NCBI RefSeq assembly: GCF_024437735.1
Contig: NZ_JANFQO010000026.1
Location: forward strand, 1-64,000
Reading direction: 5' to 3'
DNA: 64,000 nucleotides
Origin: Tahibacter harae
Lineage (GTDB): Bacteria > Pseudomonadota > Gammaproteobacteria > Xanthomonadales > Rhodanobacteraceae
Shown here: positions 1 to 64,000 of the stretch, one piece after another
How positions within the stretch are numbered: the stretch's first letter is position 1
Layout: each line of letters opens with the position of its first letter
Notes under the pieces: model-generated
Databases searched by the model: none
What the model was told of the DNA's origin: nothing
Seen by the model: only the letters and a program-made list of their open reading frames with translations
Made by a program: the position numbers and the translations under genes

Positions 1-198
1 GGCGGGCGGCGGCGTGGGCATGGCCGGGCGCGCAGCCGCGGCCGGCGGAACGGAAGGAGCGGACGGCGCCGCCGGGCGCTGCGGCGGCGGTGCGGCCGGC
101 GGGCGCTGGGCGGCGGCAGGGGCAGCCGGCGCGGCCGGCGGAGTTTCGGGAAGCGTCGAAGGCCAGGACGGGATCCACGTCGATCGCTGGGTCGACAT
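1..198 (-). CDS. Pro/Ala-rich protein, N-terminal fragment (runs off left edge)
   Basis: An open frame on the minus strand begins with ATG at 198 and stays open to base 1 (66 codons). A clear ribosome site, GGAGG four bases before the ATG, supports this start. The product begins MSTQRSTWIPSWPSTLP and then becomes almost entirely Pro and Ala with scattered Gln, Arg and Ser, typical of a disordered linker ahead of a domain that lies outside the window. No signal peptide or domain is visible. The function cannot be named. Composition alone can produce such frames in GC-rich DNA, so the main support is the ribosome site and high third-position GC. Confidence 0.45.
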   Translation of the reverse strand, partial: MSTQRSTWIPSWPSTLPETPPAAPAAPAAAQRPPAAPPPQRPAAPSAPSVPPAAAARPAMPTPPPA

Positions 199-414
199 AT
201 CGCCTCCAAACAGGGCTGCAGAAACCGGCTCCGCACCTGCGGCGTGCTGAACCGACCATAGAACCGATCGCGGTCAGCCCCCGCCAGACCTTGCTCGTCC
301 AACCGCCCCGCGAGCTTAGCACTGCTGCCCGGGGCACGGCAGGCGAACGATACCTGTTCGAATTGACGGGCAACTGCGCGCTGGCGCACGAACCGGACCG
401 GCGGCAGGGCTGGG

Positions 415-618
415 TTCGGGATTGGTTATCCGGATTGGCAAGAGCGGCAGCGGGACCGCGGAGCGAAACCCGCTTTCACGAATCCCGAACACCGATCCCG
501 TCACGGCCTGGTCATTCAGGATTCGGCAAGAGCCGGGATCCGGGATCGGCAAGAGCGGCGCCGGGATCGCGCAGCAAATCCGCTTTCACGAATCCCGGAT
601 CACCAATCCCGGCCTTAT
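415..618. repeat. Intergenic tandem repeat element (TTCGGGATT / GGCAAGAGC family)
   Basis: Two imperfect direct copies of about 64 bases lie at 437-500 and 548-610. Both begin GGCAAGAGCGGC, share CGCTTTCACGAATCCCG in the middle and end with a CACC-ATCCC tail. A third partial unit, GGATTCGGCAAGAGC, lies at 518-532. The element abuts the end of the HEAT-repeat gene at 615. Related sequence with the TTCGGGATT core occurs at 12857-12966 and 59034-59100, also between genes, so this is a dispersed family. The rest of 199-414 shows no gene. Confidence 0.75.
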
Positions 619-1598
619 TTCAACACCTCGTCCAGAAACCCCAGCGCCGTCTCCGAGCCCGACTGTCCCAGCCAGAACAGCGCCTTCTGCTTGACCTCGC
701 GCGGGTAGTCGCCGCGCACCACGCGGATCAGGGCGGCGTCGCCGGCGCCGTCCTCCAGCTGGGACAGGGCGAACACGGCTTGTTCGCGCGCTTCCGCGTC
801 GGGGTCGCGCCGCAGCGCGGCCAGGATGTCGTCGCCGGCGCGGGGATCTTCCATCTGGGCCAGCCAGAACAAGGCCTTGCCGCGCACCGCGGCGGAGCGG
901 TCGGAACCGGCCACGGCTAGCACGCGCGGATAGGTGTCGTGCTCGGGCGACTGCGACAGCACGAAGACGGCATGGCTGCGGATTTCCGCGTCGGCATCGC
1001 CGCGGGCGTAGGCATCGACCGCGTTCACGCCTTCGGCGCCGCGCGCCTGGCCCATCCAGAACAGCGCCTTCTCGCGCTGCTCGCGCGGCCGCGCCGGTTC
1101 GGCCAGTCCCTGCAGGGCACTCAGGGCTGCGGGCGTGGCATGGTAGGCCAGCGCTGCCACGGCTTCGTCGTCACTGTCCTTGCCCTTGCGGTCGCTGCGC
1201 CGGGCCTGGCCGTCCAGCCAGGCCACGCTGGCGGCGGGATCGACCGCGTCCAGCGTGCGCAGGGCTTCGCGGCTGCGCACCGGGCAACTGGCCGCATAGG
1301 CGCGGATCCTGTCCACGCTGCCGCCTTTCACATGCGCATACAACGCCAGCAGGCCTGCGCCGCCCGCCGCGGCCGTATCGCCGCTGCTGATGTTCCAGCC
1401 GCGCTCGTCCAGGTCGCAGCCCTTGTTGATGACCTGGCCGCGGCGGATCTCATGGCAGCAGGGCTCGCCGGCGCCGGCGATCATGGGCACCTGCCAGGTC
1501 ACCCAGCCGTCGGCGCCGGCCAGACGCTGCTCCAGGCCGGCCGCGGACAGGGAAAGCGGGGCCGCCAGGCCCAGGATCAGACTGAAAAACAGACGCAT
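615..1598 (-). CDS. Secreted HEAT-repeat protein
   Basis: The 327-residue product has a typical Sec signal peptide (MRLFFSLILGLAAPLSLSAA, cut near residue 20). An N-terminal part of about 120 residues contains several cysteines (CCHE, NKGC). The rest is HEAT repeats of about 31 residues with a recurring helix signature such as KALFWMGQ, HAVFVLSQ, KALFWLAQ, QAVFALSQ and KALFWLGQ. HEAT solenoids bind other proteins, and the signal peptide puts this one in the periplasm. The start is supported by AGGAG seven bases upstream. It is the last gene of a leftward run of ECF sigma factor, anti-sigma factor and two HEAT proteins, so it is probably a target or sensor of that sigma system. The partner is unknown. 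Confidence 0.85.
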   Translation of the reverse strand: MRLFFSLILGLAAPLSLSAAGLEQRLAGADGWVTWQVPMIAGAGEPCCHEIRRGQVINKGCDLDERGWNISSGDTAAAGGAGLLALYAHVKGGSVDRIRAYAASCPVRSREALRTLDAVDPAASVAWLDGQARRSDRKGKDSDDEAVAALAYHATPAALSALQGLAEPARPREQREKALFWMGQARGAEGVNAVDAYARGDADAEIRSHAVFVLSQSPEHDTYPRVLAVAGSDRSAAVRGKALFWLAQMEDPRAGDDILAALRRDPDAEAREQAVFALSQLEDGAGDAALIRVVRGDYPREVKQKALFWLGQSGSETALGFLDEVLK

Positions 1599-1733
1599 GG
1601 GATTCTCCTAGGCAAAAGCCGGGCGCGACGCGGCGACCGGGTCGCGCGGCGGCAGGAAAGGTTTCGGGATCGCGCCGGCGCGTTCGCCCGGCCGGCGCAC
1701 AGCGGAGCCGGGAAAACCGGCGCCGCGGCGGAT

Positions 1734-2951
1734 TTACTTCAGTTCGTGCTCGATGATTTCGAGCGCCGCCTCGTCGTCCATGGCGGTGAGCATGCGCAGG
1801 ATCTGCTGCTTTTCTTCCTTGGTCTTGGCGACACGGTAGAGGCCGGCCAGGGCCTTGGCGTCGTCGCTGATGAGGATGCCCTGCAGGATCGCCTCGCGCT
1901 GCGCAGTGGAGCTGGCGCGGGGATAGAGCCCGACCAGTGCCGCGCTGGCCCTGCTGCCGCCGCTGACGCCGATGGCCCGGTAGGCGTCCAGGCGCAGCGC
2001 CTCGTCCGCATCGGTGCCGGCGATCTGCACCAGCGCATCCACATCGCCGGCCACGCCCAGCGCCTGCACGATCTGCCGGCGCAGGCCGATTTCCTTGGTG
2101 CTGGGCAGCAGCTGCTTGAGTTCCTCGATGCCGTCCATCGCCCCCAGCAGACTGATCGCATCGTTGCGCAGCTTGGGATCGGCTTCGTCCCGCGCCGCGG
2201 CCAGCACCAGGTCCTTGCGGTCGGCCCGCATCCAGGCGTGCAGGACTTCGCGCTTTTCTTCGGTGTTCGCCGTTTTGTACAGGGCGGAAAGCTGATCCAG
2301 CGCCTTGGGCTCGCCGCTGATGCCGAGCATGCGTATCGCCTCGGAACGCAGCTCCGGCCCGCCGCTGCGCGCGATGCCGCCGAGTTCGGCCAGGGCCTCG
2401 TCCGAGTCGATCTGGCTGAGCACGAACAGGGCGCGGCGCTTGACCTTGTCCGGCTGCTTGCCGGCCAGCACTTTCTTCAGCAGCGGTACGGCGCGCTCCG
2501 GCGGCGCGTGCATCAGGCCCTCGACGGCGATCTCGGCCAGTTCGGTATCGCCGCCGGCTGCCGCGGCGTTCGCGTCCACCGGCTCGGCCTGACGCAGCAG
2601 GGTCTCGGCCTCGCCTATCCAGCGGCTCTGCGGGTATTTCTCGCGCAGGCGCTCCACCGTGCGGCGTGCCTCGGGCACGCGCTTGGCGCGGGTCAGCGCA
2701 TAGGCCTGCCAGTAGACCGCCGCATCGGCATTGCCCTGATTCTGCGCACTCATGCGTTCTTCCAGGCGGCGGAAGCGTTCCAGCGCCGCCGGCCAGTCGG
2801 ACTTGGCCAGGGCTTCCTGGCCCTGGCGGTAGAGCTGGTTCAGTTCGCGGTCGGCGCCGGCGATGTCCTGTTCCGCCGGCGCGGCCGGCAGCACCGGCGC
2901 CAGGCTGGCCAGCAGCGCACCGAACACAATGGAATAAATTGACTTTTTCAT
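1734..2951 (-). CDS. Secreted TPR/HEAT-repeat protein
   Basis: I chose ATG 2951 because it follows GGAG at eight bases and opens a signal peptide (MKKSIYSIVFGALLASLAPVLPA); the frame extends further upstream into the anti-sigma gene. The mature part has a TPR-like region (residues about 30-130) suggestive of the tetratricopeptide fold (RQGQEALAKSDWPAALERF). It is followed by about eight HEAT-like repeats of roughly 30 residues to the C-terminus, several with the ALFVLSQ/RMLGISG helix pattern. The signature resembles that of the downstream HEAT protein, so the two are probably paralogous or co-evolved. It lies 13 bases from the anti-sigma gene, so co-transcription is likely. The role in the periplasm is unknown; a scaffold is a reasonable guess. 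Confidence 0.87.
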   Translation of the reverse strand: MKKSIYSIVFGALLASLAPVLPAAPAEQDIAGADRELNQLYRQGQEALAKSDWPAALERFRRLEERMSAQNQGNADAAVYWQAYALTRAKRVPEARRTVERLREKYPQSRWIGEAETLLRQAEPVDANAAAAGGDTELAEIAVEGLMHAPPERAVPLLKKVLAGKQPDKVKRRALFVLSQIDSDEALAELGGIARSGGPELRSEAIRMLGISGEPKALDQLSALYKTANTEEKREVLHAWMRADRKDLVLAAARDEADPKLRNDAISLLGAMDGIEELKQLLPSTKEIGLRRQIVQALGVAGDVDALVQIAGTDADEALRLDAYRAIGVSGGSRASAALVGLYPRASSTAQREAILQGILISDDAKALAGLYRVAKTKEEKQQILRMLTAMDDEAALEIIEHELK

Positions 2952-2964
2952 CTGTTGCTCCGGA

Positions 2965-3777
2965 TCAGGTCGAGGTCTGGCGTTGCGGTTCCATGCGCGC
3001 CTGGGTCGCGCGCAGCTGGAACAGCAGATCGGTCTTGTCGACGTAGTCACGCAGACCGTCGGAATCTTGGATGGGCCCAGCGCCCGGCGGGTTAGCCAGC
3101 TCGATCAACAAAGGTTCGAGCTGCTGCAGGAAGTTCGCCAGGCGCGCATTGCCCGCGCGCGCCGCGGCCTGGGCGTAGAGGCGGTTGGAATCGATCAGGC
3201 CCGCAGCCAGCTCGCGGTTGCCGGCGAGCAGTTCCGCGCTGTCGCTGTTGACCGCGGTCAGCACCACGCCTTCGGTCTCGCGCAGGTGCGCGGCGACGTA
3301 GGCGTCGAGCACGCGGCTGGACAGCGTATCGCCGGCGTTCATGCCCGCTGGGTTGGTCATGCCCGTGCCCGCGACCGGCGCCGTGGGCCCGTCTGCCGGC
3401 TGGCGGCCGAGCAGGAAACCCAGCCCCAGCGCGCCGACCAGGGCCAGAGCGCCGGCGGCCAGGCGCAGCGGCCGGCGAGCGCCCATGCCGTGGCGCTCGC
3501 GCCCCGCGGCGGCCTCGCGCGCGTGCGGCACCGCCTGGCGCGGGGCGGCGGCCTCGACCTCGGCGTCGAAACGCTGCCACAGGCGCTGCTCGAAGCCCGC
3601 GTCGGGCTGCGGCAGCGGCTGGGCGTCGGCGGCCTGCAGGGTCGCGGCCAGGGCGGCGTAGCGCGCGCGCAGGGCCGGCGACTGTTCCAGCGCCCGGGCG
3701 ATCGCGGCCAGTTCCGCGGCATCCAGGCCGTCGCGGTAGTGGTACAGGATCAGGTCGGAATCACGAATCGTGTCCAT
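2965..3777 (-). CDS. Membrane anti-sigma factor candidate
   Basis: This 270-residue protein starts three bases after the ECF sigma gene. It has a cytoplasmic helical N-terminus (about 100 residues, MDTIRDSDLILYHYRDGLD onward), one transmembrane segment near residues 105-125 (LAAGALALVGALGLGFLLG) and a periplasmic helical C-terminal domain rich in Ala, Leu and Gln. This is the standard layout of an ECF anti-sigma factor. The HxxxCxxC zinc motif of ZAS-type anti-sigma factors is absent. The call rests on position and topology more than on sequence motifs. It would hold the sigma factor at the membrane until an envelope signal releases it. Confidence 0.75.
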   Translation of the reverse strand: MDTIRDSDLILYHYRDGLDAAELAAIARALEQSPALRARYAALAATLQAADAQPLPQPDAGFEQRLWQRFDAEVEAAAPRQAVPHAREAAAGRERHGMGARRPLRLAAGALALVGALGLGFLLGRQPADGPTAPVAGTGMTNPAGMNAGDTLSSRVLDAYVAAHLRETEGVVLTAVNSDSAELLAGNRELAAGLIDSNRLYAQAAARAGNARLANFLQQLEPLLIELANPPGAGPIQDSDGLRDYVDKTDLLFQLRATQARMEPQRQTST

Positions 3778-3780
3778 CGC

Positions 3781-4350
3781 TTACCTCAGCGGTTCCAGCG
3801 CGCCGCGCAACTTGCGCACCGCGCGGAATATGGCCTGCTTGCAGGCCGAAACATTGATCGCCAGCACGCCGCAGATCTCCTCCAGCGACTGGCCTTCGTG
3901 GTGGCGCAGCACGAAGGCGCTGCGCTCCAGGTGCGTCATGCGTTCCAGCTGCAGCTGGACCTGGCGGCCGATCTGGCTGCCGCCGGCCAGTTGCTCCGGC
4001 CCGGGCAGCTCGTCGGCCTGGCCGGCGAGGAAGTCTTCCTCGTCCTCGCCGGCATTGCCGGCCGGCGCTGTCCATTGCTCGCGGCCGCCGCGCTTGCGCA
4101 GCTGCTCCAGCGCGGCGTTCACCGTGATGCGGTGCAGCCAGGTCTTGAAGTTTGCCCGGCCGTCGAAATCGCCCAGGTGGCGCCAGGCGTTGAACAGGGC
4201 CTCCTGCACCGCGTCCTCGGCCAGGGCGGCATCGCGCGTGATGCGTGCGGCCACGGCGTACAGCGGGCGTGTCTCGCCCTCGACCAGGCGCCGGAACGCA
4301 TCGCGATCTCCATTGCGGGCCCGGGCGACCCGTTCGTCTTGGACTGTCAT
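3781..4350 (-). CDS. ECF-family RNA polymerase sigma factor
   Basis: The 189-residue protein contains sigma region 2 (residues about 8-75: GDRDAFRRLVEGETRPLYA, then DAVQEALFNAWRHL) and region 4 (about 130-185: THLERSAFVLRHHEGQSLEE followed by a helix-turn-helix ending VRKLRGALEPL). Length and the lack of regions 1 and 3 fit the extracytoplasmic-function class. It is the first gene of a leftward run with a membrane anti-sigma factor and two exported HEAT-repeat proteins. ECF systems of this layout usually autoregulate, but I could not find a convincing promoter between 4351 and 4450. Confidence 0.93.
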   Translation of the reverse strand: MTVQDERVARARNGDRDAFRRLVEGETRPLYAVAARITRDAALAEDAVQEALFNAWRHLGDFDGRANFKTWLHRITVNAALEQLRKRGGREQWTAPAGNAGEDEEDFLAGQADELPGPEQLAGGSQIGRQVQLQLERMTHLERSAFVLRHHEGQSLEEICGVLAINVSACKQAIFRAVRKLRGALEPLR

Positions 4351-4510
4351 GGCTGCCTGGATGCGGCCAGGGCGGATCCGGTTAGCAAGCCGGCCGCAGA
4401 TTCCCGTCCGGCGGTCCGCCCGCCCCCGGCCCGGACTGCCGCGGACCGGCGCCCCGCCGCGGCCCGGCCCCGCCCAGGGACCGATATTCCCGGCAAGGCC
4501 GCGCGCCGAT

Positions 4511-4519
4511 TGCTACAAT
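4511..4519 (+). promoter_or_regulatory. Extended -10 promoter of gapA
   Basis: TGCTACAAT gives a TG element followed by the hexamer TACAAT at 4514-4519, about 52 bases before the gapA start. There is no good -35 hexamer at 17 bases, which is common for extended -10 promoters. The predicted leader is about 45 bases and ends in a TAGGAG ribosome site. Confidence 0.55.
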
Positions 4520-4571
4520 CCCGCGGCTTTGTCATTCCCCCAGTCCCTTCCATCCTGTAGGAGCCTCCCCC

Positions 4572-5585
4572 ATGGCGGTGAAAGTTGCCATCAACGGCTA
4601 CGGCCGTATCGGCCGCAATGTCCTGCGCGCCCTGTATGAAGCCGGCCGCAACCACGAAATCCAGATCGTCGCCATCAACGACCTGGGCGATGCCGAGACC
4701 AATGCGCACCTGACCCGCTACGACACCGCCCACGGCAAGTTCCCCTTCGACGTGGCCGTCGACGGCGGCGAACTGGTCGTCAAGGGCGACCGCATCAAGG
4801 TCTTCGCCGAGCGCGATCCGGCCAAGCTGCCCTGGGGCGATCTCGGCGTCGACGTGGTGCTGGAATGCACCGGCCTGTTCACCAGCAAGGCCAAGGCCGG
4901 CGCCCACATCGCCGGCGGCGCCAAGAAAGTCATCATATCCGCCCCGGGCGGCAGCGACGTGGACGGCACCTTCGTCTACGGCGTGAACCATGACCAGCTC
5001 AAGGCCGCGCACCAGGTCATCTCCAACGCTTCCTGCACCACCAACTGTCTCGCCCCGCTGGCCAAGGTGCTGCACGAGAAAATCGGCATCGAGCACGGCC
5101 TGATGACGACGATCCACGCCTATACCAACGACCAGGTGCTGACCGACGTCTACCACTCCGACCTGCGCCGCGCCCGCTCGGCCACGCAGTCGCAGATCCC
5201 GACCAAGACCGGCGCCGCCGCCGCGGTCGGCCTGGTGCTGCCGGAACTCAACGGCAAGCTGGACGGCTTCGCCATGCGCGTGCCGACCATCAACGTCTCG
5301 GTGGTGGACCTGTCCTTCGTCGCCAAGCGTGCGACCAGCAACGCCGAGATCGACCAGATCGTCAAGGAAGCCTCCGAAGGCGCGCTCAAGGGCATCCTCG
5401 GCTTCAACAAGGCGCCGCTGGTGTCGGTGGATTTCAACCACGACGCGCGCTCTTCGGTCTATGACGCCACCCTGACCAAGGTCATGGGCGGCACGCTGGT
5501 GAAAGTCTGCTCCTGGTACGACAACGAGTGGGGCTTCTCCAACCGCATGCTGGACATGACCCTGGCGCTGATGGCCGCCAAGTAA
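4572..5585 (+). CDS. gapA: Type I glyceraldehyde-3-phosphate dehydrogenase
   Basis: This cytoplasmic enzyme of glycolysis and gluconeogenesis converts glyceraldehyde 3-phosphate, phosphate and NAD+ into 1,3-bisphosphoglycerate. The 337-residue length is normal. The N-terminal NAD-binding fold starts [17 protein letters not shown]. The catalytic cysteine is in [15 protein letters not shown] near residue 154. The C-terminal end [15 protein letters not shown] is characteristic. The start follows GTAGGAG. The gene stands alone, with an extended -10 promoter upstream and an intrinsic terminator directly after the stop. Confidence 0.98.
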
Positions 5586-5610
5586 GTCCGGCGGCGTCAT
5601 CGCCACACCC

Positions 5611-5645
5611 GAACGCCCGGCCATTGCCGGGCGTTCTGCTTTCTG
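5611..5645 (+). terminator. Rho-independent terminator of gapA
   Basis: A perfect 11-bp stem, GAACGCCCGGC / GCCGGGCGTTC, with loop CATT begins 26 bases after the gapA stop and is followed by TGCTTTCTG. Confidence 0.85.
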
Positions 5646-5895
5646 CGCCGCGCACGGCGGCCGCACCGCCGCAGGACAGTGCAACGCTGCCTGCCATCAC
5701 GCCCCGCGACCGCGCGCCGCCGTGCGCTGATCCGGCTGTCCGCGCAAATCCGATTGAACCAAGGCAGACAGGCCGCAGCGTCTGCGCCGCACAGCACGCC
5801 GGCGTACGGCTGCCGCCGGTGCCGCAAACACATTTTGAACCTCGTCCCCGGCGGCACGCCCTAGCATCGGCCGCCCGATCCTGGATTTTTCCCAC

Positions 5896-6795
5896 ATGCG
5901 CATTTATGCCTTTGTCCTCGCAACCGCCCTGAGCCTTCCCGCCGCCCTCGCCGGCACGGCGCCGCCGGCAGCGCCCGCCGCCGAGGCGGGAAAGAGCCAG
6001 ATCGACGCCTGGCTGCTGCAGGGACTGCTGGATCCCGCCACCCCGGCCAGCGCCCGCGAAGCGCTGGGCCGCGAGCTGCTGGCCCGCGCCGCCGCCGGCG
6101 ACGCTTCCGCCCAGTACATCGCCGGCTCGCTCTATCGCCAGGGCGAGTCGCACCCGGCCCAGGTGCTGCCGCGCGACCTGGACAAGGCGCGCGAACTGCT
6201 GCTCGCCGCCGCGCTCAAGGGCAGCCTGCCGGCCATGGCCAAGCTGGCCCAGGTCGAATACGACGCCGGCAACTACGCCGAGGCCATGGACTGGACCCAG
6301 GTGTTCTCGCACTACTGGCGCGAATCCGGCGACTTCGACGAGGACCGCGCCCATTACCTGAAGAACCTGCTCAAGCAGATCGGCGACAAGCTCGGCCCCA
6401 GCGGCGACGAAGTCGTGCGCCAGCGCACCATCGCCCTGCTCGACCGCCACGGCGCAACCATAGAAGCCGCGCTGGCGCGCCAGCACAGCGAAACCGGCCC
6501 GCGTCCGGGCCTGCGCCCGGCGGCCCCGCGCAAGCCGGCGCAGCGCCTGCGCCGCGCGGCGCTGATTACCGACGACTCGGGCATGGCCGAGTTCTACATC
6601 GCCGTCGACGCCCGGGGGCGCGTGGCGAAATTCTGGGTGCTCGACGCCGTGCCCGGCATCGCCATGGCCGGCCAGCTGGACGGCCTGTTCCGCAACGCGC
6701 GCTTCAATGAGGACGAGCGCCAGCGCGACGGCCTGCGCTTCGGCCTGCAGACCATCACCTTCAGCAACCAGAAGCTGGATTTGAACCGGCGTTGA
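5896..6795 (+). CDS. Periplasmic Sel1-like repeat protein with TonB-C-like end
   Basis: The 299-residue protein has a Sec signal peptide (MRIYAFVLATALSLPAALA). Residues about 50-130 resemble Sel1/TPR helical repeats (LLARAAAGDASAQYIAGSLY, then LLLAAALKGSLPAMAKLAQV and YAEAMDW). Residues about 225-299 look like a TonB C-terminal or related alpha/beta domain (AEFYIAVDARGRVAKFWVLD, later FRNARFNEDERQRDGLRFG). Sel1 proteins are usually adaptors. The C-terminal assignment is my reading of the pattern and is tentative. It is a single gene between gapA and the convergent sulfatase. Function unknown. Confidence 0.75.
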   Translation: MRIYAFVLATALSLPAALAGTAPPAAPAAEAGKSQIDAWLLQGLLDPATPASAREALGRELLARAAAGDASAQYIAGSLYRQGESHPAQVLPRDLDKARELLLAAALKGSLPAMAKLAQVEYDAGNYAEAMDWTQVFSHYWRESGDFDEDRAHYLKNLLKQIGDKLGPSGDEVVRQRTIALLDRHGATIEAALARQHSETGPRPGLRPAAPRKPAQRLRRAALITDDSGMAEFYIAVDARGRVAKFWVLDAVPGIAMAGQLDGLFRNARFNEDERQRDGLRFGLQTITFSNQKLDLNRR

Positions 6796-6875
6796 GCGCG
6801 CGGACGCCACGGCCGCTCATGACCGCACCGTCCACGGCTTGCCGCGCGGCGAGGCAGAGGGCGGCGTGATGCGCC

Positions 6876-8822
6876 TCAGCGCGCCGCCACCGGCGCCGGC
6901 GCGGCCAGCGCCGCGGCGAGCAGACCGCGGCTGAACAGCCAGCTCGCAGTCTGGTAGTAGGCCATGGCTTCGGTGCTCAGGCGCGGGTCGGCGGCCAGCG
7001 GCGGCTGCGGGCGGTTGTATTCGTAGTCCGGCCGCACGCTGGCCAGGCGGCGGCCCGGCGACAGCTCCACCAACTGGTCGTCGCGCAGATAGCCCAGGCG
7101 CTGGTAGTTGCCGATGAACACGCGCTCGCGGCCGGGCTCCAGGCGGAACATGTCGGCACCGTAGAAGCGGCTGCGGTAATTCATGCCGAGCAGGCCCAGC
7201 ACGGTGGGCGCAATGTCGATCTGGCTGAGCAGGCGCTCGAAGCGCCCCGGCGCCACATGGCGCGGCGAATAGATCCACAGCGGAATGTGGTAGCGGAACA
7301 CCGGCAGACTGGCGATGCCGCCGGACGAGGCGCAGTGATCGGCGGTGATGACGAAGATCGTGTCGTCGAACCAGGGCTTGTCCCGCGCGCGGCGCAGCAG
7401 GTTGCCCAGGGCCCAGTCCGAATAGCGCACGGCGCTTTCGCGCTTGCCCTGGGGCGCGTCGATGCGGCCTTCGGGAAAGGTATACGGCCGGTGATTGGAG
7501 GTCGTCATGACGTGGGCGAAGAACGGCTTGCCCGCGGCATGGGCGCGGTCGAACTCCGCCAGCGCCAGGGTGTACAGATCCTCGTCGGCCACGCCCCAGA
7601 TATTCGCCTGATGGATCTTCTCCGGCGCAATCGCGGCGCGGTCGCGCACCTGGTAGCCGTTGCTGCCGAAGAAATGGTTCATGTTGTCGAAGGCGCCATA
7701 GCCGCCGTAAAGGAACAGCGATTCGTAGCCCTTGGCGTTGAACACCGTCGCCAGGCTGAACAGGTTCTCGTTGCGCGGCCGCTTGACGATGGATTCGCCC
7801 GGCGTCGGCGGCACCGACAGCGCCAGCGCCTCCAGTCCGCGCACGGTGCGTGTGCCCGAGGCGAACAGGCGCGTGAACTGCAGGCTTTCGCCGCTGAGCC
7901 GGTCCAGTTCCGGCGTCAGGCTGGGATTGGCGCCATAGGCGCCGGAGAATGCGGCCGACAGGCTTTCCACGCTGATCAGCACCACGTTCAGATGCTGCTC
8001 CGGCTTGTCCGCGTGGATGTCGCGGGTGATGTCGGCCGGATCGGCGCTGACGAACTGCGCGTCCGGCGTCTGCAGCAGCTGGCGCAGTTCGGCGAAGGCC
8101 TGCGCCTCGGGCAGGCTGCGGTAGAAACGCGCGTAGGACAGCTCGCTGGCGCGGAACGCGGCGAAGAATTCGTAGATGCCGTTGCCGGCGAGCTGGTTGA
8201 CGTATTCGTTCGCTCCGCGTTCCTTGTCGTCGCTGCGCAGGCCGAAGCTGACCAGCACGCTCGCCGCCAGCCACAGCGCGGCGAAGGCGCTGCGCCCGGC
8301 GAAGGTCGAAGTCTCGTCGCTGCCGCGGCGCCAGCGCCGGCCGCTCAGGAACAGCAGGCCGCTGAGCAACAGCACGCCGGCCAGTATCGGCCCTATCGGA
8401 TAGGATTCGCGGATATTGCCCAGCACCTCGTTGGTGTAGACGAGATAGTCCACTGCGATGAAATTGAAGCGGGTCTGGAATTCGTCCCAGAAGGTCCATT
8501 CCGCGCCGGCGACGAAGACCAGCAGCAGCACCAGCAGGAAGCACAGCCCGCCCAGCAGCCAGCGCCCGCCGCGCGCGTTGTACCAGCGCCGCGGCAGCAG
8601 CCAGAGCAGCAGCAACAGCGGCCAGGCAAAGTACACAAAGGTCGCCAGGTCGTAGACCAGGCCCAGGCCGAACACCCGGCCCCAGTTGCCTAGGCCCGGC
8701 GCCACGCCGTCGCCCGCGGCCAGCAACAGGGCAAAACGGGTCGCGGTGGAGATGCCCAGGAACAGGCCGGCCAGCCAGGCCAGCGGCCGCAGGCGCGGCC
8801 AGAGCGAAGGGAACAGGGACAC
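6876..8822 (-). CDS. LTA synthase-family membrane sulfatase
   Basis: The product (648 residues from the GTG at 8822, which follows GAGG at six bases; an ATG at 8864 would add 14 residues without a good ribosome site) has an N-terminal block of about five membrane helices over the first 200 residues. A large periplasmic alkaline-phosphatase/sulfatase domain follows. Conserved features are NVVLISVESLSAAFSGAYG (metal ligand Glu), the probable nucleophile Thr in FASGTRTVRGLEAL, and FVITADHCASSGG near the metal site. The family transfers glycerol-phosphate or phosphoethanolamine head groups; in Gram-negative bacteria such members modify periplasmic glucans or lipids. Here the substrate is unknown. 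It is divergent from a two-component system. Confidence 0.92.
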   Translation of the reverse strand: MSLFPSLWPRLRPLAWLAGLFLGISTATRFALLLAAGDGVAPGLGNWGRVFGLGLVYDLATFVYFAWPLLLLLWLLPRRWYNARGGRWLLGGLCFLLVLLLVFVAGAEWTFWDEFQTRFNFIAVDYLVYTNEVLGNIRESYPIGPILAGVLLLSGLLFLSGRRWRRGSDETSTFAGRSAFAALWLAASVLVSFGLRSDDKERGANEYVNQLAGNGIYEFFAAFRASELSYARFYRSLPEAQAFAELRQLLQTPDAQFVSADPADITRDIHADKPEQHLNVVLISVESLSAAFSGAYGANPSLTPELDRLSGESLQFTRLFASGTRTVRGLEALALSVPPTPGESIVKRPRNENLFSLATVFNAKGYESLFLYGGYGAFDNMNHFFGSNGYQVRDRAAIAPEKIHQANIWGVADEDLYTLALAEFDRAHAAGKPFFAHVMTTSNHRPYTFPEGRIDAPQGKRESAVRYSDWALGNLLRRARDKPWFDDTIFVITADHCASSGGIASLPVFRYHIPLWIYSPRHVAPGRFERLLSQIDIAPTVLGLLGMNYRSRFYGADMFRLEPGRERVFIGNYQRLGYLRDDQLVELSPGRRLASVRPDYEYNRPQPPLAADPRLSTEAMAYYQTASWLFSRGLLAAALAAPAPVAAR

Positions 8823-8973
8823 GGGCGACCTCGGGGCTGGTCGAACGCCACAGGGCGCTCGCATTCGCCCAGCTTGCGGGGCGATATGTAAAGCCGGCTC
8901 AGGCGATTCTCAGGCGGGCGTTAAACGTGCGGATTTCGGGCAAGCTAGCGCTTTCTTCCCGCCCCGCTGCCGC

Positions 8974-9654
8974 ATGAACCAGCCCAGCCGCGTGCTCCTG
9001 ATCGAAGACCAGCACGATATCGCCGCGAATATCTGGGATTTCCTCGAACGCCGCGGCTACCGCCTGGACCACGCCGCCGACGGCGCAACCGGCCTGGCCG
9101 CGGCCCTGCGCGGCGGCTTCGACGTGATCGTGCTCGACCTGGGCCTGCCGCGGCTGGACGGCCTGGAACTGTGCCGGCGCCTGCGCGAAGCCGGCCGCTC
9201 CACGCCGATCCTGATGCTGACCGCCCGCGACACCCTGCAGGACAAGCTGCGCGGTTTCGCCGAAGGCGCCGACGACTACCTGGTCAAGCCGTTTGCGATG
9301 AAGGAACTGGAAGCACGCATCCGCGCCGTGCACCGGCGCGGCCGGCCGCCGCCCGAAGCGGTACTGCAGGTCGGCGGCCTGAGCTACGACCCCAACACCT
9401 TGCGCGCCCGCCGCGAGGGCGACGAGATCGGCCTGACCCGGGTGCAGTCCATCATCCTGCGCCTGCTGCTGCAGCATTCGCCGCAGGTGCTCAGCCACCG
9501 CGCCCTGATCGAGGCGATCTGGGGCGAGGAAGGCGGCGATGTGGCCGCGCTGCACACTCACGTCTACGAGCTGCGCAAGCTGGTCGACAAACCCTATGCG
9601 CAGGCGCTGATCCGCAGCGTGCACGGCGTGGGCTACCGGCTGGAGGCCGGCTGA
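8974..9654 (+). CDS. OmpR/PhoB-family response regulator
   Basis: The 226-residue protein has a receiver domain (acidic pair ED at residues 11-12, phospho-acceptor Asp55 in VLDLGLPRLDG, Thr in MLTARD, Lys in DDYLVKPF) and a winged-helix DNA-binding domain from about residue 130 (LTRVQSIILRLLLQHSPQVLS to the final VHGVGYRLEAG). ATG 8974 is the start of the conserved receiver fold. Its stop overlaps the kinase start by one base, so the two proteins are translationally coupled. The pair faces away from the sulfatase gene, which makes that gene a plausible target. Confidence 0.95.
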   Translation: MNQPSRVLLIEDQHDIAANIWDFLERRGYRLDHAADGATGLAAALRGGFDVIVLDLGLPRLDGLELCRRLREAGRSTPILMLTARDTLQDKLRGFAEGADDYLVKPFAMKELEARIRAVHRRGRPPPEAVLQVGGLSYDPNTLRARREGDEIGLTRVQSIILRLLLQHSPQVLSHRALIEAIWGEEGGDVAALHTHVYELRKLVDKPYAQALIRSVHGVGYRLEAG

Positions 9655-10898
9655 TGCGCGCGCCGCTGCCGCTGCGCCGGCGCGTCGCCCTGGCCTATGC
9701 CACGCTGGGGCTGCTGCTGAGCCTGGCCTTCGCCGCGGCCACGCTGTACCTGACCGAGGACTACGAACACATCGTCGTCAGCGAGATCCTCAGCGCCCAG
9801 GCGCAGGAATACGCCGACGAGGCCGGTGCCGGCGCCATGCCCGAGCTGCCGCATACGCCGCGCCTGCGCGGCTACCTGCGCCGCGCCGACGGCGGCGGCC
9901 TGCCGCCGGCCCTGGCCGGCCTGGGGCCGGGCATACACGAAATGGAAAGCGCCGCCGCGCCCGGCCGGCATGCGGGCGTGTTCGACACGCCGGCGGGCCG
10001 GCTGGTGTTCCTCATCGACCTGGATTCCATCGAGGAACTGGAAAAGCACCTGGCCTGGTTCTGCCTGCTGGTGGTGCTGCTGGGAACGGGACTCAGCGGC
10101 TGGGCCGGCTGGCTGCTGGCCGGTCGCACCATCGCTCCCGTGAAGCAGCTCGCCGCCGCGGTGGACGCGCTGCCGGCGCGGCCCCAGGCCACCAACCTTG
10201 CCGGCCTGGCCGGGCGCGACGAACTCGGCCGCCTGGCCCGCGCCATCGACGCCTATCAGGCCCGCCTGCTCGACGCCGATGCCGCCGAACGCGCCTTCTT
10301 CGCCGATGCCAGCCATGAGCTGCGCACGCCCATTGCTGTCGTCCAGGGCGCCGCCGAAGTACTGCTGGACGACCCGGACGCCGCACCGGCCCAGCGCCGC
10401 CGTCTGGCCCGGCTGGAGCGCGGCCTGAACGAGCTGACCGACCTTATCAACCTGCTGCTGGGCCTGGCCCGGCGCAGCAACTACACCGCGCAGCCGGTCG
10501 ATGCGGCCGAGCTGCTGCAGGAGTGCGCCGCGCAGCTGCGCGCCGGCACGGAAAGCACCGCGCTGGCGCTGCATATCGAGGCCGCAGGCAGCCTGTTCCT
10601 GCCCCGCGCCGAAGCCCTACTGGCACTGCGCAGCATCCTGCGCCGCCTGCTGCCGCCCGCCGCCCAGGGCGAGCTGCAGCTGCAAGCCGGCGCGGGCCGC
10701 ATCCGCTTCGACTACCGCGCCGGCACCGCGGCCACAGCTCCCGCCGCCGCCCCCGCACGCAGCGACCGCGGCATAGGCCTCACCCTGATCGGCCGCTTCG
10801 CCGATCACCTGGGCTGGAAGCTGGAAGAGCATTTTGCCGACAACGGCTATCGCGCGGTGGAAATTGAAATTCCTGAGAGAATTTCAGGGATGGATTGA
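9654..10898 (+). CDS. Sensor histidine kinase with degenerate ATPase domain
   Basis: The 414-residue protein has two membrane helices (about residues 12-32 and 129-153) around a periplasmic loop of about 95 residues, then a HAMP-like segment (GRTIAPVKQLAAAVDALP) and a DHp helix with His221 in FFADASHELRTPIAVV. The catalytic ATP-binding part is short and eroded. The N-box asparagine region reads RSILRRLLPPAAQ, no DxGxG motif is present, and only a G2-like RGIGLTLIGRFADHLG remains. It may therefore be a poor kinase, acting mainly as a phosphatase or needing another kinase. The partner regulator gene overlaps it by one base upstream. Confidence 0.9.
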   Translation: MRAPLPLRRRVALAYATLGLLLSLAFAAATLYLTEDYEHIVVSEILSAQAQEYADEAGAGAMPELPHTPRLRGYLRRADGGGLPPALAGLGPGIHEMESAAAPGRHAGVFDTPAGRLVFLIDLDSIEELEKHLAWFCLLVVLLGTGLSGWAGWLLAGRTIAPVKQLAAAVDALPARPQATNLAGLAGRDELGRLARAIDAYQARLLDADAAERAFFADASHELRTPIAVVQGAAEVLLDDPDAAPAQRRRLARLERGLNELTDLINLLLGLARRSNYTAQPVDAAELLQECAAQLRAGTESTALALHIEAAGSLFLPRAEALLALRSILRRLLPPAAQGELQLQAGAGRIRFDYRAGTAATAPAAAPARSDRGIGLTLIGRFADHLGWKLEEHFADNGYRAVEIEIPERISGMD

Positions 10899-11036
10899 CG
10901 ACCGCCTGCGCGGCCGGGCGCAACGTTGAGCTGATATTGCGCAGATGAGTGCAGCAACGCCCACGAATGCAACGCTGTGTGCGGAAGACTGCACGACAAT
11001 GAATGCCGCAATGCCCGCGCATGCATCGCTGCGCAG

Positions 11037-11072
11037 CCTCTCCCCCAGCAAGCTTGGGGAAGAGGGAGTTTT
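11037..11072 (+). terminator. Probable terminator after the two-component operon
   Basis: CCTCTCCCC (11037-11045) pairs with GGGGAAGAGG (11056-11065) with one bulge, the inner AGC/GCT also pairs, and GAGTTTT follows. It lies about 140 bases after the kinase stop. The rest of 10899-11254 has no gene that I can support. Confidence 0.55.
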
Positions 11073-11254
11073 ATGCGGTTCCTCCTGAAAGTTCGCAACG
11101 CCTCTTCGGACATAGCCTCAAGCTGGCCGGAACCCGGCGCACATTCCCTGCGCCAGCTCGTCGGCAGTTCCAGCCGCGGCGCACAACCCTGCCGCATCGA
11201 CAGGCGCATCAGCTTGAGTCATGTTAATTGCACCGCCCTGCCCGCCTGCCGCCC

Positions 11255-12415
11255 ATGCTGCATACCTTCGCCGTCGCCAACTACCGCTCGCTGCGCGACC
11301 TCAAGCTCAAGCTGGAGCCGCTGACCCTGGTCACCGGCGCGAATGGCAGCGGCAAGTCCAATCTCTACCGCGCGCTGCGTCTGTTGCAACAGGCCGCGGC
11401 GGGGCGTCTGGCCGAGGCGCTGGCGGCCGAGGGCGGCATTCCCTCGGTGCAATGGGCCGGGCCGGCCGATACGCGCAGCCAGCAGAAGCGCGGCCTGCCC
11501 ATCCAGGGCACGCGCGGCAAGGACGTGCTGCGCATCAGCTTCGGTTTCGCCGCTGACGATGTGGCATACGCGATCAAGCTGGGCCTGCCGGCCGGCGGCA
11601 ATCCGGTGGCGCGGTCGCGCTTCCGGCTGGATCCGGAAGTGAAATCCGAATGCATCTGGCAGGCGCCGCCGCAGCGCCGCGCCAATACCTGGCTGGAGCG
11701 CGAAGGCCCGCTGGTCAACCTGCGCAATGCCGACGGCGAATGGCAGCGCCTCGGCACGCCGCTGGCCGCCAGCCGCTCGGTGTTGTCGGAGCTGTCAGAA
11801 CCGCAGCGCTTCCCCGAAGTGTTCGCTCTGCGCGAACGCCTGCGCAGCTGGCGCTTCTACGACGGCTTCCGCACCGACGCCGACAGCCCGCTGCGCCAGC
11901 CGCGCGTCAGCGTGCAGACCGGCGCCCTGGCCCACGACGGCCATGATCTGGCCGCCGCGCTGCAGACCATCATCGAGATCGGCGATGCCGACGCGCTGCA
12001 CGCCGCGGTGGACGATGCCTTCCCGGGTTCGCGCATCGCCATACTCGGCGACGATGCGCGGCTGGAAGTCGGCCTGAACGTGGACGGCCTGCTGCGCGAA
12101 CTGCGCGCGACCGAGCTTTCCGACGGCACCTTGCGCTACCTCTGCCTGCTGGCTGCGCTGCAGAGTCCACGTCCGCCGGAACTGCTGGTGCTCAACGAGC
12201 CCGAGCAAAGCCTGCATCCGGACCTGCTGCGCCCGCTCGCGCGCCAGATCGTGCGCGCCGCCGGCAACGGACAGGTCTGGGTCATCAGCCATGCGCCGGC
12301 GCTGATCGCGGCGATCGAGGACCAGGCCGGCATCGTCGCCTGCACGCTGATGCGCGAGTACGGAGAAACGCGGATCGCCGGGCAAGGTCTGCTGGATGAG
12401 CCGCTATGGCCCTGA
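11255..12415 (+). CDS. AAA-family predicted ATPase (COG4637 type)
   Basis: The 386-residue protein starts MLHTFAVANYRSLRDL, the usual opening of RecF/SMC-like ATPases. It carries Walker A in VTGANGSGKSN (residues about 29-37), an ABC-type signature in LSDGTLRYLCLLAAL, Walker B in LLVLNEPEQSLHPDLL and a switch histidine in WVISHAPALI. The two halves of the nucleotide-binding domain are separated by an insert of about 200 residues, shorter than an SMC coiled coil. No nuclease (TOPRIM) domain and no partner gene is adjacent, so this is not an obvious OLD or RloC defence gene. The role is unknown; relatives are stand-alone chromosomal genes. Confidence 0.88.
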   Translation: MLHTFAVANYRSLRDLKLKLEPLTLVTGANGSGKSNLYRALRLLQQAAAGRLAEALAAEGGIPSVQWAGPADTRSQQKRGLPIQGTRGKDVLRISFGFAADDVAYAIKLGLPAGGNPVARSRFRLDPEVKSECIWQAPPQRRANTWLEREGPLVNLRNADGEWQRLGTPLAASRSVLSELSEPQRFPEVFALRERLRSWRFYDGFRTDADSPLRQPRVSVQTGALAHDGHDLAAALQTIIEIGDADALHAAVDDAFPGSRIAILGDDARLEVGLNVDGLLRELRATELSDGTLRYLCLLAALQSPRPPELLVLNEPEQSLHPDLLRPLARQIVRAAGNGQVWVISHAPALIAAIEDQAGIVACTLMREYGETRIAGQGLLDEPLWP

Positions 12416-12600
12416 GGCAGCGCGGCAGGCATGACGAAAGTCCGGCCGGCGGCACGGCGGGATCAATTCGCGCAACGGCCGAGTCCGGCAAACCTGCCTC
12501 CGGCTGCGTAACCATTCGTATACAAGAAAAATTCTGGTAACACGCGCTCCCACATGGCGCAGAATGCCGAGGTCGCATGGGGCGACCTAGGGAGGCGCAT

Positions 12601-12852
12601 ATGGATCCGAAAGCATTGCTTATCTGGCTGCTGGTCGGCGCGGTTGCCGGCTGGCTTGCCGGGCAGATCGTGAAGGGCCACGGCTTCGGCCTGATCGGCA
12701 ACATCGTCGTGGGCATCGTCGGCGCATTCCTCGCCGGCTGGCTGCTGCCGGGGCTGGGACTGGGCCTCAGCGGCATCGTCGGCAGCATCGTCTACGCGGC
12801 GATAGGCGCGATCATCCTGCTGGTCATCATCGGCTTCTTCAAGCGATTGTGA
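12601..12852 (+). CDS. GlsB/YeaQ/YmgE-family stress response membrane protein
   Basis: The 83-residue protein is nearly all membrane helices: MDPKALLIWLLVGAVAGWLA, a glycine-rich second helix GLIGNIVVGIVGAFLAGWLL, and a third SIVYAAIGAIILLVIIGFF, ending KRL. Length and glycine pattern match the transglycosylase-associated (GlsB) family, whose biochemical role is not established. Start ATG 12601 has an excellent GGAGG nearby (AGGGAGGCGCAT). It stands alone. Confidence 0.92.
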   Translation: MDPKALLIWLLVGAVAGWLAGQIVKGHGFGLIGNIVVGIVGAFLAGWLLPGLGLGLSGIVGSIVYAAIGAIILLVIIGFFKRL

Positions 12853-12856
12853 GGAG

Positions 12857-12966
12857 CGGGGATTTGGAATGACGAGATTCGGGATTCGCAAGAACAGAGT
12901 TTCTCGCGAACCCGAATCTCCAATCCAACCACCGATTCAATCCCGATCCCGAATCACGAATCCCGG
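12857..12966. repeat. Intergenic inverted repeat, TTCGGGATT family
   Basis: GAGATTCGGGATTCGC (12874-12889) pairs with GCGAACCCGAATCTC (12906-12920): 15 bp with one bulged A and a 16-base loop. More copies of the CGAATCCC word follow to 12966. It fills the space between the convergent GlsB-like and amidohydrolase genes and may end transcription from both sides. It is related to the repeats at 415-618 and 59034-59100. Confidence 0.75.
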
Positions 12967-12970
12967 CTCT

Positions 12971-15028
12971 TCACGGCAAACCGGCCGTAGGCTCCGGCCA
13001 GTTCGTGGTCGGCGCCTTGTTGAGGAACAGGCGGCCCTGGCTGTAGGTGCCGACGATCATCACCGTACGCAGGAAGTTGATGTTGTTCTGCATGTTCAGC
13101 GGGTTGTTCGACAGCATCACGATATCGGCGATCTTGTTCACCTCCAGCGTGCCGCGCGAATCCTCCAGGCCGTATTGCCAGGCCGCATTGACGGTGTAGG
13201 CGCGCATACCCTGTTCGATGCTGATGGCCTGGCTGCCGCCGGGCGGCAGCAGCGTGGCCGGGCAGTTGCTCTTGTTCGGATACCAGGACGGCTGCTGCGC
13301 CGAGCGGCTCGCCGCGGCCCAGATCGCGAACAGCGGCGCCGGCGGCGTGACCGGGCTGTCGGTATGCAGGGTCACGTTCAGCCCGGCGTTGAAGGCGGAA
13401 GCGGTCGGATACATGCCCAGCGTGTCGCTCTGGCCCAGGATCTGCTGGCACTCCATCAGTCCCCAGTAAAAGATATCCGGCACCAGGAAACTCACCGTCA
13501 CCGGCTTGCCCTGCAGCGACTGCAGCTGGACGTCGCTGATCATGGGCGCGTGCAGCACCACGTCGCGCTTGCCCGCAGGCGGCGGCGGCGCGGCGGCCAG
13601 CGCGGCGAGCGAGGCGGTGATCGCCGCATCGCCGTTCTGGTGAATGATCATGGGGAAATTCGCCTGGTGCGCCTGGGTCACGCGCGCCGTGATGCCGGCC
13701 TGGTCCACATCGGGCAGGCCCTGGTAGGGCTGCTGCGGGAAGATGCTGGCGTCGGTGAACGGGTTGAACAGCATGAAGTAGTTCCCGTCCAGCCAGGCGG
13801 TATACCCCTGCGTGGAGCCGTCGGCGAACGTCTTGACCGCGGCCACGCTGATCAGCGGATTGTCGCCGAACAGTTTCTGCGCCCTGGTCGCAGCGGACAG
13901 GGTGCTGCTCATGTCGGCGCTGCCCGGATCGTAGGCGATCATGGCCATGGTCAGCGGGAAGGTGGCGCGTTCGGCCGCCGTGTCCAGGCGCGTGGCGTAA
14001 AGCGCCATGTCGCCGAACGAGGCCGCGCCTTCCTGCGCATAGGTGAAGCCGTGCTGGGCGTAGACGGTCGCGGCATTGGTCAGCATCTTTTCCGCGGCCA
14101 GCGGATCGGCCTCGATGATCTTGCCCTGGAAATAGCCGATGGCGTAGAGCGCCAGATCCTCGTCCAGCTGGCCCAGCCGCGCCAGCGCGGTTTCCTGCGG
14201 CGTGTTCATGATCGGCTGATGGCATTGGCCGGTGCTGCCGGACGTCCCGCCGGCGGCTATCACGCCGCAGATGTTCAGCAGGTTCAGCGCCGGCGTGTTG
14301 ACATAGACGATATGGCCGGATTCGCTGGCGACCATGATCGGCACCTGGTCGGAGATCGCATCCAGCTGCGCGCGGGCGTGGCCATTTTCAAAATTGATGC
14401 ATTGGAAGCCCACACCGCTGCAGCCCTTGCTTGCGCCCAGCCGCGCCGGGTCGTAGTTGAAGGCAAGCACGTACGGTGTCTTGCTGTTGGGATCGACGTT
14501 CTTTACCGCGGCCTGCAGCCGCGCGATCACGTCGTCCTGGCTGGTGACGGGGATGAAGCAGGTCTGCGGATCCGGCGTTCCGGTGCAGCCGGGCTTGCCC
14601 GGCGAAGGCTTGAACAGCACGTTGGTGCTGGCCACATCGACCCAGTGCGTGGTGTCGCCGTAGAAGCCGATCGCCGACATGTGCGAATGCGGGTCGATGA
14701 AGCCCGGAAACAGCACGGTGCCGGGCGGCGGCGTATGCGTCGTAGTGGACGGACCGGCCAGGCTCTTGATCTGCGCGGTGGTGCCCAGCGCGGTGATGAT
14801 GCCATTGGTGATGGCCATGGCCTGGGCAGTCGCCGGCGCGGGCGGCGCGGCCAGGGTGACGATGTTGGCATTGATGATGATGGTGTCCGGCGGCGGCGAT
14901 GCCGCAGGCGATGCATCCGCCGCGGCCTTCTCCGCGCGCTGCGCCGGCGGCGTTGCGCAGCCGGCGGCCAGCAGCGCGGCCAGGGAAACGACAGATACGC
15001 AAAGCGAACGCAGTACGGTCGGACGCAT
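12971..15028 (-). CDS. Lipoprotein amidohydrolase (YtcJ-like)
   Basis: The 685-residue product starts at ATG 15028, with AGGAG seven bases before. It begins with a lipoprotein signal (MRPTVLRSLCVSVVSLAALL, lipobox LAAGC), so it is anchored in the envelope. The amidohydrolase_3 fold follows: a beta-sandwich start (DTIIINANIVTL), metal ligands in FPGFIDPHSHMSAIGF, HQNGDAAI near residue 465, LHAPMISDV, and LHTDSPVTPPAP near the C-terminal metal site. It has several cysteines and inserts compared with cytoplasmic YtcJ. The family hydrolyses C-N bonds; the substrate is unknown. It is divergent from the MarR-type regulator, which may control it. Confidence 0.9.
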   Translation of the reverse strand: MRPTVLRSLCVSVVSLAALLAAGCATPPAQRAEKAAADASPAASPPPDTIIINANIVTLAAPPAPATAQAMAITNGIITALGTTAQIKSLAGPSTTTHTPPPGTVLFPGFIDPHSHMSAIGFYGDTTHWVDVASTNVLFKPSPGKPGCTGTPDPQTCFIPVTSQDDVIARLQAAVKNVDPNSKTPYVLAFNYDPARLGASKGCSGVGFQCINFENGHARAQLDAISDQVPIMVASESGHIVYVNTPALNLLNICGVIAAGGTSGSTGQCHQPIMNTPQETALARLGQLDEDLALYAIGYFQGKIIEADPLAAEKMLTNAATVYAQHGFTYAQEGAASFGDMALYATRLDTAAERATFPLTMAMIAYDPGSADMSSTLSAATRAQKLFGDNPLISVAAVKTFADGSTQGYTAWLDGNYFMLFNPFTDASIFPQQPYQGLPDVDQAGITARVTQAHQANFPMIIHQNGDAAITASLAALAAAPPPPAGKRDVVLHAPMISDVQLQSLQGKPVTVSFLVPDIFYWGLMECQQILGQSDTLGMYPTASAFNAGLNVTLHTDSPVTPPAPLFAIWAAASRSAQQPSWYPNKSNCPATLLPPGGSQAISIEQGMRAYTVNAAWQYGLEDSRGTLEVNKIADIVMLSNNPLNMQNNINFLRTVMIVGTYSQGRLFLNKAPTTNWPEPTAGLP

Positions 15029-15505
15029 AGCCAACTCCTGTGCAGACCCGGGGAGGACCCGGCAGGCCGGCACATGCTGTGCGCACGCGCCGGACCGCCA
15101 GCGACAGCAAGCGATGCAGCACAGTCTTTCCCCCTGGACGCGGAGGCCGCGCGGCTCCAGCCGCTGCCGTCGCATCCGCTGCCGCGGACCTGCGCGAGCG
15201 CAGGCCGGCGTGTCCGTCCCGGACCTGACACGGACTGCTTCCGCGCAATCCGCAAAGCCATTCTGCTGCGTTTGGGAAACTAGCAAAGGGATACAAACGC
15301 GGGAATGCGTAAAACCCTCACGCACGGGCGTCGTTGTCCCTGCCTGCGCGGGGAATCGCCGGTGCGGCGCGACACCGCTGTCGCGGCGCGCGGCCGTGCG
15401 GACGCGGCGGCGCCGCACGCTCACGCTTTCTCACCCCGCGTCGCCAGTCCCGCGGCAGCGCCGGCACAGAGCACGGAGCCGCGTCCCGGCACCTACGCAC
15501 CGGCG
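15029..15505. other. Divergent intergenic region, no gene seen
   Basis: This stretch separates the amidohydrolase from the MarR gene. It holds no frame with a ribosome site or recognisable domain. The least GC-rich part is about 15235-15310, where the amidohydrolase promoter may lie, but no hexamer pair there is convincing. Confidence 0.5.
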
Positions 15506-15534
15506 TTGACAGAAATGGTTAGGACTCCTAGCAT
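15506..15534 (+). promoter_or_regulatory. Strong sigma-70 promoter with overlapping palindrome
   Basis: A perfect -35 TTGACA (15506-15511) is separated by exactly 17 bases from -10 TAGCAT (15529-15534). The spacer and -10 contain the odd palindrome TTAGGACTCCTAG (15518-15530; TAGGA-C-TCCTA is exact), a natural place for the MarR dimer to bind. The -10 ends only six bases before the MarR start codon, which predicts a transcript starting at or next to the ATG. Confidence 0.75.
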
Positions 15535-15540
15535 TTAGTC

Positions 15541-16179
15541 ATGAACGACGACGACCGCCAACGCCAGCAAGCCGCCGCCGGCCTGGAACAGCTGCTCGCC
15601 CTGCTGCGTGCGCAATCCTGGCGCGACGACGACACGCCGGCGCTGCCGCCGACCCAGGCCGCGGTACTGCGCATGCTGGCCGATGCGCCGCAGGGCCTGC
15701 GCGCTGGCCAGATGGCGCAGCGGCTGGGTGTGTCGGCGGCCAGCCTCAGCGACTCGCTCAAGGCGCTGCAGGCGCGGCAATGGATACAGCGCCAGCCCGA
15801 TCCCGACGATGCGCGGGCCACGCGCGTGCTGCTGGCCCGCGCCGGCCGGCGCGCGGCCGCGGCGCTGCGCGATCCGCTGCGCGGCCTGGGCCGCCTGCTG
15901 CAGCACCTGGACAGCCGCGATATCGGCGCGCTGCAGCGCGTGGTACAGCTGCTGATCCTGCAGGCGCAGCGCCAGGGCCTGGCCAGCGGCCATCGCACCT
16001 GCCTGGGCTGCCGCTTCTTCCGGCCCTACGCCGGCGGCAGTGCAGAAAAACCGCATTTCTGCGCCTATGTGGAGCAGCCCTTCGGCGATGCCGAGTTGCG
16101 CGCCGACTGCGCCGAACATGAAGCGGCCGATGCGCTGCTGGCCGAGGCGAATGCGCAGCGCTTTGCGCAGCCGCCCTGA
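15541..16179 (+). CDS. MarR-family regulator with C-terminal cysteine cluster
   Basis: The 212-residue protein has a MarR winged helix (residues about 35-105: TQAAVLRMLADAPQGLRAGQ, recognition helix SAASLSDSLKALQ, then the wing around QPDPDDARATRVLL). It is longer than a usual MarR protein: the C-terminal tail carries CLGCRFFRP, then HFCAYVE and DCAEHE, four cysteines in all that could bind zinc or an iron-sulfur cluster or form disulfides. No ribosome site precedes the ATG, in keeping with a leaderless mRNA. A thioredoxin-like gene and an exported-protein gene lie downstream on the same strand. A redox- or metal-sensing repressor is my inference. Confidence 0.88.
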   Translation: MNDDDRQRQQAAAGLEQLLALLRAQSWRDDDTPALPPTQAAVLRMLADAPQGLRAGQMAQRLGVSAASLSDSLKALQARQWIQRQPDPDDARATRVLLARAGRRAAAALRDPLRGLGRLLQHLDSRDIGALQRVVQLLILQAQRQGLASGHRTCLGCRFFRPYAGGSAEKPHFCAYVEQPFGDAELRADCAEHEAADALLAEANAQRFAQPP

Positions 16180-16517
16180 ACGGCGGATTGGTACGCAATG
16201 CCTGCCGACACTGCCCCACGAAAGATCGCCGCCAACCGCACGATGCGAGCCGCGGAGACAGTGGACGCCGGCAGACAGAAAACCGGATTGCGGCCTTCCG
16301 ACCGTAATCCGCACGAACGGCGCAGGCGCTGCCTGCGCCGCTCCTACGGCGCCGGCCGCTGGCACGGCAGGCGCTGCGGCGGTCCGCCCGGCGGAGCGCC
16401 ACGGCCGGCGCCGTTGCAGTCGCCGGCCGGCAGCAAGGTTGGGCGGCGTCCGACTGGCATCGGCCGCCGCCCGTTCCTCATACCCACCCAGCAAGAGCAA
16501 GCAGGAGGAAGCAAATT
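16180..16517. other. Intergenic region with hairpin
   Basis: No gene is seen. The clearest structure is a 9-bp perfect hairpin GGCGCAGGC / GCCTGCGCC at 16319-16339 without a T-run. It could be a weak terminator for the MarR gene or a processing site before the thioredoxin-like gene. Confidence 0.4.
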
Positions 16518-16754
16518 ATGCGTCAGAACGCCGTTTTCTATCATGCCGGCTGTCCCGTGTGCCTGGACGCCGAACAGCAGCTCGCCCAGGCCCTGGACCC
16601 GGCGCGCTACGCCGTGGAGATCGTGCATCTCGGCGAACAGCCCGGCCGCATCGCCGAAGCCGAAGCCGCCGGCGTGCGCTCGGTACCGGCCCTGCTGATC
16701 GGCGCCGCGCCGCTGCACATCAATTTCGGCGCCGCGCTCGCCGATCTGCGCTGA
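16518..16754 (+). CDS. Small thioredoxin/glutaredoxin-like protein, CPVC motif
   Basis: The 78-residue protein begins MRQNAVFYHAGCPVCLDAEQ: a beta strand leading to a CxxC redox motif at residues 12-15. It ends with the cis-proline loop RSVPALLIGAAPLHINFG. This is a minimal thioredoxin fold, compatible with thiol-disulfide exchange in the cytoplasm. The start follows an ideal GGAGG (GCAGGAGGAAGC). Ten bases separate it from the next gene, so the two probably share a transcript. Its position after a MarR protein with a cysteine cluster suggests a shared redox role. Confidence 0.85.
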   Translation: MRQNAVFYHAGCPVCLDAEQQLAQALDPARYAVEIVHLGEQPGRIAEAEAAGVRSVPALLIGAAPLHINFGAALADLR

Positions 16755-16764
16755 GGACGCCGCC

Positions 16765-17634
16765 ATGCAGAATTCACCGCAACAGCCGCTTCCCGCGGCG
16801 GCCCGCACGCGCCTGCGTACACCATCCCGCGGCGCATGTGCCGGCTTACCGGCACCGCTTGCGTCAGCGCCGGCGGCATTACGCCGCACGCTGCTGCGCG
16901 CAGGGCTCGCCTTCGCGCTGAGCGTCGCTGCGACCGCGGCGTGGGCCCATGAAAGCACCGCCGCCAGCGGCGCAATCCACGCCGAAGCCAACCAGGCCGT
17001 GGGCGCGGATTTCGACCTGGTGCAGGCAGGCATCCGCACCGAAAAGAACATCGCGATCTTCCAGATGACAGTATCGGGCAAGGCCGGCCGATCGCGTCCG
17101 GCGCCGGTAGGCAAGCTGGCCGGCAGCGACGTGTTCTCCTACGTCTGGCCGACCACGATAGATCCATACGAAGTCGGCTTTGAACGCGCCAGCGGCATAC
17201 TTGCCATGGCCGTCACCGCGCATCCGGATTTCGACGACACGCCGCTGTTCGACGAAAACGGCGACGGCAAGCCTGACAACGACGGCAATCTCTGGCACAG
17301 CCACTGGGTGGTGCTGCAGAAGAATCCGGCCTGCGGCGCCGACGCGCTCGCCGTGGTCGACATTCCCGCCGGCGCCAGGCCGCGCCTGCCCAAGACCTGG
17401 CCGGGACTGCCCATACTCATCGACAGCCCGGGCTGGCAGCCCTCGCTGCAGGCAGGCACAGTGGAAGTGCGCGTGCCCTTCGACGATATCGGCGTGGTCG
17501 GCGCCGCAGGTTTCGACGGCGTCACCGCCGGCCTGCGCGTGAACGCCAGCGTGCACGCACCGTTGCTGTGCGTGGTCGATGTGTTCAAGGTTGCTTCCGG
17601 CGACCTGAGTCTGCCGGGCAAGCCGGAACGCTGA
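16765..17634 (+). CDS. Exported protein of unknown function
   Basis: The 289-residue product has a long basic N-terminal region before a hydrophobic export segment (LLRAGLAFALSVAATAAWA, cut near residue 63), so the real start may be a later codon. The mature part is about 225 residues, with two cysteines (NPACGADAL and LLCVVDVF) and an Asp-rich loop DENGDGKPDNDGN near residue 165 that resembles a calcium-binding loop. I recognise no family. It is preceded by the CPVC protein at ten bases and followed by a strong hairpin terminator. Confidence 0.75.
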   Translation: MQNSPQQPLPAAARTRLRTPSRGACAGLPAPLASAPAALRRTLLRAGLAFALSVAATAAWAHESTAASGAIHAEANQAVGADFDLVQAGIRTEKNIAIFQMTVSGKAGRSRPAPVGKLAGSDVFSYVWPTTIDPYEVGFERASGILAMAVTAHPDFDDTPLFDENGDGKPDNDGNLWHSHWVVLQKNPACGADALAVVDIPAGARPRLPKTWPGLPILIDSPGWQPSLQAGTVEVRVPFDDIGVVGAAGFDGVTAGLRVNASVHAPLLCVVDVFKVASGDLSLPGKPER

Positions 17635-17700
17635 GCCGGCCTGCGGCTCAGGCCGTGCGCGCAGCGGCGCGGCAACGGTCGTTCGACGGGAAATGCGTCT

Positions 17701-17730
17701 GCCGCCGCACCGCGTGTGCGGCGGCTTCCT
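17701..17730 (+). terminator. Hairpin terminator after the exported-protein gene
   Basis: A perfect 10-bp stem GCCGCCGCAC / GTGCGGCGGC with loop CGCGT is followed by TTCCTGTG, 67 bases after the stop codon. Confidence 0.6.
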
Positions 17731-17781
17731 GTGAGGTGAGCGTTGCGCCGCGGCGCTGCCGCACCGCGTGCGCGGCGGCTT
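17704..17781 (+). repeat. Pair of 24-base direct repeats
   Basis: Positions 17704-17727 and 17758-17781 are identical except for one base (T/C at the 14th position). Each is a near-palindrome around CCGCG. The first overlaps the terminator stem. The rest of 17635-17981 is GC-rich DNA without a supported gene. Confidence 0.7.
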
Positions 17782-17981
17782 TCGCCTCGTTCCGCAGGGC
17801 TATTCGCAGACCTTACCGCCTCCACGACATGCGGCGCCGGCGCAACGGCCCGCTGCGGCAGACCGCGTCGCCGCGCGGGTTCCCGCGTCCCTCGCGCGCG
17901 CGCTGATCCCTGTGCCGCAGCCGCTGCGTATGTCCTGGCAAGCAGCGGCGACCGCCGCGCAACCTAGCCGAGGACACTTCG

Positions 17982-18881
17982 ATGGACCAGCACCTGCAGA
18001 ATTTCCACCACGGCCGCATCGCCGAGGGCATGACCGCGCTGATCGCCGAGATGAACCGGCGCCGCAGCGAACTGGGCCCGCAGCAATGGAAGACCTGGGT
18101 CGCCGACAACGTCTTCGCCCATCCGCTGTGCAAGCTGCTGCACCGCGACCCGTTCACGCGCCGCTCGTTCGAGAAGCCGCGCGGCTACGCCGGCGACGCA
18201 GTGATGCTGGACCTGATCTATTCCGACCGGCCGGAACTGGCCACCGACGATCCGGTCGGCCTGCAGATCCTCGAATTCGCCCGCAACCGTCCCGCGCCGC
18301 AGGCGGTCAAGGCACGCCGCGAACGCCTGGCCCGGCTCATCGACAAGACCGTGCAGCGCCGTCCACAGGCGCGCATCCTGGTGCTGGCCGCCGGCCATCT
18401 GCGCGAAGTGGAACTGGCGCGCAGCCTGGACCAAGGGTTCACCGGCGAGATCGTCGCGCTGGACCAGGATGCGGAAAGCCTGGCCGTGATCGAACGCGAC
18501 TACGCCGCCCGCGGCGTGCGCACCGTGCACGCGCCGATCCGCAAGGTCATCACCGGCCAGCTGGACCTGGGCCGCTTCGACCTGGTCTATGCCGCCGGCC
18601 TGTTCGATTATCTGGACCAGCCCGTTGCACGCGCCCTGGTCCGGCACATGTTCGCCCTGCTGCGCCCGGACGGCGAAGCCATGGTCGCGAACTTCCTCAC
18701 CGGCATCGAAGACGTCGGCTACATGGAAAGCTTCATGGACTGGCACCTGATCTACCGCAACCACGCCGAGATGCTCGACCTCGCCGCCGGCGTGGCCCAG
18801 GACGAACTGGCGCGGATAGACCTGGATTTCGATGCCGGCCGCAACATCGGCTATCTGAGCCTGCGCAAGCCGGTGCACTGA
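17982..18881 (+). CDS. Class I SAM-dependent methyltransferase
   Basis: The 299-residue cytoplasmic protein has a helical N-terminus with the segment RSFEKPRGYAGDAVMLDLIY, often seen in a family of bacterial class I methyltransferases. A Rossmann-fold domain starts near residue 120: motif I ARILVLAAGHLREVELAR, acidic loop IVALDQDAESLAVI, and FDLVYAAGLFDYLDQPVAR before the MVANFLTG strand. The usual GxGxG is reduced to AAGHLRE. The substrate is unknown. The ribosome site is GAGGAC. It converges on the GTPase/Roadblock operon with a shared terminator between. Confidence 0.87.
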   Translation: MDQHLQNFHHGRIAEGMTALIAEMNRRRSELGPQQWKTWVADNVFAHPLCKLLHRDPFTRRSFEKPRGYAGDAVMLDLIYSDRPELATDDPVGLQILEFARNRPAPQAVKARRERLARLIDKTVQRRPQARILVLAAGHLREVELARSLDQGFTGEIVALDQDAESLAVIERDYAARGVRTVHAPIRKVITGQLDLGRFDLVYAAGLFDYLDQPVARALVRHMFALLRPDGEAMVANFLTGIEDVGYMESFMDWHLIYRNHAEMLDLAAGVAQDELARIDLDFDAGRNIGYLSLRKPVH

Positions 18882-18885
18882 TGCC

Positions 18886-18920
18886 GCGCCGCCGCACGCC
18901 GAGCCGGCGTGCGGCGGCGC
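18886..18920. terminator. Bidirectional terminator between convergent genes
   Basis: A perfect 16-bp stem (18886-18901 with 18905-18920, left arm GCGCCGCCGCACGCCG) and a 3-base loop AGC fill the 43-base gap between the methyltransferase stop and the Roadblock stop. CGTTTC follows on the plus strand. Confidence 0.75.
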
Positions 18921-18924
18921 CGTT

Positions 18925-19284
18925 TCACATCGTCAGTGCCTGCTCCACATCCTGGCAGTTGCGCCGCGCCAGGGCGAGATTGGACTTGCCCTTGTCCAGC
19001 ACCAGGTAGAAGAACAGGCCGGGCTTGGACGCCACCGGACGGATGATGTGGTATTGCTTGCCCAGCGTGATCAGGATGTCCTCGATCGCGTCGCTCAGGC
19101 CCAGGCTCTTCATGGTCTTCATCTTGGCGCGCACGACTTCGGTGTTGCCGGCAGCGGCCAGATCCAGGTCAAGGCCGCTGCCGATCTTTCCCAGCGACAT
19201 GCCGCTGTTCGCGTCGACCAGGGCGGCGCACATCGCGCCATCGGATTGCAGCAGTGTCGCGAGACTATCGTTGATATTCGCCAC
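18925..19284 (-). CDS. Roadblock/LC7-like protein
   Basis: The 119-residue protein follows the Roadblock fold: an opening helix (MANINDSLATLLQSDGAMCA), paired strands AALVDANSGMSLGKIG, a central helix, ILITLGKQYHIIRPVASKP and FFYLVLDKGKSNLALARR, ending in a helix. Roadblock proteins dimerise and act as GTPase partners (for example MglB with MglA). It is the last gene of the GTPase operon, 78 bases after the second Roadblock gene. Its sequence is clearly different from that neighbour, so the two may form a heterodimer or act at different steps. Confidence 0.82.
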   Translation of the reverse strand: MANINDSLATLLQSDGAMCAALVDANSGMSLGKIGSGLDLDLAAAGNTEVVRAKMKTMKSLGLSDAIEDILITLGKQYHIIRPVASKPGLFFYLVLDKGKSNLALARRNCQDVEQALTM

Positions 19285-19362
19285 AGCACTCTCCTCCTTT
19301 CTGACGAGGCACCGGGTTGGACGACAGGACGGAACCGGCCCCGGTGCCCGGGCCGCCGCCGA

Positions 19363-19767
19363 TCACTCGCGAAAGGCCCGCGCGATGGCGGCGCAGCAGG
19401 TCTTCGCCGACCACAGCAGCTGACCCAGCATGGAGTTGTCGTTGGCAATCACCGCCAGCGACATGGGCGGCCGCGACTCGGGCACGTTCATGATCACCAC
19501 GGTGCCGCTGTCGGACTCGATCACCATGCGGTTGCATTCGACGATGCCGGCCTCCTTGGCGATGGCCGAGCCTATGGCCGAGAGCGAGCTGCCCATCGCG
19601 GCCAGGCGTGCAGCGCCACCCTTGCCGACCTGCAGCGATACGATCTCGAAGCCGTCTGCGCTCATCAGCACCGCGGAGACCACGCCGGGCGTAGTCTGGG
19701 CGAAGGTATCCAGGTGCTTCTGCGCCATGCCGGTGGCGACGCGGCCGAAACGCGGTCCGGCACTCAT
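19363..19767 (-). CDS. Roadblock/LC7 domain protein
   Basis: The 134-residue protein has the fold order expected of Roadblock proteins: helix, TTPGVVSAVLMSADGFEIVS, helix ARLAAMGSSLSAIGSAIAKE, strands around MVIESDSGTVVIMNV and MSLAVIANDNSMLGQLLWS, and a final helix. The ATG overlaps the stop of the GTPase gene by four bases, indicating translational coupling. By analogy with MglB it could be a GTPase-activating or effector partner. Confidence 0.87.
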   Translation of the reverse strand: MSAGPRFGRVATGMAQKHLDTFAQTTPGVVSAVLMSADGFEIVSLQVGKGGAARLAAMGSSLSAIGSAIAKEAGIVECNRMVIESDSGTVVIMNVPESRPPMSLAVIANDNSMLGQLLWSAKTCCAAIARAFRE

Positions 19768-20312
19768 GCGTGCAACCTCGCCGGGTCGCTGACTTCAAGC
19801 AGGCAAAGCAAGGTATCGACCAGCAGCAGCACGTCCTCGCGCCGGCGCACGTCGACGCCGAACAGCGGCAGGTTGAGGCCGTGGTTTTCCAGGCGCTGGG
19901 CGAAGGCGTCCAGCGCCAGTGCGCCGGGCTCGGCGCAGCGGCCCACGCCGATCACCAGCGGTGCGCGCTTGCCGGCGCCGAAGGCTTCGACAAAGGCATC
20001 GAGCTGGACCAGGGCATCGGCCTGGCTGGCGTCGAGCAGGATCACCACGCCCGCGGCGTTGTGGCCGAGGATGTCCCACATGAAGCGGAAGCGCAGCTGG
20101 CCCGGCGTGCCGTACAGGCGCACGCTGGTCTCCGCATCGATCTCGATGCGGCCGTAGTCCAGACCGGCGGTGGTCAGTTCCTTGTCGAAGGCGGCGCGGT
20201 CGGTGTTGACCACATCGGTGGACACCGGCGCTTCATCGCTGATCGCGGCGATGGCGGTGGTCTTGCCGGCGCCCATCGGGCCGCTGAAGATGATCTTGAA
20301 TTCTTCGCTCAT
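19764..20312 (-). CDS. Small Ras-like (MglA/COG2229-type) GTPase
   Basis: The 182-residue protein has a clean P-loop in IIFSGPMGAGKTTAIAAI (residues about 10-18). A conserved Thr region (APVSTDVVNTDRAAFDK) may act as switch I, and YGTPGQLRFRFMWDIL replaces the DTAGQ switch II. The G4 motif NKxD is not present; the equivalent strand reads LVIGVGRCAEPG, so guanine specificity is uncertain. This matches the short GTPases encoded with Roadblock proteins in many bacteria. It is the second gene in its operon, three bases after the upstream gene. Likely a polarity, motility or signalling switch, by analogy only. Confidence 0.88.
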   Translation of the reverse strand: MSEEFKIIFSGPMGAGKTTAIAAISDEAPVSTDVVNTDRAAFDKELTTAGLDYGRIEIDAETSVRLYGTPGQLRFRFMWDILGHNAAGVVILLDASQADALVQLDAFVEAFGAGKRAPLVIGVGRCAEPGALALDAFAQRLENHGLNLPLFGVDVRRREDVLLLVDTLLCLLEVSDPARLHA

Positions 20313-20315
20313 GCT

Positions 20316-21260
20316 TCAACCGGCCAGTCCGAGGCGGTTGCGCAGGCCGCGGATCAGTCCGCCCAGGCGCGCCGCGGAAGAGGCGATGAACGTCGAGGCC
20401 TCGGCCGCCGGCGTGTTTTCGCTGGTGCCGACCAGCACGCCGGCCATGGCGCAGGCGTTCAGGAAACGATCGACCGCATCGGCAGATTGCTGCGACAGCT
20501 GCACCAGGCGTGTGCGCGTATGCGCCGCGTGGGTGAGCAGCGCGGCCAGGGCGAGCTGGGCGCGGGTTGCGCGCACCATGCCGAAATCCGGCCAGCGGCG
20601 CAGGCGGTAGGCCGCGTGGGCATCCAGCCAGGGCGCCAGCGTAGCCGGCCCGTGCAGGCCGGCGAACCAGGCCAGCTCGAACGCGGGGCGGGTTTCAAAC
20701 GCGGCCGGCGGCTGTTCGGCCGTCAGCCGCAGCGCCGGCAGCAGCGGCGCGTGGCTGCGCAGGCGGCTGCACATCTCGCGGCTGGCGTAGTAGACGGAAA
20801 TGTCGTCGCGCACATAGATGCGCGCGGGGCCGCTGCCGGCCGCATGCAGTTCGCCGCGGGCGGTGCAGCGCGACAGCAGGCGCAGGGATTCGGCGAAGCT
20901 CCAGTCCGGATCGACCGCCGCGCCGCGCGCGGCCTCGGCCGGCCCCTTCGCCAGCACCAGCTCGATCTCGTCGAGCACGGCCAGCAGCTGCATGACGCGG
21001 AAGGGATGGTGCAGGGTGTAAGGCGTCAGCGGGCGTAAGGCCGAGCCTTCGTACACGGCGATCAGCGGCTTCTCGGTGCGCGCCCAGCGCTGGGCCTCGC
21101 TGTCGCCGCCGTGCGGGCCGGCCATCAGCACATCAGCCTCTTCCGGCGCGGACACTGTCCAGTTCGCGCTGGCATGGCCGTTCAGGACTTTCAGCATCGA
21201 GCTGAAAGCGTGGCCGGCGTCGTCCGCAAGTCCGACGGCGGCGATTTTGCGCGTCCTCAT
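20316..21260 (-). CDS. First gene of the GTPase/Roadblock operon, unknown function
   Basis: The 314-residue protein starts at ATG 21260. Residues 1-115 resemble a receiver-like or Rossmann half (MRTRKIAAVGLADDAGHAF, then VLMAGPHGG and PLIAVYEGSALRPL) but lack a clear phospho-acceptor Asp. The C-terminal 120 residues are helical, with TRAQLALAALLTHAAHTRTR and QQSADAVDRFLNACAMAGVL, which looks like a winged-helix or helical adaptor domain. I do not recognise a named family. Tight linkage (three bases) to the GTPase gene makes it a probable regulator, adaptor or effector of that switch. Confidence 0.78.
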   Translation of the reverse strand: MRTRKIAAVGLADDAGHAFSSMLKVLNGHASANWTVSAPEEADVLMAGPHGGDSEAQRWARTEKPLIAVYEGSALRPLTPYTLHHPFRVMQLLAVLDEIELVLAKGPAEAARGAAVDPDWSFAESLRLLSRCTARGELHAAGSGPARIYVRDDISVYYASREMCSRLRSHAPLLPALRLTAEQPPAAFETRPAFELAWFAGLHGPATLAPWLDAHAAYRLRRWPDFGMVRATRAQLALAALLTHAAHTRTRLVQLSQQSADAVDRFLNACAMAGVLVGTSENTPAAEASTFIASSAARLGGLIRGLRNRLGLAG

Positions 21261-21399
21261 TTGAATCCCCTGAATCTCTTGCCTGAGGCCGGAACTCGCA
21301 AGCCCACGGGACGAGCACCGAAACCAGTCTCTGCACCGCCTTCCGTTCGCGGCGCAGCACGGTTTTTTCCGGTTTTTTCTTCCCGCGTGGAGCGCAGCC

Positions 21400-21428
21400 A
21401 GTCTAGACCGCAAAAAATACTTTGTACA
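21400..21428 (-). promoter_or_regulatory. Candidate promoter of the GTPase/Roadblock operon
   Basis: On the minus strand TGTACA (21428-21423) and TAGACT (21405-21400) are separated by 17 bases, each matching four of six consensus positions. This predicts a leader of about 135 bases before ATG 21260. The surrounding DNA is visibly richer in A and T than the rest of the window. Confidence 0.5.
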
Positions 21429-21936
21429 GGTTTGCGGAATGCGGCATCAAAACAACAGCCCCGGCCCCAAGCATCAGGCGTGCCAGGAATGTGGCGTTTC
21501 TGTCGCATTCGACGAACGGCGGGAACCGCATTCGTTGCCTGCATCATAGCTCTTGTAGCGGCGGACGCCAGAGCGGACGTGTTGAAAAAACGCGGCCAAA
21601 TGCGATCCAGTCGCAGCTCGCCTGCACGCCTTTGCGCAAGCGGTTGATTCACTGAGGCACAGCGCAGGCGAAGCACGCGCGACGCGATCGGCAAGATAGA
21701 CCATTGGGTGCGCCGGGCCGGCTGCAACACGCGCAATGCAGTTCCCGCGGCCGCGATGCTTTTGACAGACAAATACATCCAGCGGCCGGCGCGCTGCCGG
21801 CAGTCGCCGAATCGCGCGGCTGGGTGGCGGTGCCGCAGCTGACACTATCTTCGAATTTTTCTCCGGCGTCAGCCACTCGAACACAGGGGGCAGGAATGCC
21901 CTCTGCCGCAAACGCAGGTCCGATTGCGCCGGCGCG
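21429..21936. other. Low-GC gene-free stretch
   Basis: No supported gene. Base composition is lower in GC than its surroundings and contains several A/T runs. A perfect TTGACA occurs at 21762-21767 but has no -10 partner at 16-18 bases. Together with the pseudogene after it, this looks like decaying or acquired DNA. Confidence 0.5.
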
Positions 21937-22385
21937 CAGCGGCAGGATGTGCTGGATGCGCTGCGCGGTATCGCGCTGTTCGGCGTATTAGCTGGTGAAC
22001 TTGCGCGACTTTCCGCTTTGCCGCCGGTTGCCGGCGGATGCAGCCGCGCCGTGGCCTGTCCGGCGAAAGCGTGCTCGAAGTCACATTTTCACGGCAACGT
22101 GAAGGCGGCCCGCCTGTTCCCGCTGCTGTCCGGCGCCGGCTTTGCCCTGCGGATGCCGCACGCCGGTGCCGATCCGGCCGCGGCCGGCGCGATGTGCGGC
22201 GCCCGTTGCTGCTACCGATCACTGGTCTGGCCCGCGTCCGCCGTGGCGGAGCGACCTACTGCGTTATTACGCTGTGCCGGGATTGCTGCGGGTAGCGCCG
22301 GGAATTGTGAAGCCGCGCACACTCGCCGCGGCCGGTGTACTGGTCGCCTGTGTACGCATCCGCAGTGGCGCGCGGCGCCGGCCGG
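21937..22385 (+). pseudogene. Frameshifted remnant of a DUF418 (YeiB-like) membrane protein
   Basis: Pieces of one DUF418 protein occur in order but in three reading frames. Frame 1 (from about 21937) reads RQDVLDALRGIALFGVLAGE, the hallmark opening of the family, then FPLLSGAGFALRMPHAGAD (22117-22173). Frame 2 (about 22195-22240) reads RRPLLLPITGLARV. Frame 3 (about 22250-22365) reads RSDLLRYYAVPGLLRV and KPRTLAAAGVLVACV. The segments are shorter than in intact members and the C-terminal domain is missing, so the gene is dead. Family recognition is from memory of the conserved opening and the LFGAGF motif. Confidence 0.65.
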
Positions 22386-22416
22386 CTGATGCGTCGCGCC
22401 GGCCCGGCATCGCGGT

Positions 22417-23043
22417 TCATTCCAGGACCAGGCTGGCCCAGAAGCGCTGCAGCATGGCGACATCGGCCGGCTCGCGGTCGCGCTCCATCATGGTCACCAC
22501 GAGGAAGCCGCCGCGCTCGTCGCCGATGGCGAGGATGTGCCGGTCCCACGCCTCGTCGGCCGACTCGGTGCGGGCCAGCTTGCCGCGCAGCTGGCGGCCG
22601 TCGGCCAGCTTCTGGGTATCCGGGGTGATTTTGCGTTCATAGCCGGCGGCGACTTCCTCATCGGTCATTTCCTTGACCATGAGGTCGATCAGCGCGGTCG
22701 GATCCAGTCCGCTGTAGCGCTGCAGGATCACGCCGTTGCCGTTGGCCGAGACCAGCATGAGCTGGCGCACCTGCGCATTGATGTCGGTGGCCGAGGGCTG
22801 GATGGTAGCGGGATGGGCGAAGCTCAGGCCTTTTTCGCGGTAGACCTGCTCGGCCTTGCGCTCCAGCCGCACGGTGACGCGCTTGCCGTCGGCGAGCACG
22901 GCCTCGGCCGGCTGGTCCAGGTCCAGCTCCACGCGGCGCCCGTCCAGCTCCAGCACGTAGCCGCCGGCCAGGGCGGAGCCGCCGAAGAGAAGAACAGCCG
23001 CTGCTGCGGCGGCGCGGATCCGGTGCGGGAATGAAGGATGCAT
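22417..23043 (-). CDS. Exported protein of unknown function
   Basis: The 208-residue protein has a signal peptide (RIRAAAAAAVLLFGGSALA, cut near residue 27). The mature domain has an early strand pattern YVLELDGRRVELDLDQPAEA and a later segment HILAIGDERGGFLVVTMMER typical of a compact alpha/beta fold. No cysteines or catalytic motif stand out. It is single, leftward, with no operon partner. I do not recognise the family. Confidence 0.75.
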   Translation of the reverse strand: MHPSFPHRIRAAAAAAVLLFGGSALAGGYVLELDGRRVELDLDQPAEAVLADGKRVTVRLERKAEQVYREKGLSFAHPATIQPSATDINAQVRQLMLVSANGNGVILQRYSGLDPTALIDLMVKEMTDEEVAAGYERKITPDTQKLADGRQLRGKLARTESADEAWDRHILAIGDERGGFLVVTMMERDREPADVAMLQRFWASLVLE

Positions 23044-23183
23044 GGGCGTGCCTGCGCTGGGAGGTGGCTGCCGATTGTAGGCGCTCGGCTTGCCAATCGC
23101 GTGGCGGGCTTCTATCGTCGAAACAGCCCGTGACCGTCGCGCCGCCGCTGCAGGTCCCCTGAAACTACGGCCAAGGAGGCTGC

Positions 23184-23504
23184 ATGAGCTACGCCGAGAA
23201 ACGTCGCCACCCGCGTCTGTCGGTATTTTCCGCCGCGATGCTGGTGCTGGACGACCAGGGCTATCTCAGCGAAGTGAAAGATCTCTCCCAGGGCGGCGCC
23301 CGCGTGGCGCTGCCGCGCAACTGGAACCTGCCGGTCGCCACGGAATGCTTGCTGCTGCTGATCTTCGACCAGGAAACCGTGCTCGGCATCCGCGTGCGCG
23401 TAGTGCGCGTGGGCGTGGACGACCTGGGACTGGAGTTCAGCCCCGGCCAGGACGAACGCATCGCAGCGGTGCTGTACGAATCGCGTTTCATCGAGCACGA
23501 ATAG
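23184..23504 (+). CDS. PilZ domain protein
   Basis: The 106-residue protein is a single PilZ domain, which binds cyclic di-GMP. The RxxxR motif lies in EKRRHPRLSV near residues 7-11 and the DxSxxG motif is DLSQGGARV near residue 33. Strands continue through LLLLIFDQETVLGIRVRVV and the end LGLEFSPGQDERIAAVLYES is typical. Start ATG 23184 has a perfect GGAGG (AAGGAGGCTGC). It is a stand-alone effector with no diguanylate cyclase nearby. Confidence 0.92.
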   Translation: MSYAEKRRHPRLSVFSAAMLVLDDQGYLSEVKDLSQGGARVALPRNWNLPVATECLLLLIFDQETVLGIRVRVVRVGVDDLGLEFSPGQDERIAAVLYESRFIEHE

Positions 23505-23637
23505 CGCGGAGCGCGCCGAAGCGTGAGCTGCGTCACATTTTGCAGCACATGGATCTTGAAATCAGGCCGCCGGCTTCAACGCCGCTCGGCGCGGCGTCCG
23601 CCATGCCGCGGGGCAACCGCGCGGAACCTCGTCCGCG

Positions 23638-23985
23638 CTAGAGCTTGTCGCGGAACATGAAATACGCCGCGCCCAGCATGCACAGGCCGGCCCAGACGTA
23701 GTCGGTCTTCAGCGGTTCCTTCAAATAGAAGATCGCGAAGGGCACGAACACCGCCAGGGTGATGATCTCCTGCATGATCTTGAGCTGGCCCACGCTGAGC
23801 GCGGTATAGCCGATGCGGTTGGCCGGCACCTGCAGCAGGTATTCGAACAGGGCGATGCCCCAGCTCGCCAGCGCGGCGACGATCCAGGGCTTGCTGTTGA
23901 GTTCCTTGAGGTGGGCGTACCAGGCGAAGGTCATGAACACATTGCTCAGGACCAGCAGGGCGACACTGCTCAGTATGGGATGCAT
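23638..23985 (-). CDS. DUF486/DMT-family small membrane protein
   Basis: The 115-residue protein has four membrane helices: residues 5-24 (LSSVALLVLSNVFMTFAWYA), 33-52, 66-86 and 95-110. The LKELNSKPW loop and QEIITLAVFVPFAIFYLKEP match the DUF486 family, which belongs to the drug/metabolite transporter clan. It probably works as a homo-oligomer; substrate unknown. It lies 47 bases after the DUF962 gene on the same strand, so the two may be co-transcribed. Confidence 0.9.
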   Translation of the reverse strand: MHPILSSVALLVLSNVFMTFAWYAHLKELNSKPWIVAALASWGIALFEYLLQVPANRIGYTALSVGQLKIMQEIITLAVFVPFAIFYLKEPLKTDYVWAGLCMLGAAYFMFRDKL

Positions 23986-24032
23986 GGCGGTAGGGCCGGA
24001 AAAGGTCGGGCCCGATTATGCCGCCGGCCGGT

Positions 24033-24338
24033 TCAGAAACGGATGCGGCCGGTGAGCATGTCGCGGAACATCACCCAGTCGCCGGCGAAACTGTAGAACG
24101 GATGGCGGAAGGTGGCCGGGCGGTTCTTCTCGAAGAAGAAATGCCCGATCCAGGCGCAGGCGTAGCCGCTCAGCAGCGCGCCCAGCAGCCACCAGGCATT
24201 GGTCTGCACCACGGCCAGCGCCAGGCAGGCCAGGGCCAGCGTGCTGCCCAGATAGTGCAGGCGCCGGCACACCACATTGCTGTGCTCGCCGAGGTAATAC
24301 GGGTAGAACTCGCGGAAGCTGGTGAAAGGCTGGGACAT
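24033..24338 (-). CDS. DUF962 / Mpo1-like membrane protein
   Basis: The 101-residue protein begins MSQPFTSFREFYPYYLGEHS, a family hallmark with a conserved His, followed by CRRLHYLGS, two membrane helices (LALACLALAVVQTNAWWLLG and LLSGYACAWIGHFFFEKN) and HPFYSFAGDWVMFRDMLTG. The yeast relative Mpo1 is an iron-dependent dioxygenase acting on 2-hydroxy fatty acids, and the His residues here fit a di-iron site. I chose ATG 24338 because homology begins there; the frame runs further upstream. Confidence 0.9.
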   Translation of the reverse strand: MSQPFTSFREFYPYYLGEHSNVVCRRLHYLGSTLALACLALAVVQTNAWWLLGALLSGYACAWIGHFFFEKNRPATFRHPFYSFAGDWVMFRDMLTGRIRF

Positions 24339-24487
24339 GCGGCGGCGCTCCAGTAGAGCCGGCGGCGGCGGAGACGGCTGAACGCCGCGGCAACGGAACG
24401 ATAGCGCCAACGCCGCGCCGTCGCCAGACGTCAACGCCCGGCCGCCGCGGCCGTTGTGACAGGGGCAACCCCAGCCCGGAGCCTTCC

Positions 24488-24931
24488 ATGTCACGCCTGA
24501 TCCTCGCCACCGCCGCCACTGCCCTGCTCACCCTCGCCGGCGCCGCCTTCGTCGCCGTTCCCGCCGCCCGGGCGGCCGCGCCGAACAGCGCCGCACCCGC
24601 GGCAATCCAGACAAATACCGGCACCGACGACACGCCGGCCCGGCCGCACCGCGGTCCGCGCGGCCAGCGCGGCGCCTGGATGAACACGCCGGTGGGCGCG
24701 ACCCTGCGCAATCTGCGCGAACTGGAACGTCTCTACCTGCTCGACGGCCGCGCCCAGGAAATCCCCGCGCTGTACCGCGACGTGCTCGCACGCACGCAGA
24801 ATCCGGCGGTGCGCGAATTCGCCTTCCGCCGCATCGCGCGCAACGAACTCAAGCCGGGCGACGCGGACAAGGCCATCGCCACGCTGCGGCAAAGCCTGGA
24901 GGAGAACCTGCAGCGTCTGCCGCAGCAGTAA
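24488..24931 (+). CDS. Small exported protein of unknown function
   Basis: The 147-residue protein has a signal peptide (MSRLILATAATALLTLAGAA, cut near residue 29 after ARA) and an Ala/Pro/Arg-rich linker. A helical repeat-like C-terminal domain of about 75 residues follows, with TPVGATLRNLRELERLYLL and GDADKAIATLRQSLEENLQR. The pattern suggests two or three TPR-like helices. Start ATG 24488 follows GGAGCC. No family recognised. Confidence 0.72.
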   Translation: MSRLILATAATALLTLAGAAFVAVPAARAAAPNSAAPAAIQTNTGTDDTPARPHRGPRGQRGAWMNTPVGATLRNLRELERLYLLDGRAQEIPALYRDVLARTQNPAVREFAFRRIARNELKPGDADKAIATLRQSLEENLQRLPQQ

Positions 24932-25104
24932 GCGCACGCGACTGCGCAGCCGCAGGCACGCCGGCGCGGCGGCAACAGCTGCAACAGCGCCGGCGCAGCG
25001 CGCCGCCGAATTGCGCGCCCTTGCATAGTCCGGCACTGCAACCCCGGCGGCGCCTGCCGCATCTTAGTAACCGGAAGGCGCGTCTCCTCATACCTTCCAC
25101 CCCC

Positions 25105-25170
25105 GCGCCACGCCGCCCCCATCGGCGTGGCGCAGCCAGGGCGGGCGCTGCGGCGCCCGCTCTTTTTTCT
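25105..25170 (+). terminator. Tandem hairpins ending in a T-tract
   Basis: An 11-bp perfect stem (25105-25115 with 25123-25133, GCGCCACGCCG) is followed by a second 8-bp perfect stem GCGGGCGC / GCGCCCGC (25141-25160) and TCTTTTTTCT. This is a strong intrinsic terminator, 173 bases after the nearest upstream plus-strand gene. It could instead be the 3' end of a structured small RNA. The remainder of 24932-25429 holds no supported gene. Confidence 0.75.
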
Positions 25171-25429
25171 TGTGGATTGATCCACTTTGATACCGCCAGC
25201 GCGGCGCGTTGCGGCGAGCGATCCGCTGTGCCGTCGCAGTCGCGCTTTTCCCGGCCGCAAACCGCATCCTGTCCTGCGCGGAATACGGCGCGGCAGCAGG
25301 GCGAATCCAGCCACTACGTTCGCGCTGTCGCAAATTGCCGGTGCCGATGAGGCCGTGGCACAGCGCCGCGTCCGGCGGCTGTGAATGGCACCAGGCGTAG
25401 CGCGCTTGCAGAGCGCGCTGCGGAAGATC

Positions 25430-26230
25430 TCACTCCGCCATCGGCGGAGCAGCGCGTTCCTCGGCCTTGGCTGCATCCCAGAGCCTGTCCTGCGCGGCGA
25501 GATCCAGCGCGGCCAGGCCGCCCTCGCCGGCCAGCTGCTCCATGCGGCGGAAGCGGCGCTCGAACTTGGCATTGGCGCCGCGCAGCGCGGCGGACACGTC
25601 GACCTTGGCATGCCGCGCCAGGTTCACGCAGACGAACAGCAGGTCGCCGATCTCGTCGCTGAGGCGTGCGGGATCGCCGCCGGCGAATTCGGCACGCACC
25701 TCATCGAGTTCCTCGTGCAGCTTGTCGAACACCGGCGCCGCGTCGGGCCAGTCGAAGCCGACCGCCGCCGCGCGCTTCTGCAGTTTCAGCGCGCGCTGCC
25801 ATTCCGGCAGGCCGCGCGAGATGCCAGCCAGGGCGCTGCGATCGGCCTCGCCGCGGGCGCTGCGTTCGGCGCGCTTGTGCTCTTCCCAGGCGACGGTCTG
25901 CGCTTGGGCATCGGCCACCGCGCTGCCGCCGAAGACGTGCGGGTGACGCCGCAGCATCTTGCCGCAGATCGCCTCCACCACGTCGGCGAAGCCGAAATGC
26001 CCGGCTTCCTGCGCCATCTGCGCATGGAATACGACCTGGAACAGCAGGTCGCCCAGTTCGTCGCACAGCGCCGGCATGTCGTTGCGGTCGATGGCGTCGG
26101 CGACTTCGTAGGATTCCTCGATCGTATACGGCGCGATCGAGGCGAAATCCTGTTCCAGATCCCAGGGACAACCGCCCTGCGGATTGCGCAGGGCGGCCAT
26201 GATGCGCAGCAGCTCGGCTATGTCGGCCAT
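25430..26230 (-). CDS. mazG: Nucleoside triphosphate pyrophosphohydrolase MazG
   Basis: MazG hydrolyses NTPs and dNTPs to monophosphates plus pyrophosphate and lowers (p)ppGpp stress in E. coli. The 266-residue length fits the two-domain bacterial form. The N-terminal domain has NPQGGCPWDLEQDFASI and the metal site EESYEVADAI with ELGDLLFQVVFHAQMA; the second domain repeats it as ELDEVRAEF with DEIGDLLFVCVNLARH. It is last in the leftward nudE-cysQ-mazG group, 18 bases from cysQ. Confidence 0.96.
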   Translation of the reverse strand: MADIAELLRIMAALRNPQGGCPWDLEQDFASIAPYTIEESYEVADAIDRNDMPALCDELGDLLFQVVFHAQMAQEAGHFGFADVVEAICGKMLRRHPHVFGGSAVADAQAQTVAWEEHKRAERSARGEADRSALAGISRGLPEWQRALKLQKRAAAVGFDWPDAAPVFDKLHEELDEVRAEFAGGDPARLSDEIGDLLFVCVNLARHAKVDVSAALRGANAKFERRFRRMEQLAGEGGLAALDLAAQDRLWDAAKAEERAAPPMAE

Positions 26231-26248
26231 GCGGATTCCGGCGGAGGT

Positions 26249-27052
26249 TCAGGCGAACAGTCGCGCCCAGTCGGTGGACGGATCGCCGTAGGCGATGAAA
26301 TCGCCGTTGAGAAGGGATTCGCGCGCATTGCAGCGCAGCGGGTTGCCGGCGAAATCGATCACGCCGCCGCCGGCCTGTTCGAGCACGCACTGGGCGGCGG
26401 CCGTGTCCCATTCCGAGGTCGGCCCCAGGCGCAGGTAGAGGTCGGCCTGACCTTCGGCGATGCGGCAGAATTTCAGCGACGAGCCCAGCGGCAGCTTTTC
26501 GTAGTCGCCGGTGCGCGCCAGCAATTCGGCCTCGCGCTCGCTGCCGTGGGAGCGGCTGCCGGGCACCCGCAGCGGCGTCGCGCGCGGCCGCGTGCGCAGG
26601 CGGCGCGGCTCGGCCGCGGCGCCGGTCTGGCCGAAGGCGCCGCCGCCCTGCCAGCCGAACCACAATTCGCCTGTGACCGGTGCCTGCACCACGCCCAGCA
26701 CCGGGCGCTGCTGTTCGATCAGGGCGATGTTGACGGTGAATTCGCCGTTGCGCTTGACGAACTCGCGCGTGCCGTCCAGCGGATCGACCAGCCAGTAGCG
26801 GGTCCAGCGCGCGCGTTCCAGATACGGGATCTCGGCCGATTCCTCGGAAAGTATCGGCAGCTGCGGCGTCAGCCGCGACAGGCCGGCCAGGATCACCCGG
26901 TGCGAGGCGATGTCGGCCGCGGTCAGCGGCGAGCGGTCTTCCTTGTGCTCGACGGCGAAATCGCTGTCGTAGACCTCAAGTATCGCCGTCCCGGCCTGCT
27001 GCGCCAGCGCGCATACGTCCAGGCACAGGGTTTCCAGATCGGGCAGGCTCAT
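26249..27052 (-). CDS. cysQ: 3'(2'),5'-bisphosphate nucleotidase CysQ
   Basis: CysQ removes the 3'-phosphate of PAP/PAPS, recycling the by-product of sulfate assimilation. The 267-residue protein has the inositol-monophosphatase metal sites: EDRSPLTAADIASHR, PILSEESAE (Glu), and the signature WLVDPLDGTREFVKRNGEFT, ending with EWDTAAAQCVLEQAGG. It overlaps the nudE stop by four bases, so the two are coupled. NudE plus CysQ is a conserved pair in gammaproteobacteria. Confidence 0.96.
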   Translation of the reverse strand: MSLPDLETLCLDVCALAQQAGTAILEVYDSDFAVEHKEDRSPLTAADIASHRVILAGLSRLTPQLPILSEESAEIPYLERARWTRYWLVDPLDGTREFVKRNGEFTVNIALIEQQRPVLGVVQAPVTGELWFGWQGGGAFGQTGAAAEPRRLRTRPRATPLRVPGSRSHGSEREAELLARTGDYEKLPLGSSLKFCRIAEGQADLYLRLGPTSEWDTAAAQCVLEQAGGGVIDFAGNPLRCNARESLLNGDFIAYGDPSTDWARLFA

Positions 27053-27609
27053 GCGCCGGGCCTGAAGCGGCCGGCGAGGTATTCGCGCGCGATGAACAGG
27101 GCGGCGATGGAACGGCCTTCGCTGACTTCCTCATGCCCGAGCAATTTGTGCAATTCGGACAATTTCCACGGAATCACTTCCAGTTCCTCCGGCTCGTCGC
27201 CCTGCAGCCGCTCCGGATACAGCTCCTGCGCCAGCACCACGTGGGTCATGCTGGTCATGTAGGCCGGCGACAGCGACAAGGTGGTGAGTATGCGCAGATG
27301 GCGCGCGCCAAAGCCGACTTCTTCCTTGAGTTCGCGGTTGGCGCCCTGCTCCACGGTCTCGTCGCGATCCAGGCGGCCCTTGGGCAGGCCCAGTTCGTAG
27401 CGGTCCACGCCGACGCCGTATTCGCGCACCAGCAGCACGGTGTCGTCGTCCTGCATGGGTACGATGATGACGGCGCCCAGACCCGAGCCCTTGAGACGCT
27501 CGTAGGTGCGGCGCTGGCCATTGGAGAATTCCAGGTCGACTTCCTCTACGTGCAGGAAACCACTGGTGTCGGCGGTGCGGGTGGCGTGGATCTTGGGGCG
27601 TTCGCGCAT
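27049..27609 (-). CDS. nudE: ADP compounds hydrolase NudE
   Basis: NudE is a Nudix hydrolase that cleaves ADP-ribose, Ap3A and NADH. The 186-residue protein has the Nudix box GLPKGRLDRDETVEQGANRE followed by LKEEVGFGA near residues 95-120, and FIAREYLAG near the end. The start has no ribosome site. A -10 hexamer TAGAAT ends six bases before the ATG, so a leaderless transcript is possible. It is first in the nudE-cysQ-mazG operon. Confidence 0.95.
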   Translation of the reverse strand: MRERPKIHATRTADTSGFLHVEEVDLEFSNGQRRTYERLKGSGLGAVIIVPMQDDDTVLLVREYGVGVDRYELGLPKGRLDRDETVEQGANRELKEEVGFGARHLRILTTLSLSPAYMTSMTHVVLAQELYPERLQGDEPEELEVIPWKLSELHKLLGHEEVSEGRSIAALFIAREYLAGRFRPGA

Positions 27610-27615
27610 GGCCCG

Positions 27616-27645
27616 ATTCTACGCAGAGTCGGTGCAGCTGCGTAG
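27616..27645 (-). promoter_or_regulatory. nudE -10 hexamer inside an inverted repeat
   Basis: The minus-strand hexamer TAGAAT occupies 27621-27616, six bases before the nudE ATG. It overlaps one arm of an 8-bp perfect inverted repeat (CTACGCAG at 27619-27626 and CTGCGTAG at 27638-27645, spacer 11). No good -35 lies at 17 bases; TTGTCT occurs at 22. The repeat may be an operator. Confidence 0.45.
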
Positions 27646-27929
27646 ACAATAAGCCCCCGCGCCGCCCGTTCCTCGCGTGCGAGCGGCGCATGCCGCAAGC
27701 GGGAACAGGCGGCGCGGGCTGCCGGCTTCAGCGCATGTGAGGCCGCGCACGCCCCGGGCCAGAAGGTTTTCCCCGATTGCCGCGGCGGCGGCAGCGGCCG
27801 ATGCTGGGCCCGACGGCGGCCGGCACCCATTCCCCTGCAAGGGCCGCCGTCACCCGCGGCGGCGGCGCAGGGAAGCGTCCCGCGGCGGCCTGGTTTTCGT
27901 GATGCAGTCCGCGATTCGCCGATCGCGTA

Positions 27930-27959
27930 CCGCAGCGGCTGGGAGAACCGCCGCTGCGG
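27930..27959 (+). promoter_or_regulatory. Inverted repeat upstream of the first LuxR-type gene
   Basis: CCGCAGCGG (27930-27938) and CCGCTGCGG (27951-27959) form a perfect 9-bp inverted repeat with a 12-base spacer, 50 bases before the start codon. It may be an operator or a leader hairpin. The rest of 27646-28009 shows nothing else I can name. Confidence 0.4.
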
Positions 27960-28009
27960 CGACAGCCTACCTGCGTGCGGCGTCTCCACCGCCGCAGGCC
28001 AGTCCCTGC

Positions 28010-29134
28010 ATGACCGCTGTTTCCGACCCCGCCGCCCTGCTGCCCGTGATCGACCGCATCTATGCGGCGGCGGCGCGCGAGGTGCCGCTGGATGAAGCCT
28101 TCCAGGCCTTCGCCGAACTGATGGGCGACTTCGTCGCCGCCCTGTTCGTGCACGACCCCGTGCCCGGCGGCGCAGTGATGGAGAGCGCCGCCGGCCTGGA
28201 CCGCCACTGGCCGGGCGAATACAACCGGCGCTGGAGCAGCCGCACCCCGCTGCTGCAGCGCGGCCTGGGCGAACTGATGGCCGGGCGCATCGTCAGCTCC
28301 GAGGACATCATGCCCTGGGACGAGCTGGTCGAAACCGACTACTACCGCGAGTTCTATGCCCCGCTGGGCTGCCGCTACAGCCTGGGCGTCCTGGTCGCCG
28401 GCGACGGCCGCCGCTACGCCTCCCTGGTCACCGCGCGCGGCGAACGCGCCGGCCCTTACCAGGCGCGCCACCGCGCGCTGATCGCGGCAGTGCGCAGCCA
28501 TCTGGGCCGCGCCCTGCACATGCTGGAGTTCTTCGAGGGCGCCACGCTCAGCCTGGACCTGTTCCGCCAGGCCATGGACCAGCTGCCGTTCCCTGTGCTG
28601 CTGCTGGACGACCAGCGCCGCGTCGTCTACGCCAACCAGCGCGCCGCAGCGCGGCTGCAGCAAGGCGACGGTATCGTGGAAAGCCGCGGCCGCCTCAGCG
28701 CCAGCGGCGCCGAGCGCGACAGCTTCGAGCAGGGCTGGAACCAGCTGGTGCAGGACGCGCTGGCCGCCGAAGGCCGCTTCCGCATCCGCGGCAGCGGCGA
28801 TCCGGTTCCGCTGCGGCTGGAAGCGACCCGCATCGGCGTGAGCGGCGCGACCGCGGCCGGCGGCCGCCTGTGGCTGCTGCGCCTGTGCGAGGGCACCTTT
28901 TCCCGGCGCCAGCTCGCCCTGGACTGGCGCACACGCTTCGGCCTGACCGGCTCGGAATGCCGCGTCGGCACCGCCCTGCTCGAACACGGCGATGCGGTCT
29001 CGGTCGCTGCCGCCCTGGGCATGGCCGAAAACACCGTGCGCGCCCACCTCAAGAACATGTTCGCCAAGACCGCCACGCGCAGCCAGGCGGCGCTGGTGCT
29101 GCGGCTGGCAATGGAGGGGCGGCTGGTGGATTGA
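28010..29134 (+). CDS. LuxR-family regulator, three-part (upstream paralogue)
   Basis: The 374-residue protein has an N-terminal sensor-like domain (about 1-190), a PAS-like middle (MDQLPFPVLLLDDQRRVVYA, then NQRAAARLQQGDGIV) and a C-terminal LuxR helix-turn-helix (FGLTGSECRVGTALLEHGD, then VAAALGMAENTVRAHLKNMF). No phospho-acceptor or acyl-lactone-binding signature is visible, so the signal is unknown. It has the same architecture and length as the gene at 42755; the two bracket the giant exported-protein gene. The start is the ATG nearest the conserved region; no ribosome site is evident, and an ATG at 27902 is the alternative. Confidence 0.88.
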   Translation: MTAVSDPAALLPVIDRIYAAAAREVPLDEAFQAFAELMGDFVAALFVHDPVPGGAVMESAAGLDRHWPGEYNRRWSSRTPLLQRGLGELMAGRIVSSEDIMPWDELVETDYYREFYAPLGCRYSLGVLVAGDGRRYASLVTARGERAGPYQARHRALIAAVRSHLGRALHMLEFFEGATLSLDLFRQAMDQLPFPVLLLDDQRRVVYANQRAAARLQQGDGIVESRGRLSASGAERDSFEQGWNQLVQDALAAEGRFRIRGSGDPVPLRLEATRIGVSGATAAGGRLWLLRLCEGTFSRRQLALDWRTRFGLTGSECRVGTALLEHGDAVSVAAALGMAENTVRAHLKNMFAKTATRSQAALVLRLAMEGRLVD

Positions 29135-29407
29135 GTCCGCCGCGCGGATCGCCCGCGCCTGGAGCCCCGCGTGCGCGATGCGGAACCAGGATCAGTGGCG
29201 CGGAATCGTGGAAAGTCCGGAACGTCGCGTACGCGACGGGAAGTGCAGCGCCCGACGCCGGTGCAGCGATGGCGGCCCGCGCCCGTCCTCCTGTCCAGCG
29301 CCGCCATGGAGTGACAGCTGCGCGCGCAGTGCCGCGGATACCGGCGGCCTTTCCGCACACGTGCCGCGCCACACCGCTGCGCGGTCGCCGGTGTTGGGTG
29401 AAGAACC

Positions 29408-29434
29408 AAAAAAAAGCCCGGCACAAGGCCGGGC
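29408..29434 (-). terminator. Intrinsic terminator of the giant exported-protein gene
   Basis: On the minus strand GCCCGGC-CTTGT-GCCGGGC is followed by eight T (29415-29408), about 100 bases after the stop of the 4280-residue gene. This is the best intrinsic terminator in the window. The rest of 29135-29534 holds no supported gene. Confidence 0.88.
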
Positions 29435-29534
29435 CAGAGCCATCCTGGCATCCTCTGACGAGGCTCCCTTGATGGCGCATCCTTGCGCCCTCCGCACGCG
29501 TTGCGACAGCCGCAGGCGCGGCCGCCGCACAGGC

Positions 29535-32500
29535 TTATTCCAGTAGATCCCCCGCCCACAGCAGCAGGCTGCCCGCCGCGCACTGCCAGTCGGCGCCGAC
29601 CGCAGCGGCGGCGTCGCCGCTGAGCTGCAGGCGGCCGCCGGAAGTGCTCAGCGCGAGCACGTCGCTGTCCTGCGGCCAGGACGACCACGCGCCGGCGATG
29701 TCGTAGCCGTCGCGTCCGGCCACGCGCTGGCGCACATAGAGCGCGTCGCCGGCGCGGGCGAACTCAATGGCGAAGCGGCAGCCCTGCTCGGCCAGGCCGC
29801 TCAGCCACAGCTGCGGACGCAGGCCGCGCACCGCGGCCACGCGCAGGCCGGCGACGTGCTGGCCGTCACGGCTGTGCATGGCCAGGCCGGGGCCGGCGGC
29901 GTTGACGCCGTCGCCGCCTTCCTCGAAGCCGTCGCGGAACAGGACCATGTCGGTCTGGTCGCTGGCGCCGGCCGGGCTGCCCGCGGCGCCGGCCGGCGGC
30001 GTCAGGGTCACCGCGTAGATCACGGCCTCGTCCGCGGTCTGCTGCAAAGTGGCCGAGAGCAGGAAGCTGACCGAGCCGCCCGCGGCGATGGTGATGCTCG
30101 CCGGCAGATTGCCGCTGCCGCTGCTGGCCGCGCCGCAGGAACTGCCGCTGCTGGCGGCGCACAGCCAGGTCACGCTGGCGCCGGCGAACTGCGGCGGCAG
30201 GCTGCTGCCCAGGCTGGCCGCGGTGGCGTTGGACGGACCGGCGTTGGCGGCCACGATCAGGTAGTTCAGCACCTGGCCGGCGGCGGCGTAACTGCGGCCG
30301 TCGCTGATGCTCAGGCTGAGGCCGACCTCGGCCGTGGCATTCACGCTGAAGTCCACGGTGCCGCTGATTCCCGCCGCCGCCGCGCGCACGCTTTGCGTGC
30401 CTGGGTTGGCGCCCAGCGTCCAGCCGCCCAGCGTGGCGACGCCGTTGGCATCGGTGTTCACGCTGGCGCCGCTGAGACTGCCGCCGCCGCCGAGCAGGCT
30501 GAAGCTGACCGCGACGCCGGCAACCGGGTTGGTGCCGTCGGTGATGCGCACCGAGGGCTGCGTACCGGGCAGGGCCGCGCCGGCCACCGCGCTGGCGGCG
30601 ATGCTGCCGTTGGCGGCGATGCTGTTGGCCGACGCCGGCGCGATCACCAGCGTGCCGCTGGCCGAGCCTTCGTAGTTGGGATCGTTCACCGTAGCGGCGA
30701 CCGCATAGCTGCCCACGGCCTGCGGCAGCACGGCGCTGCCGTTGTAGCTGACGGCGATGCTGCCGCTGAGCGTGGCCGTGCTGGCGGCGGTGACCGCGGT
30801 CACTGCGCCGAAGGTCTGGCTCAGGTTGCCCAGGGTGACCACCGTGCCGGCCTTGGTGATGACCAGGGTCGCGCTCACCGGCGGCGCGGTGTAGTTGCCT
30901 TCGGCCGGATCCAGCGACACCTGCACCAGATAGCTGCCCGCATTGCGCGGCAGCGGCGTGGCGGCGCCGTTGTACAGCACGACCAGACTGGCCGGATCGG
31001 CCGGCACATCGCCGTCCACCGACGCCGTGCCCGCGCGGTCCAGACCATCGTAGGGCGCAGTCGGCGGCAGGCTCAGGCCCAGGCTGACGGGCTTGGGCGC
31101 GATGCGCAGCGTGGCGCTGCTGGAGCCGCTGAAGTTGCTGCCTTCGCAGCTCGCGCTGACCAGGTACTGGCCCGCGTCCACCGGCGGCGTGCCGTTGCCG
31201 CTGCCGGCGCCGTTGTAGTCGAGGCTGCACACCGCGGCCGTATCCATCGCCAGGCTTGCGCTGCTGCCGTGGGCGGTGCCGTCGTAGACGAAGTCCAGCG
31301 GGCCGAAGGTGACGCCGGACGGCGCGCGGCTGATGGTCAGCGTCGCCGTGGCCGGCGCGCTGCCGGCGTAGTTGGGATCGCTGATCGTCGCCGTGACGCT
31401 GTACTGGCCGGCATCCACCGGCGGCGTCGCGCTGGCCGGATAGACCGTGGGCGCGATGCCGGCATAGCTGACCGTGTAGCTCAGCCCTGCCGGGGCGGCC
31501 GTGGTCGCGGTCACCGCCTGCGGCGCGCCGTTATAGCCGCGGATCAGCGCGCCGCCGACGGCGCCGTCGATGCTGATGGCCGCGCTCGCGGCCGCATCGA
31601 CGACAAGGCTGGCCGTGGCCTGGGCAACAACATGGTCGGTGCTGGTCGTCGCCGCACGCACCAGGTAATTACCCACTGCAGCCGGCGGCGTGGTGCTCTG
31701 CGCATACACCGTGGGCGCGACGCCTTCGTAGGTGACGGCGTAGCTCAGCCCGGCCGGCGTGGTGGTCGCGCTGACCGCGGCCACGCTGGCGCCGCTGTAG
31801 CTGCGGTGGATGCTGCCGTCGGCCGTACCGTCGTCGTCGGTGAGTGCGATGGCCGTGCCGGCGGCCGGCGCGATGGTCAGCACCGCGCTGCCGCTGCCCT
31901 GGTAGTTCGGATCGCTGATGCCGGCGACGACGACATAGCTGCCGGCCGCGGTCGGACAGGCGGCGGCGCCGTCGTAGCTCAGCGTCGTCGCAAGCCCGGC
32001 CGGATGGGTGACCACGCTGGCGCAGCGCGGCGTGCCGTCGTAGCCCTGGCTCAGATTGCCCAGGCTCAGCGTGGCATTGGCGGCGTTCACGACCAGCGTG
32101 CCGCTGGCCGAACCGGAGTACAGCGCGCTGAAGGCCTGCGCGCTGACGCTGTAGCTGCCCGCGTCGGTCGGCGCCGTGGCGCTGGGGCCGTAGACGGTCG
32201 GCGCGATGCCGCTGTAGCTCAATGCCACCGCAACGCCGGGCGGATCGGTGTTGAGCGCGGCCGCGCGCGGGCTGCCGTTGTAGGTCTGGGTCAGGTCGCT
32301 CAGAGTGATGGCGACGCCGCGGGCGCTGATCTCGATGATCTGGTTGCCCAGCGAGAACAGCGTGGTCTCGGTCGCCGCGTCGACCAGCGCGGTGCTCAGG
32401 GTGTACTGGCCCAGGCGGTGGTAGACGCTGCGGTCGGCCATGGTCGCCGCGTAGCCGTCGCCGATCTGGCCGCCGTTGGCCGGCAGGTAGCTGGCGACGA

Positions 32501-35500
32501 GGTCGCTGCCGCTCTGGCTCCACACCAGCGGCACGTAGCCGCTGCCGTCCTGGCGCGCGAAGTCGACATCGGCCGGCGCCAGCACGGCGCCGCCGTTGTC
32601 GTGCAGGCGCAGGCGCACCTTGGCCGGCGGGGGCAGGCGGCCGCCGCTGTTGCTTAGCACCACCGCGCCGAACAGCGGCGTTTCCGCCGCGGCCACGTCG
32701 GGGCCGGCGTGGCCGATGCTCAGCGCCGGCACCGTGGTGACCAGTTCGCTGCGGGCGAACAGGTGATCGTCCACGCTGCCGCGCACTTCGGCCTGGATGC
32801 GGTATTCGCCCGGTTCCAGGCGCAGCGCCAGCGGCACGTTCAGCGGCGTGCCCAGGCTGGGCGCGGGCTGATCGTTGGCCGGCAGGTTGGGATAGCGCAG
32901 GAATACCGCCGCGCGGCCGCCGGCGGTGCCGGTGGTCTTGGCAAAAGCCAGGCTGAAGTAGCCGGACGGGCAATCCGCCGCGTTGCCGTCGCCGAACTGC
33001 ACACAGGCGTCGACATCGCCGGCGCTGATCGGATCGGCATTGCCGTCGTCGATGCGCACGATGGCGAAGCGCGTATGCACGGGCTGGGCGGTGGGCTGGC
33101 CGCTATTGGCCAGGGTCGCGGCGAAGCCGGTGACGTAATCGCCGAACAAGGTGCGCGCCGGCCCGCTCAGGCCCAGGCTCAGGCCCGAGGCGTCGCTGAC
33201 CACCAGCGTGCCGCTGGCCGAGCCCTGCCAGTCCGGTGTGTCCACGGTCGCGGTCACGCCGTAGCTGCCGGCGGCGGTCGGGCCGCTGTTGGCCGGGGTG
33301 TAGTCCAGGCTGTACGGCAGCGCCGGCACCGTGCTGACGCTGGCATCGACATGCAGGCCGGTATACGGCTGCTGCAGATTGCCGAGAGTGACCTGGGCCT
33401 GGCCGCGGCCGACCACGCGGGTCAGCGTATCGCTGGCGTAGAGCGTGTTGGGCGCAGCCGCGCCGCGCACGCCCAGGGCGGCGGTATACGTTGCAGCTTT
33501 GTGGAATACCACACGGAAGCTCACTTCGCCGGCATAGCCCGGGCTGAAATCGAAGCCCGCATCGCCGCCGTTGTCGCCATCGACCAGGTCGCAGCCGGCC
33601 GCATCCAGGCTCAGCGCATACGGATAGGTGGATGAGCCGTCGAAGTTGTATTCGATGCTCAGGTCCGCCGCCGTGGCCGGCTGGGCCGGGCCGGTGCTCA
33701 CGCACAGGCGCTGCTGTTCCAGGCCGGCGATGGCGCCGGCGTTGTTGTGCAGGCTGGCGAAGAAGGCCGCGGGCTCGCCCACGCGCAGGCCGCCGGCGGC
33801 GGCGGCGAGGTCGACCGAGCGGCCGGCCGTGCTGGACGCGACCTGGCTGAGCAGGTTCGCCGCGGCATACAGCAGTCCGCTGGTGCTGCCCTTCACTTCG
33901 GCGGTCACCGCGTAGCTGCCGGCGGCGCTGAAGTTGGCGTTGAAGTAAGTGGTCGCGTCATAGCCGGCCGGCAGGGCGAAGCCGCCGCCCGGACCGAACA
34001 CGGCACAGCCGTTGCCGTCCAGCGACAGCGGCGCGAACGGCCCGCTGCTGCCGGCGCCGTAGCCCAGGCTCAGGTCGGCCGCCGTCGCCGGCACGCCGTT
34101 GCGGGTGACGCAGTACGCCACGCTGACGTTCTCGCCCAGTGCCGTGCCCTGGTTGCGCAGGCGTGCGGTATAGGCCGTATCGACACCGACTTCGACGCCG
34201 CTGCCGGGCCCGTTGAGGCTGAGCTGCGTATCCGTGCCCGGCACCACCGCGGCCACGCCGGTGACCACGCTGTCGCTGCCGTACAGGTCGGCGCCGGTGT
34301 TGCTTTCGGCGCGCAGGCGCAGCGTATAGCTGTCGGCGGTGGCGAAATGCACACGCAGGTTGCGCAGCAGCGCGCTGTTGCCGGCCACGGCGTAGCCGCC
34401 GTCGGGCAGCGGTCCGTCGAGCTTGAACAGCAGGCCGCCGTTGGGGCCGGTGCCGAAGTTCTCCGCCGCGACGAAGCTGCCGCCGCTGCCTTCGTCGGCC
34501 TGCACCGCGAACAGGTCGGCCGCACTGATGGCGCCGCCGCTGCGGGTGATTTCCAGCAGGAAGCGCGCATTCGCCGGCAGCGCCTGCGCGGCAGTGTTGT
34601 CCAGCCGCGCGAGGTAATGCGCGGCGCGGCCGACTTCGACACCCGCGGCGGGGCCGTCCAGATCCGTGACCAGGGTGGAACCGGTGATGCGCAGCCGGGC
34701 GGTAGCCTGGGCGGAGTAATTCGCACTGTCGACCGTACCGCAGACTTCGTAGTCGCCGGCATTGACCGGCGCCAGCGTGCTGCCGGCGCAGGCGTCGCCG
34801 CTGCCCCCGGCCGCGCCGTAGCGCAGCGCGACCGCGGGCGCACCGTCGCAGGCCGGCGCGGTGGCGCTGATCGCCGCTGCGCAGCTGCTGCTGGCCGCGG
34901 CCGGCCGCGGCGTGCCGTTGTAGGTCTGCTCAAGATTGGCGAAGACGATGGCCGGCGCCGCGCGCGTGATCTGCCACTGGCCGGCGCTGGCCGAACTCAG
35001 CACGGCACTGAGGTTGGGATCGCTCAGGCTGGCGTTCCAGGGGTAGCTGCCGGCGTTTGCCGGCGGACTCGGCGCGGGGCTGTAGTCGATGGCGATGGAA
35101 CCGGGCTGCGGTGCACCGGACAGCGCCTGGCTGGGCGTCACGCTCAGTCCCTGCGGCTGGCCGCTGTAGACCGCGCTGAGCGCGCCGGACACGGCCAGTG
35201 TGATCGGCTTGCGTTCCACGCTGTAGGGCGTGCCCGCGCCGCTGGCGATGGTGTAGTCGCTGTCGTTGACCGCGGCGCTGGCGTTGTAGCCGCCGGCCAG
35301 GGTCGGCGCCGCGGCACCGGCGGCGAAGCTGCTGCCGTCGTTGGGACCGTCGCCGGCGCTGTAGCTCAGCTCCACCTTGCCGGCCAGCGCAAGGCCGGTC
35401 AGGTCGTTTGCCGGCATCACGCTGAAGGCCAGCGGCAGGCTGGCGCCGTCGGCATAGACGGCGCCAGCGCCCGCATAGCTCACGGCCAGCGGCTGCTTGA

Positions 35501-38500
35501 GCACGACGGAGAAATTCGTGCTCGCGTACACGGTGCCGCTGTACTGGCCCACCGCCTGCAGCGTGGTGGCATAGGTGCCGGGCAGGCGGAACAGGCTGCG
35601 GCTGGCGCCGCTGAAATCGGCGCCGGCATCGACCGGGAAGCCGTTGCTGATCTGCGGGAACTCGCCGCTGAGCACAAGGCCGCCGCCGGCCGGGTTCAGC
35701 CGCGACAGACACCAGCCGTCCTGCACGTGACCGTTGGCGGCCAGACAGCCCGGATCGGCGAATTCGTTGCGCACGCTGTCGGCGGCGGGTTCGTCCTGCA
35801 GCACGTTGCCGCCCATGGGCTGGCCGGCGCTGGGCAGGCTGGAGGTGGCACGGGTGATCGCGTAGCGCAGTTTGACCGGCTCGGGCACCGCGCCGCCGCT
35901 GTTCTGCACGCGCACGGCATAGCCCTGCAGGTTGTAGGTGAGGCCGTCGTTGCCCGGCTGCGGCGTGACGCTGAGCGCGACGCTGGCCGCGGCGAAGCCG
36001 AACTCGACCCGGCCCAGCGCCGCCGGTGCGCCCGGCGGCGCTTCCGGCGCCAGCGGATCGTCGTGGTAGGTGCGCACCTGCAGATCGGCGATCTGCGCCG
36101 CGCTCATGTCGCGCGGCAGTACCGGCGTGCCGGCCGGCGTGGCGACGAAGCCGTTGTCCAGCGCGATCACATCGGCGGGGAACGGCTTGAGCGCACTGGC
36201 GGCATAGCCGGCGAACACCGCCGGCGCCGCGCCGCTGACGCAGCCGGCGCTGGTGGCCGAACTGGGGCAGTCGCTGGGATCGAGGTAGAGGTAATGGGCG
36301 AAGGCGCCGGCGAAGCGGTTGGCATCCGCCGAGCCGGCCGTGGCCCCGCCCAGGCGGACCACGCCGGGCGCCGGGCGGCTGGCGCGGTAATCGTGATCGG
36401 CGAAATAGACCGCCACGCCGCGCGCGGCCGGGCCGGCCGCGCCGTTGAATTGGTTGCCGCGCACGTCGGCTTCGATGCGGGCGAAGGCCAGCGGCAGGCC
36501 GCCGAACACCTTGGTATTGATCCACAGGTGGACAAAGTCGCCTGCCGCCGGCGCATCGAACTGATTGTCCTGCAGATGCCAGCTCTGGCTGTTCTGCACT
36601 GCCACGCCGATGGCATGGCCGCTGAAATGGTTATTGCCGATGTGCACATAGGCATTGCTGTGCTGCACGCTCTTGATGCCGAGCGAACGCAGCGCGGGAA
36701 TGGCCGGCGCGAAATCGTTGCCGTCGACCTCGAACAGGCCCTGGGCCTCGCCCGCCTCCAGGCCGGCGCCGGAGAAGGTGTTGCCGCTGACCAGCACGCG
36801 GCCGTTGTTGTAGCGCAGGTTGGCGTCCTGGGAGCCGGCGGTGATGCGGTTGTTGTCCAGCCACAGCACCGGCGCGATGCCGTCGGTGGCGAGACTGGGC
36901 GGCCCCTGCACCGGCGGCGTGGCCGGCGCATCGTCGAATTCGACGCCGGAGCCGAACAGGCGCAGGTCCGCTCCGCTGCCGGAGCCTTCGATGGTGTTGT
37001 TGCGCACGACCAGACCGGACAGGGCGGCACTGCCCTGGGCGTAGCCGCGGCCGTTGAGGCTGAGCGCATGACGCTGGGCGAACGGCGCCAGCGGCGGATC
37101 GGCCAGGTTGGAATCGACCGCGCGGATCGTATTGCCTTCGATCACCAGGCCGCTGGGCGTCTCGCCGCCGGGCAGCGCGGCGATGGCCGTGCCCAGCCTG
37201 TCCAGGTCGATGCGGAATTCGAGATTGTCCACGGTCACGTCGCGCGCCAGCACGCGCAGCACGGCGGGTGCGCCGCTGACGCTGGCCGGCGCGCTCAGCA
37301 CCGGCGCATCCGGCGCGCCGGCCGCGCCGCTGCGGGTGATGCGCACGCGCTTGGTCACGTCGGTCTGCGCCGCCAGCACCACGCCGTCGCTGATGCGCAG
37401 CACATGGCCGTTGAGCGTGGTGGCATCGTCGATGGCCGCCTGCAGCGAGCAGAAGGTGCGGCCGGTGTCGGCATTGGTGACGACGACGTTCATCGGCGCC
37501 GCGTTCGGACGCAGGTCGATGTCGCGCACGCTGCTGCCGTTGGTACCGCTGACGCTGCTGCCGTCGATCGTGTTGCTGCCGATGATGGCGCAGGTGAACT
37601 GGCTGTTGCCGCGGCCGAAATAGGCATTGGCCGCGGCCTGGTCGCCGTCGGCCGGCGGCAGCGGCGTATTGCCGGCCTGGCGCTGGATGGCGATGTCGCT
37701 GGCGGACACCGTATTGCCTTCGACGCGCGACTGCAGGCCTTCGATCACGATGCCGTAGCCGTCGAAATCCGCCGCCGGCTGGCTGATGCCGCTGACCGTG
37801 TTGTTGCGCACGACCACGCCTTGGGGCACATCCCCGTTGAGCGCCGCATCGCGCGCGCGGCGGATCACGGCGATGCCGGAAAGATCGCGGCTGTCTACCG
37901 GCGCCACCGTGCGCAACACATGGTTGTCCTCGACCACGATGGCGCCCGAACCCGCCGCCGCCGGCGTGGCCAGGCCGCTGCCGGAAGGATTGTTCAGGGT
38001 GATGCCGAAGCGGCCGTTGTCCTGTACGCGGTTGTGGTGGATATGCGTCACGCCCGGGCCTTCGGCGCCGAGCACGCCCATGCCGGCGTCGCCGTTGTCG
38101 ATCACCAGGTTGTTGCGCATGACCACGCCGCTGGCGGCGCCGTCGAGCAGTTCCATGCCGGCCAGGCTGTTGTTGGCCACATGGTTGTTGTCCAGCACGA
38201 AATTGGTCTTGCGCGCATCCCACACCGCGATGCCGCGGCGCTGGTTGTCGTGCGTGCTCACATGCGAGATGCGCACATCGTCGAGCAGGCTGCCCACGTC
38301 CAGCAGCACGCCGCCGCCGATGCCGCCGGCGGTGCCGCACCAACTCAGCTCCGTGGTGTAGTTGGCCGCCTGGAACGGCGCGTCGGGATCGACGTCGGCC
38401 AGGCTGGCGTCGCCGATGCGCAGGCCGTCGGGCTCGCTGCCGGAGCCGGGCGTGGCGAAGATGCAGCTGCCGTCGAAGCGGGTCACGCGCAGTTGCTTGA

Positions 38501-41500
38501 TGGTGACGTCCTGCGCGCCGACCACGCTGATGCCGTTGCCGGCCAGGCGCACGCCGTTGACGTCGGCGCCGTCGATCTCCGACACGATGGCGCCGCCCTG
38601 CAGGCTGCCGCGCAGCACCAGGCCGGGCAAGGTGGCCGGAATCACCACCGATTCGCGGAAGCGGCCCTGGCCCAGCACGATGGCGTTGCCCGGCCCGGCC
38701 GCGGCGATCGCGGCGGCAATGCTGGAATGCAGCGCCGGCGTACCGCTTTCGCTGGCGTCGGCGTAGCGCCGTATCGCATCGTTGACGAAGGCGCGCGCCA
38801 CGCCGCCGTTGGCGACCAGCGTGCCGCTGACTTCGATCACGGGCTGGGTGCCGGTGGCGGCGAACTGCTCGAAGCCGCTGACGCCTTCGAGCAGGCCGTT
38901 GAAGGTATTGGTGCCGCAGAGTTCCACCGCGTCCACGGCCCAGCCGCCGGTCTGGTCGAAGGCGTAGACGCCGTATTCCTGCACGCCCGCGGCCGGAGTT
39001 TCGCTGAAGGTGTTGTCGCAGATGCGCACGTTGCTCAGCGTGGTGCCGGTCCGCGCACGCAGGGTGATGCCGTTGGCATTGATGCGGCGATTGACCGGCG
39101 CCGGATTGACCCGGCCGCTGCCGTTGTCGGCGAACACCGACTGGCGGATTTCCACATTGTCGATCAGGCTGCCCGCGGCGGAAGTCTTGAGCCAGATGCC
39201 GCCGCCGCCCGTGTAATTGAGTTCATCGCCGCCGGGCGCCGCGCCTATGGGCGCATTGCCGCTGAAGCTGCTGGTCTGGATCAGCACGTTGCGGATCGCG
39301 CTGTTGCTGGCCGGCGCGCCGATATGGTTGACCGAGAAGCCGGCGCCGGAATTGCCGTCGAAGCTGGAGCCGCTGATGACAAGGCCGTCCAGGCTGGCAT
39401 TCTCGGCGAACAGCAGGCCGGCCTGGACATAGCCGCCCGGGTCGTTCACCGGCGGCGTGTTGCCATTGCCGTCGAAATGGCTGTCGACGATGCGCAGGTC
39501 GCGGGTCACGGTGGAACCCGGCGCGGCGTAGGCGATCATGCCGCTGCGCGCGTTGTCCGAAGCCGACACGCGCTCCAGCGTGAGGTAGCTCTGGCTGCCC
39601 GTGAGCACGATGCCGTCGCCGGCCGGATTGGATACGCGCAGGTCGCGCACGGTCAGGCGCTGGCTGGCGGAGCTGCCGCCGGCGGCCAGCGTCAGCGTCG
39701 CGCCGATGACGGTGTCGGCCGCGCCGGCACCGTCGCCGATCAGGCTGACCTCGCGATCGACCAGACCGGCGCCGTAACTACCCTTGGCGATATAGACCAC
39801 GCCGCCGGCCGCGGTATGCGCGACGGCGTCGTTGATCGTGGCGAAGGCGTTGATGCCGTAGTACACCGTTCCCGGCGCGACCGCGCCGTGGCTGAAGCTC
39901 AGCGCGGCGCCGTGGGGCTGGCCGGTGTAGGCGTCGTCGACATAAGTCGCGCTTTCGCTGCCGCTGAAGCCGTAGTCGACCAGGCCCAGGGCCGCGTTCG
40001 CCGCGTCGTCGTAGGTGTGCGCCTGCAGCGCCAGGCGCTGGGCCGCGCTCATACCGGCGGGGAAGGCGCCGTCGTACAGATTGCCGGCAGCGCTGACATT
40101 GCCCGCGAAGGGCCGCACGCGCGTATCCGGAATCGCGCCCACGCCGGGATAGTTCAGCAGGCCGCAGCTCGTGCTGCCGGCAGTGTCGCAACTGTGATCG
40201 TCCAGGCGGAAATAGCGCTGGTGCTTGCCGTCGAAGGTGTTTTCCTGGCCTGGCGTATTGCCGCCGAAGATCAGGCTGGCGTAGACGGCGGCGCCGCCCG
40301 CCTCGTTGTCGTTGATGAATTCGACGGCGCGGCCGGCATTGGCCGCAGTGGCGGCGTAGAAATCATTGCCCTGCGCAGTCAGCGCGAACGGCTGCGGCGG
40401 GCTGGGCGGCGCATCGGTGGTGATTTCCTTGTTGCTGACCACCAGGCTGACGAAGTCGGCCGCCGCAGCCAGCGGCAGGAACACGTTGTCGCGCAGCTGC
40501 ACGCCGGGCCAGTTCTGGATCAGCACGCCGCGGTAGCCGCCGGCATGGTCCAGGAACTGGTTGTTGCTGACGGTCAGCGGCACGCCGGCGTCGTTGTGCA
40601 CCAGGCGCAGCAGCGAGAAATCCGCCGGGTTCGGCGAGGGCGCCGCGGCGGCGTAGGCATCGGCATTGGGGACCGCGCGCACTTCGTTGTTGTCGAACAG
40701 GATGGCGCTGACGCCGGCATTGGGCGAGGAAATCTGCGCGCCGCGGCCGCGCAGGTGGTTGTCGGCGATGGTCACGCTGGTGGCGGTGGAAACGCCGGGC
40801 ACCACGGTGGGGAAGCGCACGATCAGATCCTGCGTGCCCGAGACGATGGTATTGCCGCGCAGTACGCCCAGGCCGCGGTCCATCTGTATGCCGGCGCGGA
40901 AGGCGGCGCCGCCGCTGGCTTCGACCAGGTTGTCCTCGATGCGCACGCTGCGGCCGTCGCGGATGGTGGCGCCGACGGTGTTGTTGACGTGGTTGATCGA
41001 GATCGCATTGGTGAAGCGGAAAGTCGACGCCGCCGCGCCGGACTGGCTGGAGACGAAGCGGTTGCCGCGCACCAGCAGGCCCTCGATGTCGCCGGCGGCG
41101 ACCACGCCTTCGGCGACGTAGGTCTTGTCGGCGGCGAAGTGCAGGTTTTCCACGGCCACGTCGCGCACGTCGTTGACGTAGAGCAGGGCCTGGTTGGTGC
41201 CGCCGCTCTGGCGCGTGAGCACCGGCCGGTTAGCGCCTTCGCCGAGCAGGCGCAGGCCGCGCTTGGCGACGACCACGTTCTCGTTGTACGTGCCGTCGGC
41301 GATGCGGATGGTGTTCCACGGCGTGGCCTGGGCCACGGCGTAATTGATCGTCGCGCAGGGCGCGGACGGATTGCTGCAGTCGCCGCTGTCGCTGCCGCCG
41401 TTGGCAGCGAAGCGTTCGCCCTCGAAGCCTGCGCCTATGGCGCTGCCGCTGCCCGGCGTCACGCTGAGATCGTCGATGAACACGCCTGCCGGCCGGTTCA

Positions 41501-42377
41501 GCGCGAAGGTGCTGCCAGGATTGCGGTCGTTCAGATGATCCGGATTCTCGACCAGGCGGAAGCCCAGCCGGGTCAGGGTGACCTTGGTGCCCGGCGCCGC
41601 GAACGGACCGGCCAGGTAGGCGTCTTCCCAGCTGTCCATGCTGCCGGAAGTCCACACCGTGGCGCCGGCGCCGTCGAACACGGTGTAGGTGATCAGATCG
41701 TTGCGTGCGCCGGGCACCAGCTGGGCGGAGACCTGCAGGCGGTACCAGGTGTCGTGGGCCAGGGCGCCGGACTGGCGGATGTCGTAGCGCACGCCGGCAT
41801 CGTCGAACGGCGGCGGGTCGGTATTGGTCCAGCCGCTGCCCTGGCTGATGCCGACTACCTGCACCGCGAGCACGCCGCCGCTGTCGCGGATCGCCGCGTA
41901 GGTCAGGCGCGCGCCGGGCGCGTCGCTGAGCGAGCTGGAGACCACCAGGCCGTCGTTGCCGGCCGGTACGCGGAACCAGAATCCGGCCTGGACCTGGCTG
42001 CTGGGCCCCGCTCCTTCCTGCACCGAGGCGAAGGCCGGGCTCAGCACGCTGTTGACGCAGCCCTCGTGGAACCAGTTCGACACGCGCCAGGACTGGCGTC
42101 CCGTATGCGCCAGCGCCGGCGTGATTTCCTGATCGTAATTGGCCGCGCCGCAGTTGATGCTCCAGCCGCCCTGGCCGTGCAGCGAGGCACCCAGCGGGCG
42201 GTCGTCCGCCGCGGTCCAGCCGCCGCCGGGCTGGGGATTGCTCTGCCCCGCCGTGAACGGACCGACCGTGCGCGCCGGCGTGGCATTGAACAGTTCGGCC
42301 TGCGCCGTGCCGGCGCTCAGGCAGGCAAACGCGGCGAGCGCCGCCAGGCGCCCGCGATGGTGCAGAAAGGAAATCAT
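29535..42377 (-). CDS. Giant exported beta-helix / MBG-repeat protein (4280 residues)
   Basis: A 12.8-kb gene. ATG 42377 follows GGGAG. Signal peptide: RLAALAAFACLSAGTAQA, cut near residue 27. Residues about 30-310 look like a lectin/jelly-roll domain. Residues about 325-2030 are three or four right-handed parallel beta-helix blocks, each opened by a segment like CATINYAVAQATPWNTIRIA and packed with NNxF/NxV turns. Residues about 2130-3360 mix MBG-type domains (LEQTYNGTPRP, LQQPYTGL) with about six Ig-like units of roughly 140 residues. Residues 3360-3920 are consecutive MBG domains (LSQGYDGTPRC, SDPNYQGSGSA). Then come a Big-1-like domain (to about 4010), a DUF11-like domain, the motif LFRDGFEEG near 4144 and a C-terminal domain of 130 residues. 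No sorting or autotransporter barrel is evident. Probably a surface or secreted adhesin or glycan-binding protein. Confidence 0.93.
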   Translation of the reverse strand: MISFLHHRGRLAALAAFACLSAGTAQAELFNATPARTVGPFTAGQSNPQPGGGWTAADDRPLGASLHGQGGWSINCGAANYDQEITPALAHTGRQSWRVSNWFHEGCVNSVLSPAFASVQEGAGPSSQVQAGFWFRVPAGNDGLVVSSSLSDAPGARLTYAAIRDSGGVLAVQVVGISQGSGWTNTDPPPFDDAGVRYDIRQSGALAHDTWYRLQVSAQLVPGARNDLITYTVFDGAGATVWTSGSMDSWEDAYLAGPFAAPGTKVTLTRLGFRLVENPDHLNDRNPGSTFALNRPAGVFIDDLSVTPGSGSAIGAGFEGERFAANGGSDSGDCSNPSAPCATINYAVAQATPWNTIRIADGTYNENVVVAKRGLRLLGEGANRPVLTRQSGGTNQALLYVNDVRDVAVENLHFAADKTYVAEGVVAAGDIEGLLVRGNRFVSSQSGAAASTFRFTNAISINHVNNTVGATIRDGRSVRIEDNLVEASGGAAFRAGIQMDRGLGVLRGNTIVSGTQDLIVRFPTVVPGVSTATSVTIADNHLRGRGAQISSPNAGVSAILFDNNEVRAVPNADAYAAAAPSPNPADFSLLRLVHNDAGVPLTVSNNQFLDHAGGYRGVLIQNWPGVQLRDNVFLPLAAAADFVSLVVSNKEITTDAPPSPPQPFALTAQGNDFYAATAANAGRAVEFINDNEAGGAAVYASLIFGGNTPGQENTFDGKHQRYFRLDDHSCDTAGSTSCGLLNYPGVGAIPDTRVRPFAGNVSAAGNLYDGAFPAGMSAAQRLALQAHTYDDAANAALGLVDYGFSGSESATYVDDAYTGQPHGAALSFSHGAVAPGTVYYGINAFATINDAVAHTAAGGVVYIAKGSYGAGLVDREVSLIGDGAGAADTVIGATLTLAAGGSSASQRLTVRDLRVSNPAGDGIVLTGSQSYLTLERVSASDNARSGMIAYAAPGSTVTRDLRIVDSHFDGNGNTPPVNDPGGYVQAGLLFAENASLDGLVISGSSFDGNSGAGFSVNHIGAPASNSAIRNVLIQTSSFSGNAPIGAAPGGDELNYTGGGGIWLKTSAAGSLIDNVEIRQSVFADNGSGRVNPAPVNRRINANGITLRARTGTTLSNVRICDNTFSETPAAGVQEYGVYAFDQTGGWAVDAVELCGTNTFNGLLEGVSGFEQFAATGTQPVIEVSGTLVANGGVARAFVNDAIRRYADASESGTPALHSSIAAAIAAAGPGNAIVLGQGRFRESVVIPATLPGLVLRGSLQGGAIVSEIDGADVNGVRLAGNGISVVGAQDVTIKQLRVTRFDGSCIFATPGSGSEPDGLRIGDASLADVDPDAPFQAANYTTELSWCGTAGGIGGGVLLDVGSLLDDVRISHVSTHDNQRRGIAVWDARKTNFVLDNNHVANNSLAGMELLDGAASGVVMRNNLVIDNGDAGMGVLGAEGPGVTHIHHNRVQDNGRFGITLNNPSGSGLATPAAAGSGAIVVEDNHVLRTVAPVDSRDLSGIAVIRRARDAALNGDVPQGVVVRNNTVSGISQPAADFDGYGIVIEGLQSRVEGNTVSASDIAIQRQAGNTPLPPADGDQAAANAYFGRGNSQFTCAIIGSNTIDGSSVSGTNGSSVRDIDLRPNAAPMNVVVTNADTGRTFCSLQAAIDDATTLNGHVLRISDGVVLAAQTDVTKRVRITRSGAAGAPDAPVLSAPASVSGAPAVLRVLARDVTVDNLEFRIDLDRLGTAIAALPGGETPSGLVIEGNTIRAVDSNLADPPLAPFAQRHALSLNGRGYAQGSAALSGLVVRNNTIEGSGSGADLRLFGSGVEFDDAPATPPVQGPPSLATDGIAPVLWLDNNRITAGSQDANLRYNNGRVLVSGNTFSGAGLEAGEAQGLFEVDGNDFAPAIPALRSLGIKSVQHSNAYVHIGNNHFSGHAIGVAVQNSQSWHLQDNQFDAPAAGDFVHLWINTKVFGGLPLAFARIEADVRGNQFNGAAGPAARGVAVYFADHDYRASRPAPGVVRLGGATAGSADANRFAGAFAHYLYLDPSDCPSSATSAGCVSGAAPAVFAGYAASALKPFPADVIALDNGFVATPAGTPVLPRDMSAAQIADLQVRTYHDDPLAPEAPPGAPAALGRVEFGFAAASVALSVTPQPGNDGLTYNLQGYAVRVQNSGGAVPEPVKLRYAITRATSSLPSAGQPMGGNVLQDEPAADSVRNEFADPGCLAANGHVQDGWCLSRLNPAGGGLVLSGEFPQISNGFPVDAGADFSGASRSLFRLPGTYATTLQAVGQYSGTVYASTNFSVVLKQPLAVSYAGAGAVYADGASLPLAFSVMPANDLTGLALAGKVELSYSAGDGPNDGSSFAAGAAAPTLAGGYNASAAVNDSDYTIASGAGTPYSVERKPITLAVSGALSAVYSGQPQGLSVTPSQALSGAPQPGSIAIDYSPAPSPPANAGSYPWNASLSDPNLSAVLSSASAGQWQITRAAPAIVFANLEQTYNGTPRPAAASSSCAAAISATAPACDGAPAVALRYGAAGGSGDACAGSTLAPVNAGDYEVCGTVDSANYSAQATARLRITGSTLVTDLDGPAAGVEVGRAAHYLARLDNTAAQALPANARFLLEITRSGGAISAADLFAVQADEGSGGSFVAAENFGTGPNGGLLFKLDGPLPDGGYAVAGNSALLRNLRVHFATADSYTLRLRAESNTGADLYGSDSVVTGVAAVVPGTDTQLSLNGPGSGVEVGVDTAYTARLRNQGTALGENVSVAYCVTRNGVPATAADLSLGYGAGSSGPFAPLSLDGNGCAVFGPGGGFALPAGYDATTYFNANFSAAGSYAVTAEVKGSTSGLLYAAANLLSQVASSTAGRSVDLAAAAGGLRVGEPAAFFASLHNNAGAIAGLEQQRLCVSTGPAQPATAADLSIEYNFDGSSTYPYALSLDAAGCDLVDGDNGGDAGFDFSPGYAGEVSFRVVFHKAATYTAALGVRGAAAPNTLYASDTLTRVVGRGQAQVTLGNLQQPYTGLHVDASVSTVPALPYSLDYTPANSGPTAAGSYGVTATVDTPDWQGSASGTLVVSDASGLSLGLSGPARTLFGDYVTGFAATLANSGQPTAQPVHTRFAIVRIDDGNADPISAGDVDACVQFGDGNAADCPSGYFSLAFAKTTGTAGGRAAVFLRYPNLPANDQPAPSLGTPLNVPLALRLEPGEYRIQAEVRGSVDDHLFARSELVTTVPALSIGHAGPDVAAAETPLFGAVVLSNSGGRLPPPAKVRLRLHDNGGAVLAPADVDFARQDGSGYVPLVWSQSGSDLVASYLPANGGQIGDGYAATMADRSVYHRLGQYTLSTALVDAATETTLFSLGNQIIEISARGVAITLSDLTQTYNGSPRAAALNTDPPGVAVALSYSGIAPTVYGPSATAPTDAGSYSVSAQAFSALYSGSASGTLVVNAANATLSLGNLSQGYDGTPRCASVVTHPAGLATTLSYDGAAACPTAAGSYVVVAGISDPNYQGSGSAVLTIAPAAGTAIALTDDDGTADGSIHRSYSGASVAAVSATTTPAGLSYAVTYEGVAPTVYAQSTTPPAAVGNYLVRAATTSTDHVVAQATASLVVDAAASAAISIDGAVGGALIRGYNGAPQAVTATTAAPAGLSYTVSYAGIAPTVYPASATPPVDAGQYSVTATISDPNYAGSAPATATLTISRAPSGVTFGPLDFVYDGTAHGSSASLAMDTAAVCSLDYNGAGSGNGTPPVDAGQYLVSASCEGSNFSGSSSATLRIAPKPVSLGLSLPPTAPYDGLDRAGTASVDGDVPADPASLVVLYNGAATPLPRNAGSYLVQVSLDPAEGNYTAPPVSATLVITKAGTVVTLGNLSQTFGAVTAVTAASTATLSGSIAVSYNGSAVLPQAVGSYAVAATVNDPNYEGSASGTLVIAPASANSIAANGSIAASAVAGAALPGTQPSVRITDGTNPVAGVAVSFSLLGGGGSLSGASVNTDANGVATLGGWTLGANPGTQSVRAAAAGISGTVDFSVNATAEVGLSLSISDGRSYAAAGQVLNYLIVAANAGPSNATAASLGSSLPPQFAGASVTWLCAASSGSSCGAASSGSGNLPASITIAAGGSVSFLLSATLQQTADEAVIYAVTLTPPAGAAGSPAGASDQTDMVLFRDGFEEGGDGVNAAGPGLAMHSRDGQHVAGLRVAAVRGLRPQLWLSGLAEQGCRFAIEFARAGDALYVRQRVAGRDGYDIAGAWSSWPQDSDVLALSTSGGRLQLSGDAAAAVGADWQCAAGSLLLWAGDLLE

Positions 42378-42597
42378 CGAGAACTCCCGATGCGGACTGC
42401 GAGATGACGGACTTGCCGCGGTGCGGCGCGGGAAGGCAGGCAGGGCGAGGCCGCTGCGGCCCGGCGTGGCCGGGCCCAGGCGTCCGCGGCGTCAGCCGCG
42501 GACGAGCGCGCGTCCCTGCGCACGGGAATTCCCCGATCGATCCGGTTCATCTCGCCCCCCTGTACGGCGCTGGGTGATGCGCCGCAAGCTGACTGCG

Positions 42598-42620
42598 CTG
42601 CGGCTCTCCCAGAGCCGCAG
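42598..42620. promoter_or_regulatory. Perfect hairpin in the divergent region
   Basis: CTGCGGCTCT pairs exactly with AGAGCCGCAG around a CCC loop. It lies about 220 bases upstream of the giant gene and 135 bases upstream of the second LuxR-type gene. It may be a leader structure or an insulator. There is no T-run on either side. Confidence 0.45.
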
Positions 42621-42683
42621 TACAGCTGGGAACGAGGCTAACCAACCCGGAATGTGGAACGCATCACCTATTTGGGCATTGAC

Positions 42684-42704
42684 GTAGCGCTTGTTTATCG
42701 CTAC
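42684..42704. promoter_or_regulatory. Candidate operator between LuxR-type gene and giant gene
   Basis: GTAGCG-N9-CGCTAC is a perfect 6-bp inverted repeat with an AT-rich spacer (CTTGTTTAT). It overlaps a -35-like TTGACG (42679-42684). The region 42640-42710 is the most AT-rich part of this divergent intergenic space, so it probably contains promoters. It is a reasonable site for LuxR-type autoregulation or joint control. Confidence 0.4.
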
Positions 42705-42754
42705 CCACGTGCGCGAACAGGCCTGCGGGGACAGGCCCGGCCGCGGAGCAAGGG

Positions 42755-43876
42755 ATGGACGCCATGCAGGGGAAAGGCGGCTCCGAACTGATCGAACTGG
42801 CCTATGCGGCAATCGAGGACACGCGCTGCTGGCAGCTGCTGGCCGCCGCGCTGGCGCGGCGCTACGACGCCGGCCAGGCCGTGGTACTGCTGCGCCGGCA
42901 GGGCAATCCGGCCGCCGATGTCGCCGCCTGGGCGCGGCCGCAGGACGGCAGTTATCTGGCGCATTACCAGGCGCTGGACCCGTTCCTGGAACCGGCTCTG
43001 GTGGAGCAGATGAGCCGCCAGCCGCGGGCCTGGCTGTCGCAGCAGCTCATTGACGAACGCGAGCTGCGCGGCAGCGTGTTCTACAACGAATTCCTGCGCC
43101 CGCGCGGCAACCTGTTCTGGGGCTGCGGCGGCAACTACGTGCTCGGCGCCGGCCTGCGCCTGCAGATCGGCGTGCTGCGCGACAAGGCCCTGGGCCAGTT
43201 CGACGAAGCCGACCGCAGCAGCATGGACGAGATCGTGCGCCATGCGCAGCGTGCCGCCGGCCTGGCCCGGCGCCTGGACGACCTGCAGCTGGAGGCGCGC
43301 TACCAGGCCGCGGTGCAGGACAACCTGCTCGACGCCGTGCTCGCGCTGGATGCCGCCGACCGCATCGTGCAGCGCAATGCGCGCGCCGCGGCCTTGCTGG
43401 ACGGCCATGCCGGCGATGCGCGCTTCAGCGTGCGCAGCCTGCGCCTGGCCGGCGCCGCGGAGCAGCAGCGCCTGCACGAGGCGCTGGCGCGCGTGCGCGC
43501 GGCCGGCGGCGGCGATTCGCTGCGCCTGCTGCGCGCCAAGCCGCTGCCGCCGCTGTGCGTGGTGATCGTGCCGGCGGCGGACGCGGGCGCCGGCTGCCTG
43601 CTGCTGTTCCTGCGCGATCCGCGCTGGCCGCAGCACCTGCCCGACAGCGCATTGTGCGAGCTGTTCCAGCTGACCCAGGCACAGGCGCGCGTCTGCGCCG
43701 CGCTGGTGCGCGGCGAAGCGGCCGAGACCATCGCCGCGGACCTGGGCGTGGCGGTCAACACGGTGCGTTCACATATCAAACTGGCGATGGAGCGTCTGGG
43801 CGTGAATCGTCAGTCCGAGCTGGTGCGCCACCTCGGCGCGGCGCTGCCGGCGCTGATCGCCGCCGCGCCGCGCTAG
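42755..43876 (+). CDS. LuxR-family regulator, three-part (downstream paralogue)
   Basis: The 373-residue protein starts at ATG 42755. The N-terminal ~190 residues form a sensor-like domain (LIELAYAAIEDTRCWQLLAA; LRGSVFYNEFLRPRGNLFWG). A PAS-like middle reads NLLDAVLALDAADRIVQRNA. The C-terminal LuxR helix-turn-helix is FQLTQAQARVCAALVRGEA, then ADLGVAVNTVRSHIKLAMER. Architecture and length match the regulator at 28010. It is transcribed away from the giant exported-protein gene, so it is well placed to control it. The ligand is unknown. Confidence 0.9.
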   Translation: MDAMQGKGGSELIELAYAAIEDTRCWQLLAAALARRYDAGQAVVLLRRQGNPAADVAAWARPQDGSYLAHYQALDPFLEPALVEQMSRQPRAWLSQQLIDERELRGSVFYNEFLRPRGNLFWGCGGNYVLGAGLRLQIGVLRDKALGQFDEADRSSMDEIVRHAQRAAGLARRLDDLQLEARYQAAVQDNLLDAVLALDAADRIVQRNARAAALLDGHAGDARFSVRSLRLAGAAEQQRLHEALARVRAAGGGDSLRLLRAKPLPPLCVVIVPAADAGAGCLLLFLRDPRWPQHLPDSALCELFQLTQAQARVCAALVRGEAAETIAADLGVAVNTVRSHIKLAMERLGVNRQSELVRHLGAALPALIAAAPR

Positions 43877-43921
43877 TCCCTGCGGTTGCGCGCAGCAAGC
43901 CCGCTGGCCGAAAATCGCGCC

Positions 43922-44305
43922 ATGAGCGACCAGAACCCTTACGACATCGCGATCTCGGTCGCCACCCGGTTCGTCGACGAGCAATCGCGCCCGTCGGACA
44001 ACCGCTACGTCTTCGCCTACACCATCACCATCCAGAACACCGGCGAAGTCGCCGCGCAGCTGCTGTCGCGCCACTGGATCATCACCGACGGCAACGGCAA
44101 GGTGCAGGAAGTGACCGGCGACGGCGTCGTCGGCGAGCAGCCGCACATGCGCCCGGGCGAGGAATTCCAGTACACCTCCGGCGCGGTGCTGGAAACCAGC
44201 GTCGGCATCATGCGCGGCAGCTACCGCCTGGTGGCCGAGGACGGCACCATCTTCGAGGCCAGCATCCCGCAGTTCACCCTGTCCATCCCGCGGACGCTGC
44301 ATTGA
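43922..44305 (+). CDS. apaG: ApaG protein
   Basis: ApaG is a small fibronectin-III-like protein linked to Co2+ resistance and Mg2+ homeostasis and found with ApaH. The 127-residue protein contains the family motifs YVFAYTITIQNTGEVAAQLL, SRHWIITDGNG and GDGVVGEQPHMRPGEEFQYT, ending with SIPQFTLSIPRTLH. No ribosome site precedes ATG 43922; GAAAAT lies six bases upstream with TTGCGC 18 bases further, which would fit a leaderless start. It overlaps apaH by one base. The usual upstream neighbour rsmA is absent. Confidence 0.96.
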   Translation: MSDQNPYDIAISVATRFVDEQSRPSDNRYVFAYTITIQNTGEVAAQLLSRHWIITDGNGKVQEVTGDGVVGEQPHMRPGEEFQYTSGAVLETSVGIMRGSYRLVAEDGTIFEASIPQFTLSIPRTLH

Positions 44306-45153
44306 TGGCGACCTGGGCCATCGGCGACCTGCAGGGCTGCCTAGACGAACTCCAACGCCTGCTCGACAAGATCAAGTACGACTCCGCCAGCGACACCTTG
44401 TGGTTTTGTGGAGACCTGGTCAACCGCGGCGGCCAGTCGCTGGAAGTACTGCGCCTGCTGCGCACGCTGGGCGCGCAGACCGTGGTCACGCTGGGCAACC
44501 ACGATCTCAGCCTGCTCGCCATCGCCCAGCGCAACGAGGCCGAGCAGGCCAAGGTCAATCCGGAGCTGGCCGCGGTGCTGTTCGCGCCGGACCGCGAGGA
44601 ATTGCTGCACTGGCTGCGCCACCGCAGCCTGCTGCACCACGACGAGAACCTGCGCTTCACCATGGTCCACGCCGGCCTGGCGCCGCGCTGGACCCTGGCC
44701 CAGGCCCAGCGCGCCGCGCGCGAGGTGGAGCGCGAGCTGCGCGGCCCGCACCATGCGCGCCTGCTGCGCTCCATGTTCGGCAACAAGCCGGCGGTGTGGT
44801 CGGGCCGGCTCAAGGGCGTGGAGCGCATGCGCGCCAGCATCAACGTGCTGACCCGCCTGCGCTACTGCGACGTGCGCGGCCGCATCGCCTTCGGCGAGAA
44901 AGGCGCGCCGGGCACGCAGCAGGCCGGCCTGTACCCCTGGTACGAAGTGCCCGGCGTGCTCAAGCGCGACACGCGCGTGGTCTGCGGCCACTGGTCCACC
45001 CTGGGCCGGTTCAGCGGGCTTGGCATCTACGCCATCGACACCGGCTGCGTCTGGGGCGGCGCGCTGACTGCGCTGCGGCTGGATGCGGAGGACCCCTACT
45101 TCGTCAGCATCAAGTCCGACCGCACACCGCCGCCGGGGCGCGAGGCAGACTGA
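44305..45153 (+). CDS. apaH: Symmetrical bis(5'-nucleosyl)-tetraphosphatase
   Basis: ApaH splits Ap4A into two ADP and removes NpnN caps from RNA 5' ends. The 282-residue protein has the metallophosphatase motifs WAIGDLQGCLDELQ, FCGDLVNRG, VTLGNHDLSLLAIA and MVHAGLAPRW, with a C-terminal GHWSTLGRFSGLGIYAIDTG. The ATG shares its A with the apaG stop (TGATG), so the pair is translationally coupled. Confidence 0.97.
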   Translation: MATWAIGDLQGCLDELQRLLDKIKYDSASDTLWFCGDLVNRGGQSLEVLRLLRTLGAQTVVTLGNHDLSLLAIAQRNEAEQAKVNPELAAVLFAPDREELLHWLRHRSLLHHDENLRFTMVHAGLAPRWTLAQAQRAAREVERELRGPHHARLLRSMFGNKPAVWSGRLKGVERMRASINVLTRLRYCDVRGRIAFGEKGAPGTQQAGLYPWYEVPGVLKRDTRVVCGHWSTLGRFSGLGIYAIDTGCVWGGALTALRLDAEDPYFVSIKSDRTPPPGREAD

Positions 45154-45161
45154 AACCGTGC

Positions 45162-45184
45162 GCTGCCGCGGATCGCGCGGCAGC
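45162..45184 (+). terminator. Hairpin terminator after apaH
   Basis: A perfect 9-bp stem GCTGCCGCG / CGCGGCAGC with loop GATCG begins nine bases after the apaH stop. No T-run follows. The remainder of 45185-45465 shows no gene. Confidence 0.55.
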
Positions 45185-45465
45185 AGCTCCGGACGCGACT
45201 GATCCGGCCGGCCGCCGGCGCCGGCCTGTTGCCGCGGACCGCACCGCCGGCCGTTGCCGCGGCGCAGGCAGACCGGGTACATCGCGCCACAGCATCCCCG
45301 GCCGGAACAACGCCGCGTAAAGCACCCGCCAGGACGCGCAGGAGCGCGCTGCCGTGCTCATGCTTTTTCCTCATGCCGCCACTGGCCGTGAGAGACTGAG
45401 GATACTCGTGGCACTAGCAGGAACGACCCGCCAAACGTCCGCTCAAACCTTCCAGGGGATTCGCG

Positions 45466-48400
45466 ATGTCCGACTCTTGCCTGATCCGCCTGTTCCTGGC
45501 TGCCTGTCTGGCCGCCTGCACCAGCGCCCAGGGCGCGCCCGCACCGCCCGCCTATGCCACCGGCGCCGACCTGCGCTTTGAAGCCAATCAGGGCCAGTTC
45601 GCCGGCAGCGTCGATTTCCTCGCACGCGGCCCGCACTACGAAGTGGCCCTGGACGGTGCCGCGGCCACCCTGCTGCTGGCCGCGCCCGGGCCGGCCCGCG
45701 CGACGCGGCCGCTGGTGATCCGCGCCGAGGGAGCCCGCGCCACGGCCAGGGCCAAAGCCGCGCGGCCTTACGCCAGCCGCACGAATTACCTGTCCGGCGG
45801 GAAATCCGCCTGGCATCGCGATGTGACCAACTACGCCGAGGTCAGTTATTCCCGCGTCTATCCCGGCATAGACCTGGTCTACTACGGCAGCGAAGGCCGC
45901 CTGGAATTCGATTTCCGCGTCGCTCCGAAGGCTGATCCCGGCCATATCCGCCTGGCCATCGAAGGCGCCGATTCAGTGCGCCTGGACGACAACGGCGACC
46001 TGCGCCTGAGCCTGGCCGGCCAGGAGGTGATCCAGCATGCGCCGGTTGCCTATCAGTTGGGCCGCGACGGCAGCCGCGAGCGGCGCGAGGCGCGCTACGT
46101 ACTCGACGGTGAAAAACAGGTGCGGCTGGCACTAGGCGAATATGACCGCCGTCGTGAACTGGCGATCGATCCGGTGATCACTTATGCGAGCTACTTCGGC
46201 GGCGCGTTCACCGATACCGCTTATGCGCTGCGGACCGATCCCGCCGGCAACCTGTACCTGCTCGCGTCCACCTATTCGTCAGGCCTGGGCAGCGCTAACG
46301 GCCACACACCGGACTATCGCAGCGAACGCTACGCCTACGTCTCATGGAATGGCTGCTTCGGCTGTGCCGACGGTCCGCCGGGCTGGTCGCAGGTCGCGCG
46401 CACGGAGTACACGCGCAGCCAGACCCTGCTGGTGACCAAGTTCGCGCCCGACGGCCGCTCGATTATCTACGCGACTTACATCAACGGCGCGGAGCAGCTG
46501 ATTCTCGCCGGCAAGGAAGCCGCCGTATCCCCCAGCGGCGAACTGTTCCTCGCGTTCTCCCTGTACAACCCCACGCCGACACTGCCGCTGGTCAATCCCC
46601 AGGCGACCACGGGGCCGGGCTGGGCCGCGCGCCTCAATGCCGCCGGCAACGGCTTCGTCTACGCCAGCTACTATCCCTACAACTTCGAGCGCAGTGTCGC
46701 CGTGGACGGCAGCGACCGGCTGGTGGTCGGTGCCTCTACCATCAACAGCACGTTCCCGACCGTCAATCAGATACCCGGCCAGACCTGTCCCAGCGGTCAG
46801 AACATGGGCGTGGTGCGCCTGGGTGCCGCGGGCGCGGTGGACTTCGCCGGCTGCCTGGGCGGCACCAGCAGCGACAACGTCCGCGCCGTCGCCGTGGATG
46901 CCAGCAATGACATCTACCTGTTCGGCCGCACCGCTTCCAGCAACTTCCCGGCGGTCAATCCATTGCCCGGCGCGCCGACCGGCGGCGGCTATTCGCTGGC
47001 GCTGGTACGCATCGACGGCACTACCCGGGCCATCGAATTCAGCAGCCGCTTCGGCAACAACGACGGCAGTTCATATGCGTCCGACATGGTGTTGGCGCCC
47101 GGTGGGCGCGTCGTCATCGCCGGCACCACTTGGTCGTCGCGGCTGCAGGCCGTGAACGCATTCCAGCCCAACCTGGCCATGCCGCCAGACAGCTATCTCA
47201 ACGACGGCTACGGCAGTTGCGCCGACTACAACTATGCCTGCGCCGACTTCGACTACTACCTCGCCAGCATAGATCCGAACACCTCCAGCGTCGTCTTCTC
47301 CACCTATTTCGGCGGCCATGCCAGCGAACCCAATCTGGCGGCGCTCGCGGTGGACAGCGCCGGCTATATCCACCTGCTGGGCGGCACCCTTTCCAGCGAC
47401 CTGCCGCTGCGCCAGCCGCTGCAGGCCAGTTTCGGCGGCACGTCGGATGTGCTGCTGGCGCGCTTTTCGCCGCAGGGCCGCCTGAACTTTTCCACTTATA
47501 TTGGCGGCCCCAATGCGGACACCGCAGCCAACGCCTCCGGTGCGATAACGCCCGCCCCGGGCGGCGGTGTATGGCTGGCCACGAACGCCCAGGCCGGCTT
47601 CCCGGTCACCGGCGATGCCTTGCAGCCAGCCGCGGCCGGCGACTATGACGTGGCCCTGGCGCGCATCAGCTTCAGCGGCCTGACCGACAGCGACGGCGAC
47701 GGCGTGCCCGACGCCAGCGATTTCGCCCCGGCCAATGCGGCCGAGTGGGAGAACCACGACGGCGACGCAATCGGTGACAACGCCGACACCGACGACGACA
47801 ACGACACCTTCGCCGACGCGAACGACCGCTTCCCGTTCGACCCGGCGGAACACCTGGACAGCGACAACGATGGCAAGGGCGACAACGGCGACCGCTTTCC
47901 CAGCATCGCCCTGGACAAATACGACTTCGACAACGACGGCACCGGCGACAACGCCGACACGGACGCCGACAACGACGGTGTGCTCTACGACGGGATCAAC
48001 TACGTGTACGACGATCGCTTTCCGCTGGATGCCAGTGAAAGCGTCGACAGCGACAACGACGGCATCGGCGACAATGCCGACCCGGATCGCGACAACGACG
48101 GCCTGGCCAACGCCAGCGATCCACTGCCAGGCAATCCGGACGAGCCCAAGGCCACTTTCACCGGCTTCCATGTCGGCGATACGACCACCTTCCGCAAGCC
48201 CCTGCCGCACGGCTTCGACGCCATCTACGACTGGGACCACACCTGGACCGCCGCCAGCGACAGCACCGCGGATGGCCCGCTCAAAGGCTACGCGCTGACC
48301 AGCCGCCAGCTCGGCCACAACGAGACCAGCGGCGTGAAGGCGCGTACCTGCATCACCGACGAACTTTCCTTCGACGCCCGCGTCAGCAGCGCTCCCGGGG

Positions 48401-48618
48401 ACCAGTTCCAGTTCCTGATCGACGGCGTGGTCAAGCTGACCCTGGACGGCGAACAGCCCTGGGCCACGCACAGCTTCGCCGTGACTTCCGGCGTGCACGA
48501 GCTGCGCTGGCTCTACAGCAAGAACGCTTCGGGCAGCGCCGGCCTGGATGCGGCCTGGATCGACAACGTGGTGCTGAACCAGTCGCCGACCTGCATCTTC
48601 CAGGGCGGCTTCGAGTAA
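45466..48618 (+). CDS. Secreted SBBP-repeat protein with TSP3-like calcium repeats
   Basis: The 1050-residue protein has a lipoprotein-like or Sec signal (MSDSCLIRLFLAACLAACTS). Residues about 30-235 are the N-terminal domain usual in SBBP proteins (DLRFEANQGQFAGSVDFLA; VYPGIDLVYYGSEGRLEFDF). Residues about 240-735 are beta-propeller SBBP repeats (YASYFGGAFTDTAYAL; VFSTYFGGHASEPNLAALAV). Residues about 738-895 contain thrombospondin-type-3-like Ca2+ loops (DSDGDGVPDASDF, DSDNDGIGDNADPDRDND). The last 150 residues form a beta-sandwich-like domain ending CIFQGGFE, which recalls LFRDGFE in the giant protein. Secreted or surface-bound; function unknown. RBS AGGGGA. Confidence 0.9.
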   Translation: MSDSCLIRLFLAACLAACTSAQGAPAPPAYATGADLRFEANQGQFAGSVDFLARGPHYEVALDGAAATLLLAAPGPARATRPLVIRAEGARATARAKAARPYASRTNYLSGGKSAWHRDVTNYAEVSYSRVYPGIDLVYYGSEGRLEFDFRVAPKADPGHIRLAIEGADSVRLDDNGDLRLSLAGQEVIQHAPVAYQLGRDGSRERREARYVLDGEKQVRLALGEYDRRRELAIDPVITYASYFGGAFTDTAYALRTDPAGNLYLLASTYSSGLGSANGHTPDYRSERYAYVSWNGCFGCADGPPGWSQVARTEYTRSQTLLVTKFAPDGRSIIYATYINGAEQLILAGKEAAVSPSGELFLAFSLYNPTPTLPLVNPQATTGPGWAARLNAAGNGFVYASYYPYNFERSVAVDGSDRLVVGASTINSTFPTVNQIPGQTCPSGQNMGVVRLGAAGAVDFAGCLGGTSSDNVRAVAVDASNDIYLFGRTASSNFPAVNPLPGAPTGGGYSLALVRIDGTTRAIEFSSRFGNNDGSSYASDMVLAPGGRVVIAGTTWSSRLQAVNAFQPNLAMPPDSYLNDGYGSCADYNYACADFDYYLASIDPNTSSVVFSTYFGGHASEPNLAALAVDSAGYIHLLGGTLSSDLPLRQPLQASFGGTSDVLLARFSPQGRLNFSTYIGGPNADTAANASGAITPAPGGGVWLATNAQAGFPVTGDALQPAAAGDYDVALARISFSGLTDSDGDGVPDASDFAPANAAEWENHDGDAIGDNADTDDDNDTFADANDRFPFDPAEHLDSDNDGKGDNGDRFPSIALDKYDFDNDGTGDNADTDADNDGVLYDGINYVYDDRFPLDASESVDSDNDGIGDNADPDRDNDGLANASDPLPGNPDEPKATFTGFHVGDTTTFRKPLPHGFDAIYDWDHTWTAASDSTADGPLKGYALTSRQLGHNETSGVKARTCITDELSFDARVSSAPGDQFQFLIDGVVKLTLDGEQPWATHSFAVTSGVHELRWLYSKNASGSAGLDAAWIDNVVLNQSPTCIFQGGFE

Positions 48619-48622
48619 ATCC

Positions 48623-48660
48623 TGCCGTGTGGTGCGCCGGATCCGGCGCAGCACACGGCA
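48623..48660 (+). terminator. Large hairpin after the SBBP gene
   Basis: Almost all 38 bases are self-complementary: TGCCGTGTG, a G-G mismatch, then TGCGCCGG-AT-CCGGCGCA and CACACGGCA. It begins five bases after the stop. There is no T-run, so it may act as a terminator or protect the mRNA 3' end. Nothing else is seen before soeA. Confidence 0.65.
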
Positions 48661-48860
48661 ATGGCCGGCCCCGCGCCGGCGCGACGCTGGACGCGCGGCC
48701 ACAAACCGGGACACCCGCGCAACCATCCGGACAGCAGCACCCAACCGGCCTCGGCCGGCCGCTTATGCCAAATCTGGCATCAGCTCCGGTACCATGCGCG
48801 GGCCAAGCGCCCGCCCGGCGGCGCGCCAGCCCGCACGTTCCGTCCCGAGCACCGCCGCGA

Positions 48861-51641
48861 ATGACCCATGCCAATCTGAAGCTGCACGAGCCGGTCGGCG
48901 ACGAGGTGAAAACGACCACCTGCTACATGTGCGCCTGCCGGTGCGGCATCAAAGTCCATCTCAAGGACGGCAAGGTCCGCTATATCCAGGGCAATCCGGA
49001 TCATCCGGTGAACCGCGGCGTGATCTGCGCCAAAGGCTCGGCCGGCATCATGCAGCACTACTCGCCGGCGCGGCTGCGCAAGCCGCTGCTGCGCGTGGGC
49101 GAGCGCGGCAAGGGCGAGTTCCGTGAAATCGAATGGGACGAGGCCCTGGCCCTGGCCACGCAATGGCTGGGCGACATACGCCGGCGCAATCCGGACGAAC
49201 TGGCGTTCTTCACCGGCCGCGACCAGTCCCAGGCGCTGACCGGCTGGTGGGCGCAGCAGTTCGGCACCATCAATTACGCCGCCCACGGCGGCTTCTGCTC
49301 GGTCAACATGGCCGCCGCCGGCATGTACACCTTCGGCGGCTCGTTCTGGGAATTCGGCGAGCCGGACTGGGAGCACACGCGCTATCTCATGATGTTCGGC
49401 GTGGCCGAGGATCATGACTCCAACCCGATCAAGCTGGGCCTGGGCAAGCTCAAGCAGCGCGGCGCCAAGCTGCTCGCGATCAATCCCGTGCGCACCGGCT
49501 ATGCCGCCATTGCCGACGAATGGCTGGGTATACGCCCGGGCACCGACGGCCTGTTCGTCGGCGCGCTGATCCAGGAACTGCTCAACCACGACTGGGTCGA
49601 TTTCGACTATCTGGTGCGCTATACCAACGCGCACCATCTGGTCGTGCGCGACCCCGGCGGCGCCGACGACGGCCTGATCGCGCGCGATGCCGCCGGCACG
49701 CCGCTGTGCTGGACGCGCGACGCGGGTGCGGCACGCGCCGATGCCGTTGGCATCGCACCCGTCGTGGTCGGCGAATACACCCTGGACGATGGCCGCCGCG
49801 CGGTGCCGGCCTTCCAGCTGCTGGCCGAACGCTTCCTCGCCGCGGAATATTCCGCCGACGCCGTCGCGCCGCAGTGCGGCATCGACGCGGCCGCCATTCG
49901 CCGCATCGCCGCGGAGATCGCCGATGCGGCCTTCCGCCAGGAAATCCGCCTGCCCGTGGCCTGGACCGATGTCTGGGGCCGCCAGCACAGCGAAATGATC
50001 GGCCGGCCGGTGTCGCTGCATGCGATGCGCGGCATATCCGCGCACAGCAACGGTTTCCACACCTGCCGTCTGCTGCATACGCTGCAGATGCTGCTGGGCG
50101 CGATCGACACTCCGGGCGGCTTCCGCTACCAGCCGCCCTATCCCAAGGGCGTGCCGCCGGCGAACCGGCCGGGCAAGTCGCGCAAGCCCGACGGCACGCT
50201 GGACGCGGGCCCGCTGGGCTACGTGCACGCGCCAGAAGACCTGCTGGTCGATGCCGAGGGCAATCCGCGACGCCTGGACAAGGCGTTCTCCTGGCAGCAT
50301 CCCCTGGCCGTGCACGGCATGCTGCAGAGCGTGATCGCCAACGCCGTCGCCGGCGATCCCTGCCGCATAGACACCTTGTTCCTGTTCATGGCCAACATGA
50401 GCTGGAATTCGGCCATGAACACCACCGGCACGCGGCGCATGCTGGTGGAGAAAGATGACGGCGGCGAATACAAGATCCCGCGCATCATCTACGTCGACGC
50501 CTACGCTTCGGAGATGGTGGAATTCGCCGACCTGGTGCTGCCCGATACCACGTACCTGGAGCGCCACGACTGCATTTCGCTGCTGGACCGGCCCATCTCC
50601 GATGCCGACGGCGCCAGCGATGCGATACGCCATCCGGTGGTGCAGCCCGACCGCGACGTGCGCCCATTCCAGGACGTGCTGCTGGACCTGGGCACGCGCC
50701 TGGGCCTGCCCGGCTGCCTGCGCGAGGACGGCTCGCCGCGTTATCCCGGCGGCTTCCCGCAGTACATGGTGGAACACGAACGCGCGCCCAGCGTGGGCCT
50801 GCTGGCCGGCTGGCGCGGCCGCGACGGCAGCCGCGAAGGCACCGGCGAACCGAATCCGCAGCAGCTGGAGCGCTACAAGGAACACGGCGCGTTCTGGCAT
50901 GCGGAAGTGCCCGCCGCCGGCCGCTACTACAAGATGGCCAACCGCGATTACCTGGACTGGGCGCGCGGCCTGGGCTTCGTCGGCTCCACCCATGCGCAGG
51001 TGATGGAGCTGTATTCGGAACGTTTGCAGCGCTTCCGCCTGGCCGCTCAGGGCCATGGCGCAGTGCAGCCGCCGGCGCGCGAGCGCGAGCGCGTGGCGCG
51101 CTATTTCGATCCGCTGCCGTTCTGGTACGCGCCGTTTGAATGGAGCCATGTCGACCTGGCGCGCTATCCCATCGCCGCGATCACCCAGCGCCCCATGTTC
51201 ATGTACCACGCCTGGGGATCGCAGAACGCCTGGCTGCGCCAGATCACCGCGCGCAATTTCCTCTACATCCACCCGCAGACAGCACAGGCGCTGGACCTGC
51301 GCGACGACGACTGGGTCTGGGTGGAATCGCCGCACGGCCGCATCCGCGTGCCGGTGCGCTGCCACAACGGCACCGAGCCGGGCACGGTATGGAGCTGGAA
51401 TGCCATCGGCAAGAAGCGCGGCGCCTGGAAGCTGGCGCCGGATGCACCCGAATCGCAGCAGGGCTTCCTGCTCAACCATGTCATCACCGAGCTGCTGCCG
51501 CCGCGCGCCGGCGGCTACCGCTACGCCAATGCCGATCCCGTCACCGGCCAGGCGGCCTGGTTCGATCTGCGCGTGCGCATAGAGAAAGCCGCCGACGAAC
51601 CGGAAACCCAGCCGCACCGCGTCGAGGTCGCCCGCGCATGA
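48861..51641 (+). CDS. soeA: Sulfite dehydrogenase molybdopterin subunit (SoeA-like)
   Basis: The 926-residue protein is a DMSO-reductase-family molybdoenzyme. Its [4Fe-4S] site is CYMCACRCGIKVHLKDGKVR plus GVICAKGSAG; cofactor-binding motifs include GTINYAAHGGFCSVNMAA and a C-terminal molybdopterin-dinucleotide domain (LLNHVITELLPPRAGGYRY). There is no Tat signal, so it acts in the cytoplasm. With the adjacent ferredoxin subunit and DmsC-type membrane protein it matches SoeABC, which oxidises sulfite to sulfate and passes electrons to quinone. A related oxidoreductase with another substrate cannot be excluded. Start ATG 48861 has no clear ribosome site. Confidence 0.87.
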   Translation: MTHANLKLHEPVGDEVKTTTCYMCACRCGIKVHLKDGKVRYIQGNPDHPVNRGVICAKGSAGIMQHYSPARLRKPLLRVGERGKGEFREIEWDEALALATQWLGDIRRRNPDELAFFTGRDQSQALTGWWAQQFGTINYAAHGGFCSVNMAAAGMYTFGGSFWEFGEPDWEHTRYLMMFGVAEDHDSNPIKLGLGKLKQRGAKLLAINPVRTGYAAIADEWLGIRPGTDGLFVGALIQELLNHDWVDFDYLVRYTNAHHLVVRDPGGADDGLIARDAAGTPLCWTRDAGAARADAVGIAPVVVGEYTLDDGRRAVPAFQLLAERFLAAEYSADAVAPQCGIDAAAIRRIAAEIADAAFRQEIRLPVAWTDVWGRQHSEMIGRPVSLHAMRGISAHSNGFHTCRLLHTLQMLLGAIDTPGGFRYQPPYPKGVPPANRPGKSRKPDGTLDAGPLGYVHAPEDLLVDAEGNPRRLDKAFSWQHPLAVHGMLQSVIANAVAGDPCRIDTLFLFMANMSWNSAMNTTGTRRMLVEKDDGGEYKIPRIIYVDAYASEMVEFADLVLPDTTYLERHDCISLLDRPISDADGASDAIRHPVVQPDRDVRPFQDVLLDLGTRLGLPGCLREDGSPRYPGGFPQYMVEHERAPSVGLLAGWRGRDGSREGTGEPNPQQLERYKEHGAFWHAEVPAAGRYYKMANRDYLDWARGLGFVGSTHAQVMELYSERLQRFRLAAQGHGAVQPPARERERVARYFDPLPFWYAPFEWSHVDLARYPIAAITQRPMFMYHAWGSQNAWLRQITARNFLYIHPQTAQALDLRDDDWVWVESPHGRIRVPVRCHNGTEPGTVWSWNAIGKKRGAWKLAPDAPESQQGFLLNHVITELLPPRAGGYRYANADPVTGQAAWFDLRVRIEKAADEPETQPHRVEVARA

Positions 51642-52450
51642 CGATGCTGCCCGCGCCGGCCCGCAGAAAGCTGGGCCTGGTCATCGATCTGGACACCTGC
51701 GTGGGCTGCCATGCCTGCGCGGTGGCCTGCAAGGAATGGAACGACGGCGGCCAGTTCGGTCCGCTGCCCGACGAGGACGCCTACGGCGCCGAGCCGCTGG
51801 GCGTTTGGTTCAACCGCATCCACAGCTACGAGGTGCAGCCGGAAGTCACGCCCGACAGCCAGGGCAACGGACCGCTGCAGCAACTGTACAAGACCGGCTT
51901 CGTCGAGAACGCGCCGGCCATGACGGTACATTTCCCGCGCTCCTGCCTGCACTGCGAGAAGCCCGACTGCGTCACCGTCTGCCCGACCGGCGCCAGCTAC
52001 AAGCGCGCCGAGGACGGCATCGTGCTGGTGGACGAGGAAAAATGCATAGGCTGCAAGCTGTGCTCCTGGGCCTGCCCCTACGGCGCGCGCGAATACAGCG
52101 AAAAACGCGGCGTAATGCAGAAATGCACCTTGTGCGTTGACCGCATCTACAACGAAAGCTTCGCCCCGGCCGAGCGCCAGCCCGCCTGCGTCATGGCCTG
52201 CCCGACCCGCGCGCGGCATTTCGGCGACCTGGGCGATGCGGACTCCGCCGTGTCGAAACTGGTGGCCGAACGCGAAGGCTATGCGCTGATGCCGGAACTG
52301 GGCTATGCGCCGGTCAACCGCTACCTGCCGCCGCGGCCGCGCCGCAACGGCTGCGGCGACAAGGCCGCCGCCGCCGACCACACCGAAACCCTCGACCGCG
52401 ACCAGCTGCCGCCGCTGCTGCGCTGGGTGGACAAGCTGCTGTCGCGCTGA
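51638..52450 (+). CDS. soeB: Sulfite dehydrogenase iron-sulfur subunit (SoeB-like)
   Basis: The 270-residue protein carries four [4Fe-4S] clusters: [43 protein letters not shown] and CTLCVDRI with [10 protein letters not shown]. It relays electrons between the molybdenum subunit and the membrane subunit. Its ATG overlaps the soeA stop by four bases. The C-terminal 40 residues ([12 protein letters not shown] onward) are a non-cluster extension. Confidence 0.92.
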
Positions 52451-52478
52451 TCTTTCACTTCTGCCAACAGGTATACCC

Positions 52479-52805
52479 ATGCTGCTCAGCACCACGCACC
52501 AGCTCGAAGGCCATCCGGTACGGCAATACCTCGGCCTGGTCAGCGGCGAAGCCATACTCGGCGCCAATGTGTTCCGCGATTTCTTCGCCGGCATCCGCGA
52601 CATCCTCGGCGGCCGCTCCGGCAGCTACGAGAAGGTGCTGCGCAAGGCCAAGGAAGCCGCGATCGAGGACATGGTCGAAGCGGCCAAGGACCTCGGCGCC
52701 AACGCCGTCGTCGGCATCGACTTCGACTACGAGACCGTGCAGATCAAGGAAGGCGGCGACATGCTGATGGTCACCGTCACCGGCACCGCCGTAGTCACCG
52801 GCTAG
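52479..52805 (+). CDS. YbjQ/UPF0145-family protein inside the soe operon
   Basis: The 108-residue protein is a standard YbjQ-type protein: [20 protein letters not shown], a central helix [20 protein letters not shown], and the signature [17 protein letters not shown]. The family is sometimes described as a putative heavy-metal-binding domain, and forms pentamers in known structures. It sits 28 bases after soeB and 19 before soeC, so it interrupts the catalytic operon. A role in metal handling or assembly of the complex is speculative. Confidence 0.9.
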
Positions 52806-52824
52806 GCCGGAGCACGCGCGCACC

Positions 52825-53808
52825 ATGCATCCGGCGCTGTCGGTCATCTTCTTCACTACGCTCTCCGGCGCGGGCTACGGCCTGCTCGCCCTGCTCGGCG
52901 CCGGCCTGGCCCTGGACCTGTGGCCGCGCGAAACCGCGTCGCTACTCTGGCCGCTGGGCCTGGGCGCGCTGCTGACCAGCACCGGCCTGCTCGCTTCCAT
53001 GGCCCATCTGGGCCAGCCGCTGCGCGCCTGGCGCGCCTTCAGCCAATGGCGCAGTTCCTGGCTGTCGCGCGAAGGCGTCTGCGCCGTCACCAGCTACCTG
53101 CCCATGGCCGCGATCGCGTTGCTGGCGCTGCGCCAGGATGCGCAGCTGCCCTGGCCGGCCGCAGCGCGCCTGGCCGGCGCCGCACTGCTAGCCGCGGCCC
53201 TGCTCACCGTGTTCTGCACCGCGCGCATCTATTCCAGCCTGCGCACCATTCCCGCCTGGCACAACGCCTGGGTCGCGCCGGGCTACCTGCTGTTCGCCGC
53301 CTATTCCGGCGGCCTGTGGCTATGGCTGCTGGCCGCGCTGCACCAGGTCGGCGCGCCGCTGCCGTGGGACCGCCTGGGCCTGGCGCCCGGCCCGCTCATG
53401 GGCCTGGTCGGCGCGGCGCTGCTGGTGACCGCGCTGAAACTGGCCTACTGGCGCCGCATTGACGGTCCCGCCGCCGTCGCCGACATAGGCAGCGCGACGG
53501 GGCTGGGCCGCTACGGCACGGTCAGCGCCTTTGAAAAACCCCACACCGAATACAATTACATCAATCGCGAAATGGGATTTGTGCTGGCACGCAAGCACGC
53601 GGCGCGGCTGCGCGCCTTCGCCCTGGTCTGCGGCCTGGGACTGCCGCTGCTGGGCGTACTCGCCGCGATCCGTCTGCCGGATTATTCGCCCTCCTTCGCC
53701 GCGCTGGCCCTGCTCAGCGGCAGCCTGGGCATCTTCGTCGAGCGCTGGCTGTTCTTCGCCGAAGCACGCCATGTTGTAAACCTTTATTACGGCGCACGCC
53801 GCGTATAA
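52825..53808 (+). CDS. soeC: Sulfite dehydrogenase membrane anchor (SoeC/DmsC-like)
   Basis: The 327-residue protein has eight or so membrane helices and matches the DmsC/NrfD-like anchor family. Typical features are SVIFFTTLSGAGYGLLALLG at the N-terminus, HLGQPLRAWRAFSQWRSSWL, TARIYSSLRTIPAWHNAW, and EMGFVLARKHAARLRAFAL near the end. It should hold the SoeAB module on the cytoplasmic face and reduce quinone. Confidence 0.92.
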   Translation: MHPALSVIFFTTLSGAGYGLLALLGAGLALDLWPRETASLLWPLGLGALLTSTGLLASMAHLGQPLRAWRAFSQWRSSWLSREGVCAVTSYLPMAAIALLALRQDAQLPWPAAARLAGAALLAAALLTVFCTARIYSSLRTIPAWHNAWVAPGYLLFAAYSGGLWLWLLAALHQVGAPLPWDRLGLAPGPLMGLVGAALLVTALKLAYWRRIDGPAAVADIGSATGLGRYGTVSAFEKPHTEYNYINREMGFVLARKHAARLRAFALVCGLGLPLLGVLAAIRLPDYSPSFAALALLSGSLGIFVERWLFFAEARHVVNLYYGARRV

Positions 53809-53840
53809 GCAGTTTTCCGCGCAAATGCGGGATAAACTGC
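53809..53840 (+). terminator. Hairpin directly after soeC
   Basis: GCAGTTT (53809-53815) pairs with AAACTGC (53834-53840), with a second inner stem CCGC/GCGG. It starts at the base after the stop codon. It lacks a T-run, so it may be a factor-dependent terminator or a stabilising 3' end. Confidence 0.45.
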
Positions 53841-53972
53841 AACCGCGTCGGTTCCGGCCTGGTCCCGGTTCAGATCAGATTCAATCCTTCGCCGTAGTAT
53901 CCGGCGCTCCTTGTGTCCGTGCCCCACGACACGGACATGCGCTCCCGATTTCATCGAAGAAGGGTGAACCCC

Positions 53973-54722
53973 ATGAAGAAACTCCTGATCGCCAGCGTTC
54001 TTTTCGCACTGCCGTTGTCCGCTTTCGCCGAAGACGGCTGGAAGGGTTCGGGTGAACTCGGCTTCGCCGCTTCGCGCGGCAATGCCAAGTCCGAAAACCT
54101 CAACGCCAAGCTGAATTTCAGCATGGAAGACGATACCTGGAAGGACAATTTCTACCTCAGCGCCCTGCGTTCCAAGGGCAACAGCACCTCGATCGAGACC
54201 ATCGACGGCGTGCCCACCGCGGTGACCCGCTACGACTACACCGCCAACCGCTATGAGGCCGGCGCCTCGGTCGGCTACAAGTTCGACGAACGCAGTTACC
54301 TGGTCGGCGCGCTGCGCTACGAGAACGATGACTTCTCGCCGTTCGAATACCAGGCCGTACTGTCGCTGGGCTACGGCTATACCGCGATCAAGAACGAACG
54401 CACCGAGCTGTCGTTCGAAGTCGGCCCCGGCTACAAGCGCTTCGAACCCATCCTCACCGGCGAGGCCGAATCCGACGTCGTCGGCCGCGGCCTGATCGGC
54501 TTCAAGCACCGCTTCAACGAAAACACCGCGTTCGAGAACACCTTCCTGGTGGAAGCCGGTTCCGACAACACCTTCTATCAGAACGACGCCGGCCTGGTCG
54601 TCAACATGAACAAGACGCTGGCGCTGAAGCTCGGCTACCAGGTGCGTCACAACACCGACGTGGCCCCGGGCATCAAGAAGACCGACCAGCTGATGACGAC
54701 CAACCTGGTCTACAACTTCTGA
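53973..54722 (+). CDS. DUF481 (YdiY-like) outer-membrane protein
   Basis: The 249-residue protein has a signal peptide (MKKLLIASVLFALPLSAFA). A beta-barrel-like sequence of alternating hydrophobic strands follows: GSGELGFAASRGNAKSENLN (the DUF481 opening), YEAGASVGYKFDERSYLVGA, YQAVLSLGYGYTAI, and a final strand ending in Phe (LMTTNLVYNF), the usual outer-membrane assembly signal. E. coli YdiY is acid-induced and Vibrio relatives are salt-induced. Start ATG 53973 follows GAAGAAGGG. It ends at a strong terminator. Confidence 0.92.
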   Translation: MKKLLIASVLFALPLSAFAEDGWKGSGELGFAASRGNAKSENLNAKLNFSMEDDTWKDNFYLSALRSKGNSTSIETIDGVPTAVTRYDYTANRYEAGASVGYKFDERSYLVGALRYENDDFSPFEYQAVLSLGYGYTAIKNERTELSFEVGPGYKRFEPILTGEAESDVVGRGLIGFKHRFNENTAFENTFLVEAGSDNTFYQNDAGLVVNMNKTLALKLGYQVRHNTDVAPGIKKTDQLMTTNLVYNF

Positions 54723-54746
54723 TCGTTTAAGTTTCCGCCGTTTCTT

Positions 54747-54777
54747 CAACGGGCCCCGCTGGGGCCCGTTGTTTTTT
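54747..54777 (+). terminator. Intrinsic terminator of the DUF481 gene
   Basis: A perfect 11-bp stem CAACGGGCCCC / GGGGCCCGTTG with loop GCT is followed by six T. It separates the DUF481 gene from the convergent LodB-like gene. Confidence 0.92.
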
Positions 54778-54783
54778 GCGCGC

Positions 54784-56025
54784 TCAGCCGGCGTGATCTG
54801 CCGCGGCCGGCGGCCGGCGGCGCCGGGCCCAGAACGGCGACTGGCCAAAGCGCAGCGGCGCGGCATAGGTGTCGTGGAAGCGGCGGCGGTAGTGCGCGTG
54901 TACGGCATCCATTTCGGCCAGGAAGGCAGCGCGCGCGGCAATGGCGCCTTCCGCGCCGTGTTCGATCGCATTCGCCGCGCTCTCGGCCGAGGCCAGCGCA
55001 TGGAACAGGCCCTGCGAGGCGATGGGATCGAAGGACAGTCCCGCATCGCCGATGGCGAAGAACCCTGCTGCCGCCGCCAGCCCGGCATCGTCGAGCACGG
55101 CGCTGCCGGCGGGACGCGCGTGCACGGAAGCGTCGGCCGCGGCGGGCAGCACTTCGGCGAGCAATCCATGGCGGCGCGCTTTCGCCAACAGCGCGGGCAG
55201 CGATTTCAGCCGGCGCAGTTCGGGATCCGCCGCATCCAGATGAAAGGCCAGCACGCGCCGGCTGCCGGGCACACGCACGCTGTACCACCAGCCGTTGCTG
55301 TCGGCGCAGACGCGGGTGCAGTGATCCTCGTCGCCCGGCAGCGCCGCAAGGTGTACATGCAGGCAGATCAGCGCGTCCTCGACCCGGCGCTTCAGGCCGA
55401 GCTGGCGCGCGATGGCGGCCGTGCGGCCGGTGGCGTCGGCCAGCACCGGCGCCTGATGGATTTCCCCGGAGGCTTCGTCGGCGACCAGCCAGCGCCCGCC
55501 GTCGCGGCGCACGCGCAGCGGTCCGCAGTCGTCCACCAGTACGGCGCCGGCTTCGGCCGCGCTGGCGCGCAGGTCGGCATCGAAGCGCACGCGATCCAGG
55601 TGCCAGCCGGCGCCGTTGGGATCGCGTAGCTGGTCGAACCAGACCGGCGTCTCGCCATCCCACTGCGCCACGGTGGCGCCGCGTTCCGCATGGCCGGCGG
55701 CAAGAAAACGCTCGAACGCGCCGCAGCGCTGCAACAGCACGCGCGCGGCGCCGGGGAGGGATTCACCGATGCGCGGCGCGGCCGCCGTGCCCGGCACGGC
55801 GTGCGCAACGGGCGCCGCCGCTGGCGCCCCAGGCACGGCCGCTGCCGCGGGCAAGGCTGCCGCCTCCGCAGCCGCCAGCCGTTGCGCGAAGGAAACCGCA
55901 CCCGCCGCGGGCAGCGCCGTCCGCTCCAGCAGCAGCACCCTGCGCCACGGCCGCAGGCGGCAGGCCAGCGCCGAGCCCGCAGGCCCGGCACCGACGATGA
56001 TCGCGTCCCAGGCGGTCGCCGCCAC
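54784..56025 (-). CDS. LodB-like flavoprotein (quinoprotein oxidase maturation)
   Basis: The 413-residue protein has an N-terminal FAD motif IIVGAGPAGSALACRL, a middle LADATGRTAAIARQL and a second flavin motif FFAIGDAGLSFDPIASQGL, as in the tryptophan-halogenase/LodB group. LodB proteins act on LodA/GoxA oxidases to build the cysteine tryptophylquinone (CTQ) cofactor. The gene lies six bases after a LodA-like gene, which supports that role over a halogenase. Residues about 45-85 are an unusual Ala/Pro-rich insertion. The protein has no signal peptide. Confidence 0.85.
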   Translation of the reverse strand: MAATAWDAIIVGAGPAGSALACRLRPWRRVLLLERTALPAAGAVSFAQRLAAAEAAALPAAAAVPGAPAAAPVAHAVPGTAAAPRIGESLPGAARVLLQRCGAFERFLAAGHAERGATVAQWDGETPVWFDQLRDPNGAGWHLDRVRFDADLRASAAEAGAVLVDDCGPLRVRRDGGRWLVADEASGEIHQAPVLADATGRTAAIARQLGLKRRVEDALICLHVHLAALPGDEDHCTRVCADSNGWWYSVRVPGSRRVLAFHLDAADPELRRLKSLPALLAKARRHGLLAEVLPAAADASVHARPAGSAVLDDAGLAAAAGFFAIGDAGLSFDPIASQGLFHALASAESAANAIEHGAEGAIAARAAFLAEMDAVHAHYRRRFHDTYAAPLRFGQSPFWARRRRPPAAADHAG

Positions 56026-56031
56026 GGGCGG

Positions 56032-57891
56032 TCAGGGCGTCGTGGTCGGCGTTCCCAGCCGCGCGAGCTGGCGCATGCGCGCATCGGTCGCCTCGCGCTC
56101 GGCCTCGCTCATGTCCTTGCCGCCGCGGTCTTCCACCTGCATCAGCGGCGGGAAGTCCGGATCGTCGGCGATGCCGGGGCGGACTTCGACGATGCCCTGC
56201 CGGTCGAAGTGATTGACCATGTTGAGCAGCTGGTTGTCGTAGCCGACGCCCAGCGTGCGGTCCCAGTCCGAGCGCGTGTTGAACGCGGCCAGGCGTTGCT
56301 CGCGCGGCAGCGCGGCATCCATCACCTTTTTGTAGTTCTCCACATCCAGCACCTGGTTGGGCACGCGCGCCGGCCAGAACGTGGGCAGGTAGGGGTCGTA
56401 GTTGGGCTGGTAGCCGGAGCGGCAGCTGGCCGTGTCGGTCTGCCAGGGAATCGCCATCCAGCGCGTGATGGAACCGGGGAACTGGGCGTAGAGCGGCCCG
56501 TTGTACGAGGTCGCCTCGCCTGGCGTCAGCGTGCTGCCGTAGTCCGGCTCGGGATTGTCCGCGGCGCGATGACGCCAGCGGTACGGCTCCAGATACATAG
56601 TGGCGTGGCGCACCGGCCAGGTCATCTCGCAGCCCGGATGGAAGGCATCGGCCAGGCAGAATTCCAGCGCGGCGCGGTCCAGCATGGCCGGCTGCAGCGC
56701 CAGCGGCACTTCGTCGATGGACCGGGGTACAGGCGGGGCCGGTTCGAGGTCGGCGATGAAATCGCCTTCGGCCCAGCGGTCCAGCAGGGCGAGCTGGGTC
56801 GTTGTCAGTGCGGTCATGGCGCGCGGGATCGGCGGCATGGGCACGTCCATCGCATCGCCGTAGACCCACGGCCAGGGTTTCTGCGAAATGTCGTTGTCCA
56901 GCGGATTGCGGAAGGCGTTGGCGACGGTGCGGCGCAGTTCCTTGTAGGTGTCGCCGGGCTGGGCCAGCTTGCGCAGATAATCCGGCGCCAGCAGGTGTTG
57001 CGGCATGCCGTAGCCGAAGCCCGCGGCGAAGCCGGCATTCATCCATTGCAGATCGCACAGGGCCTGGAAGATGGGCAGCAGATCGTGGCGGAACGAGGGG
57101 CGCGTCGGCGCCGGCAGCTGGCCGGCCTGTATCGCCAGGTCGGTCATCAGCGCGTACAGCGTGCGCACGGATTTCTGCTGCGGACCGTAGTTCGGCGGCG
57201 CCACGACCACCCAGGCCGGCGCGACGTCCAGCGGGCGCCCGTCCACCCGCACGCGCGCGGTGACCGGGCCGTCGCTGGTGTCGTCGTACCAGCCGTCGTT
57301 GTTGGCGAAGGTGACCGGCGGCTTGCCGTCGATGGAAGCGGACTTGCCGTGGCCGCCGAACACCAGCAGGCGGCCTTGCGCATCGGTGCGCAGTTCGCCC
57401 AGCGCCACGCTGATGCCCATGAAATTGCCGTCGTCGAAATGGTATTGCGCGCCCTGGGTGGACGGCGTGCTGATGTTGCGCGGCGACGGGGTGATGGAGA
57501 GTTTGCGCCGGTCCTTGACGCTGGCGTTGCGGCGCGTGGACGGCGTGGCGGCGGCGGCTTCGGGGATGTCCAGCGCGAGTTCAAAGTTGTACCAGGCGGC
57601 CTTGTGGTTGGCCAGCTGCACCGACCATTCGATCTCGGCGCCTTCGTCCATGCGCAGCTCCCGCACCGCGCGGCCGGCGGCGTTGTAGCCGTAGATGCGG
57701 AACTGGGCGACTTCGCGCTTGAGCGCCCCGCTGCCGTCGCGGTAGAAGCCCGGCGGCTGCGGCGCCGGATCGGTCACCTGGGGACCGATGTAGTAGCCGT
57801 CGTCCTTTTGCGAATTGCCGACGCGGGCGATGCCTATGGATGGATGGATCTTGGCGTAGACGATGCGCTCGTCCGCTGCATTGCTGCTCAT
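56032..57891 (-). CDS. LodA/GoxA-family CTQ-dependent amino-acid oxidase
   Basis: The 619-residue protein starts at ATG 57891 after GGAGG. It opens with KIHPSIGIARVGNSQKDDGY, the standard LodA/GoxA start, and contains FEPGCEMTW-like FHPGCEMTWPVRHATMY and RWMAIPWQTDTASC near the catalytic site. Family members oxidise a free amino acid (lysine or glycine) to release aldehyde or keto acid, ammonia and hydrogen peroxide, using a CTQ formed from a Cys and a Trp. Here Cys412 or Cys421 and Trp478 or Trp483 are candidates; exact assignment needs an alignment. Substrate cannot be read from sequence. It is the first gene of a two-gene set with the LodB-like protein. No signal peptide is visible. Confidence 0.9.
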   Translation of the reverse strand: MSSNAADERIVYAKIHPSIGIARVGNSQKDDGYYIGPQVTDPAPQPPGFYRDGSGALKREVAQFRIYGYNAAGRAVRELRMDEGAEIEWSVQLANHKAAWYNFELALDIPEAAAATPSTRRNASVKDRRKLSITPSPRNISTPSTQGAQYHFDDGNFMGISVALGELRTDAQGRLLVFGGHGKSASIDGKPPVTFANNDGWYDDTSDGPVTARVRVDGRPLDVAPAWVVVAPPNYGPQQKSVRTLYALMTDLAIQAGQLPAPTRPSFRHDLLPIFQALCDLQWMNAGFAAGFGYGMPQHLLAPDYLRKLAQPGDTYKELRRTVANAFRNPLDNDISQKPWPWVYGDAMDVPMPPIPRAMTALTTTQLALLDRWAEGDFIADLEPAPPVPRSIDEVPLALQPAMLDRAALEFCLADAFHPGCEMTWPVRHATMYLEPYRWRHRAADNPEPDYGSTLTPGEATSYNGPLYAQFPGSITRWMAIPWQTDTASCRSGYQPNYDPYLPTFWPARVPNQVLDVENYKKVMDAALPREQRLAAFNTRSDWDRTLGVGYDNQLLNMVNHFDRQGIVEVRPGIADDPDFPPLMQVEDRGGKDMSEAEREATDARMRQLARLGTPTTTP

Positions 57892-58031
57892 GAGCCCCTC
57901 CGCTGCCTGTGTGAGGCCCGCAGCGGCAGGCGGCCGCGGGGCCGGGCGACTCTCGCGCGAAACGGCCACCGCGTCAACAAAAAGTACACTTAGGTCTATT
58001 GATGCATATGCGGCAAACGCCGGCCGCCGTG

Positions 58032-58967
58032 CTACGGCGCCGGACTGCCTCCGCCCGGCCCGCGCAGGAACTGCCCCGCGCCCTGCTGCAGCAGCATTTC
58101 GGCGACGACGTTGCCCAGCGCCTCGGGCTGGTCCAGGCTGCCCACCGCCTCGGCGCGCAACAGGCGGCCGCCGCTCACGTCGCCGACCAGGCCGGTGAGT
58201 TCCAGGCCGCCCTCGATCTCGCGGCAATAGCCGGCGATAGGCACGCTGCAGCTGCCGTGCAGGCGCAGGTTCATGGCGCGCTCCGCGCCGGTGCAGCGGG
58301 CGCTGTCGGCGTCGTTGAGCGGCGCCAGGCGCTGCTGGGTGGCGCGGTCGCCGGCGCGGTATTCAATCGCGATCGCCCCCTGGGCCACGGCCGGGATCCA
58401 GTCCGGCGGCTGCAGGCGGCCGGCGATGCGCCCGGCCAGGCCCAGGCGCTCCAGGCCGGCGCAGGCCAGGATGATGGCGTCGTAGTTGCCGGCATCCAGC
58501 CGCGCCAGGCGCGTGCCCACGTTGCCGCGCAGGTCCAGCAGTTCCAGATCCGGCCGCAGCGCGCGCAGCTGGGCCTGGCGGCGCAGCGAGGACGTACCAA
58601 CCCGCGCGCCCGGCGGCAGGTCGGCGATGCCGCGGTAACGGTTGCTGATGAAGGCGTCGGCGGCGTCGGCGCGCTCCAGCACGGCGCCCAGGGCAAAGCC
58701 GGGCTCCAGCTCCATGGGTACGTCCTTGAGCGAATGCACGGCGATATCGGCGCGGCCTTCCAGCATGGCCACTTCCAGTTCCTTGAGGAACAGCCCCTTG
58801 CCGCCGATCTCGGCCAGCGGCCGGTCCAGGATCTGGTCGCCGCGCGTGGTCATGGGCACCAGTTCCACCTGCAGGTCGGCATGCACGGCGCGCAGGCGCG
58901 CGGCGACATGCTCGGCCTGCCACAGGGCCAGCGCGCTCTGGCGGGTGGCGATTCGCAGCAGTTTCAT
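58032..58967 (-). CDS. hemC: Hydroxymethylbilane synthase (porphobilinogen deaminase)
   Basis: HemC polymerises four porphobilinogens in heme biosynthesis. The 311-residue protein has [61 protein letters not shown], and the dipyrromethane-bearing Cys240 in [12 protein letters not shown]. It follows algZ-algR, as in Pseudomonas, but hemD is not next to it; lodA begins 141 bases downstream. Confidence 0.97.
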
Positions 58968-59033
58968 GGGTTTGGACGTTCGGCGGGCAAAAGACGCCGC
59001 ATCGTAACGGCTGCGGCGGTCTGGCAGAAGGGC

Positions 59034-59100
59034 CGGGATTCGGGATTGGTGGGCAGAGGCCGGTGCCTTGCCGGCGCCCCTGGTCCCTAATCCGGAATCA
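59034..59100. repeat. Intergenic TTCGGGATT-type element
   Basis: GATTCGGGATTGG at about 59037-59049 and CTAATCCGGAATC at about 59086-59098 face each other in the algR-hemC gap, with a GC-rich centre (CCGGTGCCTTGCCGG) that can also pair. It is weaker than the copies at 415-618 and 12857-12966 but shares the same words and an intergenic position. Confidence 0.5.
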
Positions 59101-59829
59101 CAAACTCCTCACCAGCTTGCGCAACGCCGGCAGGTTGCGGCGGCTCACTTCCAGCGCGTCAGCCGCGCCTTCGATGCGCACGAAAGCACGGCCGTCGGCG
59201 CTGCGGGTCAGGCCGGACATGCGCTCGCGCGCGACCAGGCAGTTGCGGTGGATGCGCACGAACAGGTCGCCGAATTCGTCCTCCAGGCCCTTCAGCGCAT
59301 CCTCGATCAGCACCTGGCCCTTGGTGTGGTGGACGACGACGTATTTGTCCTCGGCCTGCAGGTAAAGGATGTCCTGTACCGGCACCAGCACCAGATTGCC
59401 GCGCACGCGGGCGCAGATGTGGCTGCGCTGGCGCTGCGCGCCCAGGCTGCCGGCGAGCTTGTCGACCTTGCCGGCGCCCAGGCGGCCGGCGCGGGCCAGG
59501 GCCTGTTCCAGGCGCTCGCGCCGCACCGGCTTGAGCAGGTAATCCACCGCGTGCGCCTCGAAGGCCTTGAGCGCGTATTCGTCGTAGGCGGTGCAGAACA
59601 CCACGGCCGGCGGATCGGCCATCGCACCGATCAGGCGCGCGGCGTCCAGGCCGTCAAGGCCAGGCATGCGGATGTCGAGCAGGCAGACATCCGGCCGCAG
59701 CTGGTCGGCCTGCTGCACGGCCTGCTCGCCGTTCTCCACGCTGGCGATGACTTCGCTGCCCACGTCGGCGACCAGCACGGCCAGGCGCTCGCGCGCCAGC
59801 GGTTCGTCATCGGCAATCAGTACACGCAT
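59098..59829 (-). CDS. algR: LytTR response regulator AlgR
   Basis: The 243-residue protein has a receiver domain (RVLIADDEP, phospho-acceptor Asp52 in [12 protein letters not shown], Lys in [11 protein letters not shown]) and a C-terminal LytTR DNA-binding domain ([35 protein letters not shown]). AlgR controls alginate, type IV pili and virulence in Pseudomonas; in Lysobacterales the regulon is less clear. Start ATG 59829. Follows algZ at 39 bases. Confidence 0.94.
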
Positions 59830-59868
59830 GGCAGACTCCACAAAAGGCAATTTGCAGTTTCCCGCGCA

Positions 59869-60930
59869 TCAGCCGGGCAGCGGCAGGCGCAGGGTACAGA
59901 CGAAGGATTCGGCCTGGTCCTCCACCAGCAGCGCGGCGCGGCCGGCGTAGTGCAGGGCCAGGCGGCTGCGGATATTGGCCAGGGCGATGCCGTTGCCGCC
60001 GCCGCGGCGTGCCGCCGGCGGCGGACAGGGATTGCGCACCTCGATCACCAGCGCCGCGGGCTCGACCCGGCCGAGCACGCTGACCGTGCCGCCCTGGGGC
60101 AGCGGCTGTATGCCGTGGTAGACCGCGTTCTCTACCAGCGGCTGCAGCAGCAGCGGCGGCAGTTCCACGTCGCGCGGCAGCGCGGCCACATCCCACTCCA
60201 GCCCCAGGCGCGATCCCAGGCGCAGTTCCTCGATGCGCAGGTAGCCGCGGGCCAAGTCCAGCTCCTCGCCCAGTGTGGTCTGCGCATCGGCACGGCCGAG
60301 CGCGGCGCGGAACAGGTCGGCCAGATCCTCCACTGCAGCTTCGGCCTGGGCCGGGCGGGCGCGGATCAGGCTGGCGATGACGTTCATGCTGTTGAACAGG
60401 AAGTGCGGGCGTATGCGCGCCTGCAACGCATCGAAGCGCGCGCGCTCCTCGGCCTGGACATTGGCCCGCCACTGCTCCTGCACATAGAAGTAGCGCAGCA
60501 CCGCGCCCACCACCAGCGCGCAGATCACCCCGTTGCGCAACACGAAGCGCACCACGTCGGCGGAAGCGTCGACCAGGCCGAAGCGCAGGTTCTGATCCAG
60601 TACGAACACCAGCCAGCTCAGGCCGGTGGTGGCGACCAGCGCCAGGGTGACGGCGACGAATTCGCCCATCCACGGCTGCAGCCGCAGCAGCAGCGGGCGC
60701 AGCTTGCACAGCGACACCGCCCACAGCGCCGCCAGCCACTGCACGAACAGGCTGGCCACGCCCAGGCTCTGCCAGCTGGGCACGCTGACGTCGCTGGCGG
60801 CCAGTACCACGATCAGGGCAACCAGTTCGCCAATCACGATCAGGGCGAACAGCACCGGCCAGCTGCAGAAATTCGGCAGCCAGTGGGCCGGCTCGGCCGC
60901 CGGTGCCGGGGCGCGTTCGGGTATCGCCAA
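59869..60930 (-). CDS. algZ: Membrane sensor kinase AlgZ (LytS/YehU type)
   Basis: The 353-residue protein has four to six membrane helices in the first 165 residues and the HisKA_7TM-like dimerisation motif RIRPHFLFNSMNVIASLIRA with the conserved His. The ATP domain carries PPLLLQPLVENAVYHGIQPL and GGGNGIALANIRSRL. I chose the TTG at 60930 because GGGAGGG lies six bases upstream; the next upstream frame reaches into the esterase gene. It is the sensor for AlgR. Co-directional with the esterase upstream (35-base gap). Confidence 0.9.
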   Translation of the reverse strand: MAIPERAPAPAAEPAHWLPNFCSWPVLFALIVIGELVALIVVLAASDVSVPSWQSLGVASLFVQWLAALWAVSLCKLRPLLLRLQPWMGEFVAVTLALVATTGLSWLVFVLDQNLRFGLVDASADVVRFVLRNGVICALVVGAVLRYFYVQEQWRANVQAEERARFDALQARIRPHFLFNSMNVIASLIRARPAQAEAAVEDLADLFRAALGRADAQTTLGEELDLARGYLRIEELRLGSRLGLEWDVAALPRDVELPPLLLQPLVENAVYHGIQPLPQGGTVSVLGRVEPAALVIEVRNPCPPPAARRGGGNGIALANIRSRLALHYAGRAALLVEDQAESFVCTLRLPLPG

Positions 60931-60965
60931 GCTGCGCCCTCCCCGGCGCCGCGATGATCGGGCGA

Positions 60966-61637
60966 TTATGCCGCGAGGCGCTGGCCCAGCCACTGCCGCA
61001 GGTCGGCGATTTCCTCCGCACCGACATGATGCTGTATGGGATAGCTGTGCCATTCCACCGCATAGCCCAGGCCCTTGAGCGCGTCGCGCGACTGGCTGGC
61101 GAGCTTGAACTGGATCACCGGATCGTAGGTGCCGTGGGCCATGAAGATGGGCAGGCCGGCATTGGCCTCGCTGCGTTCGGCGGCGGTGGTCTCGCCTATG
61201 GGCAGGTAGGTGGACAGGGCGATCACGCCGGCCAGGCGCTTGGGATAGCGCACGCCGCCGGCCAGCACGATGGCGCCGCCCTGGGAGAAACCGGCCAGGA
61301 ACACCCGCGAGGCCGGCACGCCGCGGTCGCTTTCACGCGCGATCAAGGGCCCCAGGTGGCCTATGGATTCGCGCACGCCGGCCTCGTCCTGGCGCCGCGC
61401 GATATCCGCGTCCAGCGAGTGGACGTCGTACCAGGCGCGCATGGGCGCGCCGCCGTTGAGGGTGACCGGGCGCACCGGCGCATGCGGAAAAACGAAGCGC
61501 AGCCCCGGCCAGTCGCGCGCGACCAGGTCGGGAATGATGGGGGCGAAATCGTGCCCGTCGGCGCCCAGACCGTGCAGCCAGATCACGCTGTGGCTGGGGC
61601 GGGGCTTGGTTTCGATCTCGACGGCAGGCAGTACCAT
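60966..61637 (-). CDS. Carboxylesterase/phospholipase-type alpha/beta hydrolase
   Basis: The 223-residue protein matches the YpfH/acyl-protein thioesterase-like carboxylesterase family. It begins IWLHGLGADGHDFAPIIPDL, has MRAWYDVHSLDADIARRQDE, nucleophile Ser in VFLAGFSQGGAIVLAGG, Asp in FMAHGTYDPVIQF and His in WHSYPIQHHVGAEEI. All three catalytic residues are present. Cytoplasmic; natural substrate unknown. Start ATG 61637 follows GGAG. First of a leftward run with algZ-algR-hemC, though promoters may separate them. Confidence 0.92.
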   Translation of the reverse strand: MVLPAVEIETKPRPSHSVIWLHGLGADGHDFAPIIPDLVARDWPGLRFVFPHAPVRPVTLNGGAPMRAWYDVHSLDADIARRQDEAGVRESIGHLGPLIARESDRGVPASRVFLAGFSQGGAIVLAGGVRYPKRLAGVIALSTYLPIGETTAAERSEANAGLPIFMAHGTYDPVIQFKLASQSRDALKGLGYAVEWHSYPIQHHVGAEEIADLRQWLGQRLAA

Positions 61638-61680
61638 GGGGTGCTCCGGCAAAGAACGCGATGGTGCCTGAGGCCCGGGG

Positions 61681-61762
61681 CGATGGCCATTGCCGCGGCG
61701 CAGGCGGCCCCGGGCGCCGGCCGCAGCCGCGCCCCGTACGGCCGCCGGCAATGACCATTGCC
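61681..61762. promoter_or_regulatory. Repeated palindromic site in a divergent region
   Basis: GGCAATGACCATTGCC at 61747-61762 is an almost perfect 16-bp palindrome (7-bp arms, 2-base centre). A related word, GGCAATGGCCATCG on the minus strand, occurs at 61681-61694. The pair, about 66 bases apart, lies between the esterase and the S9 peptidase and looks like two operator sites. Confidence 0.4.
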
Positions 61763-61819
61763 ACGGCTAATCCGCAAAAGCCTCCGCTATGCTCGGCCGG
61801 TCCTGCTCAGGAGTCCGCC

Positions 61820-64000
61820 ATGTCATTGAGGTCAAGCGCCCTCGCCGCCGCCCTAGTCACCGTCATCGCCCTGCCGGCGCAAGCCGCGCTCACGCTGGAC
61901 CAGATCATGGCCGAGCCGGACTGGATAGGCGCGCCGGTGGAATCGCCCTACTGGTCGGCCGACGGCAGCGCGGTCTACTACGCCCTCAAGCGCCCGGGCA
62001 ACGGCGTGCGCGACATCCACCGCATCGCCCTGAGCGACAACCGCGACAGCGTGCTGAGCCCGGCCGAACTGGCCGGCGCCGACGGCAGCGACGCCGTCTA
62101 CGACCAGGCCCGCCGCCGCGCCGCCTTCGTGCGCAACGGCGACATCTTCGTGCGCGACCTGGCCGGCAACCGCCTGATCCAGGTCACGCGCAGCACGGCT
62201 GACGAGCGCAATCCGCAGTTCTCCGCCGACCAGTCCAGCCTGCAGTACCGCCTGGGCAACGACTGGTACAGCTACGACTTCGCCAGCGGCGTGAACGCGC
62301 CGGTGGCCGTGCTCAAGACGGAAAAGAATCCCAGGGACAAGAAGCCGGGCGATTTCGAGCAGCTGCAGCTGCGCCTGATCGGCACGCTCAAGCAGGACTA
62401 CGACAACAAGCAGGCCCTCAAGGACCGCGCCGACGAACTGCGCAAGGCCGATCCCAGCCGCGCCGCCGAGCCGGTCTACCTCGGCGACGATGTGCAGGTC
62501 AGCGCCAGCCTGCTCTCGCCGGATGGCCGCTGGCTGCTGGTCGCGACCACGCCCAAGGGCCATGACGGCGGCCGCGCCGGCAAGATGCCGATGTACGTGA
62601 CCGAATCCGGCTACGAGGAAATCGAGGACGTGCGCACCCGCGTCGGTCGCGGCGATCCCGCCCCCGACACGCTCTGGCGCGTGGACCTGGCCAGCCAGGC
62701 CGTGACCAGGCTGGATTATTCCGGCCTGCCCGGCATCGAGGACGATCCGCTCGCCGCCGTGCGCGCCGAGAACGAAAAGGCCAAGGACTCCGCCAAGGAC
62801 GCCAAGGCCGACGACAAGGGCAAGAGCGGCAAGGACAAGAAGGACGCCAGGAAATCCGACAAGCCCGAAAAGGTGCAGCGCCCGCTCACCGTCGCTGCCA
62901 TGCAGTTCACCCGCGACGGCAGCCAGGGCGCCGTGGTGCTGCGCGCCATCGACAACAAGGACCGCTGGATCGTCAGCGTCAGCAACAGCGAAAAGCCGGC
63001 GCTGACCACCCGCCACCGCCTCACCGACCCGGCCTGGATCAACTGGAACTTCAACGAATTCGGCTGGCTGCCGGACAACCGCACGCTGTGGTACGTGTCC
63101 GAGGAAAGCGGCTATGCAGCCTTGTATACCCGCCGCGACGGCGACAAGCCCAAGGCCGTGGTGCAGGGCCGCTTCGAGGTGTCCTCGCCGGTGGTCTCGC
63201 CCGACGGCAACTGGTTCTACCTGCGCAGCAACGCCGAGGCGCCGTATGCCTACGATGCCTACCGCGTGCCCACCGCCGGCGGCGAATTCCAGCGCCTGAC
63301 CCAGTTCAAGGGCCTGGAAAGCTTCGCCCTGTCGCCCGATGGCAAGCAGCTGCTGGCCGCGCACTCCGCCAGCTACGTGCCGCAGCAGATCAGCGTGCTG
63401 CCCGCCGATGGCGGCAGCCCGCGCCAGCTCACCGACACGCGCAGCGCCGCGTTCAAGGCCATGAGCTGGCAGGCGCCGCAAATCGTCGGCGTGCCCTCCA
63501 GCCATACCAAGGATCCGATCTGGGGCAAGCTGTACACGCCGGCCGGCGCGGCCGCGGGCAAGCGTCCCATCGTGCTGTTCGTGCACGGCGCCGGCTATAC
63601 CCAGAACACGCACCTGAGCTATCCGTACTACTTCCGCGAGCAGATGTTCCACAACCTGCTCACCGAACGCGGTTATCTGGTGCTGGACCTGGACTACCGC
63701 GCCTCCGAGGGCTACGGCCGCGACTGGCGCACGGCCATCTACCGCCACATGGGCAAGCCCGAGCTGGAAGACCTGATCGACGGCGTCAACTGGCTGGTCA
63801 AGGAACATAACGGCGACGCTTCCCGCGTCGGCGTTTACGGCGGCTCCTACGGCGGCTTCATGACCCTGATCGCAATGTTCCAGGCGCCCGAGGTATTCAA
63901 GGCCGGCGCTGCCCTGCGCCCGGTCACCGACTGGACCCAGTACAACCACGAATACACGTCCAACATCCTCAACACGCCGCAGATCGACGACATCGCCTAC
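61820..64000 (+). CDS. S9-family prolyl oligopeptidase-like peptidase (truncated by window end)
   Basis: The first 727 codons are present. The product has a Sec signal peptide (SSALAAALVTVIALPAQA, cut near residue 23) and a beta-propeller part (residues about 40-560). A catalytic alpha/beta-hydrolase domain follows, with nucleophile Ser676 in VGVYGGSYGGFMTLI; the Asp and His lie beyond the window. Family members hydrolyse proline-containing or dipeptidyl substrates in the periplasm. Residues about 314-354 are a Lys/Asp/Ala-rich low-complexity insert within the propeller. Start ATG 61820 follows AGGAG. Confidence 0.93.
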   Translation, partial: MSLRSSALAAALVTVIALPAQAALTLDQIMAEPDWIGAPVESPYWSADGSAVYYALKRPGNGVRDIHRIALSDNRDSVLSPAELAGADGSDAVYDQARRRAAFVRNGDIFVRDLAGNRLIQVTRSTADERNPQFSADQSSLQYRLGNDWYSYDFASGVNAPVAVLKTEKNPRDKKPGDFEQLQLRLIGTLKQDYDNKQALKDRADELRKADPSRAAEPVYLGDDVQVSASLLSPDGRWLLVATTPKGHDGGRAGKMPMYVTESGYEEIEDVRTRVGRGDPAPDTLWRVDLASQAVTRLDYSGLPGIEDDPLAAVRAENEKAKDSAKDAKADDKGKSGKDKKDARKSDKPEKVQRPLTVAAMQFTRDGSQGAVVLRAIDNKDRWIVSVSNSEKPALTTRHRLTDPAWINWNFNEFGWLPDNRTLWYVSEESGYAALYTRRDGDKPKAVVQGRFEVSSPVVSPDGNWFYLRSNAEAPYAYDAYRVPTAGGEFQRLTQFKGLESFALSPDGKQLLAAHSASYVPQQISVLPADGGSPRQLTDTRSAAFKAMSWQAPQIVGVPSSHTKDPIWGKLYTPAGAAAGKRPIVLFVHGAGYTQNTHLSYPYYFREQMFHNLLTERGYLVLDLDYRASEGYGRDWRTAIYRHMGKPELEDLIDGVNWLVKEHNGDASRVGVYGGSYGGFMTLIAMFQAPEVFKAGAALRPVTDWTQYNHEYTSNILNTPQIDDIAY

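Follow-up and report, generated by a model that had tools for sequence, protein, structure and literature searches.

A giant fibrillar-adhesin-like protein of Tahibacter harae bears an FxDGFE signature that co-occurs with a second type II secretion system in Lysobacterales

Fibrillar adhesins are very long proteins with a signal peptide and repeated stalk domains, among which DUF11 and an MBG family (PF17883) are counted (PMC8286594, PMC9210967). Many of them have no known anchor, and anchor motifs that have escaped recognition are expected (PMC9210967). The giant protein of Tahibacter harae described here is a member of this already known kind: it comprises 4,280 residues, combines a signal peptide with ten MBG_3 stretches and a DUF11 domain, and has relatives in several genera. 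It differs from fibrillar adhesins in that it has no known anchor and bears an FxDGFE signature together with a tail domain; its adhesive role is putative.

Short C-terminal signatures that recur in a genome on dozens of exported proteins without mutual relationship are familiar from the sorting tags GlyGly-CTERM, MYXO-CTERM and PEP-CTERM, which are paired with rhombosortase, myxosortase and exosortase, respectively (PMC3237569, PMC11980579, PMC1569441). Such tags occur sporadically, track one machinery, and are exchanged for one another on homologous proteins of different lineages, and FxDGFE shares these traits. Unlike them, it comes with neither a membrane helix nor a basic cluster, can stand away from the terminus or at the N-terminus, and tracks a secretin class of the type II secretion system (T2SS) instead of a known membrane protease.

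The choice of cargo by T2SSs is unsettled. According to the prevailing view, their substrates share no common linear signal, though in PelI a nine-residue exposed loop makes contact with GspC and GspD and serves as a signal (PMC7949064). T2SS-dependent surface adhesins exist, InvL among them (PMC12802150). The T2SS locus of interest here, termed class A, resembles the Xanthomonas T2SS in that both its GspD and its GspE are bona fide. Trees place the presumed Xcs secretin as an outgroup to class A and the presumed Xps secretin together with class B (genus names inferred); unlike the Xcs-like genomes, which are tagless, class-A genomes bear FxDGFE genome-wide. What is new concerns the supposedly missing anchor: the giant carries FRDGFE, which is part of a genome-wide signature.

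Gene and domain architecture of the giant protein

The window, i.e., the whole 64,000-nt stretch of contig NZ_JANFQO010000026.1 that was analysed, carries on its minus strand one continuous reading frame that runs from ATG to TAA over 4,280 codons (29535–42377; 4,318 codons from stop to stop), in agreement with the single gene claimed by an earlier note, in which no strand was named. Third-position G+C remains at 0.89–0.93 over the full length without any frame switch, and no N occurs anywhere in the window; the gene is real and intact. An antisense plus-strand frame of 2,886 codons (33747–42407) was dismissed as a by-product of high G+C. Downstream of the giant, an intrinsic terminator (CCCGGC-CTTGT-GCCGGG plus a T run) is found on the same strand at 29407–29433. 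A LuxR-type regulator lies on either side of the gene: that at 42755–43876 is divergent from the start of the giant, and that past its end (27677–29134) contains a PAS domain. Elsewhere in the window, a small GTPase-like gene and two small genes on the minus strand (18925–20312) may, judging from their translations, resemble MglA with roadblock proteins.

The features that follow all lie on the minus strand. The protein begins with a clear Sec signal peptide, MISFLHHRGRLAALAAFACLSAGTAQA (residues 1–27, 42297–42377; read from the sequence without a dedicated predictor), which bears out its description as exported. It is followed by a beta-rich domain (residues 28–310, 41448–42296) recognised by homology to L101 and L091 and modelled with low confidence, and by a first beta-helix block (residues 317–727, 40197–41429; pLDDT mostly 75–94), which Foldseek matched, by fold only, to the polysaccharide-active helices RbmB and AlgE6. 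Further beta-helix blocks, supported by homologues and four stretches of Pfam Beta_helix (1e-30; the best at residues 1281–1464), extend over residues ~836–2110 (36048–39872, outer limits approximate). About ten MBG domains (PF18887, MBG_3, 10 stretches, 6e-117) come next: two at residues 2398–2566 (34680–35186), one at residues 2994–3064 (33186–33398), and an array with six matches at residues 3357–3916 (30630–32309). The mixed beta-helix and MBG-repeat architecture read earlier from the letters is thus matched by Pfam.

At the C-terminal end, a Big_1-like domain (residues 3943–4009, 30351–30551; Pfam E 4e-4) and an Ig-like DUF11 domain (residues 4015–4144, 29946–30335) gave weak Pfam matches under cut-off. 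DUF11 has been renamed CLIPPER (PMC12617251), and the modelled domain superposed on the CLIPPER crystal structure 9ifr with Z 12.4 over 118 residues at 2.5 Å. DUF11 is followed by VLFRDGFE-EGGDG, comprising the FRDGFE tag (residues 4147–4152, 29922–29939; the pattern common to the whole genome), and then by a GGDG linker with a beta-rich tail domain (residues 4153–4280, 29538–29921) that is kept in 17 homologues. The model of the C-terminus consists of an Ig domain and a small beta domain of moderate confidence, with FRDGFE-EGGDG as a low-confidence stretch between them. We dropped the idea that the tag forms the last strand of DUF11, as the model sets FRDGFE just past that strand. No fold could be assigned to the tail, since Foldseek and VIA-align rows fell mostly on the DUF11 part, and a profile of the whole C-terminal module found no match among PDB chains by sequence. 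Segment-wise structure prediction, proposed as a check in the earlier note, thus succeeded for beta-helix block 1 and the C-terminal Ig domain and yielded a low-confidence model for the N-terminal domain.

No barrel or known anchor had been noticed in the protein, and this held against Pfam and the NCBIfam sorting-tag models, none of which matched. Pfam also returned no TPS (Haemagg_act) domain up to E 0.1, and no C-terminal beta-barrel, RTX repeats or other secretion domain. The statement that export past the outer membrane is not evident is incomplete: it passes over a C-terminal feature, the unannotated FxDGFE signature, whose distribution in the order coincides with that of a second T2SS.

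The N-terminal half of the giant has no close copy among seven other genomes of its genus, and partial relatives were found in other genera. Modular relatives of ~0.9 to >3.5 kaa, often in tandem, occur in several genera, so that the architecture is not unique. Using a profile built from a five-row alignment of the tail, we found the module DUF11-[LIV]F.[DN]G[FL]E-GGDG-tail in giant modular proteins of Dokdonella, Rudaea, Pseudolysobacter, Pseudofulvimonas and unclassified Lysobacterales. Two paralogues in the same genome (contigs C7 and C1) combine DUF11 and the motif with a diverged tail. A second large protein (C12:92000–108000; L081, L123), with a 2,591-codon frame and weak MBG matches, ends in a variant of the tag, IFRNGLQ, plus 11 residues.

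The FxDGFE signature in the T. harae genome

Across the genome, the pattern of F, any residue, a third residue of the [DNSGEKR] type and GFE occurs at 46 sites, compared with one for a reversed-pattern control; about 0.03–0.08 C-terminal sites are expected by chance. Some 37 sites lie 0–11 residues from the stop codon, three are followed by a tail of 128–156 residues, and two are N-terminal, directly after the signal peptide. The tag of the giant is not terminal, lying 128 residues before the end. In the window, a neighbouring exported protein (DUF7948/SBBP; plus strand, 45466–48618) matches the pattern and ends in CIFQGGFE-stop (tag at 48598–48615). In DUF1800-like proteins from two different families of bacteria, L030 (C5:122354–122371) and L139 (genome G071), the tag stands at the mature N-terminus in place of the C-terminus. 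A DNA-level origin of the motif was ruled out: all four Gly codons and both codons each of Phe, Glu and Asp are used, and because codons vary in this way among sites, the tag is conserved at the protein level.

A signal peptide was detected in 38 of 42 tagged frames, close variants included (by a crude rule; a few are doubtful with the frame cut off at the 5' end), and ~40 further proteins with a signal peptide in this genome share the signature of the giant. With the tag removed, the tagged proteins fall into 25 clusters, mutually unrelated at E 1e-5. They include a subtilase, a possible trypsin-like protease, endonucleases, a glucose/sorbosone dehydrogenase, kelch and FG-GAP propellers, Calx-beta proteins and lamin-tail proteins, and several carry NCBI 'choice-of-anchor' domains. 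One of them, L024, which ends in FADGFEVNR, is a strong homologue of a MYXO-CTERM family (267 bits), and L107 shows weak homology to proteins that have rhombosortase tags elsewhere. NCBIfam sorting-tag models gave no C-terminal match on the giant or on ten tagged proteins, and the listed tags have neither a C-terminal hydrophobic membrane helix nor a basic cluster. Our literature search found no prior description of the FxDGFE motif, although one query was swamped by an unrelated word and an earlier report is possible.

Co-distribution with class-A type II secretion

Outside the own genus, pattern counts in 299 genomes from the phylum did not exceed 10, near the control. Counts in 109 related genomes were bimodal, at either 10–113 or 0–7. 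Placement was narrow in five genomes of another family, f4, where 35 of 36 sites lay 0–6 residues from the stop and the exception was an N-terminal tag on a DUF1800-like protein. T2SS secretins (TIGR02517) are nearly universal, whereas a second secretin, class A, is not. T. harae encodes a class-A gspD (C15:54305–56062) with adjoining gspE; both products pass their NCBIfam equivalog cut-offs (GspD 587 vs 351 bits, GspE 678 vs 630 bits), and in genome G051 gspC adjoins the pair.

Class-A GspD was present in 40 of 43 tag-rich and 7 of 66 tag-poor genomes. The resulting two-by-two counts (poor without A, poor with A, rich without A, rich with A) were 59/7/3/40 by genome (Fisher p 5e-19) and 29/2/1/21 by genus (p 1.6e-11), with shared ancestry ignored in both. 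The tag-rich genomes without a class-A match (G003, G042, G399) are fragmented into 180–830 contigs and 85–90% complete. Our gene profiling against the tag covered secretins, and the true partner might be any gene that is inherited along with them. At 4 of 11 loci (L185, L188, L192, L193), genes within ~10 kb of class-A gspDE end in the tag or in a sequence close to it (GFQ, GFE, GFD).

The seven tag-poor genomes with class A belong to two genera, four to g35 and three to g25. In g35, homologues of the tagged dehydrogenase (L203–L205) end in IFQDRFE or IFGDRFE, from which we predicted a genome-wide FxDRFE and tested it by counts: F.[DN]RFE sites numbered 45, 19, 83 and 10 in the g35 genomes, compared with 0–6 in ten other genomes. 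The motif lay within 6 residues of the stop at 9 of 12 g35 loci read and at none of 18 others. The g35 FxDRFE loci are L203, L204, L205, L222, L223, L231–L234, L238, L240 and L241. Dehydrogenase homologues from tag-rich genomes bear the tag or a near variant in seven of eight cases; those of seven class-A-less genomes, perhaps not all of them orthologues, are tagless. Genus g25 (L191, G031:C47), in which the genes of an Xcs-like or class-A-like T2SS are arranged differently, has neither FxDGFE nor FxDRFE and may employ a third variant.

Every tag-bearing genome sampled for the GspD tree lies inside the class-A clade. Its outgroups are the g25 secretin and the Xcs-like copy of f2 genomes, both groups tagless, with 77% bootstrap for the node that excludes the g25 secretin from class A. 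In the tree of class-B secretins, two groups that lack class A, namely the genera of this kind in family f1 (99%) and family f8 (100%), are nested among class-A-positive lineages; joint loss of tag and class A has therefore probably happened at least twice, as far as these trees indicate.

Possible roles of the tag

Since the peptide ends dozens of exported proteins that are unrelated to one another, and hardly ever occurs in bacteria without a second T2SS, it probably serves in cargo recognition by that system or a partner. We lean, with moderate confidence, towards the giant being an FxDGFE-tagged fibrillar surface protein exported by type II secretion, its tag most likely recognised, directly or via a partner, by the class-A T2SS. 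An N-terminal Sec or Tat signal, as expected of T2SS substrates, is present in the giant and, by the crude rule, in most tagged proteins. The giant would cross the inner membrane by Sec and form an adhesin-like exported rod, in which the N-terminal beta-helix domains probably bind polysaccharide and the MBG and Ig-like domains make up the stalk. A short flexible FxDGFE tag would be exposed just past the C-terminal Ig domain and act as a lineage-specific, mostly C-terminal targeting signal, as on dozens of unrelated Sec-exported Lysobacterales proteins, and the class-A T2SS, with its gspD and gspE on contig C15, would carry the folded protein over the outer membrane. The frame, its domains, the tag with its placement and its conservation as a peptide, and the co-distribution with class-A GspD are shown by the sequences, whereas export by T2SS-A, surface display and glycan binding are inferred; the dominance of the cell surface envisaged in the earlier note is conjectural. 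Counting against the role of class A are the three tag-rich genomes without a class-A match, the modest support of the g25 node, the shared history of clades, the N-terminal tags of DUF1800-like proteins and the non-terminal tag of the giant, and co-distribution does not by itself establish function. As the tag of the giant is not terminal, its tail would have to be tolerated, or tag and tail would constitute a longer form of the signal. More tentatively, and with the odds slightly against it, FxDGFE (FxDRFE in one genus) might serve one T2SS class as a common linear signal for secretion.

The T2SS could instead only transport these proteins, with the tag being read after export as a surface-retention or processing signal by an enzyme or receptor co-inherited with T2SS-A, as has been considered for GlyGly-CTERM and rhombosortase. 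FxDGFE is a candidate surface anchor of the giant. The tagged proteins resemble carriers of anchoring tags elsewhere, the N-terminal tag of DUF1800-like proteins fits an epitope readable in several positions, and for GlyGly-CTERM, T2SS components score high in profiling while the cognate enzyme is another protein (PMC3237569). We nevertheless regard this as rather unlikely, as the tag lacks the membrane helix and basic cluster, and the conserved genes next to those class-A loci that were examined resemble, by their translations, housekeeping genes, with no candidate enzyme among them.

That tag and T2SS-A are unrelated ancestral traits co-distributed by common descent, the tag acting in folding or stability or marking modular assembly, would explain why the signal lies mostly between large clades of non-independent genomes. 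It fits poorly with at least two nested joint losses, with g35 changing the tag yet keeping class A, with the tagless outgroup secretins of g25 and Xcs, and with the presence of the tag on 25 unrelated protein clusters, and we consider it quite improbable. Other giant adhesins are carried by two-partner secretion, autotransport and type I secretion; as Pfam detected neither a TPS nor a barrel nor an RTX domain along the 4,280 residues, and the neighbours examined include neither TpsB nor an ABC exporter, such a route is very improbable for this protein.

Recognition of FxDGFE by the class-A T2SS or its partner, if true, would give a likely destination to many unannotated Lysobacterales proteins, the giant included. 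With a six-residue tag that tracks one T2SS subclass and is altered in one genus that keeps this subclass, the choice of cargo by a T2SS becomes directly testable.
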